Source: Planctomycetia bacterium
GTDB taxonomy: Bacteria; Planctomycetota; Phycisphaerae; Phycisphaerales; SM1A02
Reading direction: 5' to 3'
Length of the DNA stretch: 46,755 nucleotides
Assembly: GCA_005792145.1 (NCBI GenBank)
Contig: SXSS01000115.1
Span: 1 to 46,755, forward strand
Below, piece by piece: positions 1 to 46,755 of this stretch. Positions within the stretch are counted from its first letter, which is position 1. Each line of letters starts with the position of its first letter. The notes beneath the pieces are model-generated. The model worked only from the letters and a program-made list of their open reading frames with translations. It did no database searches and was not told where the DNA came from. The translations under genes and the position numbers were made by a program.

Positions 1-1704
1 TCGGGCACGTTGATGCAGCGAATAGCAACAGCGCGAGGAATCCCTGCAAGTTCTCTGCAAAAGTTTATTGCGCCAACATTTGGCGATCTTGCGCCTCCAA
101 TCGAGTTACACGGTGCAGTCGAAGTTGGAGAACGACTCGCAACCGCCGTGCGCACGGGTCGAAAAATTGCAATTTTTGGCGACTACGATGCAGACGGAAT
201 GTGCGCGTCAGCAATTCTGTTGCATCTGATGCGCGCGGCACGACCAAGCGATCCCCCCATCGTCTATATCCCAGAGCGCGCGACTGAAGGTTATGGATTA
301 TCCGTCGCTGCAATTCAGCATCTCGCATCGATTGGCGTGCAGACGATCATCTCTGTTGATTGCGGCGTGACTGCGATTGAAGAGGCGCGTGAAGCGCGTC
401 GATTGGGTTTGGAATTACTCATCACAGATCACCACACGATGCTTCCTGATGGCATCTTGCCTGATGTGGATGCAATCGCGCATCCCGCGCTCGGTGGCGG
501 AACGACGGAACTCTGCGGCGCGGCAGTTGCTTGGAAAGTGGGATGGGCATTCTCGTGCGCGTGGTGCGGCAGCGATCGAGTGCCGACAATACTGCGTGAA
601 TTGCTGGTGGAAACGCTCGCACTTGCCGCATTCGGCACGGTCGCGGATGTGGTTCCTCTTCGCGGAGAAAATCGATTGATCGCGCGACTAGGAGCTGCGC
701 GAATCGCCAATAGCGGGCTGCCCGGTTTGCTCGCGTTGGCGCGTGAGGCAGGCATCGGCGCAAATGATCGTGTTGATGCTGAGAGAATTTCTTTTGGTAT
801 CGCACCGATCGTCAATGCGTGTGGTCGCTTGGGTCGTCCACTTGATGCGGTGGCATTGCTTGGACTTCCATCGATTTCGCAGGAGGGCGCCGACAAGGCA
901 ACACTCCTTCGATCCGCAAAGCAGATGGCGTCCAACTTCAAGGAACTCAATAATCGCCGCAAGCAAGTTGAACGATTGATCGTCGATGCTGCATCTGCAC
1001 GAATTGAAGAAGGTCTTGGTCGCGCTCGCGGTGCATGTGTGCTCGCCGCGCCAGATTGGCCGCGCGGAGTCGTCGGAATCGCATGTTCACGATTGGCTGA
1101 AATGTTCGCTGTTCCTGTTGTCTTGATGGAAAGCGAAGGTGAATTCGCGCATGGCTCCGCTCGAAGTGTTGAGGGATATTCCGTTCTAGACGGACTTCAT
1201 TCTTGTGCTGCGTTGCTCGAGCGATTTGGTGGACATGCAGCAGCTGCAGGCGTCGCAGTTCGCATGGATCGCCTTGATGCATTTCGCGAGACGCTTTCTG
1301 CTCACGCCGCTGAAAATCGCAAGAATCACGAAGCGCCCTCGATTCGGCCAGATATCGAGTTTCTCCCGTCCGATTTGACCATCGAATCATTCGAGGCTCT
1401 TGATGGCCTCGGCCCATTCGGTCGAACATTTCCTGCACCAACAGTATTCATCCGTGGCGCGGTTGTTTCGGCAGAGCCGCGCCTCTTCGGAGAAAATTCA
1501 GATCACCTAAGCATCTTCGTACGTATGGATGGTTCCGATGCAAGAGATGTTCGCTGCACATGGTGGCGTCAAGCGGGGCAGCTCAACAGAGTAAAGCGCG
1601 GTTCTCGGTTGAACATAATGGCCATCCCTCAGGTTGATCGGTGGAGTGGATCTGCGCGTCTGGCTTTTACAGTGATTGATGCGAACGAATGCGCTCTCGT
1701 CTGA
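1..1704 (+). CDS. recJ: Single-stranded-DNA-specific exonuclease RecJ (5' end cut by window)
   Basis: DHH-family 5'-3' single-strand exonuclease used in recombination and mismatch/base-excision repair. Numbering from the TTG at 10, the phosphoesterase motifs are in order: DYDADG at about 58-63, SVDCG near 118, DHH at 140-142, GTVADVVPL near 213, and the DHHA1 motif FGGHAAAAG around 406-414. A C-terminal OB-like region follows. The reading frame is open to the window edge, and family members usually have a few more residues before the RGI segment, so the true start probably lies upstream. It ends 35 bp before the convergent UAP1-like gene. Identification is firm; only the N-terminus is uncertain. 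Confidence 0.95.
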   Translation, partial: SGTLMQRIATARGIPASSLQKFIAPTFGDLAPPIELHGAVEVGERLATAVRTGRKIAIFGDYDADGMCASAILLHLMRAARPSDPPIVYIPERATEGYGLSVAAIQHLASIGVQTIISVDCGVTAIEEAREARRLGLELLITDHHTMLPDGILPDVDAIAHPALGGGTTELCGAAVAWKVGWAFSCAWCGSDRVPTILRELLVETLALAAFGTVADVVPLRGENRLIARLGAARIANSGLPGLLALAREAGIGANDRVDAERISFGIAPIVNACGRLGRPLDAVALLGLPSISQEGADKATLLRSAKQMASNFKELNNRRKQVERLIVDAASARIEEGLGRARGACVLAAPDWPRGVVGIACSRLAEMFAVPVVLMESEGEFAHGSARSVEGYSVLDGLHSCAALLERFGGHAAAAGVAVRMDRLDAFRETLSAHAAENRKNHEAPSIRPDIEFLPSDLTIESFEALDGLGPFGRTFPAPTVFIRGAVVSAEPRLFGENSDHLSIFVRMDGSDARDVRCTWWRQAGQLNRVKRGSRLNIMAIPQVDRWSGSARLAFTVIDANECALV

Positions 1705-1738
1705 TGGACCGCGTCAGAGTCGCAACACATCCGTTGTT

Positions 1739-3166
1739 TTATAGCGCGATCTTCGCGCCTACTGCGATACTGCGCGGAAGATTTGCGCACTGAGCAAGTT
1801 CGCCAGCATCAAGCGCCGTCAACGGTGAAAGTTCAATCGTTGCTGCGCATTCGCCGCCTTCCTCATCACGAGGCACTTTTATTCCACACGCTTCAAACCA
1901 ACGAGCCGCACGCTCCGATTGCGCGCGTTGACTCGTCGCCGCGGAATCTTCCCCATCAGCATTCTTGATCGGCGCAAACTCTTCGTCGCGGCGAGTTTCA
2001 TACACCATCGATCGACTTGCGATCGGCACTGCGTCAAAGATAAAAGCCTCCATCTTGATCGCATTGGGAGCTGATGGCTCGACCACAATTCCGCTATGCA
2101 TATCGATGCTTGCAACCTTTTTCAACGCACGGTGCAGAGGAAGACCCTGGCCATTATCAGCGAGGCGTTCCAAAAAAGCCCTTGAAAATGCATGAATTGC
2201 TATAGAGCCAGCCGAGTGCATAAGCGCGCCATCGGGATGAGTCGCCTCTGCAAGGCGCACAGGCAAGTCGCTGTATTCCAGAACCACCGTTCGATTATCC
2301 CTTCGACAAAAGACACCAACTTTTTCGCTCGGGTCTCGCTTGGCAACAACTTTGCTTGAAACTTCACTTGAACTCTCGGGGTGCGCCGCATGCAGGCCAA
2401 GAAAGAGCGGATCAACTGCCTTCACCAGTGGATTGTCAACCTGAAAGTATGACAGTGTGTCCACTCCCTCGCGCCGCATTTCTGCGAGTGAACCACTTTC
2501 AGCAAGAGCGCGGATCGCACCACCGTGTCCATCGGGATTCAAAGCGATCGAATCAGGGGATGCAAGAAGAATTTTCCCATCAAGTGAAAGTGATGGCAGC
2601 GTTCCTTGCGCAAAGAATCGAACGCTGTTTTCACCAAGTTGAAACCAATCATGCTCTCGAAAGAAATCCTGTGTTGCTTGATGATTCAGCGGACTCGTCA
2701 TCAGATACCACGGAATATTTCCTTTCCAACGACGTCGTGCAGCAAGAATTGATTCCGCGAAAACTTGAAAGAGCGGTTTCTGAAGCAGGGGCGTTGCAGG
2801 AAATGTTCCCTTTGGCCCATTCCATCCAAGTCGCGTTCCCTGACCGCCCGCGACGGTGAAACATGCAACACGACCAGATCGGACCATCTCCTCTCCAATT
2901 GCGCGGTACTTCAAGGCATCCAAAGATTGCGGGCGAACAACCGAAACTGGTTGAATGTCATTGGTCGAAGAGCTCGACTTCTCATGCGATGCAGTTGAAT
3001 TCGCAATTTCTCGCTTGAGGATTTCGAGTGGCAATGTTTCGCACTGCGCCAACAAATTTTCGCGTCGAGCATCATCGAGTGAATCCCAAAATGCAAGAAC
3101 ATGGGACTGTCCAAATGTGTCAAGACGCTCTTTTGTCTTTCGATATCTTTCTTGAAGGGAAGGCAT
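1739..3166 (-). CDS. UDP-N-acetylglucosamine/UDP-sugar pyrophosphorylase, UAP1-like (UDPGP family)
   Basis: Cytoplasmic nucleotidyltransferase expected to make a UDP-sugar from UTP and a sugar 1-phosphate, most likely GlcNAc-1-P. The 475 residues match the eukaryote-type UAP1/AGX family. An N-terminal helical region with FGQSHVLAFWD is followed by the nucleotide-binding signature AGGQGTRLG (106-114) and PKGTFP (118-123). Further on are a DGHGG motif, FQVDNPLVK, and a KVVAKRDPSEKVGV stretch typical of the family. The gene follows phoU on the same strand with a 21-bp gap, so the two may be co-transcribed. UDP-glucose or UDP-galactose specificity cannot be excluded from sequence alone. Confidence 0.88.
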   Translation of the reverse strand: MPSLQERYRKTKERLDTFGQSHVLAFWDSLDDARRENLLAQCETLPLEILKREIANSTASHEKSSSSTNDIQPVSVVRPQSLDALKYRAIGEEMVRSGRVACFTVAGGQGTRLGWNGPKGTFPATPLLQKPLFQVFAESILAARRRWKGNIPWYLMTSPLNHQATQDFFREHDWFQLGENSVRFFAQGTLPSLSLDGKILLASPDSIALNPDGHGGAIRALAESGSLAEMRREGVDTLSYFQVDNPLVKAVDPLFLGLHAAHPESSSEVSSKVVAKRDPSEKVGVFCRRDNRTVVLEYSDLPVRLAEATHPDGALMHSAGSIAIHAFSRAFLERLADNGQGLPLHRALKKVASIDMHSGIVVEPSAPNAIKMEAFIFDAVPIASRSMVYETRRDEEFAPIKNADGEDSAATSQRAQSERAARWFEACGIKVPRDEEGGECAATIELSPLTALDAGELAQCANLPRSIAVGAKIAL

Positions 3167-3187
3167 TGTTGTATCGCCGAAATTCTG

Positions 3188-3871
3188 TCAGTCCAATTCA
3201 GGTGGCGCAGGATCTGACCAACCCTCGGGACGATGTCGCACAATTTTTCCACTGAGAAGATAAATCGTTTGCTCACAGATATTCGTCGAATGATCGGCGA
3301 TGCGCTCCATATTTCGAGTTGCTCCAGTCACTCTGAATGCAAAGCGAACACTGCTTGTTCCAAGCGCCACTTGTTCTTGCGCTTGAAGAATCAGTTCGTT
3401 GCGGAAACGATCGACCGTGTCGTCAAAGAGGAGAACCTGCCGCGCAAGTTCGGCGTTGGAAGTGGCAAGCGCACGATTGGAATCTCTCAGCATCCCAAGC
3501 ACGCTATTCGCCATCACTCGGAATGTTGGTGGCATTGGGTCGGACAAATGTTGATGCCCAACGACTTGTTCTGCAATGTTGACTCCGCAATCAGCGATCC
3601 GTTCCAGTTCGTTGTTGACCTTGACCAATGTCAGAACTTGGCGGATCGCATGCTCGTTAGTCTGCCCCATCGCCAGCAACGGAATCGACGCCCGCTCGAT
3701 TGCCACATCGACGCTGTCGATTTCGTCGTCGAGCGCAATAACCGTTCGCGCCTTTGTTTCGTCGTGATCGAAGTACGACTCGATCGCCAAAGTCACGAGC
3801 GTCAAGACGCGATCTCCCTGGGCATGCAAGATAGTTTGCAGTTCATTCAACTTCGACGAAAATGATGGCAT
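3188..3871 (-). CDS. phoU: PhoU-family phosphate signalling regulator
   Basis: Helical metal-binding regulator of phosphate uptake and PhoR-type signalling. The 227 residues contain two PhoU three-helix repeats, each with the E-R-x-x-D-x-x-x-N-I-x-E metal motif: ELERIADCGVNIAEQ and NMERIADHSTNICEQ. I chose the ATG giving MPSFSSKLNEL. The frame stays open 105 bp further upstream, but that part runs into pdxJ on the other strand and looks non-native. No pst transporter or phoB/phoR gene is adjacent, so it is an orphan phoU here. Its start is 17 bp from the divergent pdxJ start, and the two candidate -10 hexamers almost coincide. Confidence 0.93.
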   Translation of the reverse strand: MPSFSSKLNELQTILHAQGDRVLTLVTLAIESYFDHDETKARTVIALDDEIDSVDVAIERASIPLLAMGQTNEHAIRQVLTLVKVNNELERIADCGVNIAEQVVGHQHLSDPMPPTFRVMANSVLGMLRDSNRALATSNAELARQVLLFDDTVDRFRNELILQAQEQVALGTSSVRFAFRVTGATRNMERIADHSTNICEQTIYLLSGKIVRHRPEGWSDPAPPELD

Positions 3872-3876
3872 ACACC

Positions 3877-3882
3877 TAGCAT
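3877..3882 (+). promoter_or_regulatory. Candidate -10 hexamer of pdxJ (TAGCAT)
   Basis: TAGCAT lies exactly 6 nt before the GTG start of pdxJ, with no Shine-Dalgarno sequence between. This fits transcription starting at or next to the start codon. It overlaps, on the opposite strand, the equivalent hexamer of phoU. Confidence 0.35.
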
Positions 3883-3883
3883 A
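3878..3883 (-). promoter_or_regulatory. Candidate -10 hexamer of phoU (TATGCT)
   Basis: On the minus strand TATGCT lies exactly 6 nt before the phoU ATG at 3871. It shares five base pairs with the divergent pdxJ hexamer, so polymerases at the two sites would exclude each other. Confidence 0.4.
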
Positions 3884-3888
3884 TCCCC

Positions 3889-4620
3889 GTGCCAAAATTG
3901 AGCGTGAACATCGACCATGTCGCCACCATTCGCCAAGCAAGAAGAACTTGGGAGCCCGACCCAGTTCTCGCCGCACGAGAGGTTGAATTGGGCGGCGCTG
4001 ACGGAATCACCGTGCACTTGCGTGAAGATCGGCGACATATTCAAGACGCAGACGTCGAACAGCTTCGCAAAGTGGTTTCAGTTCCGCTGAACTTCGAGAT
4101 GGCAGCAACCGACGAGATGGTCGCCTTCGCTTTGCGAATTCGTCCACAGACGGCGATGTTTGTTCCCGAGGGGCGCAGTGAAATCACAACAGAAGGTGGA
4201 CTTGATGTCGCCGCCCTCGGCGATTCGCTGCGTGCGATCGTTGCTCGATTGGCACAAGCTGGCATTGCATCAAGTGTCTTCATCGACGCAGATCCTCGTC
4301 AAGTCGAAGCCGCGGCAAAGATTGGCGTTGCAATTTGCGAAGTGCATACAGGGCCATATTCGCACGCTTTTCATTTGGAGGGATCGTTGGGGGCAAAGTC
4401 GCGCGCAGAACTAGATCGAGTGGCGCAAGTGGGGGCGCTGATTCAATCAGCAGGAATGCGCTTCAATGCTGGACATGCGCTGAATTATGAAAATGTCGCC
4501 GCACTTTCGAAGATCCCTGGACTGTACGAATTGCACATTGGACACTCGATCATCAGTCGCGCTGTTTTTGTGGGTATTCGCGGCGCAGTCGCTGAAATGC
4601 GTGCGCTCTGCAGTCGCTAA
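3889..4620 (+). CDS. pdxJ: Pyridoxine 5'-phosphate synthase PdxJ
   Basis: Last step of the DXP-dependent vitamin B6 pathway: condenses 1-deoxy-D-xylulose 5-phosphate with 3-amino-2-oxopropyl phosphate to form PNP. The 243-residue length is standard. Family signatures are LSVNIDHVATIRQAR at the N-terminus, GADGITVHLREDRRHI, LNFEMAAT, and the C-terminal GHALNYENV and ELHIGHSIISRAVF phosphate-binding segments. It starts with GTG and has no visible Shine-Dalgarno sequence. Its stop codon overlaps the stop of the convergent NUDIX gene by 4 bp, leaving no room for an intergenic terminator. Confidence 0.97.
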   Translation: MPKLSVNIDHVATIRQARRTWEPDPVLAAREVELGGADGITVHLREDRRHIQDADVEQLRKVVSVPLNFEMAATDEMVAFALRIRPQTAMFVPEGRSEITTEGGLDVAALGDSLRAIVARLAQAGIASSVFIDADPRQVEAAAKIGVAICEVHTGPYSHAFHLEGSLGAKSRAELDRVAQVGALIQSAGMRFNAGHALNYENVAALSKIPGLYELHIGHSIISRAVFVGIRGAVAEMRALCSR

Positions 4621-5195
4621 CGATTCAGTCGTGGCGCGCTTTCTACAACGCAGAAATCAAACGGATCTTTTGTGCAGTCGATCTCGACCATAAAAAAACC
4701 ACCTCTATGTTTCTGAGCGTTGGGCCACATGACTCGCCGGTCCGTTTCGGGCAGACCCATTCCGTTGCCAAGTCCTGCGACTTCTTCGACGGGGACCCAT
4801 TGCAATTTGCCTTCGTCGAAATCCATTCTTGTGACATCCGCAGCAACGATTGGCTTGACCGATTCAAAGAGGAAGATCAGCCAGTGATGTTCATTCTGAT
4901 ATGCGCGTTCTGAAACGATGCCAAACAATCGGATGTCTTGATGATCTAATGTCAGACCCGCTTCTTCCCAAGTCTCTCGGCGAGCGCATTCGTGCGGCGA
5001 TTCACCTCGATGGAATTCGACTTTGCCTCCAATGGGGGAATACATCCCAGGATTTGGCTTCTTCAGTCTGTGCAACATCAGAAGGCGATTCTGTTCGTCA
5101 TAGAGATAGACCAAAACTGCAATCTTGTATGGCAGATTTGGCGCGTTTTCCAGAGGATTCGTTGCTTGTCCTGAAGCCCCAGCAGGAATCGTCAC
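4617..5195 (-). CDS. NUDIX hydrolase
   Basis: Mg-dependent hydrolase of nucleoside-diphosphate-linked substrates; the specific substrate is unknown. The 192 residues hold a NUDIX fold from about residue 22 (YKIAVLVYLYDEQNRLLMLHR). The box reads GGKVEFHRGE, then RRETWEEAGL, so the catalytic REx2EE part is intact. There are two extra residues between the box glycine and the first glutamate compared with the usual G-x5-E. It overlaps the end of dapA by 4 bp (ATGA), so it should be translationally coupled to dapA in the glmM-dapA-nudix operon. The link to lysine or cell-wall synthesis is inferred from position only. Confidence 0.9.
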   Translation of the reverse strand: MTIPAGASGQATNPLENAPNLPYKIAVLVYLYDEQNRLLMLHRLKKPNPGMYSPIGGKVEFHRGESPHECARRETWEEAGLTLDHQDIRLFGIVSERAYQNEHHWLIFLFESVKPIVAADVTRMDFDEGKLQWVPVEEVAGLGNGMGLPETDRRVMWPNAQKHRGGFFMVEIDCTKDPFDFCVVESAPRLNR

Positions 5196-6163
5196 AAGGA
5201 CGCTCCGGCATTCTGTGATTTGTGCGATTTTTCCAAACGCGCAGTTGTGGAATTTCCAGTTCCTCCAACTTCCAGCGCATCTTCAATCTGGGCATCTCGA
5301 AGAAGCGCGGCAACTGTTGATCGAACGGCTTCGCTTGCACGCACCAAAGGCAATCGCACCGAACCAGTGTCGCGCCCGAGCAATTCCATCGCACACTTCA
5401 GAGGAACTGGGTTGACATCCAATGAGAGCAGCCCGCGTGAGAGGCCAAAAAGTTTTTCGTGAGAGTTTCGCACTTCAGCAAGATCGTTGCTGGCAATGTT
5501 GCGACAGAGTTGTGCGACACGATCTGGAACAATATTCGATACAACGCTCACAACACCGACTGCGCCAACTGCCGCGAAACTTGCAGTCAATGAATCGTCG
5601 CCTGACAGAATGACGATCGAGCAACGGCGACGAATTTCACTCGCAGAATCCATCGAGCCTGTTGCCTCTTTCAACGCAACGATATTTGGATGCTTCGACA
5701 ATCGTTCGATTGTTTCGGGCGCGATAGCGACAGCCGCTCGCCCAGGAATGTTGTACAGAACGATGGGAAGTTCGGCGCTGTCCGCAATCGCCATAAAATG
5801 GTGATAAATGCCCTCTTGTGAGGGTTTGTTGTAATACGGAGTCACTTGCAGCGACGCATTCGCGCCAAGCGATGCGGCAAGTTTGTGCAGGTGAATTGCA
5901 TGCGAAGTGGAATTGCTTCCCGCGCCAGCGATGACTTGCAGACCAAGCGGTCTTCCTGTCGTGACCGCGCATTCGATCACCGCAATATGTTCATGCTCCT
6001 CAAGAGTCGGCGCTTCGCCAGTGGTGCCGCATGGAACAATGCCGCGCACCCCGCCCTTTGCTTGAAAATGAATATGTTCAGCAAGGCGGGGGAGATCCAC
6101 TGTTGCGCCGTCGCGCGAGAATGGAGTGATGAGAGCGGTGTATGCGCCAGCGAATGTCAGCAT
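5192..6163 (-). CDS. dapA: 4-hydroxy-tetrahydrodipicolinate synthase DapA
   Basis: Condenses pyruvate with aspartate semialdehyde, the first committed step to diaminopimelate and lysine. The 323 residues form the TIM-barrel family protein: GTTGE pyruvate-binding motif (46-50), YYNKP (110-114), catalytic tyrosine in VLYNIPGR (Tyr137) and Schiff-base lysine in VALKEATGS (Lys165), then LSGDDSL. The C-terminus runs about 25 residues beyond the usual 290-300 and is polar and poorly conserved in appearance. It lies 47 bp after glmM and overlaps the NUDIX gene. TAGACT sits 6 nt before its ATG, so it may also have its own promoter. Confidence 0.96.
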   Translation of the reverse strand: MLTFAGAYTALITPFSRDGATVDLPRLAEHIHFQAKGGVRGIVPCGTTGEAPTLEEHEHIAVIECAVTTGRPLGLQVIAGAGSNSTSHAIHLHKLAASLGANASLQVTPYYNKPSQEGIYHHFMAIADSAELPIVLYNIPGRAAVAIAPETIERLSKHPNIVALKEATGSMDSASEIRRRCSIVILSGDDSLTASFAAVGAVGVVSVVSNIVPDRVAQLCRNIASNDLAEVRNSHEKLFGLSRGLLSLDVNPVPLKCAMELLGRDTGSVRLPLVRASEAVRSTVAALLRDAQIEDALEVGGTGNSTTARLEKSHKSQNAGASL

Positions 6164-6169
6164 GCATTG

Positions 6170-6175
6170 AGTCTA
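6170..6175 (-). promoter_or_regulatory. Candidate -10 hexamer of dapA (TAGACT)
   Basis: TAGACT on the minus strand ends exactly 6 nt before the dapA ATG at 6163, in the 47-bp gap after the glmM-like gene. No Shine-Dalgarno sequence is visible. It matches the spacing pattern of several other starts in the window. Confidence 0.35.
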
Positions 6176-6210
6176 CAAACTGATGCGATCCAAAGTAACA
6201 AGAAAATTTG

Positions 6211-7608
6211 CTATTCGCCAAATCCAGCTGCACGGCCGCACTCATCGCAGAGTTGTTCGGCGCGTGTGCGATCACTCGCCTCGGCGATTAATCGAATGAT
6301 TGGCTCGGTGTTTGATGCTCGCAGATGCACCCATCCGTCGGCGAGGTCGATTCGGATTCCGTCGGTCTGGTTCAGTTGCGCGCCCGCACGATTGGAAAAA
6401 AAGTCGCGAACCTTGCCAAGCGCTTTGGGCACCGCGCTTTGGCCGCCCATGGAAGCAAGGTCCAATTTCCGTTTGATCATCGAATATCTAGGGATTCCAT
6501 CGATGATCGCGCTCAAAGTCCGTCCGTCGTGCGCCAAAAGTTCCAAAACAAGAGCCATTGAAGAGAGCGAGTCTCTCACCCAACAAATTTTTGGCCAAAT
6601 AAATCCGCCATTGCCTTCGCCACCGCCAATACCTCCGTTGCTCTTGATTCCCGCAACAACATTTGCTTCTCCGACGGCAGTTCGAATCACCCGCGATGGT
6701 GGAAACTTGGCCGCGAGATCATCGATCATTCGCGATGTGGACAGATTCGTCGCCAGAGCGCCATGCCCGTGTCTTTGCAGAAGTCGCATCACCCCCAGAA
6801 CGAGCGTGTACTCCTCGCCAATAAATCGACCATGCTCGTCGACAAGTGCCAGACGATCCGCGTCAGGATCTTGCGCGCATCCCATTGCGACCAAACCTGT
6901 CGAGCGAACCGCATCCGACAATTGACCGAGGTTCGCCTCGATCGGTTCAGGAGTGTGCGCAAATGTTCCCGTGTGTTCGCCATTGAGGTGCACAACATCA
7001 CATCCAAGTGCATCGAGCAACATTTTCCCCGCGCGAGATCCGCCGCCGTTGACGCTATCAAGCACGACGCGAAATTTTTTCAAGCGAATCGCAGCAACAT
7101 CAACATTCGCCAAGACTTTGTCGATATGCACTTGATCACCATCCGCGCATCGAGTCCGCACTCCGCGCGCGCCTTCAATTGCGGTTTCCCCCGCGCGAAA
7201 TCGTGCGATGACTTGATTCGCATCGTCAAGTGGCAATGCCAATCCATCCGCATTCAGCGTCTTCAGTCCATTCCATTCAATTGGATTATGGCTCGCAGTC
7301 AAAACAATTCCGCCGACCGCGCCGAGATGACCGATCATCAATCCAACGGTCGGCGTCGAGACGATTCCAAGATCAATCACATCAAATCCTGCAGCGCACA
7401 ACCCATCACAAACTGCGTCAGCAAGTTCGGCGCCAGATCCTCGCCCATCTCGTCCAACAATCAGTTTCGGTCGAGCGTTCGTCGGCAGTGCACTGCGAAT
7501 GTGTTGCCCAAATGCGGCAGAAAAGTTCCGGGCAACTTTCGGCGTCATCGACTTTCCAACAAGTCCTCGAGCGCCGGAAACAGAAAGCATTAGTGGAGCG
7601 TCTTGCAC
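6211..7608 (-). CDS. Phosphohexomutase, GlmM/phosphomannomutase family
   Basis: Alpha-D-phosphohexomutase that interconverts sugar 6- and 1-phosphates; phosphoglucosamine mutase (GlcN-6-P to GlcN-1-P) is the likeliest role. The four active-site elements are present in 465 residues: phosphoserine loop TASHNP (Ser106), metal loop DPDADR (247-252), sugar-specificity loop GGEGNGG (about 329-335) and phosphate loop RASNTEP near the C-terminus. GlmM proteins are usually about 445 residues with GExSGH as the sugar loop. GEGNGG is a divergent version, so phosphomannomutase or phosphoglucomutase activity stays possible. Start is GTG at 7608; an in-frame ATG at 7590 is the alternative. Confidence 0.88.
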   Translation of the reverse strand: MQDAPLMLSVSGARGLVGKSMTPKVARNFSAAFGQHIRSALPTNARPKLIVGRDGRGSGAELADAVCDGLCAAGFDVIDLGIVSTPTVGLMIGHLGAVGGIVLTASHNPIEWNGLKTLNADGLALPLDDANQVIARFRAGETAIEGARGVRTRCADGDQVHIDKVLANVDVAAIRLKKFRVVLDSVNGGGSRAGKMLLDALGCDVVHLNGEHTGTFAHTPEPIEANLGQLSDAVRSTGLVAMGCAQDPDADRLALVDEHGRFIGEEYTLVLGVMRLLQRHGHGALATNLSTSRMIDDLAAKFPPSRVIRTAVGEANVVAGIKSNGGIGGGEGNGGFIWPKICWVRDSLSSMALVLELLAHDGRTLSAIIDGIPRYSMIKRKLDLASMGGQSAVPKALGKVRDFFSNRAGAQLNQTDGIRIDLADGWVHLRASNTEPIIRLIAEASDRTRAEQLCDECGRAAGFGE

Positions 7609-7615
7609 GAGGAGA

Positions 7616-7621
7616 AATCTA
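7616..7621 (-). promoter_or_regulatory. Candidate -10 hexamer of the glmM-like gene (TAGATT)
   Basis: TAGATT on the minus strand lies 7 nt before the GTG start at 7608. It supports the GTG over the internal ATG at 7590 and fits the leaderless pattern seen elsewhere. Confidence 0.3.
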
Positions 7622-7660
7622 GTCGTTCCACGCAGAAGCGGGGAATTTGAATCAAATGGC

Positions 7661-7666
7661 TATACT
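7661..7666 (+). promoter_or_regulatory. Candidate -10 hexamer of the PTPS-like gene (TATACT)
   Basis: TATACT is a five-of-six match to TATAAT, 6 nt before the ATG at 7673. No -35-like TTGACA is visible 16-18 bp upstream. A start site about 7 nt after the hexamer would fall on the ATG itself. Confidence 0.45.
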
Positions 7667-7672
7667 CAAATT

Positions 7673-8038
7673 ATGTTCGAACTCGAGGTACGGCGGATAT
7701 TTTCGGCCGCTCACGCAATCGTGATTCGTGGCGAGCGCGAAGCGATCCATGGCCACGATTGGCAAGTTGAAGTTGTTGTCAGCGCAGCCGAGTTGGATCA
7801 AGATGGTTTGGCGTGCGATTTTCACGCCCTCGAAGCGAGCCTCGACAGTGTCATTCGCCCATTCTGCTCCAGAAATCTCAACGAAACGCCTCCTTTCGAT
7901 GTTGTGAATCCCACAGCTGAAGCTGTCGCAAAACATATCGCCACAGAAATGGCGGCGCGTATTCCTCGTCAAGTCACAATTCGATCGGTCCGGGTGACAG
8001 AAGCTCCAGGCTGCGCTGCTCGGTATGTACTCTCATAA
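7673..8038 (+). CDS. 6-pyruvoyltetrahydropterin synthase-like protein, PTPS-III type (ExxHGH)
   Basis: Small T-fold pterin enzyme of 121 residues. The three zinc histidines are present as AAH (His14) and HGH (His26, His28). The C-terminal pterin-anchoring segment reads VRVTEAPGCAARY, and NPTAEAVAKHI matches the QueD/PTPS family. The catalytic cysteine of QueD (CxxxHGH) is absent; a glutamate stands at ExxHGH (Glu23). That is the signature described for PTPS-III enzymes, which replace dihydroneopterin aldolase FolB in folate synthesis. The LDHRxLN region of QueD reads FCSRNLN here, so the Asp-His dyad also seems lost by my alignment. The frame extends further upstream, but this ATG with TATACT before it is the clear start. 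A folate role is inferred. Confidence 0.85.
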   Translation: MFELEVRRIFSAAHAIVIRGEREAIHGHDWQVEVVVSAAELDQDGLACDFHALEASLDSVIRPFCSRNLNETPPFDVVNPTAEAVAKHIATEMAARIPRQVTIRSVRVTEAPGCAARYVLS

Positions 8039-8096
8039 TGTCAATACTTTCTCTTTCCATTCTTCTCGCTTTCAGATCGGTTGAAACAAACGACCA

Positions 8097-10343
8097 ATGA
8101 CCAAGTCACAAGCAAACTTCGACCCATTTTTCGATGCTCCTAGTTCTGACGGTCAAGGTGATCCAACTCGATTCTTTAATCGCGATCATTCGTGGCTTGA
8201 ATTCAACGCCCGAGTCTTGGAAATGTGCGCGGATCCGCGCACCCCACTCTTGGAGCGCGTTCGATTTATGGCGATCTATACAAGGAATCTTGACGAGTTT
8301 TATATGAAGCGAGTCGGTGCGATGCGGCACGCGATTGAAACGGGGATCAGTGCGACGAATTTCGAACCACTCACTCCGGCACAAGTTCTGCACAGCGTGC
8401 GGACTCGCGTGCTTGCTCTTGATGCAATCCAAACAAAAATTCTCACGGAGAAGTTGCTTCCAGAATTGCGTACTGCAGGAATATCACTCTTGCAATGGAG
8501 TGATCTTTCAGAGTCTGAACGCGCGGAAGCTCAAGCGTGGTTCCGTCGCAATGTCTTCCCGATCTTGACCCCACTTGCAGTCGATCCTGGCCATCGATTT
8601 CCGTTCATTTCCAATATGAGCGTCTCACTTGGTTTGGTCGTTCGCCGTCCGGGCGAACCCGAGACGATGTTCGCTCGCGTCAAGATTCCAGAATCTCCGA
8701 CTCGAATGTACGAACTGAGAACCGGCAAGCGATTTCTTCCAGTGCAAGAGATCATCGAACATAATTTGGATGAACTCTTCCCAGGGATGGAAATCCTCCA
8801 AGTCCTTCCATTTCGCGTGACGCGCGACGCAGAGATCGAAGCTGAGCGTGACGCATCCGACGATTTGCTGATTTCAGTCGAGCAGAAACTGAAGGAAAGA
8901 AAATTTGCCCGAGTTGTTCGATTGGAAGTTGCATCTGGAGCAAGCCCTCGAATCCTGCGCTTTTTAATGGAAGAACTTGATCTTGGCGCGGAAGACATTT
9001 ATGAAACCTCCGGGCTGACGGACTATGGGATTCTGGATGCAATCGCAGATGTCGACCTACCAGCGCTGAAATATTCTCGTTGGACTCCGCTTCCGCCCGC
9101 GGAACTTTCCGCCGAAGCAGGATCGAGCATTTTTTCCCAGATTCGCAAAGGCGATATTTTGGTTCACCATCCCTATCAGAGTTTTGATCTCAGCGTTGAA
9201 AAGTTCATCATCGCCGCAGCAGATGATCCGAAAGTTCTTTGCATCAAGCAATCGCTGTACCGCACTTCTGGTGACAGTCCATTCATTGCAAGTCTGATTC
9301 ACGCCGCTGAAAGTGGCAAGCAGGTCGCGGTATTGGTCGAACTTCGCGCGCGATTCGACGAAGCTCGCAATATCGAATGGGCTCGCAAATTGGAAAATGC
9401 TGGCGTGCATGTGGCATACGGCGTGATCGGTTTGAAGACCCACACGAAGACGGCACTTGTTGTTCGTCAGGAGACCGACGGCATTCGTTGCTACGGCCAT
9501 GTTGGAACGGGAAATTACAACGCTCGAACCGCACGCGTCTATGAGGACTTCGGCATCCTGACCAGCGACCCGTTGATCACCGAGGATCTTGTTGGACTTT
9601 TCAATTACATGACAGGTCGTTCGAGACAAACGAAGTTCAATAAATTATTGATCGCTCCAGTCAGTATGAAACGGCGATTCATTGAACTGATCGAGCGTGA
9701 AATGCAACTGCATTCTGCGCAGCGACCAGGTCGAATCATTGCCAAGATGAATCAGATCGAAGACCGTGGCGTGATGGACGCGCTTTATCGCGCCAGCAAA
9801 GCGGGAGTGCAAATCGACCTAATTGTTCGTGGATTCTGTTGCATTCGACCAGGTGTTCCTGGTTTGTCCGAGAACATTCGAGTTCGTTCGCTCATCGGAA
9901 GGTTCTTGGAACACAGTCGTGTTTTCTACTTTGGCGCGGGAAAATCAGAACCTCTCGATGGAGACTTTTTCATTGGCAGCGCAGATTGGATGTATCGCAA
10001 TCTGCAGACTCGGGTGGAAGCTGCGACGCCAATCGAAAAATTAGAGCATCGTCGCATTTTGTGGACGACATTGGAATATTCGCTGCAAGACATTCGCCAA
10101 TCGTGGGAACTCCTTCCAAGTGGTTCTTATCAGCGCGTTCGTGATGATGGCGTGCCTGCAGAAGATCCGCGGCAACTGGGAATTCATCAGCGCCTTATGA
10201 ACGATGCGTTGGCGTTACATGCGCGCAGCCTAGGGGACACGACATCCCTCTCTGATCCTGTCAGCGAGAGTTCACCGCAGGCGCCTCAACCCCAATCTGG
10301 GTCGCGTCGCCGGAAGCAGAAAAATCCACGTTCGGCTGGATAA
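8097..10343 (+). CDS. ppk: Polyphosphate kinase 1
   Basis: Makes and degrades inorganic polyphosphate using ATP/ADP. The 748 residues carry the four PPK1 domains in order: helical N domain with FFNRDHSWLEFNARVLE, head domain, then two phospholipase-D-like C domains. The autophosphorylated histidine is in GLKTHTK (His449), followed by HVGTGNYN. The C2 domain has IDLIVRGFCCIRPG and GSADWMYRN. A polar tail of about 40 residues ends in a basic RRRKQKN patch. The last 83 bp overlap the convergent lipoprotein gene. No ppx gene is present. phoU lies 4 kb away, a weak link through phosphate physiology. Confidence 0.97.
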   Translation: MTKSQANFDPFFDAPSSDGQGDPTRFFNRDHSWLEFNARVLEMCADPRTPLLERVRFMAIYTRNLDEFYMKRVGAMRHAIETGISATNFEPLTPAQVLHSVRTRVLALDAIQTKILTEKLLPELRTAGISLLQWSDLSESERAEAQAWFRRNVFPILTPLAVDPGHRFPFISNMSVSLGLVVRRPGEPETMFARVKIPESPTRMYELRTGKRFLPVQEIIEHNLDELFPGMEILQVLPFRVTRDAEIEAERDASDDLLISVEQKLKERKFARVVRLEVASGASPRILRFLMEELDLGAEDIYETSGLTDYGILDAIADVDLPALKYSRWTPLPPAELSAEAGSSIFSQIRKGDILVHHPYQSFDLSVEKFIIAAADDPKVLCIKQSLYRTSGDSPFIASLIHAAESGKQVAVLVELRARFDEARNIEWARKLENAGVHVAYGVIGLKTHTKTALVVRQETDGIRCYGHVGTGNYNARTARVYEDFGILTSDPLITEDLVGLFNYMTGRSRQTKFNKLLIAPVSMKRRFIELIEREMQLHSAQRPGRIIAKMNQIEDRGVMDALYRASKAGVQIDLIVRGFCCIRPGVPGLSENIRVRSLIGRFLEHSRVFYFGAGKSEPLDGDFFIGSADWMYRNLQTRVEAATPIEKLEHRRILWTTLEYSLQDIRQSWELLPSGSYQRVRDDGVPAEDPRQLGIHQRLMNDALALHARSLGDTTSLSDPVSESSPQAPQPQSGSRRRKQKNPRSAG

Positions 10344-10731
10344 TTCCCAAATCAAAAAGTGTCTGAGCCATTTGCCCAGGCAATAGGTATGTCAGTTTTC
10401 CCTTGACACTCCATTGCGTCAGAGGGTCGATATCGCCTCCATGTCGGATGACAACTGGAAGTGAATCAAAGGTAATCGATCGAGCTGGGAGAGTTCGACT
10501 TGCAATCCAAACGCTGCTCCAGTTTCCGAGATTTGTTGAAACTTCATAGGTCCATCGATCAAGCACCATTGGCAAGTCCGTAGGATTTCGCATGTCAATG
10601 CGTAAGACATATTCACCCGCGCTCGGTCCCTCGGAGACCTTGTCGAGCGAATCCACGCGCACATCCGGAGTGGCGGTGCATCCCAGCAGAATGCTCGGGA
10701 TCATCAGAAGAACAAGAAGTCTGGCGACCAT
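10261..10731 (-). CDS. Small LEA14/WHy-like lipoprotein
   Basis: Predicted secreted lipoprotein of 156 residues. A short hydrophobic signal ends in the lipobox ILLGC (Cys18). The rest (VRIDMRNPTDLPMVLDRWTYEV...) resembles the beta-sandwich of LEA14/WHy desiccation-related proteins, where a conserved N-P-T/N-x-x-P segment is typical. I make this match by eye, so the domain call is moderate. The function is unknown. Its 3' 83 bp are antisense to the end of ppk, and its start is 39 bp from the divergent beta-propeller gene. TAGATT lies 6 nt before the ATG. Confidence 0.75.
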   Translation of the reverse strand: MVARLLVLLMIPSILLGCTATPDVRVDSLDKVSEGPSAGEYVLRIDMRNPTDLPMVLDRWTYEVSTNLGNWSSVWIASRTLPARSITFDSLPVVIRHGGDIDPLTQWSVKGKLTYLLPGQMAQTLFDLGIIQPNVDFSASGDATQIGVEAPAVNSR

Positions 10732-10737
10732 AAGTGC

Positions 10738-10743
10738 AATCTA
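10738..10743 (-). promoter_or_regulatory. Candidate -10 hexamer of the lipoprotein gene (TAGATT)
   Basis: TAGATT on the minus strand lies 6 nt before the ATG at 10731, inside the 39-bp divergent gap. No ribosome-binding site fits between. Confidence 0.35.
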
Positions 10744-10757
10744 TACCCTTGTGGGCA

Positions 10758-10763
10758 TAGGAT
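10758..10763 (+). promoter_or_regulatory. Candidate -10 hexamer of the beta-propeller gene (TAGGAT)
   Basis: TAGGAT lies 7 nt before the GTG start at 10771. It is separated by only 14 bp from the divergent lipoprotein hexamer. Confidence 0.3.
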
Positions 10764-10770
10764 GGGCTGA

Positions 10771-13700
10771 GTGCATTTGAACATTCGCCGCAATCTCCCA
10801 AAGTCCGCTCGTGCAGATGCCGCATTCGCCGTTCTTTGTGCGTATTTCTGTGTATTCACAGCCTCGCTTGATTCCCTTGCATTTGCGCAGGAATTTGCAG
10901 TTGTCGCGGTCGATGATTCTCCCGCGGCCGAGCAGATGTTGGCGCAAGCCGAAGATCAAGCGGCGAATAATCCGGCCGAATCTGCCCGCCTGATCAGTCG
11001 CGTTCTTGAGGAATTCGGACGCAAGTTGGTCAGAGTCTCAGGAGAGCAAGATCGATTCGTCGATGGTCGATCACGCGCCGAGTCATTCTTGCGATCTCAT
11101 CCGCAGGTCATGGCGAAATTTCGTTCTGCCCAAACTGGCGAAGCGGAGCGATTGATCGCGGCAGGGGAAGATCGAAAGGTTGTCGAGACTCGTCTTCTGA
11201 CTTCGGGAGGACTTCTTGCAGCGGTTCGCGAAACTCAGCGTGCAATCGAGTTGGCGCAATTCGCCTCGGCGCAGAATCTTCTTGATTCGATCAAAGAGCA
11301 TCCAGATATCTCATCGCTTGATCCATCTATTCACGCAACTCTTGTGGTGTTGACAGCATGGGGGAATGGTGATGATGCGAGAGCATTGGCTGCTGTGGAC
11401 ATTCTCAAACATTCTCCAGAAGAAACTCTCCGTCAGTTAGGAGAGAAACTCGCCATCACGATCAAGAATCCCATGGTGGAAAAGAAAGCAGCGATCGATC
11501 CACTTGCACCATCGCGATTTGGTCCCTTACCAACCAATCCAGTTCAACTCTGGAGGGAGCCGCTGGAAAATTCGATTTACTCTCGCCTTCAAGACTCCAT
11601 AGAGAGTGGAATCCCAATGAACAATGCCGAGGGATCTGCGTCAAGCGGTCGATTTCTCGTGTCGATTCCAACGATTGATGGCCCCATCGTGTTGGTCAAT
11701 GAAGCCTATGTTCTCCGAGCATTTGACGCATTTTCTCATCTTCCAAAGTGGCGTCAGGCAATCGGCAGTGCGAATGCGCCAAGGACCGACACGCAAGCTG
11801 GAGATCTTGAAGTCGCTGTTGTCGCCTGGGATTGTGTGCTTGCACTTTCAGGTCACGCACTCGGGACGGAACGAAGCGGTGGGGGGCGGCTTGTCTGCCT
11901 CGATTTGTCGACTGGTCGCAAGAGATGGGAACTTGCGCCGGATCGTTTCGCAGGTCAATCAGAATTTCGCGAATTCTTTTTTTATGGCGCCCCAACTGTG
12001 GTTCACAATACGGTTGTGTTGCTTGGTCGAAAGATGACAGGTCGTCTTGAAACTGTTTCAACAGTTGTTGGTGTGAATCTTCAAACTGGCGAGGTCGAAT
12101 GGGTCACCCCAGTCGGAGCCGCGCCTGGAATTCGTAGCGCAGGTTCGCGACCATACACAACACCAACAACTATTGGTGGAAGAGTTTTCGTCTCGACTGG
12201 ATCTGGCACATCCGCATGCATCGATGCCAGCGATGGGCGTGTCCGATGGATTCGCCGCGATCCAGTTTCGATTCGCGATATCCAGATGGATGTCATGCCA
12301 TGGGAAATGGGTGGTGCCGTTGTCACGACGAGCGGCCTCTTAACGATCGCTCCGAATGCGACAGAATTGCAGCTCCTCTCAATCGATACTGGCGAAGTCA
12401 TCGATTCATTTCCAATTGGAATTGCAACCAAGTGGGGCGCAATTCGATATCTCCTGACCGATCGGGAACGATCGTTGGTCTATGGAGTTGGCGACGGTAT
12501 TACTGCATTTAGAGTGAGTGATCTGAGAACACCGATTTGGAAGTTCCCTGCAATCCCATTGGGAAATACGACCATTTTTAGGAGTGATCGATCGGGCATT
12601 CGAGGTCGAGTCCAATCTGGCTGGATGGAAAATGGTCGCCCAGGTTTGATCGTTCCTATGGGACCAAACGCACTGCTTGTCAATGGTGACGATGGCACAA
12701 CGGTCCTTGCGATTCCTTGCGAAGGGCCAGCAAATATTGTTGCTCGAGATGGCGTGATCGCCGCGGCGACCAATGATTCGCTCCAAGTGCTTATGGACGC
12801 AACGCGTGCGAAGGAGATATTGGTCGCGGCAACCAACGACCGACCACAAGATGCGGATGCCATCATGGGCCTCGTTGATTTTGCACTGCGTGCTCGTGAC
12901 GCAGACCTTTTACGAATTGCGACGAAGTCGATCGAGCCAGCGATCGAGGCAACTCGTAAAAATGTCCAACGACGAAGTCGGTTCGTTGCGATTTTGATCG
13001 ACGCGGCGCGGAGTGGTCTCTTAGGTCGAGATGGATCGGACGCTCTCTTCGCAGCGATCGTTCGTGCGCAACCAAATGCCACAGAACGCGCGATGGCGCT
13101 TGTCGCGCAGGGAGATTGGCTTGCGGGATCTGGTCGTTCGAGTGGTGCAATCGCGGTCTGGAGAATGTTGTTGGCAGATTCTGAAGCATCGATTGTCATG
13201 ATTTCAGATTTCGACGGCAATGCTCAATCATCCCTCCGCAGTGGATCTGCAGCAGCTTTGCAACGACTCGAGCGCATGGCATCAATGGTCGGCGGTCCTG
13301 CTGAAGCCAAGCAGGCATCGGAGAGTTCTCCTTCAAACGCGACTGCGGTGGAACTTGAGCGTTTCGCAAGTCGTATGCCGTGCACTGTGGATGCAGCACG
13401 CGCGTGGATTCAAGCAGCACAAATTCGAATGAACGAAAAATCAATCGCAATTGCATCGGGGGATTCCGCGGCCGCAGTCGATGCTGCGATTGCGACTGCG
13501 AATCGTGTTGTCGTGACAGAGATTCTCAACCAAGCAGTCGCGCTGATGAAGAAATCTGATCTCGAAATTACCGCAGCACAGTTGCTTGATCGTTGCGTTA
13601 TGGCTGGGTTCGATGTGCCGATCACTTCGCTTGGTGGACTTGATGCTTCTCTCGCGCTCTTGGCATCGCCCGCAGCTCCGCTTGTCGAGAATCTGCCTCG

Positions 13701-14970
13701 ATCGATTGCCGCGACCAAAGTGATCACTGCCACAAGCGAGATTACTGCTCGACTCATTCCAGGAGTTCTTGCTCCTGTGCGGGGCAATGGAACCGCGCTA
13801 GCGCCAAATACAAGAACCTACCTCTTGACAGATCGCATTCTGTCATGTCTTGCAGTCCCAGACTTGGGTTTGCGCTGGGCAGTTCCACTTCCCGCAGAAT
13901 TGCTGCGAGTCGCTCCGATGCGCGACGGAGTGCTTGTGATCGACCAACCAACGCGTGACACTCGAGGCGCACAAAAAATCGATGATGCAGGAGAAGTCCG
14001 CTGGCGTATTGACGACTTCTCAATTGCAGTTGCCGAAAATGGTGTTGTAGGTGATCGATCAGAATGTCTCGTGATCACAGGTCATGAGAATGTTGTCGGA
14101 GTTCGTGTTGATGGCGCTGTTGGTGCCTTCGCTCTTGGCGATGGACAACTTCGATGGCGCACCGCGACCACAGTGGATGAAATTGGATGTGTTGATGCAA
14201 GCGAGACCCTGATTGTGATTGCAGGCACAAGAATCAAGAGCGATTCGAGAACATCTTGCGTTGTCGCAATTGATCAATCTACTGGCAAAACACTTGCAGA
14301 ATTGCCTGTCCCCGACGACGAGCAGGTTCGCTGGGTGCAGGTCATGGGTCCAGGCGAAATCGCGTTTGGAACTCAGCAGGGTGTCGGTCGCTGGCAACTC
14401 TTCGGAACAGCAGTGGGGCTCCGTTGGATTTCTACGAGTGCAAAACTTCGAACAACGATTGCAGGCGAGATGTTGGGATGGAAAATGCTCGTCACCGATC
14501 CAACTGACCAATCAAATATTTTGGATTGGCGCTCCGGACTGATCGAGGATGTTCGATTTGGTTCTTCGTCCAAGTTGGGGAAAGAGGATGGTCCAAGGAG
14601 ATGGATTCGAAGTGGTGCCAATATCGTGGGCTGGTCTCGAAGCGTCATTGACTTGTTCACGCTTAGCGGAGAACTTGTTGGATCATCCAGCTTGCATGGC
14701 GCGCGAAGGATTCAGGATGTGCTTCTCGCTAGCGGCGCCATCGTCGCCGTCGAACAAGCCAACAGCGCCAATGAACCACGTGATTTCGCGCTCAATCGCG
14801 CCGGTACACGAACGCTCATTCACCGATTCGGTTGGAGCGACGGTGGGCGAATTATGGGTTCCGCACTCGAAGTGGACTTTGCGGATGGGCGCCTCGATCG
14901 AATCCAACTTTTAGACGGGTGGATTTTGATGGGTGGGGCTCAATCAACCCTCGCAATTCCACTTCCATAA
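10771..14970 (+). CDS. Giant secreted PQQ-type beta-propeller protein (two propellers)
   Basis: Protein of 1399 residues with an N-terminal signal peptide (hydrophobic AFAVLCAYFCVFTASL, probable cleavage after SLAFA). Residues about 50-260 are helical. Two regions of PQQ-like blades follow, about 270-690 and 1010-1395, with blade motifs such as CLDLSTGRKRWEL, GVNLQTGEVEWV, CIDASDGRVRWI and LGDGQLRW. An alanine-rich helical, TPR-like stretch (about 700-1000) joins them. Such proteins are common in planctomycetes and usually bind no PQQ. The ligand is unknown; an outer-surface or periplasmic scaffolding role is only a guess. No partner gene is evident. Confidence 0.85.
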   Translation: MHLNIRRNLPKSARADAAFAVLCAYFCVFTASLDSLAFAQEFAVVAVDDSPAAEQMLAQAEDQAANNPAESARLISRVLEEFGRKLVRVSGEQDRFVDGRSRAESFLRSHPQVMAKFRSAQTGEAERLIAAGEDRKVVETRLLTSGGLLAAVRETQRAIELAQFASAQNLLDSIKEHPDISSLDPSIHATLVVLTAWGNGDDARALAAVDILKHSPEETLRQLGEKLAITIKNPMVEKKAAIDPLAPSRFGPLPTNPVQLWREPLENSIYSRLQDSIESGIPMNNAEGSASSGRFLVSIPTIDGPIVLVNEAYVLRAFDAFSHLPKWRQAIGSANAPRTDTQAGDLEVAVVAWDCVLALSGHALGTERSGGGRLVCLDLSTGRKRWELAPDRFAGQSEFREFFFYGAPTVVHNTVVLLGRKMTGRLETVSTVVGVNLQTGEVEWVTPVGAAPGIRSAGSRPYTTPTTIGGRVFVSTGSGTSACIDASDGRVRWIRRDPVSIRDIQMDVMPWEMGGAVVTTSGLLTIAPNATELQLLSIDTGEVIDSFPIGIATKWGAIRYLLTDRERSLVYGVGDGITAFRVSDLRTPIWKFPAIPLGNTTIFRSDRSGIRGRVQSGWMENGRPGLIVPMGPNALLVNGDDGTTVLAIPCEGPANIVARDGVIAAATNDSLQVLMDATRAKEILVAATNDRPQDADAIMGLVDFALRARDADLLRIATKSIEPAIEATRKNVQRRSRFVAILIDAARSGLLGRDGSDALFAAIVRAQPNATERAMALVAQGDWLAGSGRSSGAIAVWRMLLADSEASIVMISDFDGNAQSSLRSGSAAALQRLERMASMVGGPAEAKQASESSPSNATAVELERFASRMPCTVDAARAWIQAAQIRMNEKSIAIASGDSAAAVDAAIATANRVVVTEILNQAVALMKKSDLEITAAQLLDRCVMAGFDVPITSLGGLDASLALLASPAAPLVENLPRSIAATKVITATSEITARLIPGVLAPVRGNGTALAPNTRTYLLTDRILSCLAVPDLGLRWAVPLPAELLRVAPMRDGVLVIDQPTRDTRGAQKIDDAGEVRWRIDDFSIAVAENGVVGDRSECLVITGHENVVGVRVDGAVGAFALGDGQLRWRTATTVDEIGCVDASETLIVIAGTRIKSDSRTSCVVAIDQSTGKTLAELPVPDDEQVRWVQVMGPGEIAFGTQQGVGRWQLFGTAVGLRWISTSAKLRTTIAGEMLGWKMLVTDPTDQSNILDWRSGLIEDVRFGSSSKLGKEDGPRRWIRSGANIVGWSRSVIDLFTLSGELVGSSSLHGARRIQDVLLASGAIVAVEQANSANEPRDFALNRAGTRTLIHRFGWSDGGRIMGSALEVDFADGRLDRIQLLDGWILMGGAQSTLAIPLP

Positions 14971-15033
14971 AGGGGGTTGACATCCTGACCAAGAAAGGCG
15001 ATATTCCCACGCCCATCAGGAGTATGAATTGCA

Positions 15034-15573
15034 ATGTTCGCATCTAAAACAAATCAATTGAAATGGTCCTTGTCCACATGGCAGCGCACTGAAACGTCGC
15101 ATATGCCAACGCGCTTTATTGTTGGGTATGACGAGGAAGAAGAAAAAGACTTTGAACTTGAAGAAGAAGACGACTTCGACGACGAGGAGTTTGGAGACGA
15201 AGATGGATTTGGCGAAGAAGACGATGGTACGAAGCCAGCAACTGATAAAGATGGCGAAGAAGACGAAGATGAAGTCGATGAAGAAGAAGGAGAAGAAGGA
15301 CCTGAATTGATGTCCAACGATAAGTTGGAGGGTACTGGCAGAAAAGAAAAATCTGACGGTGACGACGGTGACGACGACGACGACGATGATGTCAAGCCAT
15401 CAAAGGGTCCAAAATCGAAGGAGTCTGAACTCGCCAATAAAGAAAAGTTGAAGAAAGCAAAGGCTAAGAAAGCGCTCAAAGCCAAGAAGGCCAAGAAAGC
15501 AAAGAAAGCTAAAAAAGCAAAAGAGGCTCTTGACGACGAAGATGATGACGATATCGAAGAGAACGATATTTAA
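15034..15573 (+). CDS. Low-complexity acidic/lysine-rich protein
   Basis: Protein of up to 179 residues, almost wholly compositionally biased. After MPTRFIVGY comes a Glu/Asp-rich tract of about 70 residues. A KSDGDDG segment with a long Asp run follows, then a Lys/Ala block built on KKAK repeats like histone H1 or bacterial Lys-rich tails, and a final acidic DDEDDDDIEENDI. The charge blocks (acidic, then basic, then acidic) imply a disordered polyampholyte. It could bind nucleic acid, ribosomes or cations. AGGAG lies 11 nt before the ATG at 15034; the ATG at 15103 (MPTRF) is an equally possible start. The reverse-strand Ser-rich frame is a shadow. Confidence 0.65.
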   Translation: MFASKTNQLKWSLSTWQRTETSHMPTRFIVGYDEEEEKDFELEEEDDFDDEEFGDEDGFGEEDDGTKPATDKDGEEDEDEVDEEEGEEGPELMSNDKLEGTGRKEKSDGDDGDDDDDDDVKPSKGPKSKESELANKEKLKKAKAKKALKAKKAKKAKKAKKAKEALDDEDDDDIEENDI

Positions 15574-15576
15574 TTC

Positions 15577-15593
15577 AGACTGCCACTGAGTCT
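15577..15593 (+). terminator. Weak candidate terminator after the acidic/Lys-rich gene
   Basis: A short hairpin (AGACT, 7-nt loop, AGTCT) right after the stop codon is followed by TTCCACTTTTTTC. The stem is only 5 bp, so this is tentative. Confidence 0.3.
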
Positions 15594-15631
15594 TTCCACT
15601 TTTTTCAACACGCTTTTTCCAGAGTTGAATC

Positions 15632-16837
15632 CTATTTCTCTGGCGGATTCAAGTCGATGCGAGCAATATTCAATGTGCCGCGTCCTGGTTGAACCACAAG
15701 AATCATAGATCCGGTTCCTCGACCGATGGGGATCCAGAGAGACTCAATGATTGCGGTGCTTTGCGTGGCATCCTTCGAACCACCTTCGACTGCCGCGGAT
15801 TCGATAGAGAGTTGCTTGGCGCTTGTCGTCACAATCTGTGTCGATGAAATCGCCATCGCCGCGGAGCAAGTTGGACTCGTCAAAGCAACCCGATTATTCA
15901 GGGGATTCCAAATTGCGATTCGACTGAAGCGAGGATGGAAAAAATAGAGTCTTTGATCAGAAGATTCCCCGCCAGTGCGTAGAGGAATCACAGTCTGATA
16001 CGCCATCCGAGCATCCGCTCGCCATGAGAGATCAATCGAAATGATCGGCGTCGTGCTGATCGTCTGCGAGATTGGGAATGCGCAGGCCGCAAGCACGCCA
16101 TCGCGCAATCGAAGGGCATACAGAAATTTCCCGTCAGAGGAAAAACTCGGAGTGAACCATGTCCCATCTTCTGGCGGCGGAATTTCTTGGATCGCATCGC
16201 CACGCTTTACCTGAATCGAGAACTTCTCCACATCGCGTCGCCGATGACACCAGGCAATTTCACCTGCAGGGCCAAGCGACGCAAATGCGTTGACGTCCTG
16301 ATCAGCAACAAGCCATATTGGCTCGCCGCCTTGCCAACTGACTTTTCCAATCCAGCGCGCGCCATCCACGCGTGGGCTTTCCACCAGAAAACCCGCTGAA
16401 TCGCACGACCGCCCGATCAGCAAGTCATTGCCCGCAACTGGAAGAAGTGGCGCATTCGTATCAGCGCACAGCGGGGCAATCGCAATTCGTCCAGAATCTG
16501 GCACTCCGCCATCCACGCCCGCGAGCAATGTGCGCCAATCTGCGGCGCTGGAAATTTGCACTGCGGCCGAACATCCATCCGGCGAGAGAATCGGAAGCGC
16601 AAATCCGTCGTACTCGACATTCCTGATGTGTGCAAATTGAAACCGAATTCGAGTGTCGCTATTGCTGAACGGCTTTGTAACGCTTTGCTCTGCAGCAGAA
16701 GCATCGCGTATTTGTTGTCGGGATAAAGAACCGCTTGAACAACCAATGACAGCAATCGATATGCAAACGTAAGCAACAAATGGTGACACTCGCAAGAAGC
16801 GCAGAATCCGCCCCAATTCATACGCTTGACTGTGCAT
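15632..16837 (-). CDS. Lipoprotein with WD40/TolB-like propeller repeats, last gene of the secretion operon
   Basis: Protein of 401 residues with an N-terminal hydrophobic segment (about 18-32) ending in the lipobox AVIGC, so it is probably a membrane-anchored lipoprotein. The body has repeated beta segments such as FALPILSPDGCSAAVQ, PSFSSDGKFLYALRLRDG and FFHPRFSRIAIWNP, which resemble TolB/PD40 propeller blades (SPDG motif). It starts 6 bp after the secretin stop, so it is co-transcribed with the type II secretion genes. A role near the secretin or in an exported complex is plausible but inferred from position. It does not resemble known GspS pilotins, which are small and helical. Confidence 0.75.
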   Translation of the reverse strand: MHSQAYELGRILRFLRVSPFVAYVCISIAVIGCSSGSLSRQQIRDASAAEQSVTKPFSNSDTRIRFQFAHIRNVEYDGFALPILSPDGCSAAVQISSAADWRTLLAGVDGGVPDSGRIAIAPLCADTNAPLLPVAGNDLLIGRSCDSAGFLVESPRVDGARWIGKVSWQGGEPIWLVADQDVNAFASLGPAGEIAWCHRRRDVEKFSIQVKRGDAIQEIPPPEDGTWFTPSFSSDGKFLYALRLRDGVLAACAFPISQTISTTPIISIDLSWRADARMAYQTVIPLRTGGESSDQRLYFFHPRFSRIAIWNPLNNRVALTSPTCSAAMAISSTQIVTTSAKQLSIESAAVEGGSKDATQSTAIIESLWIPIGRGTGSMILVVQPGRGTLNIARIDLNPPEK

Positions 16838-16843
16838 CAGCCT

Positions 16844-19690
16844 TTATGGGTTCGAAGGTTGGATTGGTGCGATAGGATCAACAGGCTTCCCACCAGTCTT
16901 GTCTGGCAAAATCAACTTATTCTTTTCAACCAATTTTTCAGTTTCGGAGTTGAGAGGCTTCGAAAGAACTTCGAGGCGTTCTCGCTCGTCGGCATTGAAG
17001 TTTGTGTCATTCTCATCTGGAGTGTCCACAACGGTTGGTGTCACAAAGATCAGCAGTTCCTTACTCGCTGAATTTGAATTCTTGTTGCTAAAAAAGAAAT
17101 CAAGAATTGGAATATCGCCAAGAATTGGGAATCCGTTCTTTTCATTGGCTTGCGATTCCACGCGAACCCCGCTGATGCACACAGTCTGTTCATTTTTGAC
17201 AGTGACTATCGTATTTGTAGATCGTCTGGAAATCACGGGGTTGCCACTTCCACCAACATCGACAGCCGAGGTTGTGTTGACATTCGAGAGCAGCACTTTG
17301 ATTTCCATGGCCACATTCTTTTCTTTCGTAATGCGTGGTCGCACATTCAAGCCAATACCGACTGGAATCTGATCGAAACTGGATGTTGTTCCGCCACCAG
17401 TAGTTCCACCAGTTGTGGATCCTGTAAGGAATGGAACATCATCGCCTGCAAAGAATTCCGCCAACTGGTTGTCGCTGGTAAAGACGCGTGGTTGTTGGAG
17501 AATCCGAACCGAAGTATCTCGTTGAAGCGCTTGCAAAATGACGGTCGCATCAACACCAAAAGTGAAGTTTGAAGTGTTCAGTTCTCCAGGGAAAATATTG
17601 TCCTTGCTGCCGTCAAATTTTGCTGAGTCGATGACAACGGCATTGTTCGGATTCGCAGGAGAAATGCTTCCATTTGGTCCAAATTGAATTCCCATAGCAA
17701 AGAGATCACCGAGTTCGACCTCCGCCAAGATGCTCGAAATCATGACTTGCCTTCCTGGCTGATCAAGTTCAGCGATGAGCGTCAGAACTGCAGTCTGTAT
17801 CTCAGGAGTAGCAAGAACCAACAGCGAGTTTTGGTTTGCATTTGGAACAACACGACTCTTACCGATTACAGCGCTGACTTCGGTGGACTCCGCACCATTG
17901 GCTCCGCCCCGAGCATTCTGCCATGGGAATTCAATAGTCGTACCGGAGGTCGTTCCGCCAGATCCTGCGCCAGAACCCGTGGTGTTTGATGAGTCTGTGG
18001 CACCTCCTGCATCGAATGCCGAACTTGGGTCGGTGACACCTTGCTCCGGCGCAGTTATTCCAGCACCCGACCCACTTTCAGCAAGCAATGCGTTAATGAT
18101 TTCAGCCAGTCCGACCGCGCTCGCATATTTCAGTTGAACATTTGTCGGCATTCCAACGGTCAGAGGCGTGTCGATCTTTGAGAGGAGTTCATCAAGCCAC
18201 ACGAAGTTGTCGGGGGTCTTGGTGACGATGATCAGACGATTCGAATCGGGATACGCCTCGATTCGAAAGATATTGGCAACAGCAACATCCGCACTTGAGT
18301 CGCCACCACCACCGCCGCCGCCAGCAAGTCGGGTTGCGCCGCCTCTTGCTCCTCCGCCCTGTGAGCGGCTTGCAGCACCAGATTCGAGAAGTGACTGCAA
18401 AAGATCTTTGACCTTCAATGGGTCCGTGTACTTCAAGTCGTATGACTTGAAAATCGCGCCATTTTTCGTGGGTGGAACATCCCACGATGTCGCAATCATT
18501 TCGCCAATCATTTCCAATGTGTGCGGATCAGATCGAACTGTGATCGAGTTTGTCGCAGCAAGAACTGTAACAACCAGAGTTGGTCCATCTGCGCCACCAG
18601 CCGTAGGAGCAGCGGGTTGATTTGGATTCTGTCCTGGCCGTTGATTTTGTCGATTCGGTGTTCGTGACGAGGACGCACTGCTTCCCGAGCCAGAATAGAT
18701 CGCGGTGATGGCGTCAGAGATCAATGTTGCATCTGCATTTCGAATTTGAAATGTCTCGGTTCGAGTATCAGAAAATGGCGAGACATCCAAAACATTGATG
18801 ATGTCTTGGCAGCGCTTGGCCAATCCCACATCTCCCTCAAGGATGATCTGATTTGAATTATTGTCAACATCCAACTTCGCATAGTCGGGCATCGAAGAAC
18901 TCAATCGGTCATAGATCGATTGAGCGCGGGTATTTTCAATGCCAAAAATCTTAATGACAACTTGACCATTTTCTTCAAGGCGCAAAACATCGACAGATGG
19001 TCCAAGGACCATCGCTGGCTGCAATTTGCCAACATTTGTCAGCATGTCCACCATGATCAGTTCGTCCGTCTCTACCACGCCAATGTCATTGAGACGAAAT
19101 GCTTGAAAAATTAACTCGAGGGCTTTGAGGCGGCTGATTGGTTTATCGTTGAGGATGCTGATGACTTGCGTACGAAGTTGAGCCATTCTGGGAATGACAG
19201 CTTTCCCAGTGCATTCCATGATGAAAGGGAATAGATCTTCGACTTTCGTTTCTTTGAAATTGATCATGACAGTTTCTGACATGTCAACTTGTCTTCGATC
19301 TGAGCGAAACTGGCGGATGATCGGTGGAGTTGCTGTATTGAGCAGAGTGAGATCCGCATCAGGCTGAGCGTTATTGATATCAACTTCAATTGGAATTTCT
19401 GCTGTTGGCGCAGCCTGCGCCACCGGTTCAACTGGAGCCGGTTCAACTGGGGCCGGTTCAACTGGGGCCGGCGCAACTGGAACTGGCGCTGGAACTGGCG
19501 CTGGAACTGGCGCTGGAACTGGCGCTGGAACTGGCGCTGGAACTGGCGCTGGAACTCTGGGCTGAGAATTCGGCTGAACTCCTCGACTGGAGGGCGACTG
19601 AATCGCAGCTGTCGCAGGAAAAGCAGAAATCAAAGAGCACAGCCCAAAGCTGAGCAGTTTTTTTGTATTGGATCGATTCTGTAAACTCAA
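16844..19690 (-). CDS. gspD: Type II secretion/type IV pilus secretin (GspD/PilQ family)
   Basis: Outer-membrane channel of the system, 948 residues. A signal peptide (cleavage near FPATAA) is followed by a Pro-Ala-Val low-complexity spacer (about 45-95). N0/N1-type KH-like ring domains come next (TVMINFKETKVEDLFPFI, AYPDSNRLIIVTKTPDNFVWLDELL), with Gly-rich and Gly-Ser-Thr linkers. The secretin core starts near GRQVMISSILAEVELGD and contains VFTSDNQLAEFFAGDDVPFL, a Gly/Thr-rich gate loop and IPVGIGLNVRPRI. The C-terminal strand TVVDTPDEND is followed by a 45-residue charged tail. Start is TTG at 19690, supported by GGAG 8 nt upstream. It lies 66 bp after the GspC-like gene. Confidence 0.93.
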   Translation of the reverse strand: MSLQNRSNTKKLLSFGLCSLISAFPATAAIQSPSSRGVQPNSQPRVPAPVPAPVPAPVPAPVPAPVPAPVPVAPAPVEPAPVEPAPVEPVAQAAPTAEIPIEVDINNAQPDADLTLLNTATPPIIRQFRSDRRQVDMSETVMINFKETKVEDLFPFIMECTGKAVIPRMAQLRTQVISILNDKPISRLKALELIFQAFRLNDIGVVETDELIMVDMLTNVGKLQPAMVLGPSVDVLRLEENGQVVIKIFGIENTRAQSIYDRLSSSMPDYAKLDVDNNSNQIILEGDVGLAKRCQDIINVLDVSPFSDTRTETFQIRNADATLISDAITAIYSGSGSSASSSRTPNRQNQRPGQNPNQPAAPTAGGADGPTLVVTVLAATNSITVRSDPHTLEMIGEMIATSWDVPPTKNGAIFKSYDLKYTDPLKVKDLLQSLLESGAASRSQGGGARGGATRLAGGGGGGGDSSADVAVANIFRIEAYPDSNRLIIVTKTPDNFVWLDELLSKIDTPLTVGMPTNVQLKYASAVGLAEIINALLAESGSGAGITAPEQGVTDPSSAFDAGGATDSSNTTGSGAGSGGTTSGTTIEFPWQNARGGANGAESTEVSAVIGKSRVVPNANQNSLLVLATPEIQTAVLTLIAELDQPGRQVMISSILAEVELGDLFAMGIQFGPNGSISPANPNNAVVIDSAKFDGSKDNIFPGELNTSNFTFGVDATVILQALQRDTSVRILQQPRVFTSDNQLAEFFAGDDVPFLTGSTTGGTTGGGTTSSFDQIPVGIGLNVRPRITKEKNVAMEIKVLLSNVNTTSAVDVGGSGNPVISRRSTNTIVTVKNEQTVCISGVRVESQANEKNGFPILGDIPILDFFFSNKNSNSASKELLIFVTPTVVDTPDENDTNFNADERERLEVLSKPLNSETEKLVEKNKLILPDKTGGKPVDPIAPIQPSNP
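19425..19469 (-). repeat. 15-bp tandem repeat in gspD (three copies)
   Basis: Three consecutive 15-bp units (plus-strand unit GGTTCAACTGGRGCC) encode Ala-Pro-Val-Glu-Pro on the minus strand. The first unit differs by one base. They sit next to the 12-bp repeat. Confidence 0.9.
19479..19550 (-). repeat. 12-bp tandem repeat in gspD (six perfect copies)
   Basis: Six perfect head-to-tail copies of the plus-strand unit GGAACTGGCGCT encode a Pro-Ala-Pro-Val repeat in the periplasmic linker just after the secretin signal peptide. The copies are identical at the DNA level, so the array is recent or maintained by slippage. Gain or loss of a unit keeps the frame. Confidence 0.95.
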
Positions 19691-19756
19691 GTCGTATGCT
19701 CCAAAGTGGGATGAGGCGTAACTGAAACGGTTGAAATCAAATTCGATTGCCTGAAA

Positions 19757-20845
19757 TCAACGATAAAAACTAGATTGACGTTCTCGAAGAAGACCAAACT
19801 CGATTCGCAGGCGATCTTGGGTCGCTTGGTCAAGTCCTTGTGATTGTCGCGCTCGCGCCACGCGCGCAAGTGCTGTTGCGACATCACCTTGTGACATAGC
19901 GGAAATCTGTTCGGGGGTGATTGGCAGCAGAGGCGAACCTACCAGCGAGCCAGATGCCTTTGGAGCAGGTGGCGGCAGATTTGGTGGGTTGCTTTCATTC
20001 GCCCTTGCAGCGGATGGCGCAGAAGGTGGCTCAATAGATCGTGGCGCTTCCCGTTGTGCGTCTGATGCATCAGGGTTGGGTTCGTCATTCGTATCAACAG
20101 AGGATTGAACAGAGGCAGGCGGAGCGGGCGGCGTGATCGGACTTGCAGGTTTCGGTAGTTGGGTTTGTTCGCTCGCCACAGTTTTTTCATCCGCAGTTGG
20201 CACGCGAATGGTTGGAAATTTGATCGCGGAAGAACTTGAATTCCCAGCATTATTCAGTTTCGACATATCCGTCGGTGTCCAGACAGCGACGGAATAAATT
20301 CCACCCATATGTCCAATGCGAACATTGGTTGGAGGCTCGATTGCGATGATTTTAATTCCATTCTTTTCTTCGCCGACCTGAATTGTCAGATCGCTTCCAA
20401 AGAAGATCATTTGACCAAGCATTCCTGTTGGCTTCGTTCCCGTGTATTCCGAGGGAGCAGATGGTGGTGGCGGTGGCGGTGGCGGTGGAGGCGGGGCGAC
20501 TGGCGCAGGCGGTGGTGGAGCCGGTCTTGGTGGCGGTGATGGCATGGTGAACAAACTGCGGCCAGAAAAACGATCGACGGAAACCTTGACCAATGCTTCA
20601 TGCTTTTCAATTGCTTTGTTTATCGAGGAATTCGTCTCACTTTCGCTCTGCGATGTCATGAGCGTGACGGCTATCGGAATCAACTGTGCCGCGACGACCC
20701 ATCCACATATCACCACTGCGAGGAGACTTCCTATCAATGGAATGGACCAGCGGGAATCCAATCCAAATCGAAAATCATTTGTTCCGCGGAGAGTACCGGT
20801 TGATCTTTGCCCGGACGCATTCGAGGAACTTGCAAAGTCGCTCAT
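19757..20845 (-). CDS. GspC/PilP-like inner-membrane protein with poly-Pro linker
   Basis: Protein of 362 residues placed directly before the secretin, where GspC or PilP is expected. It has one N-terminal membrane segment (about 34-58), then a periplasmic Pro-rich linker with a run of 11 prolines. A small beta domain follows (FFGSDLTIQVGEEKNGIKIIAI...GGIYSVAVW) that may be the counterpart of the GspC HR/PilP domain. After a disordered Pro/Ser region comes a C-terminal helical module (about 308-362) nearly repeated in the GspL-like protein. I chose the ATG at 20845 because it overlaps the stop of the preceding gene as ATGA. The GspC assignment rests on topology and position. Confidence 0.7.
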   Translation of the reverse strand: MSDFASSSNASGQRSTGTLRGTNDFRFGLDSRWSIPLIGSLLAVVICGWVVAAQLIPIAVTLMTSQSESETNSSINKAIEKHEALVKVSVDRFSGRSLFTMPSPPPRPAPPPPAPVAPPPPPPPPPPPSAPSEYTGTKPTGMLGQMIFFGSDLTIQVGEEKNGIKIIAIEPPTNVRIGHMGGIYSVAVWTPTDMSKLNNAGNSSSSAIKFPTIRVPTADEKTVASEQTQLPKPASPITPPAPPASVQSSVDTNDEPNPDASDAQREAPRSIEPPSAPSAARANESNPPNLPPPAPKASGSLVGSPLLPITPEQISAMSQGDVATALARVARARQSQGLDQATQDRLRIEFGLLRERQSSFYR

Positions 20846-21453
20846 GATCCGCCTTTCTGCCGCAAACTGCGGGGGGCAATTGCCCACGCTTCGGTTGAAA
20901 TTCGGATGTCAACTTTCTTCTGACTTTCAATCCAACGCAATTTTATTGAGTTCAGTGAATCAATCGATGGGCAATTTTCTAAATCGGAGATGATCGCGGC
21001 CACATCGTCGGGCGAAATTTCGAATTGGACATCGCCTCGAATACGCTCGATTCGACCTCCAGTACCAGCGATTTCAGAGAGTGAACTTTGAGGAAATTTG
21101 CCGGCAGAAATCGCGTCGTATCCGTACAAAGTGATGCGATGCTTCTTCATCGTTTCATTCACGGCGAGCGCGAGACTCTCGGATGTCTTTGCAAAATCTT
21201 CTGGGATTTCAACTGTTCCGAATACGGTCGCCGACTGCTTCACATTCTCGGGGAGAGCGTCTTGTCGCGCCGCACCCCGTTCGAGCAACGCTTGCAGGCG
21301 GTCGCCTTCCTTCGCCCATATTCGAGCATAGTTCCAACAGTAATCATCGAGGAACACATAGAGCAGGCAAACACCTAGAGCAACAATCACGACACGCCAA
21401 AGAGGTTTCAATTCTAAAAAACGTACCACAAGTTTTTTTTGTGTCGTGCTCAT
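20842..21453 (-). CDS. GspM/PilO-like inner-membrane assembly protein
   Basis: Protein of 203 residues with one membrane span near the N-terminus (about 20-36, WRVVIVALGVCLLYVFL), then a periplasmic coiled-coil stretch (KEGDRLQALLERG). A ferredoxin-like alpha/beta domain follows (ITLYGYDAI..., VQFEISPDDVAAIISDLEN, KVDIRISTEAW). This is the layout of GspM and PilO, which pair with GspL/PilN in the inner-membrane platform. It overlaps the genes on both sides by 4 bp (ATGA), so it is translationally coupled to the GspL-like and GspC-like genes. Sequence similarity to named families is weak, so the call rests on topology and synteny. Confidence 0.7.
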   Translation of the reverse strand: MSTTQKKLVVRFLELKPLWRVVIVALGVCLLYVFLDDYCWNYARIWAKEGDRLQALLERGAARQDALPENVKQSATVFGTVEIPEDFAKTSESLALAVNETMKKHRITLYGYDAISAGKFPQSSLSEIAGTGGRIERIRGDVQFEISPDDVAAIISDLENCPSIDSLNSIKLRWIESQKKVDIRISTEAWAIAPRSLRQKGGS

Positions 21454-23495
21454 TTCTTTTTTGCCTGCTCAAGTAGAAGATAGAACTCTTCACGAAGCCG
21501 CGCTTCAACAGCTGGATCAAGACCAGGCGCCCCACGCGCTTTTGAAACTCGTCCGAGTGCCTCGCGAGCCTCTGCTTGCGTCATTGCTGAAATCTGTTGA
21601 GAGGAGAGGGGCAGAGATATCGCTGTGGAATCATCGCCACTTCCTCCACGGCCACGGCGTACGGCATCTGGAGCCGCAGTTCCTGCGGATGAACTTCTTC
21701 GTTGCAATGATCGTGAGTCGCTTGGATTTCCCGCTGCCCTCGCATCACCTTTTTCGGCGCCGCTCTCTGGATCAGCGGACCCTTTGGGTTCAGTTGGGGT
21801 CGAAGCTTCAGCCTTCGCAACTGAAACAACATCTGGCGGGGACTGTTCGTCATTGTCCGAATTATTAGAATTCGTTGGCACAGAAGTTGCTTCGTCACTC
21901 ATCCCAAGTCCAACAGCCTTGGCATCCGTTACGGCTGGTCCATATCGTCGATCGCGCAGTGTTCTGGCAGCAAAGTCTTGTGTTTCAGGATAATTGGGAA
22001 CGAGCAAAGGATTCGCCACCGTTGCGCTGATCGTGAACTTCAGAACCCCATTGGCATTTGGAGCATCCCAGTTTTTTTCAATTCGATCAAAGACCCGTGA
22101 TTCTCGAAGTTGGCGCTCCATCAGAAGGATCGCTTCGGCGGCGGTGCTGCCTCCCTGAGGTTTCGCATTTCCTTGAACAGTCATTGGCGAGCCTTGAGTC
22201 AGCGCAATTGATTCAAGTTCGATTCCTTCTGGTGTGGATGAAGCAAGATCTGAAAGCAACTTTCCCATTGGCCAAGCAATCTTCTCATAATCGCGATACA
22301 TCACATTCTGTTTATCGGTACGGATAAGAGTTCGTTCAAATGCTGGGGCATCAGGCAAGGCCCACTGCAGATACAGCAGTCGAATTCCCGAAAGGGCTGG
22401 CGGAGCAATTGCAATCAAGAGCAGCGCAGCGATAGCGATACGAATGGCGATCTTGGGTGTGCTTGCGGCAGCAACGATTTTCGCAAGGAACTCCTTGTGT
22501 TGTACCGCAATGTTTTCTTTGAGAGATGCAATTCGAGCAAGCGGTCCGCTCAGAGCGACTGCAGTGCCAATCAGGATTCCATTTCGCTGCCACCAAAGAT
22601 CATCAGTTGAACTGGATTCTGCCAAAGTTCGAAATGATGGAAAACCCCCAGCGAGGGGCGCGATAAGTCCATCTGTTTGATCAATGAGCACAGCGTTGAG
22701 AGCATCCAATGCTGGCTGAATCGATTGCTCTGGAATGTCAGCAAGCATTAGAGTTTCTGATGTGCTGCGAATGACTGAGGCTCGCCACTCGGATTCATCG
22801 CTTCCATCTTCGCGCAGGGTTCGAAACGCACTATGAATTCCATCCGAATAGGCGATAGATATCGCGCCAGTCGCTCGTTCGAGGTGGACAGCGAGTGATT
22901 CACGGTTGCCTTGAAGAATCGCGCCAGTCACAAATGCGACAAGTGCCGCAATCGGAGGTGCATAGATAACCTCGAGTTGATCCTTAAATGAGGATGGAAG
23001 AAATGGCCCAGCGTTTGAGACGGGCCAATCAACCACCAAGCCAATTCGATCGTGGTCTGGATCGGCGGTTGGCAGCAGGGCCGAATTTGTTCGCCATCTC
23101 GCCGCTCCTCCTAAAAGAATGTTTTCAATCTGAAGTCTCAGCGCCATTTCTAATTGTTCCGTGGAAGCGGGAGGCAACTTCAGGGTTCGACAAATGACAT
23201 CACTACCAGCAAGCATGACGACGGTTCGCGCCGCGAGATTTTGTTCAATCCAAGAACGCGCATCTTCCATTCCACTGATGCCAACAAATGATTCAGAATC
23301 AAGAATCTCCGTGCGTCCATCGGCGATGCGTGCCAAAACGGCATCGCAATTCACAAGATTCCCCTCCGAGGAACTGACAGACAAAATCGCGACGCGACTT
23401 GGATCGGATTGGAGACTTGCTTGCTTCTTACCCGCTTTTTTTGCAGGCTTCAAGCTTGTCTCTTTTGTTTTCGTCTTTGTGAACTTCATGGACAT
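21450..23495 (-). CDS. GspL/PilM-PilN-like inner-membrane platform protein
   Basis: Protein of 681 residues. A Lys-rich N-terminus is followed by a cytoplasmic actin-like region resembling GspL/PilM (VAILSVSSSEGNLV, LAGSDVICRTLKLPPASTEQLEMALRLQIENIL). A membrane span (about 351-372) and a periplasmic PilN/GspL-like alpha/beta domain (about 400-495, including PEGIELESIAL and GVLKFTISATV) come next. A disordered acidic/Ser-rich linker (about 530-625) leads to a C-terminal module (629-675) shared with the GspC-like protein. One polypeptide thus covers what PilM and PilN do as two proteins. It lies 7 bp after gspK and overlaps the next gene by 4 bp. Confidence 0.75.
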   Translation of the reverse strand: MSMKFTKTKTKETSLKPAKKAGKKQASLQSDPSRVAILSVSSSEGNLVNCDAVLARIADGRTEILDSESFVGISGMEDARSWIEQNLAARTVVMLAGSDVICRTLKLPPASTEQLEMALRLQIENILLGGAARWRTNSALLPTADPDHDRIGLVVDWPVSNAGPFLPSSFKDQLEVIYAPPIAALVAFVTGAILQGNRESLAVHLERATGAISIAYSDGIHSAFRTLREDGSDESEWRASVIRSTSETLMLADIPEQSIQPALDALNAVLIDQTDGLIAPLAGGFPSFRTLAESSSTDDLWWQRNGILIGTAVALSGPLARIASLKENIAVQHKEFLAKIVAAASTPKIAIRIAIAALLLIAIAPPALSGIRLLYLQWALPDAPAFERTLIRTDKQNVMYRDYEKIAWPMGKLLSDLASSTPEGIELESIALTQGSPMTVQGNAKPQGGSTAAEAILLMERQLRESRVFDRIEKNWDAPNANGVLKFTISATVANPLLVPNYPETQDFAARTLRDRRYGPAVTDAKAVGLGMSDEATSVPTNSNNSDNDEQSPPDVVSVAKAEASTPTEPKGSADPESGAEKGDARAAGNPSDSRSLQRRSSSAGTAAPDAVRRGRGGSGDDSTAISLPLSSQQISAMTQAEAREALGRVSKARGAPGLDPAVEARLREEFYLLLEQAKKK

Positions 23496-23502
23496 TGTTG
23501 GT

Positions 23503-24945
23503 TTAGGGTTCTCTATACATCAGTATTTGCGCGGGCAGTGTCGAACGATCAACTGTCACAACCATTTCCGATTCTCCACCGACCGTGATGGATCGTCCTC
23601 GACACGAAATTGTAAAGACGAAGCTCTGGACATCTAGTTTCGTTGCGAGTGATGAAAGTATTTGCGGAGTCATTCCAGGAATGTCAAGAACAGCGGCAAG
23701 ACTTGTCAGCCCCGTGACCTTGGCGTCACGTCTGGAGAGAAGGCTATCGACAAGCTTGGGATTCATGTCGAAGACTTCCTTCAAGACTCTGCCAGAGACA
23801 GTGTTCACATTCATTTTGCCTGGTTCTGGCCGAGTGAATTCTTTGAGAGTGCACTCATTCATAACTTTTCCAATTGTGGCACTATCCAAATTCCCAGGTC
23901 CTGCTTGGGTGATGCCGCCAGTTGCGCCACTGTTTCCACTGCTCGATCTTCCCGTTCGACCTTGCGCGGATGAACCAGCTGAATTCTTACCGCCCGTTGC
24001 CGCACCCGCTCCGCCGATAGGGTTCGCGCCTCCAGCGGCGGATGTTCCTCCCTGAGAGAGCGTCGAAAGAGGAAGCACCAAGAGTTGTTCCAGTCGTGCA
24101 TTTGGAGTTTTTGCATACGCAAGAAGTGCGCTTGTTTGTGGTTCGGTCAATCCCAATCGTTCAACGACTTCCTCACTCTTTGCAGTCACAAGATTCAATC
24201 GGTCTTCTCCGCTCGCGGCACGAGGAGATGTCAGGGAACTCGCCGTCAATAGTCCAGACAATCCAGCGTCAAGAATTCCATCGTGATTATCTTCTGGCCA
24301 AGTCTCCTCTCCGTCATCTTCATTGGGATCGAGTCGACCATCCAAATTCCAATCTTCGCCACGAGTAGATTCTGGCCAAACTCCAGCGACTAATTCCAAT
24401 TCGGCAAAATTCCGAAAGCTCGCATTGCGTGGTTCGTAGGACTTGCCTCGATTTTGGTAATAGGTTTTTTCAGCACCAAGCATCCCTGCATCTTCATTCG
24501 TATCTCTCCAATCGACAATTGCGCCGACGACATCAGGTGTCATATCTTCAACATTCATCAACTCGGTAGTGCTGAGCAAATTGATATTGGCCTTGGAGTG
24601 TTCATCAAGTGGACCCGCATTTTCGATGCCATCCAAAAAGTGGCGAATGTCATAGGTGCCAGTCTCTAAAGTTCCATATGAGTTATCTTGAAGATCTAGG
24701 ATCAAAGCGAGTGCATCGTCAGGGTCAGGATTTTCCGTGTGATATTCCATAATCGCGATCATCGTTTCGACGCCTGCTCGTGCGGCCCAGCGAGCTTGAA
24801 CGCGAGCGATGGCATCGCTTCCCAAGACAGCTTGTCGAAAAGAAAGAATCTGAAGCCCCGCAACAATTGCTGCGGCAATAGCAACAGCCCAAATCACAAT
24901 GACTAACACAGACCCGCGTCGAGTTTTGACCGTTGCAGAATTCAA
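23503..24945 (-). CDS. gspK: Minor pseudopilin GspK with EF-hand-like loop
   Basis: Large pseudopilin (480 residues; GspK is usually about 320-350) that caps the pseudopilus with GspI and GspJ. The leader MNSATVKTRRG is followed by the hydrophobic helix SVLVIVIWAVAIAAAIV, without the usual Glu at mature position 5, as is typical of GspK. Family segments are KANINLL, VGAIVDWRDTNED, GAEKTYYQNRG and NFAELELVAGV, then SAM-like helices and KMNVNT. An inserted DWNLDGRLDPNE loop (about 198-209) matches a canonical EF-hand, and a degenerate second copy follows. A Gly/Ser-rich linker of about 60 residues lies near 310-360. It overlaps gspJ by 4 bp. Confidence 0.92.
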   Translation of the reverse strand: MNSATVKTRRGSVLVIVIWAVAIAAAIVAGLQILSFRQAVLGSDAIARVQARWAARAGVETMIAIMEYHTENPDPDDALALILDLQDNSYGTLETGTYDIRHFLDGIENAGPLDEHSKANINLLSTTELMNVEDMTPDVVGAIVDWRDTNEDAGMLGAEKTYYQNRGKSYEPRNASFRNFAELELVAGVWPESTRGEDWNLDGRLDPNEDDGEETWPEDNHDGILDAGLSGLLTASSLTSPRAASGEDRLNLVTAKSEEVVERLGLTEPQTSALLAYAKTPNARLEQLLVLPLSTLSQGGTSAAGGANPIGGAGAATGGKNSAGSSAQGRTGRSSSGNSGATGGITQAGPGNLDSATIGKVMNECTLKEFTRPEPGKMNVNTVSGRVLKEVFDMNPKLVDSLLSRRDAKVTGLTSLAAVLDIPGMTPQILSSLATKLDVQSFVFTISCRGRSITVGGESEMVVTVDRSTLPAQILMYREP

Positions 24946-26006
24946 TTTGGCCGGCCCCCAGTTCCTTGATTTGCAGGCCTATTTCCGCCAAAACCACCAC
25001 CTTGCCCACCTTGACCGCCGCGACCACCTTGCCCACCTTGACCGCCGCGACCACCCATTTGCCCACCTTGTCCGCCGCGACCACCCATTTGCCCACCTTG
25101 TCCGCCGCGACCACCCATTTGCCCACCTTGACCACCGCGTCCACCTTGACCGCCGCGACCACCGACGCCAGATAATCCATCAGTACCTTGCGTTCCCGCA
25201 ATTCCTGCTGCGCCGGCTCCAGCAATCGCAGCATCTACTTCAGCTTGCGTTGCTCCAGCAGCTGCAGCTGCTGCTGCTGCAAGTTCGCCCTCTGGCATAG
25301 AAGCAGGATCTTCAGCGGGTGGTTCTTCATATGGCGGGGGAACACGATCGATCGGGACGATTGTTCGAAGACTCATCAATTCGCGTGCATCTGCATAGAA
25401 ATCTGCGCCTTGTGCATCTCCTGCAGATGAAACTGTGACACGCAGTGCCACTGGCAGTCCATTGATGTCCGAGTCCCAAGAGTCATACCAGTCAGTTCCG
25501 TCGGATGCTTCAATATAAAGTCCGATGATCCCATCCATCATTGGCTCAGCTTTCCCACCGCCGCCTTCATTGTCATCCGGAACTGCATCGGATCGCATCC
25601 ATAGTGCGCTTCCCGATTCATCATCGCTGACACGCAACTGAACTTCGTGTTCGATTCCATCACCTTCATAGGTCTTATTGCGAACGGGCGAAAGTTTGGT
25701 GGAATAGATCAGGACGTCATTGCGCGGAAGTTCGCCGATGGGAGAATTGACAGAGTCGCCAGTCAGCAGAATTCTGGTGTCGATCAGGTTGTCGCTGCGG
25801 ATGACTTGCTGAATTTCGCGTCGAATTTTATCGAGTGCCGTATTCGCCCGCAAATGAGCGTTTAATCGAACTTTCGAACTTGCACGCGCACGCGCGAGTT
25901 GGCTCAACGATGTCCCCAAGGTCCCCACGACGATGACGGCGATGATTCCCGCAATGATCAATTCGACAAGTGTGAATCCGCGACGAGATGTTTTATTTCG
26001 TGACAT
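24942..26006 (-). CDS. gspJ: Minor pseudopilin GspJ with Gly-rich repeat tail
   Basis: Pseudopilin of 354 residues. The leader MSRNKTSRRG is followed by FTLVELIIAGIIAVIVVG with Glu at mature position 5. A GspJ-type globular domain follows (LDKIRREIQQVIRSD, NDVLIYSTKLSPV, VALRVTVSSA). After about residue 245 come a Pro/Glu segment, an Ala-rich run, and about 70 residues of GGRGGQGGQM repeats. I chose the ATG at 26006. It overlaps the end of gspI by 14 bp, with GGGGA just upstream; ATGs at 26012 and 26018 are alternatives, and the longer frame is shadow. The Gly tail is not part of known GspJ proteins and looks disordered. Confidence 0.88.
   Translation of the reverse strand: MSRNKTSRRGFTLVELIIAGIIAVIVVGTLGTSLSQLARARASSKVRLNAHLRANTALDKIRREIQQVIRSDNLIDTRILLTGDSVNSPIGELPRNDVLIYSTKLSPVRNKTYEGDGIEHEVQLRVSDDESGSALWMRSDAVPDDNEGGGGKAEPMMDGIIGLYIEASDGTDWYDSWDSDINGLPVALRVTVSSAGDAQGADFYADARELMSLRTIVPIDRVPPPYEEPPAEDPASMPEGELAAAAAAAAGATQAEVDAAIAGAGAAGIAGTQGTDGLSGVGGRGGQGGRGGQGGQMGGRGGQGGQMGGRGGQGGQMGGRGGQGGQGGRGGQGGQGGGFGGNRPANQGTGGRPN
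24996..25140 (-). repeat. Tandem 27-bp and 30-bp repeats encoding the GspJ Gly-rich tail
   Basis: Two 27-bp units (24996-25022 and 25023-25049) are followed by 30-bp units at 25051-25080 and 25081-25110, which are identical, and 25111-25140, which differs at three positions. All encode Gly-Gly-Arg-Gly-Gly-Gln-type sequence in the gspJ frame. The unit lengths are multiples of three, so copy-number change leaves the frame intact. This is a protein-coding satellite, not a CRISPR: there are no spacers. Confidence 0.92.
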
Positions 26007-26457
26007 TTCCATCCCCATTCTTGGATTCAAAGTATTCCTGACGATCGATTGGTTCCGATGGAGCACGCTCTGGATTGGGCTCATCGCCAAGTCGTAAAGC
26101 AATTCGGGTTGCACATCGAAATTCGCGACCGACTGGATCCGTGATGATTGCCAGAACTTCGCATGGCGCACCAGGCTCTGCTTTTTCGATCTCGATCTGA
26201 AATTGAAAGTCGGCCCACGGTGGATCGCAATTACCGGAAAGGTTGTGCGACTTCGGCCACAATTCTGGACCTTCAACAAGCACGCTGGCAAGAAGTTCGT
26301 CAAGTAATGCTGCGGCCATTACCGCACGTTCTCCGCGCTGTTGATCCATCAATGCACGCGCAGCTAAAGAGACGACTGATCCAAGACCGATCGCCAAAAT
26401 AATTCCAGCGATCACGACTTCGATGAGGGCGAATGCTCTGCGAGAATTTTTCACCAT
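25993..26457 (-). CDS. gspI: Minor pseudopilin GspI-like
   Basis: Pseudopilin of 154 residues. The leader MVKNSRRA is cleaved before FALIEVVIAGIILAIGLGSVV. The residue at -1 is Ala instead of Gly, and Glu is at mature position 5. The soluble part (AVMAAALLDELLASVLVEGPELW, FQFQIEIEKAEPGAPCEVLAIITDP) fits the GspI family, which starts the tip complex with GspJ and GspK. It overlaps gspH by 7 bp and gspJ by about 14 bp. The assignment to GspI rather than GspH relies on gene order (G-H-I-J-K) and the small size. Confidence 0.82.
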   Translation of the reverse strand: MVKNSRRAFALIEVVIAGIILAIGLGSVVSLAARALMDQQRGERAVMAAALLDELLASVLVEGPELWPKSHNLSGNCDPPWADFQFQIEIEKAEPGAPCEVLAIITDPVGREFRCATRIALRLGDEPNPERAPSEPIDRQEYFESKNGDGNVTK

Positions 26458-27023
26458 TTTTCGTCTCGCGTTCCATATTGATCGAGATCAAGAGTCTCAC
26501 GACTTTGAACGGCAGTTCCGCCCGCATCAAGCCGAGTAGGCACCATTGAATTCGAATCAAGTCGCAACACCGTATCGATCAATCCTGAGATCAGATGCAT
26601 CTCGATACTCGGACGACCTCCTCCTGGAACCGAAGGAATCAGCCAGTCCGATCCAGAAACTTCAACATCATCAATTGAAAGTCCGACCAATTCCATGCCT
26701 CGTGGAAGTGCAACGGGCGCAAGGCGAATATCCGCCACCCATTCGTACTTCGAGAGTTCCCCATCTTCGCTAGTTGCCAATGGGTCGCGATCTTTGGTCA
26801 GCATGGCGAACCATCCAGTTTCTGGATCCTGCCAGAGAGCGATCTGCTGCGATGAAGTTGAATCTCGAAAGGCATACATAGAAAGAAGGTCGCTCATTTT
26901 CACAATCGCGTTTTCGTGTTCGGCTTTGGTCGTTCGAGTGAGCCGAGGGACGATCATCGCGCTCAAGACAGCGAGAATCACCACCGCGACGATCACTTCA
27001 ATCAACGTGAACGCTCGGCGCAT
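26451..27023 (-). CDS. gspH: Minor pseudopilin GspH-like
   Basis: Pseudopilin of 190 residues with a very short leader, MRRA, before FTLIEVIVAVVILAVLSAMIVPRL (Ala at -1, Glu at mature position 5). The soluble domain (AIVKMSDLLSMYAFRDSTSSQQIALWQDPETGWFAM...) resembles the GspH/FimT beta domain by layout. It lies between gspG (8-bp gap) and gspI (7-bp overlap), the standard place of GspH. The 4-residue leader is among the shortest that prepilin peptidases process; I see no better upstream start in frame. Confidence 0.82.
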   Translation of the reverse strand: MRRAFTLIEVIVAVVILAVLSAMIVPRLTRTTKAEHENAIVKMSDLLSMYAFRDSTSSQQIALWQDPETGWFAMLTKDRDPLATSEDGELSKYEWVADIRLAPVALPRGMELVGLSIDDVEVSGSDWLIPSVPGGGRPSIEMHLISGLIDTVLRLDSNSMVPTRLDAGGTAVQSRETLDLDQYGTRDEKW

Positions 27024-27031
27024 ATCTTCCG

Positions 27032-27460
27032 CTACTCCTGTCCGTTGACGATGTCTTTGTTATCTCCATCGCCGCCTGGCTGTCCGTCCGCGCCATAGGA
27101 AACCAAATCAAAGTCTCTGTTGACTTCGCCTGGGATGATGATGATGTATGGATGCCCCCAAGGATCAAGGAGGGCTTTTTTGTTGTCAAGATATGGATCG
27201 TCTCCTTCAGTCAAGATATCCAGCTCAAAATCTTCTGGGCATCTGCTGAGCCCAGCTTCTGTCATATACAGACGGACTTGGTTGGCAAGCGATGCCGCTT
27301 CTGTCTTTGCGCGTTTGTCCTTCGCAGATCCAATAAACTTGGTCAGTCGTGGGACAAAGATCGCGGCCATAATGGCGACGATCGTGACTGCCACAATGAC
27401 TTCGATCAAACTGAATGCGCGTCGTTGGTGGGCAGAATGGGTTGGTTTTTTGATAGACAT
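27032..27460 (-). CDS. gspG: Major pseudopilin GspG
   Basis: Main subunit of the type II pseudopilus, 142 residues. The leader MSIKKPTHSAHQRRA is cleaved before FSLIEVIVAVTIVAIMAAIFVPRL (Ala at -1, Glu at +5). The C-terminal domain has the GspG hallmarks DPWGHPYIIIIPGE, DFDLVSYGADGQPGGDGDNKDI, which form the calcium site of major pseudopilins. A good ribosome-binding site (GAGGT, 4 nt before ATG) stands after a 54-bp AT-rich gap from gspF. That is the longest gap among the ATPase, platform and pseudopilin genes and is a possible site of extra expression control, as the major subunit is needed in excess. Confidence 0.96.
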   Translation of the reverse strand: MSIKKPTHSAHQRRAFSLIEVIVAVTIVAIMAAIFVPRLTKFIGSAKDKRAKTEAASLANQVRLYMTEAGLSRCPEDFELDILTEGDDPYLDNKKALLDPWGHPYIIIIPGEVNRDFDLVSYGADGQPGGDGDNKDIVNGQE

Positions 27461-27514
27461 TTTGACCTCGTTAAAAAACTTAAAAATATGAAAAGAGAAA
27501 TATGAAGAGCGGAT

Positions 27515-28765
27515 TTATCCACCGATGGCGGCTTGAAGATTGAGAAGTGGAAGAAGAATGCCAAGCAAGACGAATCCTGCCACGAGTCCCATCACAATCA
27601 GCAGAATGGGAGGAAGCGCCTTGGTAAAAACTTTGAGTGAATTATTGACTTGGCGATCGAAGGCGGCAGCGGCATGCATCAGCATGGGTTCGAGTCGTCC
27701 TGAACGCTCTCCGATATTCACAATCTGAATGAGCAGTGGGGGAAAGAGTCCGGAACGCTCAAGCGGATCAGCCAGCGAAGATCCGGTTGTGACGCGTTCC
27801 TGCACCTCGTCGATCGCAGCCATCATTGCGGAATTGCCCAATGTGTCTCGAACGACTCGCAGAGCTTGCAAAATTGGAATGCCTGCGGAGACGAGAGTTC
27901 CAAGAGTGCGTGTAAAACGAGCGACCGCAACGTCCCGAAGCAGAACTCCGACAATCGGAAGACGAAGCAGAGTGAGATCTACAAACAATCGATTCTGTGG
28001 CTGGTCAATCCAACTTTTCCAACCAATAATGGCAGCAACTGTCGAAAGAGCGATCGCCCACCACCATCCTGTGATGAATCCAGCGATCCCCAAGAGAACT
28101 CTTGTGGGAAATGGAAGTTCCACTCCAGGCTGTCCAGTGATCGGGGCCATCAGTCGCGGAAGCACAAATGTGATCAGTACGACAACGCTGATGGAGATCA
28201 GCCCAGCGACAATCATTGGATAGACCGTTGCTCCGACAACTTCTCTTTTCAATTCGACGGATCGATCAAGAAGATCTGCCAATTGATGCAGAACTTCAGC
28301 GTTGCGTCCCGACGCATCAGCTGCGCGAAACATTCCAACAGTCATATCATCGAATGGAGGACCATACTCTTTCGCTGCTTGATGCAGTGGAACACCAGCT
28401 TCGACGCGTTCAATCAAAAAATCAATTATGACTGGAAGGGCACGCCCCGAAGCTTGACGACGGACCGTGCGCAATGATTGCATCAGAGGGAGACCAGCCT
28501 CGAGCGCCGTCGCAATTTCGCGGATGAAACTTGTGAGATCCGTTCGCGACATCGATGGTCGTCCTGTGCGACGCGGATTTGAAATCGATATTTTTTTCGG
28601 CAAAGCAAGGCGCGGCGATCTTCCTTGCGGCTCAGATTCACTTTCAATCGATGTCGCAACGATTCCATTTCGGGTCAAGATGCCGATTGCCTCGGCGCGA
28701 TCCTCTGCTTGGATTGTTCCTCCGCTTGCTGCGGCACCGAGTCCTTGATATCGAAAAGTCTGCAT
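27515..28765 (-). CDS. gspF: Inner-membrane platform protein GspF
   Basis: Polytopic platform protein (416 residues) that couples the ATPase to pseudopilus growth. It holds two GspF domains, the first beginning LTSFIREIATALEAGLPLMQSLRTV and the second FTRTLGTLVSAGIPILQALRVV. Membrane segments follow each domain (VYPMIVAGLISISVVVLITFVLP, WWWAIALSTVAAIIGW, PPILLIVMGLVAGFVLLGILLPLL). The N-terminal region (RYQGLGAAASGGTIQAEDRAEAIGIL) is the usual GspF/PilC start. It lies 8 bp after gspE. Length and order are standard for the family. Confidence 0.95.
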   Translation of the reverse strand: MQTFRYQGLGAAASGGTIQAEDRAEAIGILTRNGIVATSIESESEPQGRSPRLALPKKISISNPRRTGRPSMSRTDLTSFIREIATALEAGLPLMQSLRTVRRQASGRALPVIIDFLIERVEAGVPLHQAAKEYGPPFDDMTVGMFRAADASGRNAEVLHQLADLLDRSVELKREVVGATVYPMIVAGLISISVVVLITFVLPRLMAPITGQPGVELPFPTRVLLGIAGFITGWWWAIALSTVAAIIGWKSWIDQPQNRLFVDLTLLRLPIVGVLLRDVAVARFTRTLGTLVSAGIPILQALRVVRDTLGNSAMMAAIDEVQERVTTGSSLADPLERSGLFPPLLIQIVNIGERSGRLEPMLMHAAAAFDRQVNNSLKVFTKALPPILLIVMGLVAGFVLLGILLPLLNLQAAIGG

Positions 28766-28773
28766 CGTGGCTC

Positions 28774-30417
28774 CTATGGCTCAAAGTCGTCGACATCTTG
28801 CGTGGCACGCAAAACCTCAGGGATGGTGGTCAGGCCCGTTTGAGCTTTCATCATTCCGTCGTGACGCATGACGGTGAACTCCGCACCCGCCATTTCCTTC
28901 AGTTCCGCCACGGTCAGTCGTTTTGTGATTCCATTACGCAGCGCCGGATTCATTCGAAGCAATTCAAAGAAACCCAATCGTGATTTGAATCCTGTCTTTC
29001 TGCATTCTTCGCATCCAACGGCTTTCCACTCGCCACCTTCGAAGTCTGTAATTTCAGCTGAAGTCAGGCGAGATTTTGTTTCGTCATTCAGTGGCCTACG
29101 CACTTTGCAATGCACGCAGAGCCGCCTTCCGAGTCGTTGAGCCAACAGACCTTCAAGCACGCTTGCAACCAAGAATGGTTCCGCGCCCATATCGACAAGT
29201 CGTCCGATGCTGGAAATAGCATCATTGGTGTGGAGCGTGGAAAGGATGAGATGTCCCGTGAGTGCGGATCGAATTGCGATGTCAACAGTTTCGTTGTCTC
29301 GAATTTCACCCACCAGAATGACGTCGGGATCTTGACGAAGAATGGCGCGCAGACCGATCGAGAAAGTCAGTCCTCGTTTTGGATTGACAGGAATCTGATT
29401 CACGCCAGGCAATTCGTATTCAACGGGATCTTCAATCGTGATGATCTTCTTGCGCGGGTCATAGAGTTTGCTCAACGCTGCGTACAGAGTTGTTGTTTTT
29501 CCAGATCCAGTCGGTCCAGTGACCAACAGCAAACCGTGTGGTTTTTCGATCAGCCGATCCATCGTGTTTCGGTGCGACTCGCTCATCCCCAAACTTTGCA
29601 AATCCAAAGCAAGATTGCTCTTGTCCAAAATACGCATCACGATGCTTTCGCCATAGATGGTTGGAACTGTCGAAACTCGCAAATCAACTTTTCGGCCTTC
29701 GAAGCGCAATGTGATGTGACCGTCCTGCGGGACATATCGCTCCGCAATATTCATCATCGCCATGATCTTCACTCGACCGATCAGGGCAGCTTGCAAATGC
29801 TTCGGCGGTGGAGGTTGTTCGATCAGCACTCCGTCGACGCGGTATTTGATCTTCAAGTCGTTTTCGAATGGCTCGATGTGAATGTCACTTGTGCGACTTT
29901 GAATCGCTTCCAGAATGAACAGATTGACAAGGTTGATCAGCGTTGGCTGTTCAGCCATTCGATGTACGTCGGCAGCTTCGATTGCATCGACATTGTGATC
30001 CGATTCATCGGTCGTCGATTCATTATTGCCTGCGAGAGATTCTGCGACGCGTGCGGCAGTTGTTCCATACGCGCGCCGCATAAGTTCTCCGAAGGCCTCC
30101 GGTTCCACGCCCACGCGTGTCACGGGAAGTTTCGCGATCGCAGCGATTTCGTCAGCGGCACCGACATCGAGCGGGTTGAACATCGCAACGATCAACCGTC
30201 CGCGTTCAATTCGAATAGGAACGGAGCGAACTCGAACCGCGACTTCGGGGGTCAACAACTCAATCGCAGCTGGATCAGTCTCTGGTGGTTTTTCGACCCA
30301 AGAAATTCCTAACAAGCGACAGCGTTCGCGGATTTTTACCGATTCATCTGCCTCACTTGGTGGTGTGAGATTGGCCGCCGTGCCACCAAGTTGAAGATCG
30401 CTTGAAACTGGTGTCAT
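28774..30417 (-). CDS. gspE: Type II secretion assembly ATPase GspE
   Basis: Cytoplasmic hexameric ATPase (547 residues) that drives pseudopilus assembly. An N-terminal GspE/PilB domain (about 30-115) precedes the motor. Motor motifs are the Walker A GPTGSGKT (301-308), an Asp box (ITIEDPVEYELPGVNQ), Walker B DPDVILVGEIRD (about 363-374) and the His box (LSTLHTND). The zinc tetracysteine (Cys434, Cys437, Cys469, Cys472; CVHC and CEEC) is typical of GspE/PilB and absent from retraction ATPases such as PilT. It starts 3 bp after the upstream secreted-protein gene. Confidence 0.96.
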   Translation of the reverse strand: MTPVSSDLQLGGTAANLTPPSEADESVKIRERCRLLGISWVEKPPETDPAAIELLTPEVAVRVRSVPIRIERGRLIVAMFNPLDVGAADEIAAIAKLPVTRVGVEPEAFGELMRRAYGTTAARVAESLAGNNESTTDESDHNVDAIEAADVHRMAEQPTLINLVNLFILEAIQSRTSDIHIEPFENDLKIKYRVDGVLIEQPPPPKHLQAALIGRVKIMAMMNIAERYVPQDGHITLRFEGRKVDLRVSTVPTIYGESIVMRILDKSNLALDLQSLGMSESHRNTMDRLIEKPHGLLLVTGPTGSGKTTTLYAALSKLYDPRKKIITIEDPVEYELPGVNQIPVNPKRGLTFSIGLRAILRQDPDVILVGEIRDNETVDIAIRSALTGHLILSTLHTNDAISSIGRLVDMGAEPFLVASVLEGLLAQRLGRRLCVHCKVRRPLNDETKSRLTSAEITDFEGGEWKAVGCEECRKTGFKSRLGFFELLRMNPALRNGITKRLTVAELKEMAGAEFTVMRHDGMMKAQTGLTTIPEVLRATQDVDDFEP

Positions 30418-30420
30418 TTT

Positions 30421-31770
30421 TTAGTCGGCAGTCTTAGGAGGTGCAGTTTTTGAATTGTCACGTCCAGAGCTTGTTGGTCGGGCGAAAGCGCCGTTATCTG
30501 CTGGAGCTCCTCTAGGACTATCGCCACCAGAATCCGTATTCAGCCCAGGTCCGTTTACTTCGCCTTTACCTTTGCCACTGCCCATTGGACGCTGAGCGGC
30601 TGAGGCTAACTTCGCAGCGCCGGGGAGTTGTTCCGAAAGTTCTGGTCCAACGATCTGGGCAATTTTTTGGCGAGTCTTTTCATCCATCGCGTCGCGTTCG
30701 TCAAGCATCGGTCGATATGGATCCGATGGTGGCTTCTGTACATTGGCACCTCCTTGGCTCGCTTTGCGTCGAGTTTCTTCGGTCTGCTTCTTTGGCTCCT
30801 CGGTGCGATAGAGCACTGCCAATCGCGTTCTCCAATCCTCATAGAATGTGACATATTCCACTTGGAGAGCATTGAGCTGAGCGATCTGCTCTGGTGAAAG
30901 TCCTGACAATTCGAGCGCAGCAGCAAAGTATGGAATCATCGGACTTGGCCGATAGACAGCGGGAAATGCAGTTGAAAGTGCTTTTGCCAGAAAAATTGGC
31001 CCCCAAGTATCTCCGTACCCCTTTGCAATTGCCTCCCTCGAAGAATCTTGCAAGTCACGCAATGCGACGCGAGTTGCCACAATCAATTCCAATTCCTTCA
31101 GTCCACGCACATAATCCTGAGCAACGAGTGCTTCTTTAATCTTGTCTTGCGAAGCGAGCAACTGATTTGCCCGTACAACAAGAGCGGCGTCCAATCCAAT
31201 TTCGTATTCCTCAAGCACTTCTTTGTTTGCGAGCATGACATCAGGCGGTATTTCGCACTCTCGAGAAACTTGTCGCAGATCGACACTCTCTCCACTGAGA
31301 AGTCCACGAGGAAGTTCCTTCTCTCGGCGCATTGCTCGCTCTAGTTTTGGCCACCGTGCCTGTTGTTCATCGCTGAGAACGCTGCGTAGATTTTCGATGA
31401 ATCTCTGCTTCAATCGAGCCTTTTCTAGAATCCATTTGTTGATAGGTCCCATGATGACTCCCATCGCCCCCTTATCACCAGCGTTGATTATCTGATCTTT
31501 CATCCCCTTCATTTCATCACGCAGTCCATCAGTTCCAAGCTTAAAGTCGTCTGAGTAATCCTGCATCAAACTTTCAACCGTCGGTACTTGCCATTCTTCC
31601 AAGGCGAGAAAATCAACAAAGAGCGTGATGTCTCTATTCATGTAATCAGGCTGAAATGCTTCCACGAATCCCGCCTGAAGTCCCAGCTGTGCTTGAGCTA
31701 CCGGAGCCGACAGTCCGACGCAGAGTGCGAATGCAGCAAGAAAAGTACGCGCGTTTGTTTTTACTCTCAT
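30421..31770 (-). CDS. Secreted helical protein, first gene of the secretion operon
   Basis: Protein of 449 residues with a clear signal peptide (MRVKTNARTFLAAFALCVGL..., cleavage after PVAQA). The mature part is strongly helical and charged. It carries two LTxxQ-like stretches (VLSDEQQARW and LSPEQIAQL) of the sort seen in Spy/CpxP periplasmic proteins, and ends in a Gly/Pro/Ser disordered tail of about 70 residues. I do not recognise the family as a whole. It has its own ribosome-binding site (AGGA, 8 nt before ATG) and is followed by gspE after 3 bp. A periplasmic chaperone, a system component or a main substrate are all possible. Confidence 0.8.
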   Translation of the reverse strand: MRVKTNARTFLAAFALCVGLSAPVAQAQLGLQAGFVEAFQPDYMNRDITLFVDFLALEEWQVPTVESLMQDYSDDFKLGTDGLRDEMKGMKDQIINAGDKGAMGVIMGPINKWILEKARLKQRFIENLRSVLSDEQQARWPKLERAMRREKELPRGLLSGESVDLRQVSRECEIPPDVMLANKEVLEEYEIGLDAALVVRANQLLASQDKIKEALVAQDYVRGLKELELIVATRVALRDLQDSSREAIAKGYGDTWGPIFLAKALSTAFPAVYRPSPMIPYFAAALELSGLSPEQIAQLNALQVEYVTFYEDWRTRLAVLYRTEEPKKQTEETRRKASQGGANVQKPPSDPYRPMLDERDAMDEKTRQKIAQIVGPELSEQLPGAAKLASAAQRPMGSGKGKGEVNGPGLNTDSGGDSPRGAPADNGAFARPTSSGRDNSKTAPPKTAD

Positions 31771-31972
31771 TTAAAAGTTCCTGTTTGTGCGAAAGGATCG
31801 TCCAAATTCAACGCCGAAGTGCTTCAGATATGGCAGAAATTCAACTAAATCTGTATGGATTTTAGAGTGACTGAGGTGGGGGCGATTTGCTGGATAAAGA
31901 AAACTGGCTGAGTCGAGTCCTATAACCACTAAACACTGGCAAAGTCGTCGAAATTCCAGAATCTAGGCGGTT
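31771..31972. other. Intergenic region upstream of the secretion operon
   Basis: A gap of 202 bp between scoA (upstream, same strand) and the first secretion-operon gene. It must hold the promoter for the 16-kb operon unless that is read from scoA. I see no clear -35/-10 pair, strong hairpin or repeat. The gene end has AGGA 8 nt before its ATG, so its mRNA has a leader, unlike many others here. Confidence 0.5.
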
Positions 31973-32677
31973 TTATGCCGAAGCCCGAATCGTTCGCTGC
32001 TCGATTCGCTTGACGCTTACGGTCTGGACAATACGGTCAACGAAAATTCCCGGCGTATGAACCTGATCAGGATCGATTTGCCCAGTGGGAACGAGTTCTT
32101 CAACTTCTGCAATGCAGACCTTGCCACAGGTGGCGACCATCGGATTGAAATTACGAGCGGTCTTGCGATAAATCAAATTGCCGAACGCGTCGCCTTTCCA
32201 AGCTTTGACGAGTGAAACATCGGCGCGAATTCCTCGCTCAAGCACAAATGTTTCGCCGTCGAAAACTTCATGAGGCTTTCCTTCAGCGACCTGAGTCGAA
32301 AGTCCAGTGCGTGTATAAAAAGCTGGAATGCCTGCGCCTCCAGCGCGAAGTCTTTCAGCAAGAGTTCCTTGAGGAGTGAATTCGACTTGCAATTCGCCGG
32401 CCATAAATTGCCGCTCAAATTCAGCATTTTCTCCGACATAACTCGAGATCATTTTCCGAATTTGTCTGGTCTTGAGCAACAAGCCAAGTCCCCAATCATC
32501 AACGCCCGCATTATTGCTTGCAATCGTCAGGCCTTTCACGCCGCTGTCGCGCAATGCAATAATCAGATTCTCTGGAATTCCGCAGAGCCCGAATCCGCCA
32601 ACAGCAATCAGCAAATCATCCCGTAGAAGCCCCTTGAGCGCATCTGCGCAGGATTTGTGAACTTTGTTGAGAGCCAT
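31973..32677 (-). CDS. scoA: Succinyl-CoA:3-ketoacid CoA-transferase subunit A (orphan)
   Basis: Alpha subunit of a class I CoA-transferase that activates acetoacetate at the expense of succinyl-CoA. The 234 residues show KSCADALKGLLRDDLLIAVGG, GGFGLCGIPENLI, SNNAGVDDWGLGLLL, and SYVGENAEFERQ, all typical of ScoA/PcaI. The ATG at 32677 gives the normal N-terminus (MALNKVHKS); the longer frame overlaps the divergent MFS gene. The beta subunit, which carries the catalytic glutamate and normally follows directly, is absent: the next gene downstream is the secretion operon. Either scoB is elsewhere or the pair has been split. Confidence 0.93.
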   Translation of the reverse strand: MALNKVHKSCADALKGLLRDDLLIAVGGFGLCGIPENLIIALRDSGVKGLTIASNNAGVDDWGLGLLLKTRQIRKMISSYVGENAEFERQFMAGELQVEFTPQGTLAERLRAGGAGIPAFYTRTGLSTQVAEGKPHEVFDGETFVLERGIRADVSLVKAWKGDAFGNLIYRKTARNFNPMVATCGKVCIAEVEELVPTGQIDPDQVHTPGIFVDRIVQTVSVKRIEQRTIRASA

Positions 32678-32703
32678 AAGGGGCGCAGTGTACGCAAGTG
32701 GAC

Positions 32704-32709
32704 TAGGCT
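32704..32709 (+). promoter_or_regulatory. Candidate -10 hexamer of the MFS gene (TAGGCT)
   Basis: TAGGCT lies 8 nt before the GTG at 32718. It supports that start over the upstream TTG at 32664, which would overlap the divergent scoA start. Confidence 0.25.
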
Positions 32710-32717
32710 CGACTGAC

Positions 32718-33929
32718 GTGCGCACGCTGATCGTCCTATTGATTTTTCTCTCGGCGATGCCGGACACAATGGCCGCCCCCGTTGTCAGAGAACTCTTCAT
32801 GGATCGTTATGGCGCCAGTCCGGGCTTGGCTCAAATGTTCAATGGCATCAATTTACTTGGCGCATTCGCAGCGTTGCCGCTCTTATGGTTCCTGCGTGGC
32901 AAGAGCCATTCAGTTGCACTTGTGATTTGGGGATCGATCGCCGATGCGCTCTTGCTCGCAGCGATGGCGCTGCCACTTGGATTGGAATGGACACTCGTTG
33001 TGCGCGCGCTTGAAGGAGTGACCGATGTCATCGTCTTCGCAGCACTCTTCGACCTCGTTCGCCGTTCCTCGCGCGGATATGTCGGCGCTGGAATGGGAAT
33101 CGCATCGACTCCGCTTTTGATGGGACTTGGTTTTGGCGCGATGTTCGGCGGACTTGTCGTCCGTCAATCCGCGGGAGGAGCGTCAGCCAATTGGCTCTTT
33201 GGACTGTCTGCGGTTTTAAGCATTCTTGTCGCTGGAATTGCTTTTATCGTTCGCCGACGCTTTGAAGCAATCGAGCCTTCGGCTGATATTGACATTTCAA
33301 ATTCTGGGATGAATTTAAAATCCAACAGACAAGTTCGCGATCCGATGTGGCCTTCTCTTGCGATGACGTTTTCAGATCGTGCTACTGGAGGATTGATCAC
33401 AGGAACACTCCCGATTGCTTTATCGCAAGTCTTTGGATATTCACCACTCGTGCGTGGATTGTTGGTGGGCTTGCCGCTTTTATTGATGGCTCTTGGAACG
33501 GGTCCTGCAGGATGGCTCTGCGATCGGATTGGAAGTTTGCGCGTGCGGATTTTCGCAGGTGTGGCATACGCCGCATCTTTCGCATTGCTTTCCGTCGCGG
33601 GCGATCAAGCGATTCCACTGGGAATCGTGATGGTGATCATTGGAATATCCGCAAGCGCGCTCTTTTCCAGTTCAATCGCGTTGGTCATTCGATCTGGTCC
33701 AGCGACGATGGCGCTCGGCGCATTCAGAGGAGCGGGGGATCTTGGTTTCCTCAGTGGAACTGCATTCTCTGTGTTCTTGTTGTCTTCAATGGGTGGAGAG
33801 TCGCCCACATATTCAAATTACGCGGCAGTTCTCACTATTTTTGCAGGGTTTCACGCGCTCACCACATTGATCACAGGAGTCGCCTTGAAATTGTCCCGCA
33901 GCCGAAATGCGACAGTCGGCAATTTCTAA
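32718..33929 (+). CDS. Major facilitator superfamily transporter
   Basis: Inner-membrane carrier of about 403 residues with roughly twelve hydrophobic segments in two halves, separated by a polar loop (VRRRFEAIEPSADIDISN...). The loop between segments 2 and 3 reads WFLRGKSHS; in the second half GWLCDRIGSLRVR matches the MFS D-x-x-G-R/S-x-R motif. The substrate cannot be told. The start is uncertain: GTG at 32718 gives MRTLIVLLIFLSAMPDT; TTG at 32664 and GTG at 32688 are in frame. It diverges from scoA with about 40 bp between. It converges on the sigma-factor gene with a 29-bp gap. Confidence 0.85.
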   Translation: MRTLIVLLIFLSAMPDTMAAPVVRELFMDRYGASPGLAQMFNGINLLGAFAALPLLWFLRGKSHSVALVIWGSIADALLLAAMALPLGLEWTLVVRALEGVTDVIVFAALFDLVRRSSRGYVGAGMGIASTPLLMGLGFGAMFGGLVVRQSAGGASANWLFGLSAVLSILVAGIAFIVRRRFEAIEPSADIDISNSGMNLKSNRQVRDPMWPSLAMTFSDRATGGLITGTLPIALSQVFGYSPLVRGLLVGLPLLLMALGTGPAGWLCDRIGSLRVRIFAGVAYAASFALLSVAGDQAIPLGIVMVIIGISASALFSSSIALVIRSGPATMALGAFRGAGDLGFLSGTAFSVFLLSSMGGESPTYSNYAAVLTIFAGFHALTTLITGVALKLSRSRNATVGNF

Positions 33930-33936
33930 GGAACAA

Positions 33937-33960
33937 GACCTGACTTATCAAATTCGGGTC
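33937..33960. terminator. Weak bidirectional hairpin between convergent genes
   Basis: GACCTGA, a 10-nt loop, then TCGGGTC (7-bp stem with one G-U pair) fills the gap between the MFS gene and the sigma-factor gene. There is no T-run of note on either strand, so a terminator role is tentative. Confidence 0.3.
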
Positions 33961-35083
33961 AATTTGGCGTGCCGATGATTCCAGGAAGTGAGTGAGCCAT
34001 CGATGGATTCATAGAAACAAGTGCAAGGCGGATTTTTTCCAGTGCCTTGTTCTGAATTTGTCTCACACGTTCTTTGGTTACACCAAGAATCAGCCCGACT
34101 TGCTCAAGAGTCAGTTGAGAAGCGTCAACTGGTCGATCCAAACCATATCGATGGAAGATGACAGTTCGTTCGATGTCCGAAAGCCCTGCACGATCAGATT
34201 GAAAGAGATTTTTCACTTCACGGATGTCATCATTTTCACGAGCAGCTCGAGTGTCATTCGAGTGATCTGCGCGTTCGAGCTCGGGATCGAATTCGACTGG
34301 GAAGAATTGACGATGTTTCTGAGTCTTAATTCCAAGACGGCTGTATGCCTTCAGAATTGCGCGGCATCCATATGTTGAGAACTTGAAGCCACGACCGAAG
34401 TCGAACTTATCGACTGATCGCAAGAGAGCCATGTTTCCTTCGCTAATCAAATCTCCAAAGTCCAGGTCGGCAGATCGAACGCGCTTTGCCATCGCAAGGA
34501 CAAGAGCGAGATTCGTTTCGGCAATCTGCTTGCGAATTTTTTCGGCGATCGAATGCCAGCGAAGCATGTCTCGCGCGCTTTCGATTGTCATACCTTCGCG
34601 CGCGGCTTTGCGCTGCGTTCGAGCAACGCGGAATCGTGCGTAATTCAATTGAGCGAAAATGACGCGTTCTTGCGCGGCGGTCAGTACAAGAGACTTGGGC
34701 GGGCGAATGGTGCTACCGCTGGTAGAAGGTGTTCGTTCGTCGAGCAAGGGTTGGTACCAAGTGATATCTGGCTTGGCAATCACTGGAGCATCGGCGAAAA
34801 TTCTTTTCTCTGCTCCTGCACGCAGAAAATCTGGGCTTGAAACGAATTGAACTTTTTCTCGTTGGAAACCTTGAAGAATCGTTCGTTCTTCTGGAGTAAA
34901 GCTTCCAGTTGGCATCCGAGTGGAACCAAAGCTGATCGCATTCGTGGAGCGCCGAACCTTCAGAGTAGGAGCCGAATCTGAGGCTTGGGAGAGCAGTGAA
35001 ACGCGATGAGAGCTCAAAGCAGGGGTTCGCATCGTTGCAGGGCGTTTCTTCGGGAGTAACTTGATAGTGGCAGTATTTTTCAT
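33959..35083 (-). CDS. Divergent sigma-70 family RNA polymerase sigma factor
   Basis: Sigma factor of 374 residues. An unusual basic, Ser/Thr-rich N-terminal extension of about 130 residues precedes a region 1.2-like helix (LTAAQERVIFAQLNYARFRV). Region 2 runs about 186-255 with NLALVLAMAKRV, DLDFGDLISEGNMALLRSVDKFDF and RGFKFSTYGCRAILKAYSR. Region 4 runs about 300-352 with LSDIERTVIFHRYGL and LTLEQVGLILGVTKERVRQIQNKALEKIR. In primary sigmas region 2.3/2.4 reads FSTYATWWIRQAI; here the Trp-Trp pair is replaced by Cys-Arg. Region 3 is shortened. It is therefore an alternative (group 2/3-like) factor with its own promoter preference. Target genes are unknown; no anti-sigma gene is adjacent. Confidence 0.9.
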   Translation of the reverse strand: MKNTATIKLLPKKRPATMRTPALSSHRVSLLSQASDSAPTLKVRRSTNAISFGSTRMPTGSFTPEERTILQGFQREKVQFVSSPDFLRAGAEKRIFADAPVIAKPDITWYQPLLDERTPSTSGSTIRPPKSLVLTAAQERVIFAQLNYARFRVARTQRKAAREGMTIESARDMLRWHSIAEKIRKQIAETNLALVLAMAKRVRSADLDFGDLISEGNMALLRSVDKFDFGRGFKFSTYGCRAILKAYSRLGIKTQKHRQFFPVEFDPELERADHSNDTRAARENDDIREVKNLFQSDRAGLSDIERTVIFHRYGLDRPVDASQLTLEQVGLILGVTKERVRQIQNKALEKIRLALVSMNPSMAHSLPGIIGTPN

Positions 35084-35400
35084 TTCAATTCTTCAGAGCA
35101 AATCTTCAATGGGGATTCGTGGAAAACAGAACAGATGATCAACACTCCCACCACGAAGTGCAGCAACAAATCCATATACGCAGAAAATGGAAAGGTGTTC
35201 TAGGGACTTCAAAGAGATGCTGAGTAAATCGAAGAAATGACCTTTCAATTTCTTCGATAGCGTTACTTTGCTAAAGCTTTCGCATAAGGGGCGGAGCGAT
35301 AGAATTCGCTTTGAAATAGTCCAATAACTCTGTCGATAACAGCGGTTTACGACTTCAAGTAAGCAAAAAGTCTGGGCTGGAAAATGTCTCTTCGGGCGAC
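35084..35400. other. 317-bp intergenic region between ndk and the sigma-factor gene
   Basis: AT-richer than its surroundings, with no open frame of note. It lies downstream of ndk and upstream of the sigma gene, both minus strand, and contains an 11-bp perfect inverted repeat (35228-35258). Otherwise nothing recognisable. A long 5' leader for the sigma mRNA is possible. Confidence 0.5.
35228..35258. repeat. Perfect 11-bp inverted repeat
   Basis: ATCGAAGAAAT, a 9-nt loop, ATTTCTTCGAT. In RNA this gives an 11-bp stem of low GC. No T-run follows on the minus strand, so it is not a classic terminator. It may be an operator or a leader structure of the sigma-factor gene. Confidence 0.7.
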
Positions 35401-35871
35401 TTATTCCGCTTTGCCGGCGCTTGTGTCATACACCCAAGAATCTACTGCACGTGCATAATTCAAAACCTCGCCTGGCTTGAAAAAGAGCCCAAGTTCGCGC
35501 GCCGCGGCTTCGGGACTATCCGATCCATGCACGAGGTTGAATGAATTCGAGATTCCAAAGTCTCCACGGATCGTTCCCGCTGCGGCTTTCGATCCGAAGG
35601 TTGCGCCCATCAAGTTTCTGCAAACCGTGATCGCGCCAACACCGCGCAGCGCCATCACAACAACAGGCTCGCTGGTCATGAAGCGAACAAGCCCTGCATA
35701 AAAGCCTTTTCCCGCATGATCCTTGTAATGCTCGGCGGCAAGTTCCGCTGAAATCTTCATCATTTTCATTCCCACAACTTGCAGGCCTTTCTGCTCAAAG
35801 CGGGTCACGATAGATCCGATCAGGCATCTTTGAACGGCGTCCGGCTTGAGAATGATGAAAGTGGTTTCCAT
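35401..35871 (-). CDS. ndk: Nucleoside diphosphate kinase
   Basis: Balances NTP pools by phosphate transfer through a histidine intermediate. The 156 residues start METTFIILKPDAVQR. Family motifs are KGFYAGLVRFMTSEPVVVMAL, NLMGATFGSKAAAGTIRGDFG and the catalytic histidine in NLVHGSDSPE, followed by ELGLFF. The ATG at 35871 gives the standard start; the frame stays open 189 bp upstream, but that part is antisense to the topoisomerase gene start. It diverges from the topoisomerase VI operon with about 130 bp between the starts. Confidence 0.97.
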   Translation of the reverse strand: METTFIILKPDAVQRCLIGSIVTRFEQKGLQVVGMKMMKISAELAAEHYKDHAGKGFYAGLVRFMTSEPVVVMALRGVGAITVCRNLMGATFGSKAAAGTIRGDFGISNSFNLVHGSDSPEAAARELGLFFKPGEVLNYARAVDSWVYDTSAGKAE

Positions 35872-36002
35872 AGTGTGTTGTGCTTTCTTTCTAGTGAGGC
35901 GAATGAACGGGGGCGAATAGTAGCGATCAATCGGGAAAGTTGGCGAAAGAAAAGGTGAATGATTCGAACGATTGTCCAAGATCGGGTAATATCGAAACTG
36001 GC

Positions 36003-37850
36003 ATGGACGCCTCCCAACAAACCGATTCCAAAAAGTCATCCCCGCGGCGTCGCGGCGCAACCGCGGAGGAGATGTCCGAAAAGCAGCGGGAAATCTCTGT
36101 CAGCGAGTTTTTCGCAAAGAATCGCCATTTGCTGGGATTCGACAATCCGCGCAAGGCGCTGATGACCGCCGTCAAAGAAGCTGTCGACAATGCGCTCGAT
36201 GCTTGCGAAGAGGCGTGCATTCTGCCTCACATTTACATCGAACTTCTTCAGCGATCCGAGACACGCTTCAAGGTCACGATTCGCGATAACGGTCCCGGCA
36301 TCGTTCGCAAGCAAATCGAAAACATTTTCGGACGATTGCTTTATGGTTCAAAGTTTCATCGATTGAAGATGAGCCGTGGGCAACAGGGGATTGGAATTTC
36401 TGCGGCGGGAATGTACGGCTTGATGACAACTGGTCAGCCGGTGCTCATCATTTCAAAGATAAGCAAGAAAAAACCTGCGGTTGAAGTTCTTCTCAAGATG
36501 GATACATCTAAAAATCGCGCCGATGTGGTCAGCGAAACAGAGCATCCAGAAGATGATGGTCTTTTTCCAGATGGTCACGGCACGCAAGTTTCGATTGAAC
36601 TCGAAGGGCGATACCAACAAGGTCGACAATCCGTCGACGAATATCTTGATCAAACTGCGATCGCCAATCCGCACGCGCACTTCACATATGTCAATCCGAG
36701 CAATGAGACGATCGAGTTCAAGCGTGGAACGAACGAGCTTCCTCCTGAAGCAACTGAAATTCTTCCACATCCCAAGGGAATAGAACTCGGCACACTGATT
36801 CAGATGATCGAACGAACCGAGCGCACGCAAATCGGAGGATTCCTGCAGGAGGAGTTTTCGCGCGTTTCTCCCTCGGTTTCCAAGGATATTTGCGAACGCG
36901 CAGGAATCACCGGTCGCACTTGGGTGAAACAAATCGGTCATAAAGAAGCGGAAGCGATTTACAAAGCCATTCAAGATGCTCGCATTATGTCGCCGCCGAC
37001 GGACTGTCTTGTGCCCATTGGAACCAAGGCTCTGCTCTCGGGACTGCTGAAGGAAGTCAAAGCGGAATTTTTCACCGCATGCACCCGTCCCGCTGATGTC
37101 TATCGCGGTAATCCATTTCTCATCGAAGTTGGTCTTGCATTTGGCGGCGAACTTCCCAAGGACGAATTGATTCGCGTTATTCGTTTCGCCAATCGTGTGC
37201 CGTTGCTCTATCAACAAGCAGCGTGCGCATCATTCAAAGCAGTTCTCGAAACGAGTTGGAAAAATTATGGCGTCTCACAATCGCGTGGATCGCTCCCCGA
37301 CGGCCCCGTCGTGGTGATGGTGCATATGGCGAGCGTCTGGGTTCCTTTCACCAGCGAATCAAAAGAGGCCATCGCGGATTACGACGAGATTCGCAAGGAG
37401 ATGAAATTGGCGCTTCAAGAAGTTGGGCGCAAGTTGGGAATATATTTGCGTCGGCGTCAGCGCATGCGCAATGAAGGAGAAAGGCGCAGCATTTTCGAGC
37501 GTTATATCGGCGAAATTGCGCAAGCAACCGAAGCAATCACTGGAACATCCGCAAAGAAAATTTATGAATCATTACTGCGTGTCGCCAAGCGCAAGACTGA
37601 AGAGGCGGATGCGGTGTTGAACGATGAAGGCAAGCGTGTGCGCGATTCAGATCCATTTGGAAAGGATGATTCCGTTGTCATTCTTCCAGCACGCGTTGCG
37701 GTCACGCAGTCGGACTCGGATGACGATTTCAGCGACGACATAGATGAGGGATCTAGGAAAAGTTCATCAGCACCGGCCAAGACTCTGTTTGGTGATGAAG
37801 AAACGCCGAGCAAGAAGCCCAGCAAGAAGTCGTCTCGCAAGAAGGCATGA
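36003..37850 (+). CDS. top6B: DNA topoisomerase VI subunit B
   Basis: ATPase subunit of type IIB topoisomerase, here about 615 residues. The GHKL fold has the N-box EAVDNALDACEE, the DNGPGI motif and the glycine-rich lid GQQGIGISAAGMYG. A helix-two-turn-helix region (IQMIERTERTQIGGFLQEEF...VSKDICERAGI) and a transducer domain (LLSGLLKEVKAEFFTACTRPADVYRGNPFLIEVGLAFGG) follow. The last 70 or so residues form an acidic then Lys/Ser-rich tail (DDDFSDDIDEGS..., KKPSKKSSRKKA) not found in the archaeal protein. ATG at 36003 is preferred; an in-frame TTG at 35940 would add 21 residues. The A subunit follows 20 bp downstream. Confidence 0.93.
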   Translation: MDASQQTDSKKSSPRRRGATAEEMSEKQREISVSEFFAKNRHLLGFDNPRKALMTAVKEAVDNALDACEEACILPHIYIELLQRSETRFKVTIRDNGPGIVRKQIENIFGRLLYGSKFHRLKMSRGQQGIGISAAGMYGLMTTGQPVLIISKISKKKPAVEVLLKMDTSKNRADVVSETEHPEDDGLFPDGHGTQVSIELEGRYQQGRQSVDEYLDQTAIANPHAHFTYVNPSNETIEFKRGTNELPPEATEILPHPKGIELGTLIQMIERTERTQIGGFLQEEFSRVSPSVSKDICERAGITGRTWVKQIGHKEAEAIYKAIQDARIMSPPTDCLVPIGTKALLSGLLKEVKAEFFTACTRPADVYRGNPFLIEVGLAFGGELPKDELIRVIRFANRVPLLYQQAACASFKAVLETSWKNYGVSQSRGSLPDGPVVVMVHMASVWVPFTSESKEAIADYDEIRKEMKLALQEVGRKLGIYLRRRQRMRNEGERRSIFERYIGEIAQATEAITGTSAKKIYESLLRVAKRKTEEADAVLNDEGKRVRDSDPFGKDDSVVILPARVAVTQSDSDDDFSDDIDEGSRKSSSAPAKTLFGDEETPSKKPSKKSSRKKA

Positions 37851-37869
37851 ATAGAGAAGGACTCGATCA

Positions 37870-39045
37870 ATGGCGAAGAAACCCAAATCAACAGACCCAT
37901 CAACGCCCGCATCTTCGCCGCCCGCAAAGGTGAATCGGTCGGTGAGCAATCAAGCAACGCGCGAAAAAACTTTGGGGAAGATTCTCGACTTGGGTAAATC
38001 GGTGGCCAAGTCCGCGATTGCAGAGACCGATCCATTCGTTGATGTTCCAAGTCGAACGATGTCCAACACGACATACAACGAGGTGCGCAAATTGCTCCAG
38101 ATGGGCGATGCGACTCTGCGCCGAAATCTTTTCAATACTGGACAGGCGCGAAAATTTATGCAGATGGTGCTGCTTTCCAAGGGATGCAAAGACCTCCTTG
38201 AAGCCCAAAAAACGCTCAGTTTGCGCGGTATGTATTACATGAGCCTGCACACGATTGCCGGCACAAAGGAAAAGACATTCGATGGCCAGGAAGAATCCGA
38301 CGGCATCTTGGAAGACATCGAAGTGGCAATCGCAACGCTTCGCGAGAACCTGCATCTCTTCGCGAAGAAGCGCGGAACAATGGTTGGCAATATCACGGTG
38401 ATTGATAATGGAGATTCGATTGATTGTCGTCGGATGGGAACAGGTGGGTATGCGATTCCATCAATCTGCGAACCATCGGTGGTGCAGTTTGGAAAATGCG
38501 AAGCGAAATTTGTGTTGCACGTCGAAAAAGACACTGTCTGGAGTCGCTTCAACGAAGATCGATTCTGGGAAAAGCATAATTGCATTCTCACTGAAGGCAG
38601 CGGCCAACCTCCGCGTGGCGTTCGACGATTGCTCTATCGATTGAACAAGGAACTTGGGCTGCCGGTCTATTGCTTGCTTGATTGCGATCCGTGGGGGCAT
38701 TACATTTATTCCGTCATCAAACAGGGATCGATCAATCTTGCTTTCGAGAGCGAGCGTATGGCGATTCCTGATGCGAAATATCTTGGGATTCGATCTGGAG
38801 ATTTTGTGCGGTGCGAACTTTCGGATGATGTGAAGATTTCACTCAATGATCGTGATATCGAACGGGCGAAACAGATCGCGGAATATCCCTGGTTCATCAA
38901 AAAGAAGCACTGGCAGAAGGAAATCCAGCTGATGATCCGCAATGGTTTCAAGATGGAGGTGGAATCTCTGATCACAAAGGACATCTCCTATGTCACCGAG
39001 ACATATGTTCCAGAGAGACTCAAGGCGAAGGATTGGATTGACTGA
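37870..39045 (+). CDS. top6A: DNA topoisomerase VI subunit A (Spo11-like)
   Basis: DNA-cleaving subunit of topoisomerase VI, 391 residues. A winged-helix (5Y-CAP) region carries SLRGMYYMS, where Tyr122 or Tyr123 is the nucleophile. The Toprim domain has Glu219 in HVEKD and Asp271/Asp273 in LLDCDPWGHYIY, all needed for metal-dependent cleavage, then SERMAIPDAKYLG and the C-terminal DISYVTETYVPERLKAKDWI. A Lys/Ser/Pro-rich N-terminal extension of about 60 residues precedes the core. AGAAGGA lies upstream of its ATG, so it has a ribosome-binding site within the top6BA operon. All catalytic residues I can check are present, so it should be active. Confidence 0.94.
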   Translation: MAKKPKSTDPSTPASSPPAKVNRSVSNQATREKTLGKILDLGKSVAKSAIAETDPFVDVPSRTMSNTTYNEVRKLLQMGDATLRRNLFNTGQARKFMQMVLLSKGCKDLLEAQKTLSLRGMYYMSLHTIAGTKEKTFDGQEESDGILEDIEVAIATLRENLHLFAKKRGTMVGNITVIDNGDSIDCRRMGTGGYAIPSICEPSVVQFGKCEAKFVLHVEKDTVWSRFNEDRFWEKHNCILTEGSGQPPRGVRRLLYRLNKELGLPVYCLLDCDPWGHYIYSVIKQGSINLAFESERMAIPDAKYLGIRSGDFVRCELSDDVKISLNDRDIERAKQIAEYPWFIKKKHWQKEIQLMIRNGFKMEVESLITKDISYVTETYVPERLKAKDWID

Positions 39046-39081
39046 TTTGCGCGGTCGCTGAAAGTCCGTCGAAAGTTTCGC

Positions 39082-39924
39082 TTATGCAATCGACGGCAAC
39101 GAAATTCGAAAGTCACTTCCGCGTCCAACATCGCTGAAGACGCGAATTGCTCCGCCGTGTTCTTCCACAATGCGTCGTGCGACGGCCAAACCCAGACCGC
39201 TCCCACCTTTTTTCGAGGTGATGTACGGCCTGAAAATTTCCTCTTGAAGAGCTTCAGGAATTCCTGGTCCAGTGTCAATCACGTGAATTCCAACTTCTGG
39301 ATTCTGATTTCCAGCAAGAGGCAACTGTTCGACACGCAGAATGAGTTCACGTCGCGCGGGTGGCGAAATTGATTCCATCGCCTGCATCGAATTGAGCATG
39401 AGATTGAGAATTGCTTGCTTGAGCAAGCCTGCATCGACATTGGCCAGGACAGGTGTTGATGGCAAATCAACACGAAGCAGAACCCCCATCAACTGCGATT
39501 GAGGATGGACGAAATCTGTCAACTCTTCGACCAACTCGCGCAGGTCGCACCGCTGTCGATCCAATTGAACTCTGCCCGCAAATCGCAAGAAATCCTCGAG
39601 AATGTCCTTCAGTCGCCCAGTCTCTCGCGCAAGCGTGTCAACTTTGCGGATGAGTGGCTTGGATTCTTCTTCCGCGAGCGCGGAATCAATGACTCCTTCC
39701 CGCAAGAGTTGCGCGTTGAGCACCACGCTGGAAAGTGGATTCTTGATCTCATGGGCAAGCCCGCTGGTCATCGCGCCGATTTCGGCAAGTCGTTCTGCGG
39801 CGATCGCGCGTCGTTCGGCGACTTGTGCTTGTTCATTTCTTCGACGCAGCGCAATCACAAACACAAATGTGCAAAGTACAATTCCGAAGAACAGTCCTAC
39901 GAAAAAAGATGGGTTCGAAAACAC
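39082..39924 (-). CDS. Membrane-anchored sensor histidine kinase
   Basis: Protein of 280 residues with a single N-terminal membrane segment (about 7-26) and no periplasmic sensor domain. A short coiled coil leads to the H box GLAHEIKNPLSS (phospho-acceptor His58), the N box LKQAILNLMLNSMQAM, the G1 box DTGPGIP, the F region EIFRPYITSKKGGSGLGLAVARRI and a final HGG motif. The NtrB/HydH/ZraS type of H box suggests an NtrC-like partner. None is adjacent. It starts with GTG 21 bp after the cold-shock gene on the same strand, so the two may be co-transcribed. The signal is unknown. Confidence 0.93.
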   Translation of the reverse strand: MFSNPSFFVGLFFGIVLCTFVFVIALRRRNEQAQVAERRAIAAERLAEIGAMTSGLAHEIKNPLSSVVLNAQLLREGVIDSALAEEESKPLIRKVDTLARETGRLKDILEDFLRFAGRVQLDRQRCDLRELVEELTDFVHPQSQLMGVLLRVDLPSTPVLANVDAGLLKQAILNLMLNSMQAMESISPPARRELILRVEQLPLAGNQNPEVGIHVIDTGPGIPEALQEEIFRPYITSKKGGSGLGLAVARRIVEEHGGAIRVFSDVGRGSDFRISLPSIA

Positions 39925-39945
39925 GAGGGGGACGGTTGTCCTGGT

Positions 39946-40200
39946 TCAGGCAGTTGGAGCGGCGACACGCGCCGTTGCTCTTGCGGCTGTTGCGGCCCAA
40001 CCCTTCGATCCTGATTGCGCGCTGTATGTCACTTTCTCGCCATCACGCAAGGTTCGAAAACCTTGGTCTTGTTCGATCACGCTGAAGTGCACAAAAATAT
40101 CTTGACCTTGGGGACCAATGATGAATCCAAATCCTTTGCGGGCATCAAACCACTTGATGATTCCATCGACATTTACGAGTGTCTGCAAGTTTTCGGACAT
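39946..40200 (-). CDS. Cold-shock domain protein
   Basis: Small RNA-binding protein of 84 residues. The cold-shock domain carries GIIKWFDARKGFGFI (RNP1) and DIFVHFSVIE (RNP2). It has a ten-residue N-terminal extension and an Ala-rich C-terminal tail (AATAARATARVAAPTA) beyond the usual 66-70 residues. A strong ribosome-binding site (GGAGG, 5 nt before ATG) contrasts with many other starts in the window. It lies downstream of the pnp terminator, so it needs its own promoter. A 16-bp palindrome at 40292-40307 lies in its upstream region. Confidence 0.95.
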   Translation of the reverse strand: MSENLQTLVNVDGIIKWFDARKGFGFIIGPQGQDIFVHFSVIEQDQGFRTLRDGEKVTYSAQSGSKGWAATAARATARVAAPTA

Positions 40201-40291
40201 TTATGCCTCCGTCTAGTGATTCGCAAGAAAGACAAACGAAAAACGAACAAATGGAACATCACACTCAAACCCCTGAGTGCACAAACCTATG

Positions 40292-40307
40292 TTGATTGTG
40301 CAATCAA
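40292..40307. promoter_or_regulatory. 16-bp palindrome upstream of the cold-shock gene
   Basis: TTGATTG, 2-nt spacer, CAATCAA: perfect 7-bp arms, about 90 bp before the csp ATG and after the pnp terminator. The size and symmetry fit a dimeric repressor or activator site, but no regulator is known. Confidence 0.35.
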
Positions 40308-40353
40308 AATCGGCATTGTGCAAGAGAACCCCCAAAAGATTTTTCTTTTCAAT

Positions 40354-40388
40354 GAAAAAGGGGGCTTGACCGCTTGGTCGAAGCCCCC
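40354..40388 (-). terminator. Intrinsic terminator after pnp
   Basis: On the minus strand GGGGGCTTCGACC, a 4-nt loop and GGTCAAGCCCCC form a 12-bp stem with one bulged base, followed directly by TTTTTC. It lies about 70 nt after the pnp stop codon and would end the rpsO-pnp transcript before csp. It is the clearest rho-independent terminator in the window. Confidence 0.9.
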
Positions 40389-40455
40389 GTTCGTCGATCT
40401 TCTGGCCAATCGAGGGGATCGCGTCTGAGTTCACAAGTGGCTATTCATTAGCCAT

Positions 40456-42735
40456 TTAACGGCGTCCACGGCCTCCGCCGCCACTATTTCCGCCTCGACC
40501 TCCACCACCGCCACCACCGCCACCACGATCGTCCCTGCGCCCTTCACCTTGGTCAGGCGAATCTTGACCCTCGGCTCCGACGAGGGCTGGATCTGGTGGA
40601 TCCAACATCGCCTTTCGGCTCAGTTTGATGCGACCGGTGTCGTCGACATTGATGACCTTGACCTTGATAACGTCGCCGATTTTTAGGACCTCGTTGACAT
40701 TGCGCACGAATCCGTGAGCGAGTTCGCTGACATGGACCATTCCATCAGTTCCTGGCGCGAGTTCTACAAATGCTCCAAATTCCTTGATGGAAACGACGCG
40801 GCCTTCATAGACCGTACCGACTTTGATCTCCGCTCCGAGCGCTTCGATTTCGGCGCGTGCTTGCGCTGCCGATTCTGCGTTCGAGCAAGCGATGAAGACA
40901 GTTCCATCTTCTTCGATGTCGATCTGTGCGCCTGTTCGCTCTTGGATACTTCGGATCATCTTGCCGCCTGGTCCGATGACCTTTCCGATCTTCTCTGGAT
41001 CGATCTTGACGATCGTGATGCGAGGAGCAATCGGCGAAATGTCGGCGCGTGGCTTGTCGAGGACTTTCTCCATCTCAGTGATGAGATGCAATCGGCCTTC
41101 CTTTGCTTGCTCGAAAATCGTGACGATTTCGTCAAGCAACAATCCGCGTGCCTTCAAGTCCAATTGGATTCCAGTGATTCCCTCACGGGTTCCAGAAACC
41201 TTGAAGTCCATTTCGCCGAAGAAATCTTCTTCGCCGATGATGTCGGTGACATGGGTGACGCGACCATCGGCGCTGGTGAAACGACCGACGGAAATTCCCG
41301 CGCAAGTCGCCTTGATAGGCACGCCCGCATCCATAAGTGCGAGGCATCCGCCGCAAACGCTGGCCATACTTGATGAACCATTGCTCTCGGTGATTTCGCT
41401 CGTCAGACGAACGGTGTAAGGAAAGTCTTCCGCACTTGGCAGGATGGCAAGCAGAGAACGTTCGGCGAGTGCGCCGTGTCCGATTTCGCGTCGGCCTGGT
41501 CCTGTGATTCGTCCAGCTTCGCCGGTGCAGAATGGAGGGAAGTAATAATGCAGATAGAACTTCTTCGCATATTCCGGCATCAGTCCATCAACGATTTGCT
41601 CATCCTTGGTCGTGCCGAGTGTGCAAGTCACGATGGACTGCGTTTCGCCACGTTGGAAGAACGCGGAGCCGTGGGTTCGAGGCAAGAGCGCCACGCTCAT
41701 ATCAAGCGGACGAATCTGTCGAAGCGGTCGGCCGTCGGCGCGGATGCCCTTTTCTGCAACCAGATAATGCGTGATTTTCTTTTCAAGAATTCGCAGGCAT
41801 TCCTTGGCTTCACGCATTTTGCGTTCGGCGATTTGGTGATCGCTGTAACTCAAACCAGGAGTCAACTGGAAGAACGAGTCGATCGTCCATTTCTTGACGC
41901 GATCAACTTCTGTATTCCGAGCGTGTTTTCCGTTGATTTGTCGAGCAGCAAGCAATGGCTGATATGCCTTCTCTTTCACGATCGCCATCACTTCTGCTGA
42001 TGGCGCAGTGGAATCACCTGCGCGCTTGGCAGGAGCTCCGCACTTTGCGTGCAGCTCATTGATGAGATCGAGGATTGGCTTGACACCATTTTCCAGACCG
42101 AACTTGATCGCAGCAAGCATGTCGCCTTCACTAATTTCTGCGGCGCCGACTTCAATCATGTTGATGCCGTCGGAGTGTCCCGACAAGACAAGATCGAGAT
42201 CGCTGAATTCCATCTGCGCTTGTGTTGGATTGATAATGAAGTGTGGCTGATCATCAATGAAGATTCGTCCGACGCGCACAGTTGCGACTGGTCCATTGAA
42301 TGGAGCGTCGGAAATATGCAGCGCAGCGGATGCGGCTGAACATCCAATCACGTCTGCATCATTCTGTCCGTCGTGGGAGAGAACGAGAACTTGCAATTGA
42401 ACTTCATCCACGAAACCATCTGGAAAGAGCGGACGAATCGGTCGATCCATCATTCTCATCGTGAGAATTTCCTTCTCGCTTGGTGGTCCTTCTTTCTTGC
42501 GGAAACCGCCTGGATACTTGCCGGCGGCTGGTGCTTTTTCACGGTAATCGCAGGTCAATGGGAAGAAATCGATGCCAGCGCGCGGATTGGCGCGGACGGC
42601 GGTCGCAAGGACCACGGTTTCTCCATAAGTTGCGAGGACTGCTCCGCTGGCGAGCTTGGCGATCTTGCCCGTTTCGAGTCGGAAGATTCGTCCACCGATT
42701 TCTTTTTCTACGCTGACGTGCGGTTTTGTTGTCAT
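40456..42735 (-). CDS. pnp: Polyribonucleotide nucleotidyltransferase (PNPase)
   Basis: Phosphorolytic 3'-5' exoribonuclease of RNA decay, 759 residues. Two RNase PH-like cores (the second starting PLRQIRPLDMSVALLPRTHGSAFFQRGETQ) flank the helical linker. The KH domain has IGKVIGPGGKMIRSIQERTG, and the S1 domain has GTVYEGRVVSIKEFGAFVELAPG. The C-terminus is a Gly/Arg-rich tail (nine consecutive Gly, then RGG-type repeats) of about 30 residues, like an RNA-binding RGG box. It follows rpsO by about 150 bp on the same strand, the conserved rpsO-pnp order, with a large hairpin between. Confidence 0.98.
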   Translation of the reverse strand: MTTKPHVSVEKEIGGRIFRLETGKIAKLASGAVLATYGETVVLATAVRANPRAGIDFFPLTCDYREKAPAAGKYPGGFRKKEGPPSEKEILTMRMMDRPIRPLFPDGFVDEVQLQVLVLSHDGQNDADVIGCSAASAALHISDAPFNGPVATVRVGRIFIDDQPHFIINPTQAQMEFSDLDLVLSGHSDGINMIEVGAAEISEGDMLAAIKFGLENGVKPILDLINELHAKCGAPAKRAGDSTAPSAEVMAIVKEKAYQPLLAARQINGKHARNTEVDRVKKWTIDSFFQLTPGLSYSDHQIAERKMREAKECLRILEKKITHYLVAEKGIRADGRPLRQIRPLDMSVALLPRTHGSAFFQRGETQSIVTCTLGTTKDEQIVDGLMPEYAKKFYLHYYFPPFCTGEAGRITGPGRREIGHGALAERSLLAILPSAEDFPYTVRLTSEITESNGSSSMASVCGGCLALMDAGVPIKATCAGISVGRFTSADGRVTHVTDIIGEEDFFGEMDFKVSGTREGITGIQLDLKARGLLLDEIVTIFEQAKEGRLHLITEMEKVLDKPRADISPIAPRITIVKIDPEKIGKVIGPGGKMIRSIQERTGAQIDIEEDGTVFIACSNAESAAQARAEIEALGAEIKVGTVYEGRVVSIKEFGAFVELAPGTDGMVHVSELAHGFVRNVNEVLKIGDVIKVKVINVDDTGRIKLSRKAMLDPPDPALVGAEGQDSPDQGEGRRDDRGGGGGGGGGRGGNSGGGGRGRR

Positions 42736-42805
42736 AACTATGCCTTTCTAAACGAGGTGATAAAAGTCGCGTGATTCATGAATTTGAATTGCGACAAAAT
42801 GAGAA

Positions 42806-42873
42806 CCCCGAGAAGGGCAGAGGCCAAATCGCATCATCCCGTGGACTGCGAATTGGCGACTGCCTTTGCGGGG
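42806..42873 (-). ncRNA. Long rpsO-pnp intergenic hairpin
   Basis: A 68-nt imperfect stem-loop starts 9 nt after the rpsO stop. Paired parts are CCCCG/CGGGG at the base, GGCAG/CTGCC in the middle and CCAAATCGCA/TGCGAATTGG (one mismatch) near a 13-nt loop, separated by small internal loops. In E. coli the same interval holds an attenuating terminator and an RNase III site through which PNPase represses itself. The position here suggests a similar role. It is seen by eye, not by a folding program. Confidence 0.6.
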
Positions 42874-42882
42874 TGAAAAGAA

Positions 42883-43149
42883 CTACTTGCGTAGTCCGAG
42901 TTTCTTGATGAGCGAGGAATAATCTTCGCGACGAGTTTCTGCGAGATATCGCAGAAGACGATTGCGCTTGCTGACCATCAACAGAAGACCGCGGCGACCC
43001 GCGTGATCCTTCTTGTGAGCCTTGAAGTGGGCTTGGAGCGAATTGATGCGCTCGGTCAGAATTGCGATTTGAACTTCAGTCGATCCGCAATCGGTCGCAT
43101 GTTGGCGGTGAGCCGCGATGACTGGTGCTTTTTCTTGGGTCGTGATCAT
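42883..43149 (-). CDS. rpsO: 30S ribosomal protein S15
   Basis: Primary 16S rRNA-binding protein of the small subunit platform. The 88 residues from the ATG at 43149 match the usual 88-89: DCGSTEVQIAILTERINSLQAHFKAHKKDHAGRRGLLLMVSKRNRLLRYL, ending LGLRK. The frame remains open to an ATG at 43218, but that would add 23 non-homologous residues. No strong ribosome-binding site precedes the chosen ATG. A small hairpin lies 25 nt upstream in the leader, where S15 autoregulation sites are found in other bacteria. Confidence 0.97.
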   Translation of the reverse strand: MITTQEKAPVIAAHRQHATDCGSTEVQIAILTERINSLQAHFKAHKKDHAGRRGLLLMVSKRNRLLRYLAETRREDYSSLIKKLGLRK

Positions 43150-43174
43150 TGTTTTCTTGTCTTCTTTCGCTGGA

Positions 43175-43189
43175 CGTTCGTCGCGAACG
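43175..43189 (-). promoter_or_regulatory. Leader hairpin upstream of rpsO
   Basis: CGTTCG, a 3-nt loop and CGAACG form a perfect 6-bp stem 25 nt before the rpsO ATG. Many bacteria regulate S15 by its binding to structures in this leader. That role here is inferred. Confidence 0.35.
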
Positions 43190-43243
43190 CCTGATGTTTG
43201 TTCCTTAGATTTGAGCATTGAAGAGTACCAAATTCAGCCAAAG

Positions 43244-43259
43244 TGGTCAACGGTGACCA
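43244..43259. promoter_or_regulatory. Inverted repeat between rpsO and the carboxylase gene
   Basis: TGGTCA, 4-nt spacer, TGACCA: perfect 6-bp arms in the 219-bp divergent gap. It may be an operator for either gene; no regulator is identified. Confidence 0.3.
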
Positions 43260-43356
43260 TACAGCGATCCATCTAATAGACCGATAACTCCTGAGTGTTT
43301 TCCTCCAACTCTCACAGTACAGATGATTCGACCCACGAACATTCCCGATTGCGACC

Positions 43357-43362
43357 TATCCT
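43357..43362 (+). promoter_or_regulatory. Candidate -10 hexamer of the carboxyltransferase gene (TATCCT)
   Basis: TATCCT lies exactly 6 nt before the ATG at 43369, with no Shine-Dalgarno sequence. The same hexamer at the same distance precedes the YkgJ-family gene at 45667. Confidence 0.4.
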
Positions 43363-43368
43363 GCGGCG

Positions 43369-45006
43369 ATGAAGAGCGCTGCCGAAGGTTTGCGAGGGAC
43401 GACTGATGAATTCGTGGTCCTCAGCGCAAAGATCGAGCAAGGTGGCGGTGCAAGTGGTGTCGAGCGCCAGCATCGTCATGGTCGGCTGACTGCCCGCGAA
43501 CGAATTGGTTTGCTTCTTGATCCTTCTTCCGCGCAGTGCGAATGTGGGCTCCTTGCTGGATGGAATATGTACAAGGAGTATGGCGGTGCGCCGGGCGCAG
43601 GAGTTGTGACAACGATCGGTCAAATCGAAGGCCGCTTGTGCATGGTGATTGCAAACGATGCGACGGTCAAGGCTGGCGCATTTTTTCCGATGACCTGCAA
43701 GAAAATTATTCGGGCGCAGGAAATCGCCCAGCGCGCTCGAATGCCTTTGATTTATCTCGTCGACAGCGCCGGAGTTTTTCTTCCACTTCAGGAAGATGTC
43801 TTTCCAGACACCGATGACTTCGGTCGGATTTTTCGAAACAACGCGGTGATCTCTGCGCAGGGAATTCCGCAGTATGCGGCGATTATGGGAAATTGTGTCG
43901 CTGGCGGCGGATATTTGCCAGTGCTCTGCGACACGCTTTTGATGACCGAAGGAAGCGGGCTCTATCTTGCTGGACCTGCATTGGTCAAGGCAGCGATTGG
44001 TCAAGAAGTGACAAGTGAAGAACTCGGCGGCGCGCAGATGCACGCTGAAATTTCCGGCACAATTGATTTTCGAGAGAAGGACGATCCCGCGTGCATCTCT
44101 CGATTGCGAAGATTGATGACTATGAACGCATCGGCGCCACTCGCATATGAACCGCCAATCGTTGCCGTCGATTCCGAACGCGCCGTCGAGGATGTCTATT
44201 CGGTTTATCGCAGCGAAGTTGGCGCGCAGTACGACACGCGCGATGTGCTGAGGTGCGTTGTCGATCGCGGTTCGATGGACGAGTATCGCATGGAGCATGG
44301 CCCATCACTGGTCTGCCTCTATGCCAGAATTGGCGGTTTTCCAGTCGGAATCGTTGCGAATCAACGCAAGATGACCGAGCGAAAAATGCCGGGCGGCAAG
44401 GCGGGCCCATCGACGGCGAAGTGCATGCCGGGAGTGATCTATGACGACAGCGCCGACAAAGCAGCGCGTTTTATTATGGATGTCAATCAGCGCAAGATTC
44501 CATTGTTGTTCATTCACGACACGACTGGGTTTATGGTTGGTCGCGACAGCGAGCAAACTGGAATCATCCGCGCTGGCGCCAAGATGGTGAACGCGATGAG
44601 CAATTCGATTGTTCCCAAGATCGTCTTGATCGTTGGCAATTCGTATGGCGCTGGAAATTATGCGATGTGCGGTCGCGCCTTCGATCCATTCCTGACATTG
44701 GCGTGGCCAGGCGCGCGCTGCGCAGTGATGGGCGCAGCACAATCCGCAAACACGCTCTTGCAAATTGATCTTGCTGCACGCGAACGCAAGGGAGAGCCCG
44801 TCGACGATGCAATGCGCGAAAAACTTCTCTCCGCAATTTCCGCGTCATATATGGAACAACAGGACATTCGTTATGCCGCGAGCCGAGGGTGGGTTGATCG
44901 AATCATCGAACCGCATCGCACTCGCAGCGAGTTGATCCTCGCACTTCGAACCGCTGCGCAAGCCCCGATCGTTGGAACATTTCACACGGGTGTTCTTCAG
45001 ACCTGA
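43369..45006 (+). CDS. Acyl-CoA carboxylase carboxyltransferase (beta) subunit
   Basis: Biotin-dependent carboxyltransferase of 545 residues, probably 3-methylcrotonyl- or another acyl-CoA carboxylase. The N half has TARERIGLLLDP, an oxyanion-type YLVDSAGVFLPLQ and VFPDTDDFGRIFRNNAVISAQGIPQYAAIMGNCVAGGGYLPVLCD. The C half has DTTGFMVGRDSEQTGIIRAGAKMVNAMSNS and GNSYGAGNYAMCGRAFDPFLTLAWPGARCAVMGA. The VFPD and GIPQ segments resemble MccB more than propionyl-CoA carboxylase. The biotin carboxylase/biotin-carrier subunit is not adjacent. It is followed by rdgB after 14 bp. The substrate needs a wider comparison. Confidence 0.9.
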   Translation: MKSAAEGLRGTTDEFVVLSAKIEQGGGASGVERQHRHGRLTARERIGLLLDPSSAQCECGLLAGWNMYKEYGGAPGAGVVTTIGQIEGRLCMVIANDATVKAGAFFPMTCKKIIRAQEIAQRARMPLIYLVDSAGVFLPLQEDVFPDTDDFGRIFRNNAVISAQGIPQYAAIMGNCVAGGGYLPVLCDTLLMTEGSGLYLAGPALVKAAIGQEVTSEELGGAQMHAEISGTIDFREKDDPACISRLRRLMTMNASAPLAYEPPIVAVDSERAVEDVYSVYRSEVGAQYDTRDVLRCVVDRGSMDEYRMEHGPSLVCLYARIGGFPVGIVANQRKMTERKMPGGKAGPSTAKCMPGVIYDDSADKAARFIMDVNQRKIPLLFIHDTTGFMVGRDSEQTGIIRAGAKMVNAMSNSIVPKIVLIVGNSYGAGNYAMCGRAFDPFLTLAWPGARCAVMGAAQSANTLLQIDLAARERKGEPVDDAMREKLLSAISASYMEQQDIRYAASRGWVDRIIEPHRTRSELILALRTAAQAPIVGTFHTGVLQT

Positions 45007-45020
45007 TTTGTGCGAGCGAA

Positions 45021-45662
45021 TTGAGCAACACAGTGAAGTCCACCGAAATTGTCGTCGCGACGGGAAATCCGCATAAGGTCGATGAGATTCGTGAGATTCT
45101 TGCGGTGTATGGATTTCGCGTGCTGTCATTGACCGATGTGGGAGCGGGGGAGATTCCTGAACCTGAAGAAGATGGCGAAACATTCGCGCACAACGCACGA
45201 ATCAAAGCGACGCAATATGCGCGCGCGATCAATCGAATGGTTCTTGCGGATGATTCTGGGCTCGCTGTCGACGCGCTTGGCGGAGCGCCTGGCGTTTTCA
45301 GCGCGCGATGGTCGGGGATTGGGGTCACACGAGAGGAACGGGATGATGCGAATAATAAAAAGTTGCTTGGGGAATTAGCGTCGGTTGCGATGGATCGCCG
45401 AACTGCGCGTTTCGTTTGCGCAATGTGTTTGTCCGCAGCGGATGGTTCGGTGATCGCTGAAACGGTTGGCGAATTCCACGGTTCGATCGGCACGAATGCG
45501 CGGGGAGTGAATGGATTTGGATATGACCCGCTCTTCGTGGTCGATTCGAGTTGTCGAACAAGTGCAGAATTGACCTCCCAAGAGAAGAACGATCGCAGTC
45601 ACAGAGGCGCAGCCACTCGGGCAATGGCAAAAGTCTTGGCAACGCATCCTTCCCTATCCTGA
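45021..45662 (+). CDS. rdgB: dITP/XTP pyrophosphatase (RdgB/HAM1)
   Basis: House-cleaning enzyme that hydrolyses non-canonical purine NTPs to monophosphates. The 213 residues show IVVATGNPHKVDEIREIL, EEDGETFAHNARIKA, LADDSGLAVDALGGAPGVFSARWSG and NGFGYDPLFVV, with the late SHRGAATRAM segment, all typical of the HAM1 family. The start is TTG at 45021; GTG at 45033 (MKSTEIVVATGN) is a good alternative. It follows the carboxylase gene by 14 bp and is probably co-transcribed. The promoter hexamer for the next gene overlaps its last codons. Confidence 0.96.
   Translation: MSNTVKSTEIVVATGNPHKVDEIREILAVYGFRVLSLTDVGAGEIPEPEEDGETFAHNARIKATQYARAINRMVLADDSGLAVDALGGAPGVFSARWSGIGVTREERDDANNKKLLGELASVAMDRRTARFVCAMCLSAADGSVIAETVGEFHGSIGTNARGVNGFGYDPLFVVDSSCRTSAELTSQEKNDRSHRGAATRAMAKVLATHPSLS
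45655..45660 (+). promoter_or_regulatory. Candidate -10 hexamer of the YkgJ-family gene (TATCCT)
   Basis: TATCCT overlaps the end of rdgB and lies exactly 6 nt before the GTG at 45667, with no ribosome-binding site between. Translational coupling to rdgB is the alternative explanation. Confidence 0.3.
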
Positions 45663-45666
45663 TTGC

Positions 45667-46755
45667 GTGACGATCTCGCTTCCAGTTCTTCCACTCGCAA
45701 CGCCAGGCCAGCGATATTCCTGCCACGGATGTGGCAATTGCTGTAGAGATTTCACAGTTCCGCTTCGACCTGAAGATTCGCAGCGAATACGCCAACAAGC
45801 GTGGGAGTCTCGCATCGGTTTGAATCCAATTGTTGTTTTTCGCGGGCAGGAATATTTGCGACAGCTTCCTGATAGCTCGTGTATTTTCTTGTTGAACGAT
45901 GGGCGCTGTAGAATCCACGCCGAATTTGGATTTGAAACAAAGCCAGTCGCGTGTCAAATATTTCCATATATGTTGGCTCCTGCAGAGACAGCGAGCCAGA
46001 TGGGTGTCAGCTTTGCATGCCAGAGTGTGGTGGAAAATAAAGGAAAGCTATTCAACGAACAAGTTTCTGATGCGCTTCAGATTGTTTCGAGGGGAATTCC
46101 AGAAGTTGTCAGACCCGCTCGGAGTGCAGCAATCTCTCGCGGCAGGCGCGCAGAAGCTGGAGAATTGGAAGTGCTCAAGAGTCGACTTGTTCGTTGGATC
46201 CAACGCGATGCGCCGCTGCATCAAAGATTGGACGGTCTTGCTTGGATCGCCCAAACGCTTTCGGTGGCGCAGTTGAATAAAGTTCGAGGTTCGCGCTTCA
46301 AAGAACTTGTCGATCTTCTCTTTGACGCGCTTGCCGATGAATTGCCTCTGCATCCAATTGACAGCCCAATTCCACGGCAAATTGCCCTTTTTCAAGGCTC
46401 GATTTTCGCGCGCACCGAAGATCCAAAGCTTGTTGCTCAAGGAGCGCCGGGTCGATTTCTTTCGACGATCAGCCAGCTGCGCAGAAATCGTTTGTGGCGT
46501 CGAGGCATCGCCGACAGAGTTGTGCCACCGATTGGTATTGGTTGGCCGGTGGACGCAACCTTCGGTCAGGTTGCGCGGATGGAGCGTGTGCGCGAATCAT
46601 CGGAACTTACAGCCTGCGATGAACTTGTTTCGCGCTGGATGCGATCATCCATCGAGGGAGGTCGCATTTGGGGGTCTGGATATTACGGTTGGAACGCGGT
46701 CGATGGCCTCACCGCATTTGTTCTTTCCGCAGCGACGATCGGTTGGCTTGCAAGA
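45667..46755 (+). CDS. YkgJ-family cysteine-cluster protein (3' end cut by window)
   Basis: At least 363 residues, open to the window edge without a stop. The N-terminal domain has the YkgJ/UPF0153 metal-chelating pattern: YSCHGCGNCCRDF, then SSCIFLLNDGRCRIH, then KPVACQIFPY and a later FACQS. These clusters are thought to bind zinc or iron-sulphur; the biochemical role is unknown. The C-terminal part (about 120-363) is helical and basic with no domain I recognise, longer than most family members. The GTG at 45667 starts 4 nt after the rdgB stop, so the gene is probably in the carboxylase-rdgB operon. No ATG is near the expected N-terminus. Confidence 0.85.
   Translation, partial: MTISLPVLPLATPGQRYSCHGCGNCCRDFTVPLRPEDSQRIRQQAWESRIGLNPIVVFRGQEYLRQLPDSSCIFLLNDGRCRIHAEFGFETKPVACQIFPYMLAPAETASQMGVSFACQSVVENKGKLFNEQVSDALQIVSRGIPEVVRPARSAAISRGRRAEAGELEVLKSRLVRWIQRDAPLHQRLDGLAWIAQTLSVAQLNKVRGSRFKELVDLLFDALADELPLHPIDSPIPRQIALFQGSIFARTEDPKLVAQGAPGRFLSTISQLRRNRLWRRGIADRVVPPIGIGWPVDATFGQVARMERVRESSELTACDELVSRWMRSSIEGGRIWGSGYYGWNAVDGLTAFVLSAATIGWLAR

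Follow-up and report, generated by a model that had tools for sequence, protein, structure and literature searches.

A C-terminal module common to GspC-like and GspL-like proteins in one order of Planctomycetes, and its copies on other proteins

Results

A common module at the ends of two T2SS proteins

The window, a stretch of 46,755 nucleotides, contains a T2SS operon in which the GspC-like and the GspL-like protein end in homologous modules of about 50 residues. These modules form a small domain that is in no Pfam or NCBIfam family and gives both proteins a different periplasmic end in one order of the Planctomycetes. Further copies, mostly on exported proteins, are in many cases closest to the GspL of their own genus, and some are still recognisable as gspL DNA. 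Our preferred reading, held tentatively and at somewhat less than even confidence, is that the module is an extracytoplasmic docking domain native to GspL which has repeatedly been grafted onto exported proteins.

The genes of the operon follow the order E-F-G-H-I-J-K-L-M-C-D, with H, I, J, L, M and C assigned by weak match or by place:

16844..19690, minus strand: gspD, secretin (TIGR02517, E 3e-91, below its cut-off; PF00263, E 4e-45)
19757..20845, minus strand: gspC-like gene; encodes a TM helix and a Pro-rich linker, then a small beta region, a disordered linker and the module
19760..19924, minus strand: module, GspC copy (PITPEQISAMSQ...RERQSSFYR), at the extreme C-terminus, the place of the second periplasmic (2P) region in GspC
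20842..21453, minus strand: gspM-like gene between gspL and gspC (weak NF040576, E 0.056)
21450..23495, minus strand: gspL-like gene; matches TIGR01709 and PilN weakly and encodes one TM stretch (by sequence), a long linker and the module
21453..21611, minus strand: module, GspL copy (PLSSQQISAMTQ...LLLEQAKKK), at the extreme C-terminus
23503..24945, minus strand: gspK-like gene (T2SSK_1st, E 8e-10)
24942..26303, minus strand: gspJ-like gene (weak T2SSJ, below cut-off)
25993..26457, minus strand: minor pseudopilin in the gspI position (place and N-terminal motif; without Pfam match)
26451..27023, minus strand: minor pseudopilin in the gspH position (N_methyl)
27032..27460, minus strand: gspG, major pseudopilin (T2SSG, E 1.4e-17)
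27515..28765, minus strand: gspF (T2SSF, E 1.2e-53)
28777..30420, minus strand: gspE, ATPase (T2SSE, E 9.9e-131)

Residues 321-370 of the GspC-like protein align without gaps to residues 628-677 of the GspL-like protein with 26/50 identities (BLASTP, E 4e-11); the 24 of 47 identities from which the initial annotation had proposed a common C-terminal module are the same alignment, slightly shorter. The observed score of this pair was 120, while the best among 20,000 shuffled pairs was 52 and none was as good.

The GspC-like ORF was called at 19757-20887 on the minus strand. Its start more likely lies at 20845, where an ATG overlaps the stop codon of gspM, because homology among six GspC sequences begins there. 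The gene adjoins gspD inside the operon, and the protein has a single N-terminal TM helix (residues 32-64 of the AlphaFold2 model at low confidence, hydrophobic by sequence) followed by a small beta region, the candidate HR domain (147-188, pLDDT about 50-60), without Pfam match. The full-length model reaches a mean pLDDT of 51, with values below 50 for residues 188-306 and about 90 for the module. This agrees with the long disordered linker described ahead of the module in the initial annotation; in GspL the linker was judged from sequence only. According to the description in PMC11981180, the 2P region after the HR domain of GspC is a PDZ domain or a single helix and the presumed substrate dock. 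The module is likewise C-terminal and periplasmic at the 2P position. In contrast, it is a predicted three-helix element in place of a PDZ domain or single helix (no Pfam match to PDZ), and it is common to GspL and exported proteins. In the table of a survey of PDZ proteins, none of the GspC kind appears among the five Planctomycetes covered (PMC6411480).

The GspL-like protein matched TIGR01709 with E 8e-6 (25 bits against a cut-off of 65), PF05134 weakly (E 0.16) and the ferredoxin-like/PilN periplasmic domain PF05137 below its cut-off (E 0.038). As described in PMC6233222, GspL and PilN end in a periplasmic ferredoxin-like domain. This corresponds to the periplasmic part of the window's GspL, which differs in adding a long linker and the extra module at its C-terminus.

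Predicted fold and database comparisons

AlphaFold2 placed helices at residues 4-8, 12-26 and 33-51 of the module (pLDDT 93.1, pTM 0.75), in line with the helical prediction made initially, and the module is thus predicted to be an autonomous three-helix fold. The closest solved folds were mostly those of ribosomal protein uL29 (VIA Z 8.0, rmsd 1.6 over 53 residues; best Foldseek E 0.43), which also has a short N-terminal helix followed by a helical hairpin.

A Pfam/NCBIfam scan of 56 module members found no family matched by more than three of them, and no wall-binding family matched. The best match had an E of 0.0047 among the 25 listed of 31 Pfam families and 0.01 in NCBIfam, so that the module belongs to no family of these two collections. 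In a PDB sequence search the designed helical protein HeliScrew4 came out on top (E 9e-11, best stretch 15 residues), which we judged to be a compositional match; apart from it nothing fell below 0.01. The titles and abstract beginnings of open-licence papers contained no description of such a tail, which does not establish its absence in print.

Distribution of the module

The module was found in at least 164 of the 181 genomes of the window's family and in at least 214 of the 400 genomes of its order; three or more matches occurred in at least 15/181 family genomes. These large searches scored part of the first-look candidates, so that misses are not firm. Outside the order, all matches were weak and covered part of the module, with eight genomes at E 1.4e-5 to 0.009 in one search and eight at E 5.6e-4 to 0.0099 in another; the best (G566, E 1.4e-5) covered model positions 18-49. 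As far as sampled, the module appears confined to the order. The window's genome holds two matches only, in GspL and GspC, and its second secretin locus, with genes that are PilM/N/O-like by sequence, lacks the module, which is therefore linked to the T2SS. A generic helical motif was rejected, as the profile is specific, with two matches in the window's genome and only weak, partial ones outside the order.

All 38 loci fetched by GspL homology carried the module on GspL. The same was true of all 76 GspL ORFs (one per genome) from all gathered loci, some of which had been pulled in by the module itself; one of these GspL proteins (G345, gene partly masked) was assigned by its tail. Among 19 genomes scored as module-less (17) or weak (2), GspL was found in ten: four were cut by a contig end, two had a clear module and four a diverged form. 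A module-bearing ORF stood between gspL and gspD in at least 26 of 54 operon loci, a lower bound, as the count missed at least G009, G011 and G034 and some of the 54 loci had no clear GspC in view. The pair that had been noticed in the window hence recurs in relatives. In G453 and G454, the two g256 genomes in which GspC was read, GspL carries the module and GspC does not. The module is thus variable on GspC and nearly constant on GspL.

Copies on other proteins

Relatives contain at least 28 other module-bearing ORFs with 37 copies in 20 genomes and 11 genera; extra copies were read only in genomes picked for closer search (27, then 30), which makes 28 a lower bound. The hosts are secretin-N-domain-like, DUF1579, thioredoxin-like, beta-lactamase-like and vWA proteins, kinases and a lipoprotein, and they are not independent, as seven are DUF1579 and seven secretin-N-like proteins. 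Twelve of the 37 copies are in g256, which also has the largest number of extra copies read outside DUF1579. Two hosts had weak module scores (L172, E 3.5e-5; L164, E 8.5e-7). L177, for which Pfam gives nothing, resembles L170 and L173 and was on that ground taken for a fragment of a thioredoxin protein.

A signal-like or TM stretch was present in 22/28 hosts compared to 37/117 neighbouring genes, a background chosen by script (one-sided Fisher p 7e-6). Two of the six negative hosts, L071 and L177, have no readable start, and the other four appear signal-bearing by eye. A first, cruder hydropathy test gave no enrichment (18/28 hosts against 384/605 ORFs, a background that included T2SS loci and wrong-frame ORFs). 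Based on the 22/28 against 37/117, the module has the look of a domain that is specific, mobile and extracytoplasmic, rather than of a generic helical motif. Matches in unrelated proteins, which the initial annotation had taken as the mark of such a motif, do occur in part, on the 28 other ORFs, but this set is non-random. Its suggestion of an interaction tag is still plausible, although the module is not restricted to GspC and GspL. Some hosts, such as the WD40 protein L071 and the kinases, are not obvious secreted substrates.

Among modules on hosts other than DUF1579, the GspL tail of the own genus was the best match (tied once) for 21/23 when compared across 37 genera; the count leaves out an internal stretch of L181 (E 5e-5), which on inspection looked like a coiled coil, and another weak segment of L167 (E 0.22). 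In DUF1579 proteins the 14 modules do not follow the local GspL, and tandem copies have persisted in two genera. Of six hosts compared at the DNA level with their own gspL, four showed similarity, and L100 and L159 showed none. One copy extends over 263 bp into gspM at 93.5% identity to gspL DNA, and another spans 161 bp at 90.7%, its source being a relative of the same genus. Fresh copies contain pieces of the adjoining gspM, and in the WD40 copy a gspM fragment follows the module. GspC-type and GspL-type modules differ at positions 14, 26 and 43, where extra copies agree with GspL (E14, R26, F43) more than with GspC. Divergent copies retain core and polar residues. R26, R38 and E42 are among the conserved positions of the module.

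The secretin-N-domain-like exported protein has the module at its end in g256, G025, G377 and perhaps G020, while G460, of the same genus as G025, has such a protein without it; in g37, two proteins weakly related to these hosts carry the module N-terminally. Five of the seven small exported hosts clearly form one family, to which the pair L167 and L169 is weakly linked. Pfam Secretin_N matched three of the seven at E 0.0015 to 0.04, all below cut-off, and an end-to-end hhalign alignment with the GspD N-domains of the order, from five sequences, had a probability of 1.6%; possible homology to secretin N0/N1 is a lead, not a result. Beyond the 28, further module-ended secretin-N-like proteins were later found in G449 and, as a second host, in G450.

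Discussion

If the module is a docking domain, it would fold alone, belong originally to GspL, the platform protein in the inner membrane of the order's T2SS, and bind a putative partner at the periplasmic face of the machine, candidates being another module copy, the secretin or a third protein. The GspC copy would occupy the 2P region, a suspected substrate-docking site. Exported proteins that gain the module would gain the same docking, and the machine may have them as clients, as regulators or as substrates. The GspC copy cannot be the general docking site, because the two g256 genomes read lack a GspC module although g256 has the largest number of extra copies read outside DUF1579. Nor can most T2SS substrates need the module, since three or more matches were found in only 15/181 family genomes and the window's genome has two.

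Speculatively, the module might serve the T2SS as a recruitment tag that can be transferred by copying the gspL 3' end, an idea we regard as possible but doubtful. GspL, and in many lineages also GspC, would display the module on a flexible tether in the periplasm. Exported proteins that copied the gspL 3' end would become clients or substrates of the T2SS.

A general envelope anchor, with peptidoglycan, a lipoprotein or some other part of the envelope as the ligand by which the machine is fixed in the wall, would explain hosts as different as a kinase, a redoxin, DUF1579, vWA and a lipoprotein, which are alike in little but their extracytoplasmic location. We consider it unlikely: within the sampling, the module is restricted to one order, where GspL is its constant host; the local GspL is the nearest relative of most extra copies outside DUF1579; and no wall-binding family matched.

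Alternatively, the GspL and GspC tails might pair and stabilise the C-L-M platform, with extra copies as by-products of DNA duplication. The genes are adjacent, both copies occur in many genomes, and the differences at positions 14, 26 and 43 are such as partners might show. However, GspC modules were counted in at least 26/54 loci and in neither g256 genome read, against 38/38 for GspL, and by-products should hit cytoplasmic proteins equally, which the signal/TM comparison contradicts. This explanation is quite improbable; the earlier idea that the two tails bind each other is weakened by G453 and G454 in particular, since g256 holds 12/37 extra copies.

Passive spread, in which duplicated DNA segments supply a stable cap to the C-terminus, tolerated by exported proteins that have long linkers and without shared function, fits the gspM pieces adjoining fresh copies. 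The retained core and polar residues, the tandem DUF1579 copies maintained in two genera and the repeated occurrence on secretin-N-like proteins speak against it, and we give it low credence. Descent from uL29 with RNA binding retained, to which the fold likeness might point, was rejected as extremely improbable: the Foldseek E is only 0.43, hhalign gave a probability of 2.1% against the order's own uL29, Z values below about 13 are common among small helical folds, and the module's compartment is probably extracytoplasmic.

How the T2SS recognises folded substrates is a long-standing open question. The T9SS C-terminal domain is a C-terminal sorting signal on exported proteins. GlyGly-CTERM is described as a C-terminal sorting signal as well (PMC3237569). 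As in these systems, one C-terminal element is found here on many unrelated exported proteins; in contrast to them, the module is also part of the secretion platform itself. The tag reading, if true, would mean that recognition in a secretion system without a known common substrate signal follows a modular code. Even if docking fails, a small domain in neither Pfam nor NCBIfam alters how GspC and GspL end in the periplasm in this order. Because the domain is common to two platform parts and to exported proteins, and at least one recent copy is missing from another genome of its genus, module-bearing and module-free forms of one exported protein offer a natural experiment.

Organisation of the T2SS operon

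The type II secretion (T2SS) operon lies on the minus strand in the order E-F-G-H-I-J-K-L-M-C-D. Family matches are clear for E, F, G, K and D; H, I, J, L, M and C were named from weak matches, place and architecture. The source genome comprises 2.5 Mb in 152 contigs, of which the window is contig 72, and those of its close relatives that carry names are metagenome bins. The two genes of interest are:

19757-20845, minus strand, gspC-like
21450-23495, minus strand, gspL-like

The gspC-like ORF extends over 19757-20887, but its GTG start at 20887 is probably wrong, with the alternative ATG at 20845, which overlaps the gspM stop, used instead.

A small domain shared by GspL and GspC

The similarity between the two C-termini described in the initial annotation proved stronger than claimed. 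The last ~50 residues are identical at 26 of 50 positions without gaps (E 4e-11; 20,000 shuffles scored far lower), and judged from this alignment the tails are homologous. AlphaFold2 likewise predicts them to be helical, returning a confident three-helix fold from 14 related module sequences (pLDDT 93, pTM 0.75). The model of full-length GspC, although poor as a whole (pLDDT 51), runs from a transmembrane helix through a Pro-rich segment and a small region of beta structure to ~120 disordered residues and, last, the confidently modelled module. No Pfam or NCBIfam family was found in 56 module sequences; the module is a small domain absent from these libraries. Its closest solved folds are mostly uL29, a structural likeness without sequence support. 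E14, R26, R38, E42 and F43, together with a hydrophobic core, are among the positions conserved in GspL and in the copies on other genes described below, from which the GspC copies depart at positions 14, 26 and 43.

All 38 loci retrieved via GspL homology (38 genomes, 21 genera) contain the module. Among 19 further genomes, selected as scoring without the module or weakly with it, GspL was located in ten, of which four were truncated at a contig end, two gave clear module matches and four had diverged forms. Together, these data indicate that GspL has the module at its C-terminus in almost every case. For GspC this was seen in at least 26 of the 54 loci showing both gspL and gspD. In the second secretin locus of the window's genome, with PilM/N/O-like genes by sequence, the module was not found.

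Distribution of the module

The module was detected in 164 of the 181 genomes that make up the window's family set (33-row profile, E <= 0.001) and, at order level, in 214 of the 400 genomes sampled (56-row profile, E <= 1e-4). All 214 fall within four families: 154 belong to the window's family, of which 16 sampled genomes had no match, and 60 to the other three, 59 of these with one match only. At the loci read in other families (four genera), it is GspL that bears the copy. Across the phylum, 25 of 392 sampled genomes had matches, 17 of them in the window's order; matches in the eight genomes outside it were partial.

Module copies on other genes

A closer search of selected genomes revealed further copies; those that we read amount to 37 modules on 28 ORFs, from 20 genomes belonging to 11 genera. 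The initial annotation was correct that GspL and GspC carry the module, but too narrow in scope: other proteins carry it too. GspL is a nearly constant host, but confinement to the secretion platform does not hold, as profile matches include DUF1579, kinase, vWA and WD40 genes. Pfam identified seven DUF1579 proteins in two genera, each with two tandem modules (L098, L099, L166, L180, L182-L184), three Ser/Thr kinases with TPR, one serine beta-lactamase-family protein, two AhpC/thioredoxin-like proteins, two vWA proteins and one WD40 protein. Seven hosts are small exported proteins, five forming one clear family and two linked weakly, which resemble secretin N0/N1 domains without the barrel (Secretin_N resemblance in three of seven, below cut-off):

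Module C-terminal: loci L101, L165, L171, L174, L178
Module N-terminal: loci L167, L169

The host at L176 has a signal-like stretch with a lipobox and little beyond that except the module. By one scripted rule, a signal-like or transmembrane stretch occurs in 22 of 28 hosts and in 37 of 117 genes from their neighbourhood (p 7e-6, one-sided Fisher test); an earlier, cruder rule gave no separation (18/28 hosts, 384/605 background). An internal membrane-protein stretch in genome G455 (L181, ORF 3708-5510, residues 309-349; module profile E 5e-5) was left out as a coiled coil by eye.

The secretin-N-like family profile matched in 67 of 181 genomes, partly with partial matches. Seven of 30 loci read are clearly module-ended (five genomes of genus g256, G025 and G377), and a weak match suggests the same for G020. 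G460, of the same genus as G025, has a secretin-N-like protein without the module, and many other members have apparent coiled-coil ends (by eye).

Origin of the additional copies

Each additional module was compared with GspL tails from 37 genera. The own-genus GspL was the best match for 21 of 37 (one tie): in none of 14 DUF1579 modules (genera g7 and g14) and in 21 of 23 others. GspC modules did not follow this pattern (10/34). In G025, the terminal 263 bp of an exported protein gene (L101:6768-7030) are 93.5% identical to the gspL 3' end of the same genome and continue beyond the gspL stop into ~30 nt of gspM, which at the DNA level identifies a recent duplication onto a secreted-protein gene. 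This host gene lies near mutS (named by eye). Similarly, the WD40 gene of G018 (L071:2143-2349, contig C25) ends in 161 bp with 90.7% identity to gspL of G013, from the same genus, followed by 53 bp of gspM; this chimeric gene end, whose gspL and gspM fragments resemble the genes of further members of its genus, lies at a contig edge. When six hosts were compared with their own gspL, that of G025 and three more matched (the three over 67-143 bp at 70-76%), and two had no match.

A putative recruitment tag

The second periplasmic (2P) region of GspC has been proposed as a substrate dock and is known to vary, being a PDZ domain or a single helix (PMC11981180). In the GspC described here, by contrast, the module occupies this region. 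On the reading favoured here, the module would be a periplasmic docking domain with a binding partner common to GspL and tagged exported proteins. This partner may be another module copy, through pairing, or a third protein. The GspC copy is unlikely to be the partner as a rule, because the two g256 genomes read have a module-free GspC, yet this genus contributes 12 of the 37 additional copies. That the module is a transferable T2SS recruitment tag, copied from the gspL 3' end onto exported proteins, is a bold and directly testable hypothesis, to which we assign a rather low probability.

Further features of the window

The 449-aa ORF 30424-31770 upstream of gspE is signal-like at its N-terminus and matched nothing in Pfam. 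The 179-aa ORF 15034-15573 is acidic (Asp/Glu) in one half and basic (KKAKKAK) in the other. The secretin (16844-19690) contains a long PAPV/EPAP repeat directly after its signal-like start, and the GspJ-like protein (24942-26303) has a long C-terminal Gly/Gln repeat of the GGRGGQGGQM type.
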